Below, piece after piece: positions 1 to 24,091 of a stretch of 24,091 nt of DNA. The stretch is from a virus: positions 1 through 24,091 of the IMG/VR virus record IMGVR_UViG_3300009029_000003. One strand, 5' to 3'. The notes beneath the pieces were generated by a model. The model made no database searches and was not told where the DNA came from. It was given only the letters and a program-made list of their open reading frames with translations. The first letter of the stretch is position 1; each line of letters begins with the position of its first letter. The position numbers and the translations under genes were made by a program.

Positions 1-2
1 CA

Positions 3-602
3 TTATGCCGCCAATGTGAGAGTGAACGTGCCGTCCCCGTTGTCGAGGACCGAGCCGTCAGCCAATGTGAGAGTGAACGTGCCGTCCCCGTTGTCGAGGA
101 GGATCGAGCTGTCAGCCAATGTGAGAGTGAACGTGCCGTCCCCGTTGTCGAACAGATACTCACCGACACCGAAAGGAATTCCGATCGTGACGGTGGTGCT
201 GAGGTCTCCGTTGTCGCTGAAATACTCAGCAGGGCCGGGCGTGACAGTGGTGGTGCCGTCACCGTTGTCCACAAACAAGGTGTGATCGCTCAGGAACGTC
301 CACGTGAGGTCCCCGTTGTCGAACAACTCTTCACCGGTACCGGAAGGCCAGGACGGGATCTCACTCGGGATCGGCGGGGGCCACACCCCCGCGAGGAACC
401 CGCGGATGACAGGGTCGGACAGCCCGTCCAGGAGCAACCCCATCTCTGCCTGCCACTCAATGGTGTGGGTGCCCCAGTTGGCCAGCTCTGCAACCAACTG
501 GGTTGGGGTGGCACCGCACCTGGTGAGACGCTCCGTAGGGAACGCAGCCAGAACCCTCAGGAGGTTGTCCTCCACAGGTTGCTGGTTGAGGTCGTACAGC
601 AT
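3..602 (-). CDS. DNGDG-repeat protein next to capsid genes
   Basis: A 199-residue protein; the family is not recognised. The first 90 or so residues are ordinary globular sequence. The rest is about six repeats centred on DNG-D-(G/L), each followed by a Thr-rich strand such as TFTLTLAD, which suggests a stack of beta-hairpins. The last three repeats are nearly identical in DNA as well, so they arose recently. A good ribosome site (GAGGAGG) lies just upstream of the ATG at 602, and the stop is 3 bases inside the window. It follows the capsid protease by 35 bases, where head proteins are usually encoded. A decoration or minor head protein is therefore a reasonable guess, but this rests on position and repeat character alone. 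Confidence 0.75.
   Translation of the reverse strand: MLYDLNQQPVEDNLLRVLAAFPTERLTRCGATPTQLVAELANWGTHTIEWQAEMGLLLDGLSDPVIRGFLAGVWPPPIPSEIPSWPSGTGEELFDNGDLTWTFLSDHTLFVDNGDGTTTVTPGPAEYFSDNGDLSTTVTIGIPFGVGEYLFDNGDGTFTLTLADSSILLDNGDGTFTLTLADGSVLDNGDGTFTLTLAA
10..151 (-). repeat. Three near-identical in-frame repeats
   Basis: A 37-base unit occurs at 10-46, 61-97 and 115-151. The copies are identical over these bases. The spacing is 51 and 54 bases, both multiples of three, so copies can be gained or lost without breaking the reading frame of the DNGDG-repeat protein. Confidence 0.9.
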
Positions 603-637
603 TTGGTATCCTCCTCACGCTCGGCAAACCCAGGTGG

Positions 638-3205
638 TCAGTGGTGGCTGCGCGCCTTGTGGACGGCTTTGCGCAGACCGCCCGCCTTCACCGAGGCCCG
701 CAACGTGGTCGCCCGGGCTTCCCGCTCCAACAGCAGGGTTTGCATGACCGGCCACTGGGCACGCATCTGCGCGATCATCTCCCGGTCTGTCACCATCCGG
801 GCTGTCGCAGCCAACATCACCTGACGGGCACCCGCAGCCACCAACGACACAGGCACACCGGAGGCGACCTGGGCCCGGACAATCGGGAACCCGGGCGCGT
901 TCACCGCCAACGCTGCGACGAGTTCAAGGTTGCCACCCACGGCCCGCCAGTCACCGGACAGGGCTGAGGCGCGCAGGCGCCGCACCTGCTCGGGGGACAC
1001 GTCGGGTCGCATCGCGCCGGCCACCCAGATGCCGTACCTGTCATCGCCAGCCGCAACATCAGTGACACCGGTTCCGGCTTCGTCGTAGTGGGCGATCGCG
1101 GCGTGCGCGGACAGTGGCAGGTCCGCATGCCCGCCACCCAACGTGATCGGGCCCGTCGACACCAGGGACCCGTCCGCGGTCATCACGGCGCCGGTACGGA
1201 AATACCCGTAGTTGGTTTTGGAGTGTGGGGCCGTCACGCACCGGCCACTCACACCCGTGTGGCAGACACCCCACGTGGCGAGGTGCCCGAACACGCGGCC
1301 GTCATCCGTGATGGTCAGCGGGGTGGGGCCGTCGAGCTCCGGGTTGGTGAACCAGCTCGCGGGTGGTGCGGTCGGACCCGCAGAAGCCACCAAGCCTGCA
1401 CCGTCCACACACGACGGGCAGTCCCGGGCCCCGAACTCGTCCACGTTCACGATGCTCGCCACCGTTGCCTCCAACTCCTTCGCGGCCTCTGGTGCGTCCG
1501 CCCTGGTCTGCGGGGTGGTGGTCCCGTCGTCTAACTGGATGTAGGCGCCCTCAAATGCGGGGAACGGGCAGATCGTCACACCCATGACCCGGCCCTCCGT
1601 CAGGGTTTCCCGGATCTCCCCGTCCAGCATCAGGAGCAGGTCGCCGTCACCCCCGTCATCCTCCATTTCGGGCAGGGGTGCACCGTTGTCGTCCAGGAAC
1701 TCGATCGTGCTTCTCACGTCACCGATGTCCACGGACACGCCGGACAGGAACTTGTCGTGGATCAGTGCTGCGACCCGGTTCGCCTCATCCGTGTTCGTGA
1801 ACACACCAACCCCGCGCAGGCCCGTCACGCCCGCAGCGAACGGCTCACCCGTCTTCGCGTCTCGCAACCCGGCCAGGTCCACCCGTTCGATCGTGTCGAT
1901 CCTGCCCACGAGCTCGGCCTCATCGTGGCCCATCGTGGTCTTGGTGATCGCCATGACGGGGAAGGGCAGGTCACGCCAGGTCAGGCAGCCGGGGGTGATG
2001 AAACGCCCGTCGCCGGTGTCCACACCCTCAATGACCATGATGGGCATGCTGAACGCCATGTTGTCCGGGGCTGTGTCACCGCTGGTGGTGTCGGGGATGG
2101 CTGCAGGCTCGGCGGCCGCCGGCTCACCTGCCGCGGTCAGCACATTGTCGTCCTCGACAGGGTCAACAACCCCAAGGGAGTCCATGAGGTCGTCAACGGT
2201 GGCGTCCGCCGCGCGCAGCAGAGCCAGGGCTTGCGCCACAGGTGGGGGCAGGGTGGACGCGTCCACCCCGTTCAGCAAACCCAGTGCCGCGTCGAGGGTG
2301 GCGTCCACCGCTGCGGCAAGGTCGCCCGCGTCTGTCACGCCCGTTCCCGCGTCCACAGCGGGGGTTGGTGCAGGAACCTCAGCAGGGGCAGCGTCTGGTG
2401 CCGGTGCAGGGATGACCGGGGCGTCCGCGAACCTGCCGAACCTGCGGGTGCGAGAAGCCATCGCGTCCCCGGTCACGTTCGTGGACTCGTCCGGTGCGGC
2501 GTCGTCCGCGTTCAGGTCCGGGTCGACCGCACCAAGCGCCGCCAGCACCTCACCGGAGGCCACGTCCGCGTCGTGCACCGACGCGAGGGCAGCAGCAACC
2601 TCTGTGCTGGGTGCGTCGATCCCGTCGCCGGCGTTGCGGGCCGCCACAATGCACGCGTCCACCGTCTCGGCAAGGACCGTCTGGTCCCCTGCGTCACCGT
2701 CCGGGGCGAGTGTGCCGTCCATCAGGTCCAGGCTGTTGTCCGCGGCGTGCACCAACGCAACGAACGTGGTGGTGGGCCCGTCAGCGGTGGACAGGTCCAC
2801 CGAGGTCAGGGACGACAGGGCGGCCTCGATCGCGGTCGCCACCACCGCCACCAGTGCGGGAATGTCCGCCGGCGCATCGGTGGGAGCATCGGTGGGTGCG
2901 GGTGTCGCAGGGTCTGCCACCGCGGGCAGGGGTGGTGCGGGAACGAACCGGCCACGCCTGGATGTTGCAGCCTTCTCGGGTGCAGGGCTGGGGGCAGCCT
3001 TCCCCGGGGACGGGGCCTTCACAGGCGTGGCAGGGGCATCGGGGGCGGTGAAACCTGCACAGTCGCAGCCCTTCATCGAGCACGCGCCCGTGTTGTCGCC
3101 CGCTGCAACGTCCGCATGTGCGGAGGCGAGGTGCGCACAGCCAGGGGTGGCGCACTGCACGTTCGGGGCGGCATCGGCCGCCAGTTTCCTGATCTTGGTG
3201 GTCAT
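638..3205 (-). CDS. Capsid maturation protease with repeated N-terminal module
   Basis: An 855-residue head protease, far longer than a stand-alone prohead protease (about 200 residues). Residues 18-50 carry a Cys/His cluster that could bind zinc. Residues 50-380 are Ala/Pro/Asp-rich, with three related helical segments at about 117-170, 177-230 and 295-350. The protease domain is about 388-560: GHDEAELVGRID (His427) and SGVSVDIG (Ser491) match the His and Ser motifs of HK97-type S78 proteases. Residues 618-777 form a second conserved domain (HLATWGVCHTG, YGIWVAGA, NAPGFP) known from actinophage capsid proteases. The protein probably combines scaffold and protease and cleaves head proteins in the procapsid. 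It starts 2 bases after the portal stop with a GGAAGG ribosome site. The function is well supported; assignment of catalytic residues is by motif. Confidence 0.88.
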   Translation of the reverse strand: MTTKIRKLAADAAPNVQCATPGCAHLASAHADVAAGDNTGACSMKGCDCAGFTAPDAPATPVKAPSPGKAAPSPAPEKAATSRRGRFVPAPPLPAVADPATPAPTDAPTDAPADIPALVAVVATAIEAALSSLTSVDLSTADGPTTTFVALVHAADNSLDLMDGTLAPDGDAGDQTVLAETVDACIVAARNAGDGIDAPSTEVAAALASVHDADVASGEVLAALGAVDPDLNADDAAPDESTNVTGDAMASRTRRFGRFADAPVIPAPAPDAAPAEVPAPTPAVDAGTGVTDAGDLAAAVDATLDAALGLLNGVDASTLPPPVAQALALLRAADATVDDLMDSLGVVDPVEDDNVLTAAGEPAAAEPAAIPDTTSGDTAPDNMAFSMPIMVIEGVDTGDGRFITPGCLTWRDLPFPVMAITKTTMGHDEAELVGRIDTIERVDLAGLRDAKTGEPFAAGVTGLRGVGVFTNTDEANRVAALIHDKFLSGVSVDIGDVRSTIEFLDDNGAPLPEMEDDGGDGDLLLMLDGEIRETLTEGRVMGVTICPFPAFEGAYIQLDDGTTTPQTRADAPEAAKELEATVASIVNVDEFGARDCPSCVDGAGLVASAGPTAPPASWFTNPELDGPTPLTITDDGRVFGHLATWGVCHTGVSGRCVTAPHSKTNYGYFRTGAVMTADGSLVSTGPITLGGGHADLPLSAHAAIAHYDEAGTGVTDVAAGDDRYGIWVAGAMRPDVSPEQVRRLRASALSGDWRAVGGNLELVAALAVNAPGFPIVRAQVASGVPVSLVAAGARQVMLAATARMVTDREMIAQMRAQWPVMQTLLLEREARATTLRASVKAGGLRKAVHKARSHH

Positions 3206-3207
3206 GG

Positions 3208-5811
3208 TCAGCCTTCCGTGTCGTTGCTGCTGTTGTCGGTTGATGTCCAGAGGGCGTTGAAATCACAGGAGCACCCGTCGTGATCACCGGGCGCGTACCA
3301 GTCCAGGTCCGGGAAACCCTCGTCGTTCACCAACGCGTCATCGGTGAACGTCTGAAAATTGACACCGTCCAGGGCTTCGTGCGGCTCGAATGGGTGCGAG
3401 CTGGGCCCGTGACTCCACTCGTACCCGGCGTCCTGCATGCCAGCGTCGACCAGGACCCCGTTGATGGTGTCCCCGGTGCCGATCTGCCCCAGCACCTCGG
3501 TGGGGTCCGCTGGCTGCCCGTCCGCTGTCAAACCAGCCGAACCCTGCGCGCTGTTGAACCCGCCCGCGATCGACAGGGCACCCCGGATGTCCCCTACCGC
3601 CACAAACGACTCCCCGGCATCAAACTCGAGATCTGCACCCACAGGCGGGCCGCTCATCGCATTCGTGACCGCCGCGTGCAGGCGCGACTCAAGCCACTGC
3701 CACCCCGCGGACGCATCATCCTTGAACCTGCCCGCCACCTGGGCTTTCATCGCACTGCTGTCCACCCCGGCGATGCGCGCAGCCTGCCGCAGTGCCTGGT
3801 CCTGCCCGGTCGAAACCCACGTGCCCCACTGGGTTTCCAGGTCAGCGAACTCCGCATCCGACAATGCCTTCGCGTCCAACCCGAGCGCCGCGATCATCGC
3901 CGGACCAACCGCGGCGACAACCCGGCACGTGTCAACCCCCACGATCGAGGCACGGACCGCCTCAGCGCCCTTACCGCGCGCCTTGCTGATGACCTTCGCG
4001 CCGGCCTTCTCCAGGGCCCGCTTCACCGCGAGGTTCGCCGCGACCAGGAGCTTGTTGCGCAGCTCCCGGTCAATGTCCACCAGGCGCCGGGACGCCCGCC
4101 GGTCCGCGGCGCTCACCCCGGCCGACGCCACCAGGGCCGGCTTCGCAGTGACCGGAATGTCGCTGTGACGGGTCGCGATCTGGATCTGCTCCCGGTCCAA
4201 CGCCCCACCCATGAACGCTTTCGCGATGCCCTGTGCCATCGCCTCGATGGCGTACTGCTGTCCCACATCGACCCCGCCACCGATCCCCGCCTGAGCGGGT
4301 GGACCGTTCGGTGCCGGGGGTGGCATCGGTGGGGCAACAGGACTCGCGCCTGTGGGCCCGGCAGGCAGGGCGTTCGGGGTCGGGTCCGGCAACGTCGGGT
4401 CTAGCCGTTTCAAGATGGTCTCCACCAAGGCCGGGTCCAGGGTGTGAGCCTTCGTCACAATCCTGGTCAGCAACTCCGTCGAGTTGGGTTCGTCCGTGAC
4501 GGGGAACCCCAGGTAGTTCCGCAGCGCACCATCGCTGATGGCGAACCGGTCCCACGCCTGGAACGCGTCCGCGGCCCGGTCCGGGTGGGTCAACAGCTCT
4601 GTGGCGTCATGCCACACCAGCACCTTCCTGATCAGTGCTGGGTCCCAGTTCTCGTACGCGTCGAGGATTGGCCACATGAAACCCGCTGTGATCGCGTCGT
4701 TCTCCACCACCTGGATAGGTTCGATGTGGTGCCGGAACGCATCATCGTCCACCTGCCAACTTGACCAGTGGTTGAGGTCTGCTTTCCCGGTCAACACCTC
4801 GCCGGGCAGGTCGATACCGGTGGCCATGCGCTGGATCAACTCGGTTCTCTGGGCGATGTTGTCGCGGTGTTCAGGCCTGTCGAGGGTGATGTGTTTGATC
4901 GCGGCCAACGCCTCCGCGGGGCCGCGCAGCATCAGCGGCACCACCGACGCCGCCGAGCCCTCATTCGTCAGGGCGGCCGTAACGGTTTCGATCAACGTCT
5001 GCCAGAACGGGTCCGAGTTGGGGTCCATTGAGGACTCAGGGTTGGCGCCCACAATCGACAGCGAGTCCGGGATGCCCAGGATCCCGTTCAATGCCAACCT
5101 GCTCCGTGCTGTCGCCCGCACGTCCTTGCCGAGCAGCAGCAGCTCCTCACACAAGTCCAGGATGGAGCGGACGGGGGAGTCTGCGAGCATCCCCCACTCC
5201 GGGTCCGGCCACCACATGCGGGACACGAACGTGGACCCCGGGTCAAGCTCGCGGGCGTCACGCGCTGTCGCACCAGGGAACTCCAGCACCTTGTAGGTGC
5301 CGTCGTTGGTGACCAATAGCTCGGAGGTTGACCGCAGCGTCCACGACTCCAAACCCGACGCCGGGTCCGTCTCTCCGATCAGGAAGGTCTCCCCGGCCAC
5401 CTCGAAGTTCTCCGTCAGCTTCTTTTGCATCATCGCCAAGGCGAGCGGGCCGCCCGAGGCCAACCGGAGCAGGGTGTCTTCGGCGGCACGTTTCAGGTCG
5501 TCGGGGATGTCTGGTGCGAGGGCGACAGGAACAGGCACCTCGTTGCCTTGGATGTAGCTGGCGGGGAACATGCGGATCCGCATTGCACTGTTGCCCAAAT
5601 ACGCACAGGCGTAGCGGAGTTCACCCAGGTTGCGGCGGTAAGCCCACGCCTCCGCTTGCCACCCGGGCCGGATCTTCCCCCACGTCTTGGCCTGAGCCTT
5701 GTCCCCGACACTGATGACGCTCGCGGACGCGGTGAGTGCCCGCGCCATCGGTTGCGGCCGAGGCCGCAACGCCACCTGTTTGCGTCTAGCGATGAGCGGC
5801 ACGCACACCAC
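3208..5811 (-). CDS. Portal protein fused to MuF-like C-terminal region
   Basis: An 867-residue protein. Residues 1-470 resemble actinophage portal proteins, which form the dodecameric ring through which DNA enters the head (LRYACAYLGNSAMRIR near 65-80; GIDLPGEVLTGKADLNHWSSW near 332-352). A Pro-rich linker spans 471-510. The C-terminal part ends in HEALDGVNF near 811 and PGDHDGCSCDF near 841, a pattern typical of MuF/minor head proteins. Portal and MuF are usually separate genes, so this reads as a fusion. The start is uncertain: in-frame GTG codons occur at 5811, 5808 and 5802 and an ATG at 5748. The longest form overlaps the upstream glycosyltransferase gene by 26 bases. The portal call is strong; the MuF part rests on the C-terminal motif. 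Confidence 0.87.
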   Translation of the reverse strand: MVCVPLIARRKQVALRPRPQPMARALTASASVISVGDKAQAKTWGKIRPGWQAEAWAYRRNLGELRYACAYLGNSAMRIRMFPASYIQGNEVPVPVALAPDIPDDLKRAAEDTLLRLASGGPLALAMMQKKLTENFEVAGETFLIGETDPASGLESWTLRSTSELLVTNDGTYKVLEFPGATARDARELDPGSTFVSRMWWPDPEWGMLADSPVRSILDLCEELLLLGKDVRATARSRLALNGILGIPDSLSIVGANPESSMDPNSDPFWQTLIETVTAALTNEGSAASVVPLMLRGPAEALAAIKHITLDRPEHRDNIAQRTELIQRMATGIDLPGEVLTGKADLNHWSSWQVDDDAFRHHIEPIQVVENDAITAGFMWPILDAYENWDPALIRKVLVWHDATELLTHPDRAADAFQAWDRFAISDGALRNYLGFPVTDEPNSTELLTRIVTKAHTLDPALVETILKRLDPTLPDPTPNALPAGPTGASPVAPPMPPPAPNGPPAQAGIGGGVDVGQQYAIEAMAQGIAKAFMGGALDREQIQIATRHSDIPVTAKPALVASAGVSAADRRASRRLVDIDRELRNKLLVAANLAVKRALEKAGAKVISKARGKGAEAVRASIVGVDTCRVVAAVGPAMIAALGLDAKALSDAEFADLETQWGTWVSTGQDQALRQAARIAGVDSSAMKAQVAGRFKDDASAGWQWLESRLHAAVTNAMSGPPVGADLEFDAGESFVAVGDIRGALSIAGGFNSAQGSAGLTADGQPADPTEVLGQIGTGDTINGVLVDAGMQDAGYEWSHGPSSHPFEPHEALDGVNFQTFTDDALVNDEGFPDLDWYAPGDHDGCSCDFNALWTSTDNSSNDTEG

Positions 5812-6880
5812 CGCTCACCCGGGTGTCACGGTTGCTCAGAGCTTGCGTCCACGCGTCGAACCACTCGTGGGCGTGCGCTTCGATGGTGAACTCGCGGCGC
5901 ACCACCTCACGGCCGGACCCTGCAAGCTCCTCCCGGTAGTCGGGGGAGCGGACCAGCATATTGAGGTGCCGAACCCAGTCCTTACGCCCCGACGCCAATA
6001 AGCCCACTCCGCGGCCGGCGAGCCGGCGGTACTCCGCGACGGGTGAGGCCACGAACGGTTTGCCGAGGGCGGCGAACTCCAAGCCTTTCAACGCGGATTT
6101 TGCCTGGTTGAAGGGGATGTCCCCCAGCGGCACGATCCCGATGTCCAGGTTGTCTCTGATCGTTTCGGGGTAGTGGGGCAGGTCCACCCATCCGGCTGAC
6201 GGCGGGTCCACCTCGAGCCCGAGGTCGTGGCCGACACCGGACGGGTTCCCGACGACCTGCACCACAGCGCCAGTGTCCGCAACCACCCGTGCGACGGCGC
6301 CTCGGGTGACTGTGAGGTCGTCTGGGTGGGTGGCCAGGGTGCCGGTCCACCCGATCCGCACCGGGTCAACGTTGCTGTGCGGAATGATTGGCAGGTTCAG
6401 GATGCTCACGGGCAGGTAGTTGCGGACCACCCGCACCCGCCCGTGAGGCGCATACCGGGTCAGCGCCTGGGTGGAGACGGTCACCATGTCTGCGAGGGTG
6501 CATGCCTGCTTCAGGTACTCCCAGTTGCTGTGAGGCGAGGTGGCCGGGTTGACCTGGGGTGCGGCCACGTTGTGGGGGTGGACACGCTCGAAGTCATCGT
6601 CCAACTCCACCACCACCGCGACGCCTTGCGCCTGCACCAGGGGGATGACCGACGCGAGGTCGTCGTTCAACGGCCGCTGAAACACGACCACGTCTGCGTC
6701 GATCGGGGGGATGCTCCACACCCGCACTGCGCCGTCACGACCCCGGGTGCTCTTCCCCCTCAAGCCTTCAGCGGTGAACAGTTCCACGTCCGATGACAGG
6801 TTGGCGACAGCCCGAGCCGGCTGGATCATCCGGTACAAACCACAGCCGCCGCGGTCACCGGGTAGGAGCAGGACCCGCAT
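5786..6880 (-). CDS. GT-B fold glycosyltransferase (family 4-like)
   Basis: A 364-residue protein opening with a Rossmann strand and glycine-rich loop (MRVLLLPGDRGGCGLYRM), as in phage GT-B glycosyltransferases. The second half has the nucleotide-sugar side: VRIGWTGTLATHPDD, DNLDIGIVPLGDIPFNQAKS, then LEFAALGKPFVASPVAEYR. The size is normal for a complete single-chain enzyme. The donor and acceptor cannot be told. It is the first gene of the left minus-strand unit, upstream of and overlapping the portal gene, and starts 107 bases from the divergent plus-strand island. In mycobacteriophages, glycosyltransferases encoded near structural genes glycosylate capsid or tail proteins; the same role is an inference here. 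Confidence 0.85.
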   Translation of the reverse strand: MRVLLLPGDRGGCGLYRMIQPARAVANLSSDVELFTAEGLRGKSTRGRDGAVRVWSIPPIDADVVVFQRPLNDDLASVIPLVQAQGVAVVVELDDDFERVHPHNVAAPQVNPATSPHSNWEYLKQACTLADMVTVSTQALTRYAPHGRVRVVRNYLPVSILNLPIIPHSNVDPVRIGWTGTLATHPDDLTVTRGAVARVVADTGAVVQVVGNPSGVGHDLGLEVDPPSAGWVDLPHYPETIRDNLDIGIVPLGDIPFNQAKSALKGLEFAALGKPFVASPVAEYRRLAGRGVGLLASGRKDWVRHLNMLVRSPDYREELAGSGREVVRREFTIEAHAHEWFDAWTQALSNRDTRVSGGVRAAHR

Positions 6881-6931
6881 CCGTTACCCCGATCTGCCAG
6901 ATCACACGCTGTCGCACGCGAGTCTATATGG

Positions 6932-6947
6932 GGAATTACGCAACTGG
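6932..6947 (+). promoter_or_regulatory. Copy A of repeated motif in divergent intergenic region
   Basis: GGAATTACGCAACTGG matches copy B (6964-6979) apart from one extra base and one change near the 3' end. It has no -10-like hexamer after it. It lies between the divergent starts at 6880 and 6988, beside TATAGACT (on the minus strand, about 6924-6931), a weak -10 candidate for the minus-strand glycosyltransferase. An operator or activator site is possible. Confidence 0.45.
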
Positions 6948-6963
6948 GGGGTCGCTTTGTCGA

Positions 6964-6981
6964 GGAATTCGCAACTAGGAT
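6964..6981 (+). promoter_or_regulatory. Leaderless promoter with copy B of repeated motif
   Basis: GGAATTCGCAACTAGGAT ends in TAGGAT (6976-6981), a good actinobacterial -10 hexamer. The ATG at 6988 follows after six bases, where transcription would be expected to start, so the mRNA would be leaderless; there is no Shine-Dalgarno sequence. No convincing -35 box is visible 16-18 bases upstream. The same arrangement occurs on the minus strand at 15475-15492. Confidence 0.55.
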
Positions 6982-6987
6982 GCTGGA

Positions 6988-7323
6988 ATGAGCCTTCTGC
7001 AGCCCACGGACACCACCCAGCCCAGGCGTCGCACACCCGCCCGGGTCATCCGCAACAGGGCACGTCACCGCGCGACCGCGCTGCTCCTCGAAGAGTTCCC
7101 TGACCGGTTCCAGGTACTCCTTAGTCAGGAACAAAGGGTCGCCACCATCGAGGCCGCGATGCTCCTCGCTACGGGTCCCAACGACAGCGACAACGTGGTG
7201 CTGCTCAGGCCCGGAGTGCGACTGGAAGGGCAGACACCCGAAGATCGCATCGACGTCGGCCGCTGCACCCGCTGCCAGACCAGCCACGACGCCGGCCACG
7301 TCTGCCCCAGGTGCGGGTCATGA
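6988..7323 (+). CDS. Small protein with C-terminal zinc ribbon
   Basis: A 111-residue protein of no recognised family. The N-terminus is Arg-rich (RRRTPARVIRNRARHR), the middle looks helical, and the C-terminus has CTRC, about 10 residues, then CPRC, a probable zinc ribbon. It is the first gene of the plus-strand island and begins at an ATG six bases after a TAGGAT hexamer, so it is probably translated from a leaderless mRNA. Its TGA overlaps the next gene's ATG (ATGA). A nucleic-acid-binding or regulatory role would fit but is a guess. Confidence 0.7.
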   Translation: MSLLQPTDTTQPRRRTPARVIRNRARHRATALLLEEFPDRFQVLLSQEQRVATIEAAMLLATGPNDSDNVVLLRPGVRLEGQTPEDRIDVGRCTRCQTSHDAGHVCPRCGS

Positions 7324-8264
7324 GACGGTGCATCGTCATCGTCCTTGCGGGTTTCCTCATGACCTCTTTTATGGTCATGGCGACACCTCATACGGTGCAG
7401 GCGACCCTTCCCCCCCCGGTGCAAACCAGCCTCGTGGTAATGCCCCACCCTGACGACGAGTCCCAAGCCTGGTCGCTCGTTCAAAACTCAGCGAGCAACT
7501 ACAAAGTCTTCGCCTATATGACGAGAGGCGAAGCGACTGGCTTCTGTTCCACATATCCAGGCGGGCTCGATCTTAGTCTTGGTGAGGTGGCTCCATCTGG
7601 CAGCGCGTACCCCATTGCTACGAGTAAGCAGGGCTGCATTAATGCTCGCCTGGGATCTACCTTTAACATACTCACTAAGATGGGCACAGTAGATTCGTCC
7701 CTGCCTGCGTCATACGCTTATCGAGGCACCTACACGTTACCCTCAGATGGAACGACAGTCCCTGATAGGACGGTCAATGTTTATAGTGGTGGAGTCTTCG
7801 GCACGATATTGTCATTCAATCTGGGTGATGGAAAACTTACGCCTAGCGAAGTAGTCTGGGCGATCCATTCGATCCAGAACAATCTGAGCGCGCTCGGTAT
7901 CCCGAACTACCCGATCCACAACATCCTCGGGCCCTATCGCAACAGCAGCTATGCCGAATGCGCCATCTACAACCACCCCGACCACGCCGCCATCCACGCT
8001 GCCTTGTTCAACACCACCTTCGCCAACGTCGCATATAGCGCTGCACCCACGTGCGCTAGTGACCCCGATGCTGTGCGCGCCGCGGATGTGACCCAGGCGG
8101 CGTGGAACTCACTCATGGGCATCAACAGCAGCGGCGTGGACACCGGCTTCTTCCAGAAGTACTACGGATGGCTGACGGGAGGTCACTGGCCCACGGACGG
8201 CACGCCTCTAGGCCAAAGCCAGGTCTTCATGAAGCACCAGTCGTTCTGGCAGCGCGCCGGATGA
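7320..8264 (+). CDS. Exported PIG-L family deacetylase
   Basis: A 314-residue protein. HPDDE at 43-47 and HPDH at 219-222 are the two metal-binding motifs of PIG-L/MshB-type zinc enzymes, which remove N-acetyl groups from GlcNAc-containing substrates. The N-terminus (RR, then a hydrophobic stretch, then TPHTVQA) looks like a signal peptide, so the enzyme probably acts outside the membrane on a wall, capsule or glycolipid sugar. The substrate is unknown. The ATG at 7320 is chosen because it overlaps the previous stop; an in-frame GTG lies at 7311. The part at about 7490-7860 is visibly richer in A/T and in rarer codons than its neighbours, suggesting recent transfer. Mycothiol MshB enzymes are cytoplasmic, so that role is unlikely. 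Confidence 0.85.
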   Translation: MRRCIVIVLAGFLMTSFMVMATPHTVQATLPPPVQTSLVVMPHPDDESQAWSLVQNSASNYKVFAYMTRGEATGFCSTYPGGLDLSLGEVAPSGSAYPIATSKQGCINARLGSTFNILTKMGTVDSSLPASYAYRGTYTLPSDGTTVPDRTVNVYSGGVFGTILSFNLGDGKLTPSEVVWAIHSIQNNLSALGIPNYPIHNILGPYRNSSYAECAIYNHPDHAAIHAALFNTTFANVAYSAAPTCASDPDAVRAADVTQAAWNSLMGINSSGVDTGFFQKYYGWLTGGHWPTDGTPLGQSQVFMKHQSFWQRAG

Positions 8265-8292
8265 CGGAGCACCACAATGACCGTTCCCAAGC

Positions 8293-8298
8293 AAGGAG
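8293..8298 (+). promoter_or_regulatory. Ribosome binding site deciding the start at 8306
   Basis: AAGGAG lies seven bases before the ATG at 8306. An upstream in-frame ATG at 8261 overlaps the deacetylase stop, but would add a hydrophilic extension ahead of the signal peptide, so the 8306 start is preferred. Confidence 0.7.
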
Positions 8299-8305
8299 AT
8301 CCACC

Positions 8306-9034
8306 ATGCCCGCAAGTGAAGGAACCCGCGCCGTAGTCCGACTACGGGTGGGGGTGATGGCTGTGGTCGTAGCCGTCATTGGCGTGCTCGCACTGGCTGT
8401 GACAACCTCCACCAGCAGTGCCGCTGAGGCTACCTCGACCGCTTACGTCACGGGGTACTCGTATTACGACAACAGTCCTCCCGGCACCGCCATCTCTGAC
8501 CCGGTTCTACACCAGGGCGCTGGCGGGGTTGGGACATATGCCAACCCAATTACTGTGGCAGTGGGCATTGTCAACAACGCACCGATGATCGCGGCGGGCA
8601 CCCGGTTCTATATTCCGAACCTGCGGCGCTACTTCATGGTTGAGGACACCTGCGCATCCTGCGCCACCAACGTACCCTCGGGCGCAGCCTTCTGGATCGA
8701 CGTATGGGTTGACGGCTCGACCACGTCTACGGCGGCGGCTGATTTGTGCATGAACGCGATTACCGGCAACTGGAAAGTCATCCAGAATCCCGCGTCCACC
8801 TACGCCGTCGTGTCGGGTGCCATCTCCAAGGCAAGCGGCTGTACCGCGCAGTACGGCAACACGCTAGTGCTCGTCAGCTCGCCGGCCACCACCACGGCGC
8901 CTGTCGTGACCACAACCACCACGACGCCTGTCGTGACCACAACCACGGTCGCGCCCCTCAAGGCCACAAGCCTGAGCTGCCCTGTCATGGCTGTGCCCAC
9001 CGTGGGGCAGGTCGTGTCCTGCACGTACCGCTGA
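8306..9034 (+). CDS. Exported double-psi beta-barrel (expansin/3D-like) protein
   Basis: A 242-residue protein with a basic N-terminus and a hydrophobic segment (about 13-32) ending in SSAAEA, a likely signal peptide. The core from about 48 to 150 has YSYYDNSPPGTAI, GTRFYIPNLRRYFMVEDTC and WIDVWVDG. This matches the double-psi beta-barrel domain of expansin-like, barwin-like and 3D-domain proteins, including the conserved Asp in EDTC. A Thr/Pro/Val-rich linker with two copies of TTTxPVVTTT-type sequence follows, then a short Cys-containing tail. Relatives bind or loosen polysaccharides or cut peptidoglycan; whether this one is catalytic cannot be seen. It sits directly after an exported sugar deacetylase, so both may act on the host envelope. 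No transmembrane anchor or sortase signal is visible at the C-terminus. Confidence 0.72.
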   Translation: MPASEGTRAVVRLRVGVMAVVVAVIGVLALAVTTSTSSAAEATSTAYVTGYSYYDNSPPGTAISDPVLHQGAGGVGTYANPITVAVGIVNNAPMIAAGTRFYIPNLRRYFMVEDTCASCATNVPSGAAFWIDVWVDGSTTSTAAADLCMNAITGNWKVIQNPASTYAVVSGAISKASGCTAQYGNTLVLVSSPATTTAPVVTTTTTTPVVTTTTVAPLKATSLSCPVMAVPTVGQVVSCTYR

Positions 9035-9038
9035 CCCC

Positions 9039-9440
9039 ATGAGCGTGCTCTCACCACCCAGGCTGTATGCCCTCGACGCGGCGTGCCGACCGATCCGCGA
9101 AGCATTCGGATGTTCGCCGTACCTCGTCGGATCAGTGCAGGAACGCAAACCCGGGCCGCTCTCAGACGTAGACGTGCGGCTGATCCTGTCCGACGAGAAG
9201 TACGACCGACTGTTTGGCAAGCAGAGTGCCGCATTCCGGACGATCCTCGATCTAGCATTCTCCGCTTGGCTCAGCCAGCAGACCGGCCTACCGGTCGACT
9301 TTCAGATCCAACGCAGGACTGAGGCCAACGCCAACCACGCCGGGAAGCAGCGGAATCCACTTGGTGGCCGCGCACTGTCCGACTGGCTGGGCGACGCCAC
9401 GCCCATCGCAACACAACCCAATAAGGAGAACCTGACATGA
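9039..9440 (+). CDS. Minimal nucleotidyltransferase domain protein
   Basis: A 133-residue protein with the polymerase-beta-type nucleotidyltransferase signature: LVGS at 29-32, then SDVDVRLIL with Asp43 and Asp45, and a likely third acidic residue in LPVDFQIQ (Asp87). The size suits a stand-alone minimal nucleotidyltransferase. Such proteins are common in actinophages; substrates are unknown, and some bacterial relatives are toxins or antitoxins that transfer nucleotides to tRNA or protein. It starts 4 bases after the preceding stop without a clear ribosome site and overlaps the next gene by ATGA. Confidence 0.8.
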   Translation: MSVLSPPRLYALDAACRPIREAFGCSPYLVGSVQERKPGPLSDVDVRLILSDEKYDRLFGKQSAAFRTILDLAFSAWLSQQTGLPVDFQIQRRTEANANHAGKQRNPLGGRALSDWLGDATPIATQPNKENLT

Positions 9441-9607
9441 GACGACTGAAGATCCAGATGCTGCCCTACAGCCTGCGGAACAGTGAGGTTCGCTGGATGG
9501 GCGCCCGGATCCAGTGGGTGGTCAGCCCGGTGCAGATCGCGTTCTGGACTGCGATGGACACGCACCTGCCCAACAACTGGTTCACGTTCGCACCGGTCAG
9601 CCGATGA
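9437..9607 (+). CDS. Small hypothetical protein (56 aa)
   Basis: This short gene opens MRRLKIQMLPYSLRNSEV and has several Trp residues. The evidence for it is a strong AAGGAGAA site at 9422-9429, eight bases before the ATG, and an ATGA overlap with the nucleotidyltransferase stop. No family is recognised. It is followed by a 25-base gap and the RyR gene. Confidence 0.65.
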   Translation: MRRLKIQMLPYSLRNSEVRWMGARIQWVVSPVQIAFWTAMDTHLPNNWFTFAPVSR

Positions 9608-9632
9608 CGACCCACCCTCTGAGGAGCACCCA

Positions 9633-9971
9633 GTGAAGACCGAAGACATCGCCCGCGTATGCCACGAAGCCAACCGCGCCCTGCAGGCCATCCAAGGTGA
9701 CCCAACCCCGTCGCCCGCTTGGAATGACGCCCCAGACTGGCAGACCAACTCCGCAGTCGAGGGTGTTGTGAAGGCCATCGACGGACAAGGCCCCGAGCAA
9801 CTCCACGAGTCGTGGTGCGACTTCAAACGCAACGACGGATGGATGTTCGGAGACGTCAAAGACGTGGACGCCAAGACGCACCCATGCCTCGTGCCCTACG
9901 CCGATCTGCCCGACGACCAGAAGATCAAAGACCACGTATTCGGGGCCATCGTTCGCGTGCTCTCCGTTTAG
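9633..9971 (+). CDS. RyR domain protein
   Basis: A 112-residue protein that is essentially one RyR (ryanodine receptor repeat) domain: IARVCHEANRALQAIQGD, WQTNSAVEGVVKAI, then LHESWCDFKRNDGWMFG and HPCLVPYADLP before KIKDHVFGAIVRVL. RyR domains occur in many bacterial and phage proteins and in some defence-associated proteins, where ligand binding is suspected; no biochemical role can be assigned here. The GTG at 9633 is chosen because GAGGAG lies at a good distance upstream and the domain begins at once. It is followed immediately by the next ATG. Confidence 0.82.
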   Translation: MKTEDIARVCHEANRALQAIQGDPTPSPAWNDAPDWQTNSAVEGVVKAIDGQGPEQLHESWCDFKRNDGWMFGDVKDVDAKTHPCLVPYADLPDDQKIKDHVFGAIVRVLSV

Positions 9972-10202
9972 ATGAGTTCTGTCAAGATCGAGCGGACCAA
10001 CAACACTGCGATCTCGGTGAACACCAGTGCCGCCACGGGGAGCCGTGTCACGCTCGACCACTTCATGTGGGCTGCCAGAGAGCTCCAGAAGGCGATCGAC
10101 GCGGGTATGCCGATGGACACCGAGGTCAAGATTCGCAACGAGAGCGGGGTCAACGGTGTGTCCATCTCCGCTAGGGCCGTTCTGGTTCAGGACATCCCAT
10201 AA
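9972..10202 (+). CDS. Hypothetical protein (76 aa), last gene of island
   Basis: The ATG directly abuts the RyR gene's TAG. The sequence LDHFMWAARELQKAI, then MDTEVKIRNESGVNGVSISARAV, suggests a helix followed by beta strands. A similar helix-then-strand layout (LREFVTACEGLPDEVLVRI) is seen in the minus-strand protein at 12635-12880, so the two may be distantly related. The stop at 10200-10202 touches the stop of the converging glycosyltransferase at 10203-10205, leaving no space for a terminator between them. Confidence 0.7.
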   Translation: MSSVKIERTNNTAISVNTSAATGSRVTLDHFMWAARELQKAIDAGMPMDTEVKIRNESGVNGVSISARAVLVQDIP

Positions 10203-10811
10203 TCAGGTCCCGACCCACGGCCTGCCTGCGGTGTGCCCCCACCAGTGCTCCCACTGCCAGGTCACCTCGGGCAGGTGGTGGAACACCGCGCCGGCCAAGG
10301 CGAGTTTGCGCCACGTACCCCAGTCCTCGCACGGGTTATCTGGGCTGGCCCACGGCGGCGAAGTGAACCCACCCACGTCCATGAGTAGCTCGCGGCGCAC
10401 CAGGACGGTGATTGGGATAAAGTTCCCTTTGGTGATCAGCCAGTCCCGGGCCTTCGCATCGAAGGGTCGCATCGCGGCACGTTCCCTGTCGACATAGAGG
10501 ACGTCGGGTCCGTTGCTGCTGAACCACGGGTAGACCATGTCGGCGCCGGTGGCTTCCGCGCAGCACAGCAGGTGGTCTAGGTGGTGGGGGTGGAGCCAAT
10601 CGTCATCGTCCAGGAACGCCACCCATGTCGTGTCCGCTTTGGCCAGTGCCCGGTTGCGGGCCTCAGCGGCACCAGCATGTTCCAGGTCCAGGTGCACGGC
10701 AACTGCGCTGGGTTGCTGGGTTTGTGCATCCACGGACGCGAGGGCCCGCTTGAAGAACTGGGCGCGCGGCGGGATCGACGGGATGACCACGGTCAACGAC
10801 ACGCCAGTCAT
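10203..10811 (-). CDS. Family 2 glycosyltransferase (GT-A)
   Basis: A 202-residue protein with the GT-A pattern: LTVVIPSIPPR at the start, EARNRALAKADTTWVAFLDDDD (metal-binding Asp cluster at 68-71), ATGADMVYPWF, then LMDVGGF and CEDWGTWRKLALAG near the end, which supplies the usual catalytic acidic residue. It is short but appears complete. It is similar along its length to the next gene upstream (10821-11431), so the pair arose by duplication. GAGGT lies about six bases before the ATG. Donor and acceptor are unknown; capsid or tail protein, or host surface sugars, are possible acceptors. Confidence 0.88.
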   Translation of the reverse strand: MTGVSLTVVIPSIPPRAQFFKRALASVDAQTQQPSAVAVHLDLEHAGAAEARNRALAKADTTWVAFLDDDDWLHPHHLDHLLCCAEATGADMVYPWFSSNGPDVLYVDRERAAMRPFDAKARDWLITKGNFIPITVLVRRELLMDVGGFTSPPWASPDNPCEDWGTWRKLALAGAVFHHLPEVTWQWEHWWGHTAGRPWVGT

Positions 10812-10820
10812 GCGAGCACC

Positions 10821-11431
10821 TCAACTGGCAGACCAGCGGGACGGTAACCCGCTGGTGTTTCCCGAATCGTGGTGCCACTTCCAGGTGCGCTGGTCGAGGT
10901 GCACGATCTTGACCCCACCACGGGCCAACCGCAGGATCAGCCTGTAGTCCTCACCTGCCCGGTTGCCCCCCGAGTCGACGCCAGGGTCAGATCCTTGGCT
11001 TGCATCCCAGTCGTATGAAAGCCGCCCACGGCACGAATGGCGTCGGTTCTGGCCAAGAAGGTGACTGGTACCTGATGAGGCGCGCTGTCACACCATGCGT
11101 CATGTTCCCATTGTGGAAACGGGTCCATGCCGCCGACCACGTCATACCAGGGGTAGACCAGGTCAGCTCCGGTCGTCTCGGCGTGCATCATCAACGCCTG
11201 CAGGTGCTCAGGGTTCATCTCGTCGTCGTCGTCCAGGAACGCCACCCATGTTGTGGTCACCCCGGCCAGGGCCCGGTCACGGGTTGCTGGCGCCCCTTCC
11301 CGCGCAGTGTCGAACGCAATGCTGACTGCGACGGCCGGGTTGTTTTGGGTCGCGACGGAGGCCAGTGCGCGGGCCAGCAGTGTGGTCCGTGGGGCGATCG
11401 AGGGGATGGCAACGGTGATCACAGAGCTCAC
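10821..11431 (-). CDS. Family 2 glycosyltransferase with apparent frameshift
   Basis: Frame 0 from the GTG at 11431 gives ITVAIPSIAPR, the DDDD motif, TGADLVYPWYD and VGGF, then runs into unrelated sequence and stops at 10937. A -1 shift at the TTT at 11018-11020 instead reads SYDWDASQGSDPGVDSGGN, AGEDYRLILRLARGG and TWKWHHDSGNTSGLP to a TGA at 10821. This matches the C-terminus of the paralogue next door (CEDWGTWRKLALAG, TWQWEHWWGHTAGRP). The gene therefore appears to have lost one base, through real inactivation or a sequence error. No classic slippery heptamer is seen. It overlaps the methyltransferase by GTGA, and the shifted stop is 9 bases from the next gene, as expected for an intact operon. 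Confidence 0.8.
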
Positions 11432-11937
11432 CGGACACCCGACGCTCGTGTGTCCGTCCCACCCAGGTGCGTCGACCGGTGTGCGACCTGCTCGGACTCA
11501 ACAAGCCGGTAACCCGCAGCGGCCATCACATGGTCCAGCTCAGCAGCAGTGACGTTCTCATACCAGCCGGGCAGGTCTGGGTCGTCATGGTTCACACCGT
11601 GCACAGCCCTGCCCGGTCCTGCGCACGTGAACACCGCTCGCCCACCAGGCCGCAGCATAAGCAACGCGTTGACGACAATCTCCGCCCAGCGGGGCGTGTG
11701 CTCAAACAGTTCGCAGCACAAAACCAGGTCGACAGGTGCCGCAGGAAGCCACTCAGCCGCGTTGGCCACCACGTCAACATCGGCGCCAGGCACCGCGTCC
11801 ACACCCAGGTACTGTGTCCCCCGGAACAGGTCCCGGACCCTGGCGCCTGACGTGTTCCGTGACCCGAGCTCCACCACTGTGATCGCTGGGTCGTTGGTCG
11901 CCCAGCGTGCCGCGTACTCTTTCGCCTCAGCGTGCAT
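11428..11937 (-). CDS. Class I SAM-dependent methyltransferase
   Basis: A 169-residue protein with a seven-strand methyltransferase layout: motif I VELGSRNTSG at 22-31, an acidic end of strand 2 in YLGVDAVPGADV, motif IV DLVLCCELFEHTPRW near 69-83, and LLMLRPGGRAVFTC near 92-105. The fold is of the small-molecule methyltransferase type (Methyltransf_11-like), not a DNA methylase. Lying between a GT-A-like gene and two family 2 glycosyltransferases, it may methylate a sugar or the glycosylated protein, but this is inference. It overlaps the next gene by four bases. Confidence 0.83.
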   Translation of the reverse strand: MHAEAKEYAARWATNDPAITVVELGSRNTSGARVRDLFRGTQYLGVDAVPGADVDVVANAAEWLPAAPVDLVLCCELFEHTPRWAEIVVNALLMLRPGGRAVFTCAGPGRAVHGVNHDDPDLPGWYENVTAAELDHVMAAAGYRLVESEQVAHRSTHLGGTDTRASGVR

Positions 11938-11949
11938 CGCGCGTCGCCC

Positions 11950-12591
11950 TCACTTGTGCATCCACCAGGCCACCCCGTTATCGGTGCAGCTTTTAAACAC
12001 CGTGTGAACCGTGGGCCCCGTGGTGTGCGGGCGACCAAACATGGTCATGTTGAACGCTGCCATGTCAGAGTCGTCCGGGTGCAGGGTGAGCATCCCTTGA
12101 AGTGCGGTCACAAACCCGGTCACCGTCGCCAGGTCCCCGCCGAGCAGGCCCGCGTTCAACAGGAGCAGGTTCTCATGCGCACCAACCCAGGCCCGGGACC
12201 CAGGATCGTGGTGCACCGTTCTCATCCACGAGCACCCAACCAGGTCCGGCTCCGACCCGACGTACAGGGTGCCGGGCCTCATGTCAGCCCAAGGCTCCCG
12301 CAGCATCGTGACGTCCGTGCTATCTGTGATCCAAACGAACCCGCTCGTACACGTCTCGAGGTAGTCGAGTACACGATCCCACCGAGCAACGTACGGGGAT
12401 TTATCGAGCGGGGTTCCGCGTACTATCTCCACGCCAGGGAAAGACTCAGTCGCCTCGTCAACAAGCACAACCCGATTTGCACCGCGGATGCTGTGTGCCC
12501 ACTTCGCGATGACACTAATGTCCGGCTCCCACTTCGCCCCACCCTGTGGATCTTCCCGTGTGGTGAGCAGCATCGTGACGACCGTGTTCAT
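11950..12591 (-). CDS. Glycosyltransferase-like protein (GT-A type)
   Basis: A 213-residue protein without a certain family. FVWITDSTDVTMLREPW (near 84-100) resembles the DxD region of nucleotide-sugar transferases, and LLLLNAGLLGGD (near 146-157) resembles the LNAG-(L/V)-(F/L)-GG motif of GT8-like enzymes. FNMTMFGRPHTTG near the end fits the same fold. The context of a methyltransferase and two glycosyltransferases supports the call. It starts at the ATG at 12591, 43 bases after the previous stop, with only a weak ribosome site. Confidence 0.68.
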   Translation of the reverse strand: MNTVVTMLLTTREDPQGGAKWEPDISVIAKWAHSIRGANRVVLVDEATESFPGVEIVRGTPLDKSPYVARWDRVLDYLETCTSGFVWITDSTDVTMLREPWADMRPGTLYVGSEPDLVGCSWMRTVHHDPGSRAWVGAHENLLLLNAGLLGGDLATVTGFVTALQGMLTLHPDDSDMAAFNMTMFGRPHTTGPTVHTVFKSCTDNGVAWWMHK

Positions 12592-12634
12592 CGCGGGCCG
12601 CGGGTGAACGTCGACTCGGGCAGGACCAGGCGGG

Positions 12635-12880
12635 TCACGAGGTCGCGTCCGAGTTCTTGGGGTGCAGGTAGTTGACCTCGAAGGTCACGTCACGCCGGCC
12701 GCCCTCATCCAGGCGGGGCAGGTCGATACGCACCAGCACCTCGTCTGGTAGCCCTTCGCAAGCGGTGACGAACTCCCTCAGATCGTCCAGGTGGGGCCCG
12801 TTCTCGTGCGTCTCGAACGCGGGTTTGGCGACGTGGTGGACGCGGGTGACTGTCGTCTCAGTGGTCGTCCGACTACTCAT
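12635..12880 (-). CDS. Hypothetical protein (81 aa)
   Basis: No family is recognised. The sequence has HLDDLREFVTACEGLPDEVLVRI followed by RRDVTFEVNY, a helix-strand pattern like that of small phage proteins of unknown role. The ATG at 12880 overlaps the previous gene's TGA (ATGA), so the longer frame reaching 12937 is not used. The 43 bases after it carry no visible gene. Confidence 0.68.
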   Translation of the reverse strand: MSSRTTTETTVTRVHHVAKPAFETHENGPHLDDLREFVTACEGLPDEVLVRIDLPRLDEGGRRDVTFEVNYLHPKNSDATS

Positions 12881-13323
12881 GTCTGCTCCGGGTCGATAAG
12901 GTCGGCCCAGCGGTACTGCTCGCACCCGTCCGCCCATCGGAAGTCGGGGTCGCCGACCTTGTAGCGCAAGAACTCCCGCTCATGACCGTTACCCGCCGTC
13001 CATGCGCGGACCTTCTCACCCCATCCCGGCTCAGGGATGCGCGCCGGCCTGGTCTGCGCCTCGATCTGGTCGACTACAGCGTTGGTCCAGTCGTGCCGTG
13101 GCTGGCGGAGAATATCGAGCACATACTCCCTGTGTTGGCGCTCACCGAGGTCGATGATCGTCAGCGGGCGGGCGTCCGTGATGGCTTCCCCGTAGGTGAA
13201 CCCGAGGAACCCACCCAGGGGTGCAGCGCACGCCGCGGCACCAACGCCGTCGCTCATCACGATCTGGTCTGTGACACCGTTCACTGTGGCCTTGTAGATG
13301 CCACGCTCAAGTTCAACCTTCAC
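12877..13323 (-). CDS. Hypothetical protein (148 aa)
   Basis: An acidic soluble protein opening MKVELERGIYKATVNGV, with an Ala/Gly-rich stretch (GVGAAACAAPLGGFLGFTYG) near 27-46 and a Trp-rich C-terminus (FRWADGCEQYRWADL). No known domain is recognised and there is no signal peptide. A GTG start overlaps the previous stop (GTGA) and its own stop overlaps the next start, so it belongs to the 15468-10203 operon. Confidence 0.72.
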   Translation of the reverse strand: MKVELERGIYKATVNGVTDQIVMSDGVGAAACAAPLGGFLGFTYGEAITDARPLTIIDLGERQHREYVLDILRQPRHDWTNAVVDQIEAQTRPARIPEPGWGEKVRAWTAGNGHEREFLRYKVGDPDFRWADGCEQYRWADLIDPEQT

Positions 13324-13538
13324 TGCTGCTCCTCAGCTTTGGCTTTCATGGCTTTCGCAATCTCGGCCCGGCTCCGGTCCGCGGCGTGCTGTTTCCTGCG
13401 TGCCGCTGCCCGTCGCTGCTGCCTGTTGGGTTTCGGACGGGCAAGGATGCTGGACGTGGTGGCCTTGATCGCTTCCCGCAATGCTGCCGGGTCGATGACC
13501 GCTTCCCGCAGTGCTGTCGGGTCGATGACCGCTTTCAC
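13320..13538 (-). CDS. Small basic protein with repeated N-terminus (72 aa)
   Basis: The first 20 residues hold two copies of the ten-residue unit VID-P-(T/A)-ALREA, encoded by a 30-base tandem repeat. The rest is strongly basic and helical (RPKPNRQQRRAAARRKQHA, then AKAMKAKAEEQQ), which would suit nucleic-acid binding. No family is recognised. The GTG start overlaps the Acb2-like gene's stop by GTGA. Confidence 0.65.
   Translation of the reverse strand: MKAVIDPTALREAVIDPAALREAIKATTSSILARPKPNRQQRRAAARRKQHAADRSRAEIAKAMKAKAEEQQ
13471..13530 (-). repeat. 30-base tandem duplication inside a gene
   Basis: The units at 13471-13500 and 13501-13530 match at 28 of 30 bases. They encode the repeated VIDPxALREA segment of the small basic protein, and the length keeps the frame. 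Confidence 0.9.
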
Positions 13539-13759
13539 AACGGCTCGCGGGCGACCGCGCCGTTTGCCCAGAACATGGCTTCCTCGATCTTGGTGACAGC
13601 CGATGACTTTTCGCGACCCTCAGGCACCGCCCCGTTGATGAACGTGGCCAACTCCAAGCACTTGTCACGGATCTGCTCGTGCAGGACACCGCGCTGGTTC
13701 GCGTCTGTGGCCGGGTGGAACGAGAAACGGTTGTCAAGGTCGGACTGGAGCATGGTCAT
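13535..13759 (-). CDS. acb2: Acb2-like cyclic oligonucleotide sponge (anti-CBASS)
   Basis: A 74-residue protein. DNRFSFHPATDANQRGVLHE followed by IRDKCLELATFINGAVPEGR and EKSSAVTKIEEAMFWANGAVAR matches the Acb2/Tad1-hairpin family, whose members share an RF-x-(Y/F)-HxP start and a (S/G)REKS-x-A-x-TK-(L/I)-EEA-x-(M/F)-WAN C-terminal hairpin. T4 Vs.4 and Pseudomonas phage Acb2 belong to this family. Known members form hexamers that bind cyclic di- and trinucleotides and so block CBASS defence, whose effectors need those signals. Length and motif spacing are normal for the family. The start could be GTG 13762, ATG 13759 or ATG 13753; each overlaps the upstream gene. The family call is confident; activity in this phage is inferred. 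Confidence 0.82.
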   Translation of the reverse strand: MTMLQSDLDNRFSFHPATDANQRGVLHEQIRDKCLELATFINGAVPEGREKSSAVTKIEEAMFWANGAVAREPL

Positions 13760-14006
13760 CACTTTCGGTTGTGTTCATGGCTCTGCGGATGTGCAGGGCG
13801 AGCATGGAAGACGAAGATGTGAGGGTCATGCCGAGCAAGTGAGCGCCGCATTGGCAGACGCCTTCCGGTCCATCCCCGCAGTCTGCTTCGGTGTGGATGA
13901 GCGCATGTCTGACCTCGGATGGCCGGACCAGCCTGTCGTTTAGCACTCGATCGGCAGCGTTGGCTAGGCCGTCCCGGTATCCGCGCAAATACTCGGATTC
14001 GGTCAC
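13734..14006 (-). CDS. Hypothetical protein (90 aa)
   Basis: The GTG at 14006 overlaps the previous stop (GTGA), so the much longer open frame to 14138 is an extension only. The protein opens VTESEYLRGYRDGLANAADRVL and has a CGDGPEGVCQCG cluster in the middle that might bind a metal. No family is recognised. It overlaps the start of the Acb2-like gene by about 26 bases. Confidence 0.65.
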   Translation of the reverse strand: MTESEYLRGYRDGLANAADRVLNDRLVRPSEVRHALIHTEADCGDGPEGVCQCGAHLLGMTLTSSSSMLALHIRRAMNTTESDDHAPVRP

Positions 14007-14281
14007 GTGTGCTCGCTCAGCGCGCCGGTCACAGCGGACAGAGTGAGGACCAGGGCGACCCAGATCCACGCCGGCCACAGGAACCAGGTGAGCACCGCGG
14101 CGAGCACAGCGAACCAGAAGCTCACACACCACATGCACGAAGCTAACGTCACCAACCAGCCCGTGAACGACGTGGTGAACCAGGTGCGAGGCCGGGCCAG
14201 GACCTCATCCTGGGTCACCAACCGGCTCAGACGGAACACTGCGCCGGCGTTCAACACCAGCATCATCCAGGTGAGGGTCAC
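14003..14281 (-). CDS. Small membrane protein, DUF1360-like
   Basis: A 92-residue protein with about three hydrophobic segments. The pattern RLSRLVTQDEVLARPR, then TLASCMWCVSFWFAVLAAVL and a final hydrophobic stretch, resembles DUF1360 proteins, which have a paired Cys motif (C-x-W-C) after the first loop and are common in actinobacteria and their phages. The function is unknown. It begins at a GTG overlapping the exonuclease stop. A holin is a conceivable alternative, but no endolysin gene lies nearby. Confidence 0.72.
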   Translation of the reverse strand: MTLTWMMLVLNAGAVFRLSRLVTQDEVLARPRTWFTTSFTGWLVTLASCMWCVSFWFAVLAAVLTWFLWPAWIWVALVLTLSAVTGALSEHT

Positions 14282-14817
14282 GAAGCCCCCAGCACACGGT
14301 CGTAGATGGCCATGGCCCAGCGAGCGTCACCCATCGCGGTGTGTCGTGCGTCGGTGGGTGGGTCGATGCCTACCTTGGTCGACAACTCATCAGAGTCCCA
14401 CGGCAGGCTGACTTCCGTACCTGCCCGTGCCAGGAAGCCCACGGCGAGGTTCTCCACGTCGATCAGGTGGTGGTACCAGTCCGGTGCGAGACCGAACCTG
14501 CACAGCAGCAACGCGATCCGCTCAGTGTCGAAGTTCGGGACCGCTCCGACGATGTGAGCCTTGCCACCCATGAACTCTTGAATCCGCAACGCCGCGACCA
14601 ATGGCGTGACGGAGTGTTGCGGGTCGTAACGCTGATGGTGGTCGACCTTGAATGACTCGGGCAGTAGGAGGCACTTCTGCTTGTCGTGCTCAATGAACAG
14701 ATGGAGCTCTTCTGGCTCGTAGCCCTCCTCGCGGCGGACGCCAGCGAACTCCCAGATGTCGTCGGTCAGGCTCAGGCCTGTGGTCTCTGTATCGCAAAAT
14801 ACCAAGGCGCTGCTCAC
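14278..14817 (-). CDS. DnaQ-like 3'-5' exonuclease
   Basis: A DEDD-type exonuclease. Exo I is FCDTETTGL (Asp9 and Glu11 from this start), Exo II is GAVPNFDTERI, and Exo III is HTAMGDARW with the His of the DEDDh subgroup. At about 179 residues it is a stand-alone nuclease without a polymerase, as often found in phages; roles include proofreading in trans, recombination or RNA/DNA degradation. GTG 14817 is preferred because it overlaps the stop of the small gene upstream by GTGA, like most genes here; an in-frame GTG at 14832 would add only five residues. Confidence 0.85.
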   Translation of the reverse strand: MSSALVFCDTETTGLSLTDDIWEFAGVRREEGYEPEELHLFIEHDKQKCLLLPESFKVDHHQRYDPQHSVTPLVAALRIQEFMGGKAHIVGAVPNFDTERIALLLCRFGLAPDWYHHLIDVENLAVGFLARAGTEVSLPWDSDELSTKVGIDPPTDARHTAMGDARWAMAIYDRVLGAS

Positions 14818-14936
14818 CGGGATGGCTGCCACGTCTGTGCCCTACCGTGCCCGGCAAGACCAGCCAGGACCGCGTCCAGGAACAGCAGCACCCAACGCGT
14901 CACATGCTGGACCAGTAGCCGGGGTGCGCGCCTCAA
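14814..14936 (-). CDS. Very small hydrophobic protein with TTG start (40 aa)
   Basis: The reading frame from TTG 14936 gives RRAPRLLVQHVTRWVLLFLD, then AVLAGLAGHGRAQTWQPSR. The TTG overlaps the previous TGA by four bases (TTGA) and the final TGA overlaps the exonuclease GTG (GTGA). AGGTGG lies about six bases before the TTG. Without this gene there would be an unexplained gap in an otherwise gap-free operon. One possible membrane segment is present; no family is recognised. Confidence 0.5.
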   Translation of the reverse strand: MRRAPRLLVQHVTRWVLLFLDAVLAGLAGHGRAQTWQPSR

Positions 14937-15148
14937 CGCAGCCACCTGCCCCACAGCTCGGCCACGCTGTCGGCCCAGGTGTAGGCCAGGGTCGCCGGAG
15001 TGGGCGCGGTGTCCAGCGCGGGCACACTGTCATCGGCAGGGATCAGTGCGTGCACAGCCCGGCTGTCGGAGTACATCACAGACACAGCACCGTCTAGGAA
15101 GTACCCGCACACCACACCCGCGGTGAAGCCGAGCAGTGCCCGCCTCAT
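14933..15148 (-). CDS. Small exported or membrane-anchored protein (71 aa)
   Basis: MRRALLGFTAGVVCGYFLDGAV is a short basic start plus a hydrophobic segment, that is a signal anchor or signal peptide. The remaining 45 residues are soluble and acidic. No family is recognised. The ATG overlaps the previous stop (ATGA). Confidence 0.65.
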   Translation of the reverse strand: MRRALLGFTAGVVCGYFLDGAVSVMYSDSRAVHALIPADDSVPALDTAPTPATLAYTWADSVAELWGRWLR

Positions 15149-15468
15149 CGCGCACCCAACGCCTGCCGCACACCCAACGCCTGCCGCAGCGCGTACGCGT
15201 GAGCCCGGACCTGCTGCGCGTAAGGGTGCACGTCAAGGGTGGGGGTGCACCGCTCCCAATAAGTCGCAAGGTTGTATGCCCGATCCAGGCGGGCACGAGC
15301 CTCCTGCAGCTCAGAACAGATCGAAGTCTCATGGACCAGGCTGCTCGCGCTAGTTGGTGGCGCCGCGCTGGTCGTCTCCGCCAGGCCGGCCATGTAGCTG
15401 GCGATCGTGGTCAGGTTGTTCGTCGGGGTGTCGTGCAGGATGTCCGGGTCGTCAAGGGTGGTAGTCAT
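15145..15468 (-). CDS. Hypothetical protein (107 aa), first gene of operon
   Basis: The sequence opens MTTTLDDPDILHDTPTNN. From about 60 on it looks helical (SELQEARARLDRAYNLATYW), and it ends in a repeated unit, RQALGVRQALGAR. No family is recognised. It is the first gene after a hairpin terminator and lies six bases downstream of TAGGGT, so it is probably translated from a leaderless mRNA beginning at ATG 15468; the GTG at 15471 is the alternative start. Confidence 0.65.
   Translation of the reverse strand: MTTTLDDPDILHDTPTNNLTTIASYMAGLAETTSAAPPTSASSLVHETSICSELQEARARLDRAYNLATYWERCTPTLDVHPYAQQVRAHAYALRQALGVRQALGAR
15153..15188 (-). repeat. 18-base perfect tandem repeat
   Basis: CACCCAACGCCTGCCGCA occurs at 15153-15170 and again at 15171-15188. 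The repeat is in frame and gives the duplicated RQALG unit at the end of the gene at 15145-15468. Confidence 0.92.
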
Positions 15469-15474
15469 CACCCC

Positions 15475-15492
15475 ACCCTAGTTGCGTTTTCC
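15475..15492 (-). promoter_or_regulatory. Leaderless promoter with copy C of repeated motif
   Basis: On the minus strand GGAAAACGCAACTAGGGT differs from the plus-strand copy at 6964-6981 at three of 18 bases. TAGGGT (15480-15475) acts as the -10 candidate and is followed by six bases and ATG 15468, the same spacing as at 6988. It lies just past the terminator hairpin of the upstream operon, where a new promoter is needed. Confidence 0.55.
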
Positions 15493-15582
15493 ACCACGCG
15501 CAGCCCCAACAGGTGGAGAAAAACCCTCAAGCCACGCGCACGCTACACTGGAGACTCCCTGCCAAGGATCTTTCCGTCAACG

Positions 15583-15621
15583 AAGCCCGCTCGGTCCTCA
15601 CCTCGAGGATCGGGCGGGCTT
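15583..15621 (-). terminator. GC-rich hairpin between two minus-strand operons
   Basis: The arms 15585-15599 and 15605-15619 pair over 15 positions, with two as G-U, around a 5-base loop; AA and TT extend the stem at both ends. On the minus strand the stem is followed by TTCGTT, a weak T tract, and on the plus strand by TTTCG. It begins 14 bases beyond the stop of the gene at 15635-15787. No gene is seen in 15472-15634. Confidence 0.65.
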
Positions 15622-15634
15622 TCGTGCTGTCCCG

Positions 15635-15787
15635 CTAGGCATTGTCGTTCTCGTGGTTGTGCCTGGACACGGTGATGGTATCTAGTCGCCGGCAGATCGC
15701 ATCGAGGGTGTGCAGGTAGGCGAGCCAGAGCACCCGCTCCCCGGCGGTCAGTGCGTCCGCGAAGAAGGCGGGGACCAGCCACCTCAT
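15635..15787 (-). CDS. Small hypothetical protein (50 aa), last gene of operon
   Basis: The sequence opens MRWLVPAFFADALTAGERVL and ends HNHENDNA; the middle is helical and partly hydrophobic. The ATG at 15787 overlaps the previous gene's TGA (ATGA), which is the main reason to believe it. A hairpin terminator follows directly after its TAG. No family is recognised. Confidence 0.6.
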   Translation of the reverse strand: MRWLVPAFFADALTAGERVLWLAYLHTLDAICRRLDTITVSRHNHENDNA

Positions 15788-16389
15788 TCCGCCCGCCGAT
15801 CGAACGCCGCCTGCACCCCGGGCAGAGCCTTACCCACAGGGTGACGCTCCCGGCACGCTGCCAGTTCGGTGGATTCCGTTGGAGCGTCGAGCGCGGCACG
15901 GACCTCATGATCCCAGATGTTCACCTGGAGGCGTTCGGTCCTGAGGTCACGCATATCTATCACGGCCCGAGCAGCGTCCCTCTCTGCCTCCAGCCGTTCG
16001 ATCTTGGCGTCCTGCTCGATGATCGTGTCCTCGCGATCACACACGAGATCCTTCACCCGCTCAACCTCTGCCCGAGCGTCGTCAACGTTTTCGAGCGCCC
16101 TTTCCAGGTCAGCAGCCAGCCGCCCGCGCAGCCCGTCACTCAGCGACAGCGCACTCTTGAGCGCCCACACCTCACACTCCAGCGTGTCGACGTCGGCGCG
16201 CCGCTCATCGTCAGCGAGGGCTATGGGCATCTCAGGACCGACGCCATAATGGCGCTGAAAGCGCTCCTCACGACTCTCGCTGGCGCCTCCTAACGCGAAG
16301 GCTCGCTCGATGGCTGCCTTTTGAGGACATGGCAACGGACCACCACAACTGCAGATGGTCAGGTTTGCGGCACGGACCATATCGCTCAT
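15784..16389 (-). CDS. Coiled-coil protein (201 aa)
   Basis: After a short Cys motif (CSCGGPLPCPQKAA near 12-25) most of the protein is a long acidic/basic heptad-like helix (from about 70 to 150: RLAADLERALENVDDARAEV, KIERLEAERDAARAV), a clear coiled coil. No enzyme motif is seen. It resembles the second coiled-coil protein at 20351-21148 in style only. The ATG 16389 is chosen for its ATGA overlap; the open frame extends to 16455 but that part overlaps the previous gene. Confidence 0.7.
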   Translation of the reverse strand: MSDMVRAANLTICSCGGPLPCPQKAAIERAFALGGASESREERFQRHYGVGPEMPIALADDERRADVDTLECEVWALKSALSLSDGLRGRLAADLERALENVDDARAEVERVKDLVCDREDTIIEQDAKIERLEAERDAARAVIDMRDLRTERLQVNIWDHEVRAALDAPTESTELAACRERHPVGKALPGVQAAFDRRAE

Positions 16390-16607
16390 GACGTGACCCC
16401 TGACTCCTTGAGTGCGGCGCGCAGGTCGGCCTCGCGGACACCACGAACAGACCACAACGGCCCGGCGGTGTCACCCAGCAGGGCCCGGACCCGCCCGATC
16501 GTGGCCAGCGCATCCCTCAGATCGAGCCTGAGGTTCACAACCTCATCCAGGTCATCGAGCGGCAAACCCTTCGCCGGACCAGGGTGCACGGACGGCTGCT
16601 CGCTCAC
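16386..16607 (-). CDS. Hypothetical protein (73 aa)
   Basis: The GTG at 16607 overlaps the RusA-like gene's stop by GTGA. The protein has a helical segment (LDDLDEVVNLRLDLRDALAT) and a C-terminal VREADLRAALKESGV. No family is recognised. Confidence 0.62.
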   Translation of the reverse strand: MSEQPSVHPGPAKGLPLDDLDEVVNLRLDLRDALATIGRVRALLGDTAGPLWSVRGVREADLRAALKESGVTS

Positions 16608-17092
16608 GACGCCACCAGTTCGGGCACGTCCACGACGTTCGGCACACACTCCACCGTGATCGACGCCCCCGGAAACTGCTGAGGTGTCGCATACCGTTTC
16701 GACGCGTGGATGTCGCTGATCTGCGCATCGTCACCGAACACGCACGCCTCTCCGAGCCCATCGCACGTGCTGCGGACCAGCTTGTCCAGGTCCGGTCGGC
16801 CGCAAGGACGTACCGGGGCGAGGGCGCGCAGCAGGTGGCTGTTCCGCCCCGTCCGGTAGTGGCGTCGCGGGCGGGCGAACCAGAACGTCACATACACCCT
16901 GACGTCACCGGTCATCACAGGTGTGACCCCGCGGGCGTCCAACGCAGCTTGCTTCACGTCCTGCCGCCACGGCTTGACCTTCTTGGACGACTCGACCTGC
17001 GCGACCTTGCCGGTGTAGACGCCTTTGCGTTTTATCGCGAAGCCTTTTTTGCTGCCCTGCGGCGCAGGGGTACCAACGATCGTGATGTTCAC
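16604..17092 (-). CDS. rusA: RusA-like Holliday junction resolvase
   Basis: A 162-residue endonuclease that would resolve four-way DNA junctions during phage recombination or packaging. The RusA signature is clear: GRPDLDKLVRSTCDGLGE with Asp101, Asp103 and Asp111, then VFGDDAQISD with Asp121/122, preceded by an N-terminal strand (ITIVGTPAPQGSKKG) typical of the family. It is slightly longer than E. coli RusA (120 residues), as is usual in actinophages. GTG 17092 is chosen for the GTGA overlap; an open frame continues to 17143. Confidence 0.87.
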   Translation of the reverse strand: MNITIVGTPAPQGSKKGFAIKRKGVYTGKVAQVESSKKVKPWRQDVKQAALDARGVTPVMTGDVRVYVTFWFARPRRHYRTGRNSHLLRALAPVRPCGRPDLDKLVRSTCDGLGEACVFGDDAQISDIHASKRYATPQQFPGASITVECVPNVVDVPELVAS

Positions 17093-17439
17093 GTCAACGC
17101 CTCCGTGTGGGTGAGGTTTTTCAGCACGGACCCGCACCCGCAACCCAGGATCCCGTTCGCGTACACCGTCCCTGAGACTGTGACGAACGTGGACCGCTGA
17201 CGCCGTTTCGGTGCGACAGGGTTCGCGAGCACCGCGGGCTCCGCGTGGCGGGCAGCGAACAGCCGCAACGGTTTCCCGTCCCGCTCCCCGAACACCACCA
17301 CCCCACCCACCAGGACGAACACCTTCCCACGCTGCACCACAGACCCGTCAGGTAGTGCCACCTCGACAGGGAACAGGGTGGCGACCAGGTCCCTGGTGTC
17401 GGGCTCGAAGTCGCGGATGCCTGGGTCGTCGGAGGTCAT
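17089..17439 (-). CDS. Hypothetical protein (116 aa)
   Basis: Mostly predicted beta strands: VEVALPDGSVVQRGKVFVLV, GGVVVFGERDGKPLRLF, then RSTFVTVSGTVYANG. The C-terminus has GCGCGSVL, a possible metal site, before KNLTHTEALT. No family is recognised. The ATG 17439 overlaps the previous stop. Confidence 0.66.
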   Translation of the reverse strand: MTSDDPGIRDFEPDTRDLVATLFPVEVALPDGSVVQRGKVFVLVGGVVVFGERDGKPLRLFAARHAEPAVLANPVAPKRRQRSTFVTVSGTVYANGILGCGCGSVLKNLTHTEALT

Positions 17440-17666
17440 ACAACCTCCCCGTGGTTGGTGAACCAGTTCCAGGGAGTCCACTCACCCCACTTCCGGTCGG
17501 TGCCGTAGTACCGGAAACGGACCTCACCATGACCCACCTCGTCGGTCTTCCTCATCTGAGAACAAACACCCTCGGGGTCACGCGACCCACAGACGTGCAC
17601 ACCCTCATGACCAGATTCAAGGTCGCAGCCGTGTGAGCCCCAGAATGTGTCGCAACTCATGGTCAT
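17436..17666 (-). CDS. Small Cys/His-rich protein (76 aa)
   Basis: The N-terminal part, SCDTFWGSHGCDLESGHEGVHVCG, has three Cys and three His spaced as in the small putative zinc-binding proteins common in actinophages. The C-terminus is aromatic (YYGTDRKWGEWTPWNWF). The ATG 17666 overlaps the previous stop as TGATG. The function is unknown. Confidence 0.66.
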   Translation of the reverse strand: MTMSCDTFWGSHGCDLESGHEGVHVCGSRDPEGVCSQMRKTDEVGHGEVRFRYYGTDRKWGEWTPWNWFTNHGEVV

Positions 17667-17785
17667 CAGCGTGGCCTCCAAGCGAGTAGCCCAAGCAGGA
17701 ACGCTTGAACTGCATCGAGGTTGAAGACGCACCAGACGATCAGGACCCAGCAGGCCATCCGTAGTGGGCCGTTGGTGTACCTCAT
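17666..17785 (-). CDS. Very small membrane protein (39 aa)
   Basis: MRYTNGPLRMACWVLIVWCV then FNLDAVQAFLLGLLAWRPR: one or two hydrophobic segments. The ATG at 17785 overlaps the DUF6221-like gene's stop (ATGA), and its TGA overlaps the next ATG. No family is recognised; a holin-like role cannot be excluded, but nothing supports it. Confidence 0.58.
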   Translation of the reverse strand: MRYTNGPLRMACWVLIVWCVFNLDAVQAFLLGLLAWRPR

Positions 17786-18153
17786 GGTTTCCACTCCTGT
17801 TGGTAGTCGGGATGGTTGGCGTAGATTAGGTCGAGGGCGCACACAACCTGCGGGTTGTCGTTCTCCCGGCTCATCTGGACCTGATCCCGGCAAGTACCCA
17901 CCTCGTTTTCGATACTGAGGTGGTCGTTCCATGCTGCTGTGATCGCGTCCCGCTTCGCCGTGCACTCAGCCAGGAGCCGGTGCTTGCTCATGGTGAGGTG
18001 GAGGTACTCGTCGGAGCAGAGGATCTGGTCCTGGTCCCACTCTGTCTGCTCCCAACCGAGCAACAACCGGTGCCATTCCCTGCCGTCGGGCAGGCTGTTG
18101 GCTTCGGCCTCATCCTCGGCGATCCGTGCCAGTAGGAACTCAGTCAACGTCAT
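17782..18153 (-). CDS. DUF6221 family protein
   Basis: A 123-residue protein matching the actinobacterial DUF6221 pattern: MTLTEFLLARIAEDEAEAN at the start, then HRLLAECTAKRDAI near 58-72 and a C-terminal ALDLIYANHPDYQQEWKP. The family is frequent in Streptomyces and its phages and has no known function. A GTG at 18156 would give a GTGA overlap; ATG 18153 matches the family N-terminus better. Confidence 0.82.
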   Translation of the reverse strand: MTLTEFLLARIAEDEAEANSLPDGREWHRLLLGWEQTEWDQDQILCSDEYLHLTMSKHRLLAECTAKRDAITAAWNDHLSIENEVGTCRDQVQMSRENDNPQVVCALDLIYANHPDYQQEWKP

Positions 18154-18368
18154 CACAGCGCACCGAGCGCAGCAAGGATCTCATCAGCCAGCGCACCGAC
18201 TTCGGCACCGTCATCCCATTGGGAGTACAGGTAGGTGCCCACCGTGACGTTGGCCATCAGCACGTCGGTCACTACCTGTTTGCGCTGCTCGTTCGTCAGT
18301 GACGCATCGGCTCTGTTTGCATCTAGCCTGTCACTGATCCTCTTTAGCCTGTCGGCGTACTGACTCAT
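18153..18368 (-). CDS. Hypothetical protein (71 aa)
   Basis: An all-helical-looking protein: MSQYADRLKRISDRLDANRA and a C-terminal DDGAEVGALADEILAALGAL. No family is recognised. The ATG overlaps the large terminase stop (ATGA). Confidence 0.66.
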   Translation of the reverse strand: MSQYADRLKRISDRLDANRADASLTNEQRKQVVTDVLMANVTVGTYLYSQWDDGAEVGALADEILAALGAL

Positions 18369-19960
18369 AACGCGCCTCTCGTCAAACCCACGGAACCAGT
18401 CGGCAGGCCAGCCATCTGCCCGCCGCCACGCACCACACTCGCTGAACCTGTCGGGATCGTTGTTCCCACACCCGAACTCACCCGAGCCTCACCGCCAGCA
18501 GCACCGGAGTAGAAGCACATGCCCAACGCGTCCGCGTCATCAGGGGAGCGGCCGATCCGTTTCCGCACCTCGTCCTTGTCCTCCACCTGGATTTTCTTCG
18601 CGGCCTCCTTGCGGCGCACGCTCGTGACCTGGGCGACCGTCTCCTCCGAGCCTTCCATCCGTGACAGGTCCCAGGTGCGGTCCCGGCTCATCACCCGCAT
18701 GTTCCAGTACAGCTCCGCGCGGGCGTTCAGGAACGTGAGCTTGTTGTTGGCGCCGGCCCCGAAGTTGAACGGGATGATCGCCACCAACGGGAGCCGCCGG
18801 CGCAGACCGGCGACGAACCCGAACCCGATACCGCCCGCGTCAATCGTGATCTGAGTGCACCCGGTTTGGGTGGCGCACTCCACCAGGAAGTCTTCGATCA
18901 CCTCTGGGTCTGCGGAGCGGATACCCCACCTGCGCAACGCGTGGCGGCCGCGGCGTTCCCGCACCACCGTCTCATCCCCGTGCTCGGACCCTGCGACGTC
19001 CACACCCAGTGCCACCGTGCCGAACGGTTCCGCCTCGCCGGCCGCCATGCAGGCCAGCACATCCGAGGCGCGCACGATCGTCAGATTCGACTCGTCGCTG
19101 TACTCGGCCATCACCTTGGACGTCCAGAACGGGTGGTCCACCCCGCACCCGAAATGGTTGCCTGTCGCGTTGAACAGGTCGAGGGCGTCACTACCACCCC
19201 ACAACCCGATGCGTTCCCTCACCCACTCCTTGCCGAGCAGCACACCCCTCACGTAGTCGGTGACGGGTTCCCCTGTGAAGTTGGGTGTGTCCTCCGCCCG
19301 GATCTGGTACACCGCGTGCCCCAACACCTCGGCGCCCTTCTGTAACGTGCGGAAGTACGACGTCGGGTCGTCGGGGTTGCCGATCGCAAGCAGTTTCGCG
19401 TCATCGTTGGTCAGCAGGGTGCCCAGCGCGTCCCAGATGTCAGCACGTAGCGCGTCCGCCTCATCGGCGATGATCAGCGGCCAACGAGAGTGGTAGCCCT
19501 GGAACGTTTTCGGGTCGTAGTCGCTTGGTTTCCTACCGACGCCGGCAAGGTAGGACCCGATCCACCACTCACTCTGGTTGACCCGCCCCGGCAAAGGGTT
19601 CCCGCGTTTCCCTGCGAGCTCGAACAGTTGGTTGATCTCCACCCACAACAGGCCGACAACCTGGTCCTGGGTTGGTGCCGTGCTGACCACGCGTGCGGTG
19701 CCGATGGGGTGGGTGTCGATGTGGTGGCAGGCTTTCACTGCGGCAAGAAACGTCTTGCCCGAATCGTGACAGCTCCTGACGTACACGCGTTTGTTCTGGT
19801 CGTTGGCGATCCTGCCCTGCATGCTCCACAGGTCGATGCCCAGCCGCTGTTTCGCCCACAATCCGACGTCCAGACTCAGGTCGGGCCCGACGTACTTCGC
19901 GGCCAACGCGGTCAGCGGGTCGATCGTGGAGGTTTTGGTGGCGCGCCGGCGGGGTGGCAT
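18365..19960 (-). CDS. terL: Terminase large subunit
   Basis: A 531-residue packaging motor and nuclease. The ATPase half has Walker A as RSCHDSGKT (62-70), an unusual but known phage form, Walker B LIIADEADAL (162-171) with the catalytic Glu, and a coupling motif near LLAIGNPDDP (190-199). The nuclease half has the RNase H-like acidic residues in VALGVDVAGSEHGDE (Asp321), TIDAGGIG (Asp374) and SPDDADALGM (474-476). Length and domain order are normal. The C-terminus is Gly/Ser/Thr-rich. The ATG overlaps the previous stop as TGATG. It translocates DNA through the portal and cuts it at the end of packaging. Confidence 0.93.
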   Translation of the reverse strand: MPPRRRATKTSTIDPLTALAAKYVGPDLSLDVGLWAKQRLGIDLWSMQGRIANDQNKRVYVRSCHDSGKTFLAAVKACHHIDTHPIGTARVVSTAPTQDQVVGLLWVEINQLFELAGKRGNPLPGRVNQSEWWIGSYLAGVGRKPSDYDPKTFQGYHSRWPLIIADEADALRADIWDALGTLLTNDDAKLLAIGNPDDPTSYFRTLQKGAEVLGHAVYQIRAEDTPNFTGEPVTDYVRGVLLGKEWVRERIGLWGGSDALDLFNATGNHFGCGVDHPFWTSKVMAEYSDESNLTIVRASDVLACMAAGEAEPFGTVALGVDVAGSEHGDETVVRERRGRHALRRWGIRSADPEVIEDFLVECATQTGCTQITIDAGGIGFGFVAGLRRRLPLVAIIPFNFGAGANNKLTFLNARAELYWNMRVMSRDRTWDLSRMEGSEETVAQVTSVRRKEAAKKIQVEDKDEVRKRIGRSPDDADALGMCFYSGAAGGEARVSSGVGTTIPTGSASVVRGGGQMAGLPTGSVGLTRGAL

Positions 19961-20163
19961 CAGGGGTTCGTGAACCCTGCAGGGTCGTCACCGGAGTGGT
20001 GGACGAACGTGACCTCGGCGTGGCAGGCCGGGCAGCGATAGTTCCATTTCACCGTGACCAGAGGCATGACGACACCGAACTGCACCGTGCTGGACGTGTT
20101 CGTGGTGTGCGACATCAGCGCGGCACCGCACCGGCACATTGGGGTGCGCACATGCGCGCTCAC
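19960..20163 (-). CDS. Small zinc-ribbon protein (67 aa)
   Basis: MCRCGAALM near the start and YRCPACHAEVTF near 43-54 give CxC/CxxC pairs that would bind zinc. Its place between the small and large terminase genes is notable, but no function can be assigned. The GTG start overlaps the previous stop. Confidence 0.66.
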   Translation of the reverse strand: MSAHVRTPMCRCGAALMSHTTNTSSTVQFGVVMPLVTVKWNYRCPACHAEVTFVHHSGDDPAGFTNP

Positions 20164-20354
20164 GGCTTCACCGGTTTCACCAGGATGGAGAAGAACGTGC
20201 CAGCCCCGATGATCGCCACCGGGGTGTCACCCTTCAATAGCTCGATGTCGGTGGTGAACGTGCTGACCTGCCGGGCGTCCACACCGCGGAGCAGCACCCA
20301 CCGGTCCGCATCAAACTCGGCTACGTGGGAGTCGGAGAACGTCACATAGATCAC
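20160..20354 (-). CDS. Hypothetical protein (64 aa)
   Basis: A small beta-rich protein (VIYVTFSDSHVAEFDADRWV, then PVAIIGAGTFFSILVKPV). No family is recognised. The GTG start and the stop both overlap neighbours by four bases. Confidence 0.63.
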   Translation of the reverse strand: MIYVTFSDSHVAEFDADRWVLLRGVDARQVSTFTTDIELLKGDTPVAIIGAGTFFSILVKPVKP

Positions 20355-21148
20355 GAGGTACCTCCGGGTGGTGGGGTGACGGCCATGACACTGAGGGCAT
20401 CACGGAGGTACTGGGCGAACAGGTGGGGGAGTCCTTCGCCTGTCGCCTCCCATTGCTGCGCCAACGCGCACACCCGTTCGATCGCTTCGTCACGCTGTAC
20501 GTGCACGTCCTGGACCTGCGACCGCCACTCGTCGCGGGACTGGGTTAGGACGTTGACCTGGTCGACATGGGCTGCCCGTTGGGTTTCAAGTTTGCTGATC
20601 AGGTGCCCACACGCACGGTCCCGGTCCTCCTTCCACCTCCGCCACGCATCACGGTCCGTCGTCATCGCCGCGACGTCACTCTTGAGCTCCCGAACCTTGA
20701 CCTGCAGCAACCGGATCGTCTCATCCTTGGATTGCAGATCCCGTGACCACCTGTCTGCGTCCTCGCGGTGCGCATCCTGCGCCGCGCCCCGCTCAACTTC
20801 CACCTGGGTGATGGTGACCCGCAGGTTGCTGATCAGCACATCGGCTGGGCTAGCGGGCTCGTCAGCCACGTCAGCGTCCGTCAGCCATTTGCTGATCGGC
20901 TGCACCCGGCCAGACCCATCCGCGCTCATCCCGATCATTCCCGCGGCGGTGACGTACACCCGTGGCACGAACTGGCTGGGCGGTGGTGTGGATTCCCGGT
21001 ACAGTTCCCGGTCCGCTCCGGTGTGTGGAATGACTGGCCAGGTCTGCACCCACCCACCAGCTGTCGCGTACTCGAGCCTGGGCGCGCTCGTGTCCGCTGG
21101 GATCATTATCCTCGACCTGCGTACGCCACCGCTGTTCTGCTCGCTCAT
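20351..21148 (-). CDS. Coiled-coil protein between terminase subunits (265 aa)
   Basis: The first 90 or so residues are a globular, beta-like region (LEYATAGGWVQTWPVIPH, QFVPRVYVTAAGMIGM). From about 110 to 235 the protein is a long coiled coil (LQSKDETIRLLQVKVRELKS, TQSRDEWRSQVQDVHVQRDE). No enzyme motif is present. It lies directly after the small terminase gene with an ATGA overlap, so a link with packaging is possible, but nothing in the sequence shows it. Confidence 0.7.
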   Translation of the reverse strand: MSEQNSGGVRRSRIMIPADTSAPRLEYATAGGWVQTWPVIPHTGADRELYRESTPPPSQFVPRVYVTAAGMIGMSADGSGRVQPISKWLTDADVADEPASPADVLISNLRVTITQVEVERGAAQDAHREDADRWSRDLQSKDETIRLLQVKVRELKSDVAAMTTDRDAWRRWKEDRDRACGHLISKLETQRAAHVDQVNVLTQSRDEWRSQVQDVHVQRDEAIERVCALAQQWEATGEGLPHLFAQYLRDALSVMAVTPPPGGTS

Positions 21149-21678
21149 CTCGCTCCGATCTCCAAAGGTTGCGCCGCGGTCTTCGCGGCCTCACTCAAAC
21201 GCTGACCGATGATCAGCCGTGTCGCCGGCGCCGCGGTGTCGATCCGCAGGTCAGCAAGCATCGCCAGCATCGCTGTCTCAAAGATCTCCAACTGTCGGGC
21301 GTACAGCATCAGCTTCATGGCCTCGATCTCCTGCCCTGCATCCGGTGCCTGGTCCAGGCCGCACAGTTTCGCCCGCCGGGCCATGATGCTGAGCACCCGG
21401 TCCACAGCGCCGAGGTCGCCTTTGATCGCGGCAGCCCACACCGCGGTCTGTAACCGGTCGAGCCTGGCCGATTCGAGACTGACCAGTTCTGCGACGGGTT
21501 CCTGCAGTGACCGGGAGATGGCGCGCCGCACAGCCTTCCACGCCCCGTCCGCGTTCGCGTACCCGGTTGATTGGGCGATCCGGTCGTAGGTGTACCCGGC
21601 TTGACGCAACCCGAGGGCTTCCCGTTCCCGGTCGAGCTGTTCGGCGGTGGGGGTGCTTTTCGGGTTGGCTTGCGTCAC
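21145..21678 (-). CDS. terS: Terminase small subunit
   Basis: A 177-residue protein that would recognise the packaging site. Residues 20-55 form a helix-turn-helix (LRQAGYTYDRIAQSTGYANA, then GAWKAVRRAI), followed by a helical oligomerisation region (ARLDRLQTAVWAAAIKGDLG, AVDRVLSIMARRAKLCGLD), the usual layout of actinophage small terminases. It starts at GTG 21678 with a purine-rich AGGGGTGAG upstream, after a 68-base gap, the largest within the right operon. Confidence 0.83.
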   Translation of the reverse strand: MTQANPKSTPTAEQLDREREALGLRQAGYTYDRIAQSTGYANADGAWKAVRRAISRSLQEPVAELVSLESARLDRLQTAVWAAAIKGDLGAVDRVLSIMARRAKLCGLDQAPDAGQEIEAMKLMLYARQLEIFETAMLAMLADLRIDTAAPATRLIIGQRLSEAAKTAAQPLEIGAR

Positions 21679-21746
21679 GTTTTCTCACCCCTTTTTTTCC
21701 TGACCTGCGTGATTGCCCAACTTAGCGACACCTGTGTACATTCCCG

Positions 21747-21956
21747 TTACTCGTCGTCTTGGAGGCGGGCAAGCAACCAGTCGGGCATGGGTAGGCCTTT
21801 CATGGCAACCCCGACGAGCCACAATGCGGCGAACTCGTCAAAGCCGGCTGCGAGCAGGGATGTGTACACCTCGTGGAGGGCGACGGCGGCCTCAGCCATG
21901 GCAGTGATGCCCATCAGCTCGTCCATGCCGGAGTTGTCTTTCGATGTTGGGCTCAT
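21747..21956 (-). CDS. Hypothetical protein (69 aa)
   Basis: A helical, partly hydrophobic protein (ITAMAEAAVALHEVYTSLLA, AALWLVGVAMKGLPMP). ATG 21956 overlaps the previous stop (ATGA). No family is recognised. The 68 bases after its TAA hold no gene; a promoter for the terminase gene may lie there, but no clear boxes are seen. Confidence 0.62.
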   Translation of the reverse strand: MSPTSKDNSGMDELMGITAMAEAAVALHEVYTSLLAAGFDEFAALWLVGVAMKGLPMPDWLLARLQDDE

Positions 21957-22099
21957 CGGTAGTCCCGCCAATCGGGGTAGTCGGTGGTGCCGGGTGGCTC
22001 GGGTGGTGGGGGTTTGTGCGGCCAGGCGGCGACCATCACCATCCCGGTCAGGGGCAGCCAGCCGAACATTGTCAGCCAGGCGATGGCGAAGATGGTCAT
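21953..22099 (-). CDS. Very small membrane protein (48 aa)
   Basis: MTIFAIAWLTMFGWLPLTGM then VMVAAW forms one membrane segment, followed by a Pro-rich tail (PHKPPPPEPPGTTDYPDW). ATG 22099 overlaps the previous stop. No family is recognised. Confidence 0.58.
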   Translation of the reverse strand: MTIFAIAWLTMFGWLPLTGMVMVAAWPHKPPPPEPPGTTDYPDWRDYR

Positions 22100-22269
22100 G
22101 CGTTGCTCCTGAATGATTGGGCGATGATGGCGCCGAGCATGGGGAGCCCGTCGAGGGTGTGGGGGAGGGTGATGGGCCACCGGTAGGTCCCTGTGGCACC
22201 GATACCTGCGGGGCTGGATGCACGTCGGGTGCGGCGGTGCCGGCGGCGGGTGGGTTTGGTGGTGGTCAT
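22096..22269 (-). CDS. Small Arg-rich protein (57 aa)
   Basis: MTTTKPTRRRHRRTRRASSP is strongly basic, followed by a Pro/Leu-rich half. The ATG 22269 overlaps the methyltransferase stop (ATGA). It could bind nucleic acid; no family is recognised. Confidence 0.58.
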   Translation of the reverse strand: MTTTKPTRRRHRRTRRASSPAGIGATGTYRWPITLPHTLDGLPMLGAIIAQSFRSNA

Positions 22270-23510
22270 GATGCACTCCCGAAGTCGAGGCCAAGGCTGA
22301 CCTGTAATGGCTTGCTGATGCGCTGGACGATGAGCGGCAGGTAGTCGGCTTCCCGCTCGATGGCGATGCATTTGAAGCCTTCGAGGATGCACGCCTCAGC
22401 CGTGGTGCCCGATCCGGCGAAGGGTTCGAGGACGACGCCGGCCGGTGGGGTGACGAGGCGGACGAGCCAGCGCATGAGGTCGAGGGGCTTGACGGTTGGG
22501 TGGGCGATGTCGCCCGCTCGTGGCCGCTCGGTTGTGGGCGCCTTGGCTTCGTAGCGGAACGTGGGGAAGAACCGTGACGCGCCGCCTGAGTTGCCATCAA
22601 CGGCAGGCATTGGGGCAACGTCAGCACCCATGTAGCCCATGAGCCCGTAGGTGCCAGCGATACGGCTTCCACTGGTTAGCGTCCCGCTCTGCGCGTCGAG
22701 GGCGTCGGTTTGTGAGCCGTCGAGGACCACGTTCGCGGGCCAACGGCCCAGGCTACTTTCGACTGCGCCTCGTGCGACATTGAAGCCGGAAGCCCCTTCC
22801 GCGAATGGTCTACCTCCGGGGCCATTTGGGTATGAGTAGCCGGGATTCTCGCCCACCCGGCACCCGTCGATGTTCAGCGCGCCCGTGCCATGCGCCAGGA
22901 CGTTCGCGGCAACCGTGCCCACGAGGGGCTTACGTCCGACGACGATGGGCTCGAAGGCTGGCTTGAGCGCCGTGCCCCAGCCCTGCCATGTATGAGCGTC
23001 GGGGGTGGCGGAGGCGCCGACTGGAACGTCAGACTTGAAATTCCAACGGACATTGCCACCGCCGTTCAGCGTGGTGGTGTCACCAATGAAGACGCCTTGG
23101 TTACCGGCTCCGGCGACTGATCCTGTGACCACCCGTACCGCCCCAGCCGCCTTGTCGATGGCCTTGGACACGTCCAGCGACTTCGGGAAGCCCGACCCGT
23201 AGAGCCATGCGATGCTGTCGCGGATCTCGAAGCCTGCATCCTCGACAGCGCACGCGAGCCGGTGCGAGGTGCGCGTGCCACCGAAGGCCAGTAGGTGCCC
23301 ACCCGGCTTGAGGACCCGTAAACACTCGCGAGCCCAAGGTAGGCCCGGAGGTAGGTCGTCCCATGCTTTGCCCATGAAGCCGAGGCCATAAGGCGGGTCC
23401 GTGACGATCGAGTCAACCGAGGCGTCGGCGATGTCGCGCATGACCTCAAGGCAGTCGCCATGCCAGAGCGTGACTGACTCGTCGGCGTAGTAGGGCTTCT
23501 GCTTGCTCAT
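22266..23510 (-). CDS. DNA methyltransferase (N6-adenine or N4-cytosine)
   Basis: A 414-residue enzyme. TDPPYGLGF (DPPY at 38-41) is catalytic motif IV, and LEPFAGSGTTAEA (FAGSG at about 364-368) is the SAM-binding motif I. Motif IV before motif I marks the beta group, which methylates N6 of adenine or N4 of cytosine. The long region between them holds the target recognition part; the recognised sequence cannot be read from it. No restriction endonuclease gene is visible nearby, so it is probably an orphan that protects phage DNA from host restriction. ATG 23510 is chosen for its ATGA overlap. Confidence 0.88.
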   Translation of the reverse strand: MSKQKPYYADESVTLWHGDCLEVMRDIADASVDSIVTDPPYGLGFMGKAWDDLPPGLPWARECLRVLKPGGHLLAFGGTRTSHRLACAVEDAGFEIRDSIAWLYGSGFPKSLDVSKAIDKAAGAVRVVTGSVAGAGNQGVFIGDTTTLNGGGNVRWNFKSDVPVGASATPDAHTWQGWGTALKPAFEPIVVGRKPLVGTVAANVLAHGTGALNIDGCRVGENPGYSYPNGPGGRPFAEGASGFNVARGAVESSLGRWPANVVLDGSQTDALDAQSGTLTSGSRIAGTYGLMGYMGADVAPMPAVDGNSGGASRFFPTFRYEAKAPTTERPRAGDIAHPTVKPLDLMRWLVRLVTPPAGVVLEPFAGSGTTAEACILEGFKCIAIEREADYLPLIVQRISKPLQVSLGLDFGSAS

Positions 23511-23944
23511 GGCTGACTCGCCTCCCGCAGATCCGTGACCACATGGCTGAGGTCGCTGACTGTCTGTCTGCTCAGGCATTGCGACTCACGGTGGAGGATC
23601 AGTGAGCAGATCGAGTCGGCCTGCACGATCAGGTGATGCAGCCGCGCACCTTCAGCCGTCAGCCGCTCGATGACGCTCTCGGCATCAGCAAGGGCAACAT
23701 TCAGGGTCACAATGAGCTGCTGGTAGTCGGCCTTCACGTCGTGGACGACCTGTGGTGGATCTCCGGGTCGTAGCACTGGACGCGCAGCCGGTTCTGTGGC
23801 GCTGACGGGGCTACTGGGTGGCGTGGCGAGCTGGACGACGCCTGGGCACCAGCCGGACGAGCACGCGACACCGTGGCCAATCTTGGAGGGATGAGGTGAG
23901 TCGTCGGCGCAGTGCTCACAGCAGCGATATCGCGGCTTACTCAT
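23507..23944 (-). CDS. Hypothetical protein with N-terminal Cys cluster (145 aa)
   Basis: The first 35 residues (YRCCEHCADDSPHPSKIGHG, then CSSGWCPG) carry five Cys and several His, probably a zinc site. A Pro-rich linker and a helical C-terminal half (LIVTLNVALADAESVIERL) follow. No family is recognised. ATG 23944 overlaps the previous stop (ATGA). Confidence 0.66.
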   Translation of the reverse strand: MSKPRYRCCEHCADDSPHPSKIGHGVACSSGWCPGVVQLATPPSSPVSATEPAARPVLRPGDPPQVVHDVKADYQQLIVTLNVALADAESVIERLTAEGARLHHLIVQADSICSLILHRESQCLSRQTVSDLSHVVTDLREASQP

Positions 23945-24060
23945 GACTTCCCCTTCGTGCTCTGTGCGCCCGAGTGACGCGGGTGCTTGGCCAGGTAGCG
24001 GTCGGTGTGGCGCCAGTGGATGTCGCCGAGCCACGTGCGGAGCCGGTCGATGATGGTCAC
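23941..24060 (-). CDS. Very small basic protein (39 aa)
   Basis: VTIIDRLRTWLGDIHWRHTD then RYLAKHPRHSGAQSTKGKS. The GTG at 24060 has a strong GAGGAGGAG ribosome site and overlaps the preceding stop; its own TGA overlaps the next ATG. No family is recognised. Confidence 0.6.
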   Translation of the reverse strand: MTIIDRLRTWLGDIHWRHTDRYLAKHPRHSGAQSTKGKS

Positions 24061-24091
24061 TGCTCCTCCTCGGGTGTCCATGCGTGTCGGG
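24057..24091 (-). CDS. 3' end of a gene cut by the window edge
   Basis: Only the last ten residues (RHAWTPEEEQ) and a TGA that overlaps the next GTG are inside the window. Nothing can be said about its function. Confidence 0.5.
   Translation of the reverse strand, partial: RHAWTPEEEQ

Follow-up and report, generated by a model that had tools for sequence, protein, structure and literature searches.

Mycobacteriophage DyoEdafos encodes a glycosidase, gp78 or RyDEP, that degrades 2'cADPR and 3'cADPR; its catalytic dyad is formed by H75 and D117, and W78 and H100 are ligand residues (PMC13232231, a preprint of May 2026). Six of the eight RyDEP homologues tested bind the signals without cutting them, and two of the eight formed no stable complex (PMC13232231). 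Here we describe a gene predicted to belong to this family in IMG/VR record IMGVR_UViG_3300009029_000003, a viral fragment of 24,091 nt that was analysed at its full length and is referred to below as the window. The gene is part of a block of seven short, tightly packed plus-strand ORFs (6988–10202) within a minus-strand head-gene region (Table 1). The block is probably a moron-like accessory cassette in which genes for counter-defence and envelope modification were collected independently of one another.

Table 1. Features of the window, with positions counted from its first nucleotide (a dot marks a feature spanning genes of both strands)
Feature	Position	Strand	Description
Protease-type head protein	638–3205	-	
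Portal protein	3208–5811	-	
Lineage-specific insertion	5812–14002	.	about 8.2 kb, between portal and DUF1360 genes in the head-gene module
GT364, glycosyltransferase	5786–6880	-	divergent to the block; adjoins the portal gene on its upstream side
Divergent intergenic region	6881–6987		107 bp; candidate promoters in both directions
ORF 1	6988–7323	+	111 aa; C-terminal zinc-ribbon-like CxxC..CxxC
ORF 2	7320–8264	+	314 aa; signal peptide and predicted divergent PIG-L/LmbE-type de-N-acetylase with HPDDE and HPDH motifs
ORF 3	8306–9034	+	242 aa; signal peptide and predicted double-psi beta-barrel (expansin/YuiC/MltA-like), Thr-rich linker, short Cys-containing tail
ORF 4	9039–9440	+	133 aa; small nucleotidyltransferase, DVDVR and IDFQIQR-type motifs kept
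ORF 5	9437–9607	+	56 aa
ORF 6	9633–9971	+	112 aa; GTG start; RyR-domain protein, predicted RyDEP (anti-Thoeris) family
ORF 7	9972–10202	+	76 aa
GT202, family-2 glycosyltransferase	10203–10811	-	convergent with the block, no intervening spacer
GT164, second copy of the GT202 type	10937–11431	-	44% identical to GT202, C-terminally shortened
SAM-dependent methyltransferase	11428–11937	-	in the glycosylation cluster
Glycosyltransferase phrog_1579	11950–12591	-	
Acb2/Tad1 hairpin-domain protein	13535–13762	-	inside the 8.2-kb insertion, outside the plus block
DUF1360 membrane protein	14003–14281	-	core gene normally abutting the portal gene
Terminase	18365–19960	-	

The minus strand, which carries every other gene called in the 24-kb fragment, holds a head-gene module of terminase, portal and protease-type head protein genes. 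Matches to the portal protein come overwhelmingly from phages of Actinomycetota, which supports the actinobacterial host assumed in a first-pass annotation of this DNA. Also on this strand, an RNase_T/DnaQ-type exonuclease gene (14278–14832) adjoins the DUF1360 gene, and the sequence at the contig end (3–602) encodes C-terminal repeats of the DNGDGT(F)TLTLADGS type that match surface repeats with collagen flanks.

Within the block, the gaps between neighbouring ORFs range from 0 to 41 nt where there is no 4-nt overlap. When codon statistics were trained on the window's minus-strand genes, six of the seven ORFs scored better in the plus frame; the signal for ORF 1 is ambiguous (0.08 versus 0.13 on the reverse strand), but its product has a zinc-ribbon motif, CxxC..CxxC, at its end, which gives a sub-threshold profile match. 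A search for phage relatives of this ORF found none. ORFs and codon statistics thus agree, within this fragment, on a plus-strand gene block set amid minus-strand genes, and the abutment on the converging gene that had been described is likewise seen, the two stops occupying 10202 and 10203. Searches of NCBIfam and PADLOC left all seven genes without a meaningful assignment, no tRNA genes were found in the window, and no repeats flank the block as a mark of recombination.

The first-pass annotation had given the block a promoter of its own. A sigma-70 scan returned no promoter and a terminator scan no match, but the sole plus-strand TANNNT box of the divergent intergenic region, TAGGAT at 6976–6981, lies exactly at −12 from the ATG at 6988. 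Such boxes are rare (39 on the plus strand in 24 kb, or 0.16% of positions), and at the 42 gene starts of the window, searched from −14 to −10, only two are found, both exactly at −12. Because of this rarity and exact placement, TAGGAT is a plausible leaderless actinobacterial promoter, with transcription starting at the ATG itself; the claim is thus retained as a candidate. On the minus strand, TAGACT begins at 6926, and the GT364 start lies 46 nt downstream of it.

The surroundings of the block were compared with those of portal relatives, comprising 80 viral loci from an alignment-based portal scan, 61 of which also hold DUF1360. In 60 of the 61, no more than about 200 bp separate the portal gene from the DUF1360 homologue upstream of it; the distance is 1,055 bp in the other one and 8.2 kb in the window, and the intervening DNA of the window is therefore a lineage-specific insertion, containing the inverted block, four glycosyltransferase genes, the methyltransferase gene, an Acb2/Tad1-like gene and several small genes. 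None of the 80 portal relatives carries any gene of the plus block. Two loci from a scan with GT364 (L234 and L242) have the arrangement GT2-GT2-GT364 in the same order and on the same strand, with the block absent and about 0.3–0.4 kb between the genes; they act as empty sites, albeit in distant relatives. The block has thus been inserted between genes that are adjacent in relatives, both at the level of DUF1360 and portal and at that of the glycosyltransferases, and its earlier description as an accessory, moron-like island is supported. Another distant relative (L041) has a small inverted island (5950–7633) with the nucleotidyltransferase gene between its portal/MuF and protease genes; inverted accessory islands of differing content thus recur in this neighbourhood. 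Within the glycosyltransferase cluster, GT164 is possibly a decaying duplicate of the GT202 type. The arrangement would be explained if a short, separately promoted operon had been inserted, in reverse, into a glycosyltransferase cluster that is itself an insertion in an actinophage head-gene module.

ORF 6 matches PF02026 (RyR, R12-type) with 43.8 bits (cut-off 27.4; E = 3.1e-11) and is 43% identical to DyoEdafos RyDEP over 56 aa. In the gap-free BLASTP alignment (offset 17), H58, W61, H83 and D100 of ORF 6 correspond to H75, W78, H100 and D117 of RyDEP. Given a score above the cut-off and the retention of all four residues, ORF 6 fits the RyDEP family and anti-Thoeris action is the best prediction. 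As most of the tested homologues only bind, and two of the eight gave no stable complex, activity of ORF 6 is not assured, and sequestration is likelier than hydrolysis: the protein would serve as a sponge, rather than as a hydrolase, for the Thoeris immune signals 2'/3' cyclic ADP-ribose. RyR proteins are found in 285 phage records. The Acb2/Tad1-type gene matches PF24729 over the full profile length (63.6 bits, cut-off 27; E = 2e-17), its best PDB match is 'Acb2 homolog 43' (E = 4.8e-5), and its relatives, found in 361 phage records, are common in actinophages as 'hypothetical protein'. Its product is predicted to be a second putative nucleotide-signal sponge within the insertion, which may back up the RyR protein from about 3.5 kb away. 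Of the counter-defence role proposed earlier, the part that stands inside the block is the RyR gene; the support from the Acb2/Tad1 hairpin comes from a neighbour outside it.

Signal-peptide-like N termini were read from the sequences of ORF 2 and ORF 3 and of two relatives discussed below, the barrel protein of L013 and the deacetylase of L142. In the family alignment of ORF 2, H43, P44, D45, D46 and E47, together with H219, D221 and H222, are invariant and form the HPDDE and HPDH metal-site motifs. ORF 2 itself scores 19.3 bits against PIG-L, below the cut-off of 28.2; a cellular relative (L134), which aligns to ORF 2 at 8.8e-13, passes with 35.5 bits (E = 1.7e-8) and is a bacterial protein (1276–2178) in which a member of the secreted PIG-L branch is fused to CWB2, a cell-wall-binding domain (E = 1.3e-13). 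A single-sequence AlphaFold model of ORF 2 was unusable (pLDDT 36), and a PDB profile search with its alignment gave no meaningful match. A peptide-pattern search found nothing in viral or genome contigs, and tblastn nothing in phages or plasmids; a six-frame search of 396 genomes followed by an alignment scan recovered a few cellular relatives and a single viral one (L142), which carries the deacetylase alone, the other block genes being absent. In L142 (5180–6909) a band-7 gene lies upstream, and a papain-like protease gene comes directly before the gene of the secreted PIG-L protein, an arrangement reminiscent of Streptomyces phage accessory regions. Of the window genes tested, that of ORF 2 has the lowest GC content (0.57) and the weakest codon fit, which would suit a recent acquisition.

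For ORF 3, Pfam gave no match and a PDB profile search with its alignment no meaningful one. Its AlphaFold model (pLDDT 61.7) has expansin, YuiC and MltA as leading structural matches, at moderate similarity (Z 5 to 6.5), with a best Foldseek E value of 5e-3. All members of the family share two acidic residues (D114 and D132), and one of six members matches the 3D domain PF06725, at E = 0.028 only. The barrel gene is mobile in appearance: a copy 79% identical to ORF 3 lies in L013, which by tblastn shares nothing else with the window; the gene also occurs in tRNA-rich accessory DNA of Streptomyces phages and adjoins the terminase gene in L016, and the family extends to Actinobacteria and Rhodobacteraceae. 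A lipoprotein version is found in two viral contigs, probably of Gram-negative hosts (L017, 5854–6456, and L018). ORF 2 and ORF 3 are predicted to work at the cell envelope, where the deacetylase would strip N-acetyl groups from an amino sugar of the infected cell's outer envelope and the barrel protein would bind or cut wall glycan; such action may serve a surface change against other phages, or easier release.

The family of ORF 4 is represented in at least 224 other viral stretches, in varied contexts. Among 80 nucleotidyltransferase loci, an RyR gene accompanies the nucleotidyltransferase in one (L061), and neither the barrel gene nor the deacetylase gene does so in any. Two assignments of ORF 4 were considered and rejected: membership of a HEPN/MNT toxin–antitoxin pair, as the neighbouring ORFs lack a HEPN match, and cyclic-nucleotide synthase, as the protein matches the NTP_transf_2 type. 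The nucleotidyltransferase and the three small ORFs would be further accessory genes.

These gene histories bear on whether the block is one system or a collection. All seven genes could form a cooperative, unfamiliar defence or counter-defence system in which the nucleotidyltransferase makes or modifies a nucleotide, the RyR protein senses it and the exported proteins are the effectors; the tight operon with its candidate promoter, and the position of the nucleotidyltransferase gene just two genes from that of a nucleotide-binding RyR protein, are in keeping with this. We nevertheless regard it as very unlikely, since the recognisable parts occur apart (RyR at one of the 80 nucleotidyltransferase loci, the barrel alone in L013 and in Streptomyces phages, the deacetylase alone in L142 and in bacteria), PADLOC matches none of the seven genes, and the nucleotidyltransferase is not of the cyclic-nucleotide synthase type. 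Independent occurrence of the genes was what the first-pass annotation itself had named as a refutation. Since all the recognisable ones are found singly elsewhere, the combination, put forward there as a system unlike any familiar one, is better accounted for by separately mobile genes than by a single new system. It is more improbable still that a misassembly of two contigs produced the strand switch: only a single copy of the block was found, as such an error would allow, but both junctions are clean, one a divergent region with candidate promoters both ways and the other a convergent stop-to-stop contact, and the composition of the block is close to that of the rest of the window.

Three further readings concern the exported proteins. 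The neighbouring glycosyltransferases might join the deacetylase and the barrel protein in remodelling the surface glycans of the host, so as to exclude superinfection or change the receptor, as would suit a block nested among four glycosyltransferase genes and a methyltransferase gene, two exported products with signal peptides, and a cellular deacetylase relative that bears a cell-wall-binding domain. We think this unlikely: the glycosyltransferases are encoded on the other strand and have no obvious signal peptide, so they may instead glycosylate a virion protein or DNA, and clusters of glycosyltransferase genes that lack the block are a common sight close to the terminase and portal genes. 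Nor is it likely that the exported pair are late wall enzymes aiding lysis or release, the block being a displaced lysis-type segment with passengers. The L013 barrel gene does lie directly upstream of a CHAP/PG-binding endolysin gene, and the modelled fold resembles those of the wall enzymes MltA and YuiC; against this, neither an endolysin nor a holin was recognised within the block or beside it, the Streptomyces phages carry the barrel gene in an accessory region, and PIG-L enzymes deacetylate rather than cut. A distinctly speculative proposal, which we doubt, is that the two exported proteins form an enzyme pair that deacetylates wall or surface amino sugars and then binds or cuts the altered glycan, and that is encoded together with anti-signalling genes acting in the cytosol; if it were true, one inverted cassette would act on both the outer and the inner layers of host protection.

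With the block read, as we prefer, as an independently assembled accessory cassette, a predicted member of the very recently described RyDEP family and a predicted Acb2/Tad1 sponge share one actinophage insertion, which suggests head-module insertions as places to seek counter-defence genes. Phages also carry a secreted PIG-L branch, of which no family library used here scored the window protein above its cut-off, and a mobile secreted barrel protein.

The block resembles phage morons and accessory islands in its candidate promoter, opposite orientation, absence from relatives and independent gene histories. ORF 2 keeps the metal-site motifs of the PIG-L/LmbE de-N-acetylases (MshB, BshB and GlcNAc-PI deacetylase), although it is exported, larger and below the Pfam cut-off, and falls in a secreted branch in which viral members are few. 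ORF 3 is similar to expansins, YuiC/Sps and MltA (3D domain) with respect to secretion, a putative barrel fold as judged by model and structural matches, and the acidic residues D114 and D132, but differs in its Thr-rich linker, short Cys-containing tail and lack of a Pfam match. Like the MNT-type nucleotidyltransferases (MntA of HEPN/MNT), ORF 4 has a small fold that stands alone and carries catalytic Asp motifs; in contrast to them, no HEPN partner was recognised beside it, and it belongs to a separate viral family without a curated model. The Acb2/Tad1-type neighbour shares with the described sponges a hairpin domain scoring above the Pfam cut-off, and is set apart from the block by strand and distance. 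ORF 6 has in common with RyDEP the PF02026 domain, catalytic dyad and ligand residues in register, and an actinophage-type virus as carrier; in contrast to the DyoEdafos gene, which sits inside NARP1, no NARP1 genes were recognised beside the window gene.
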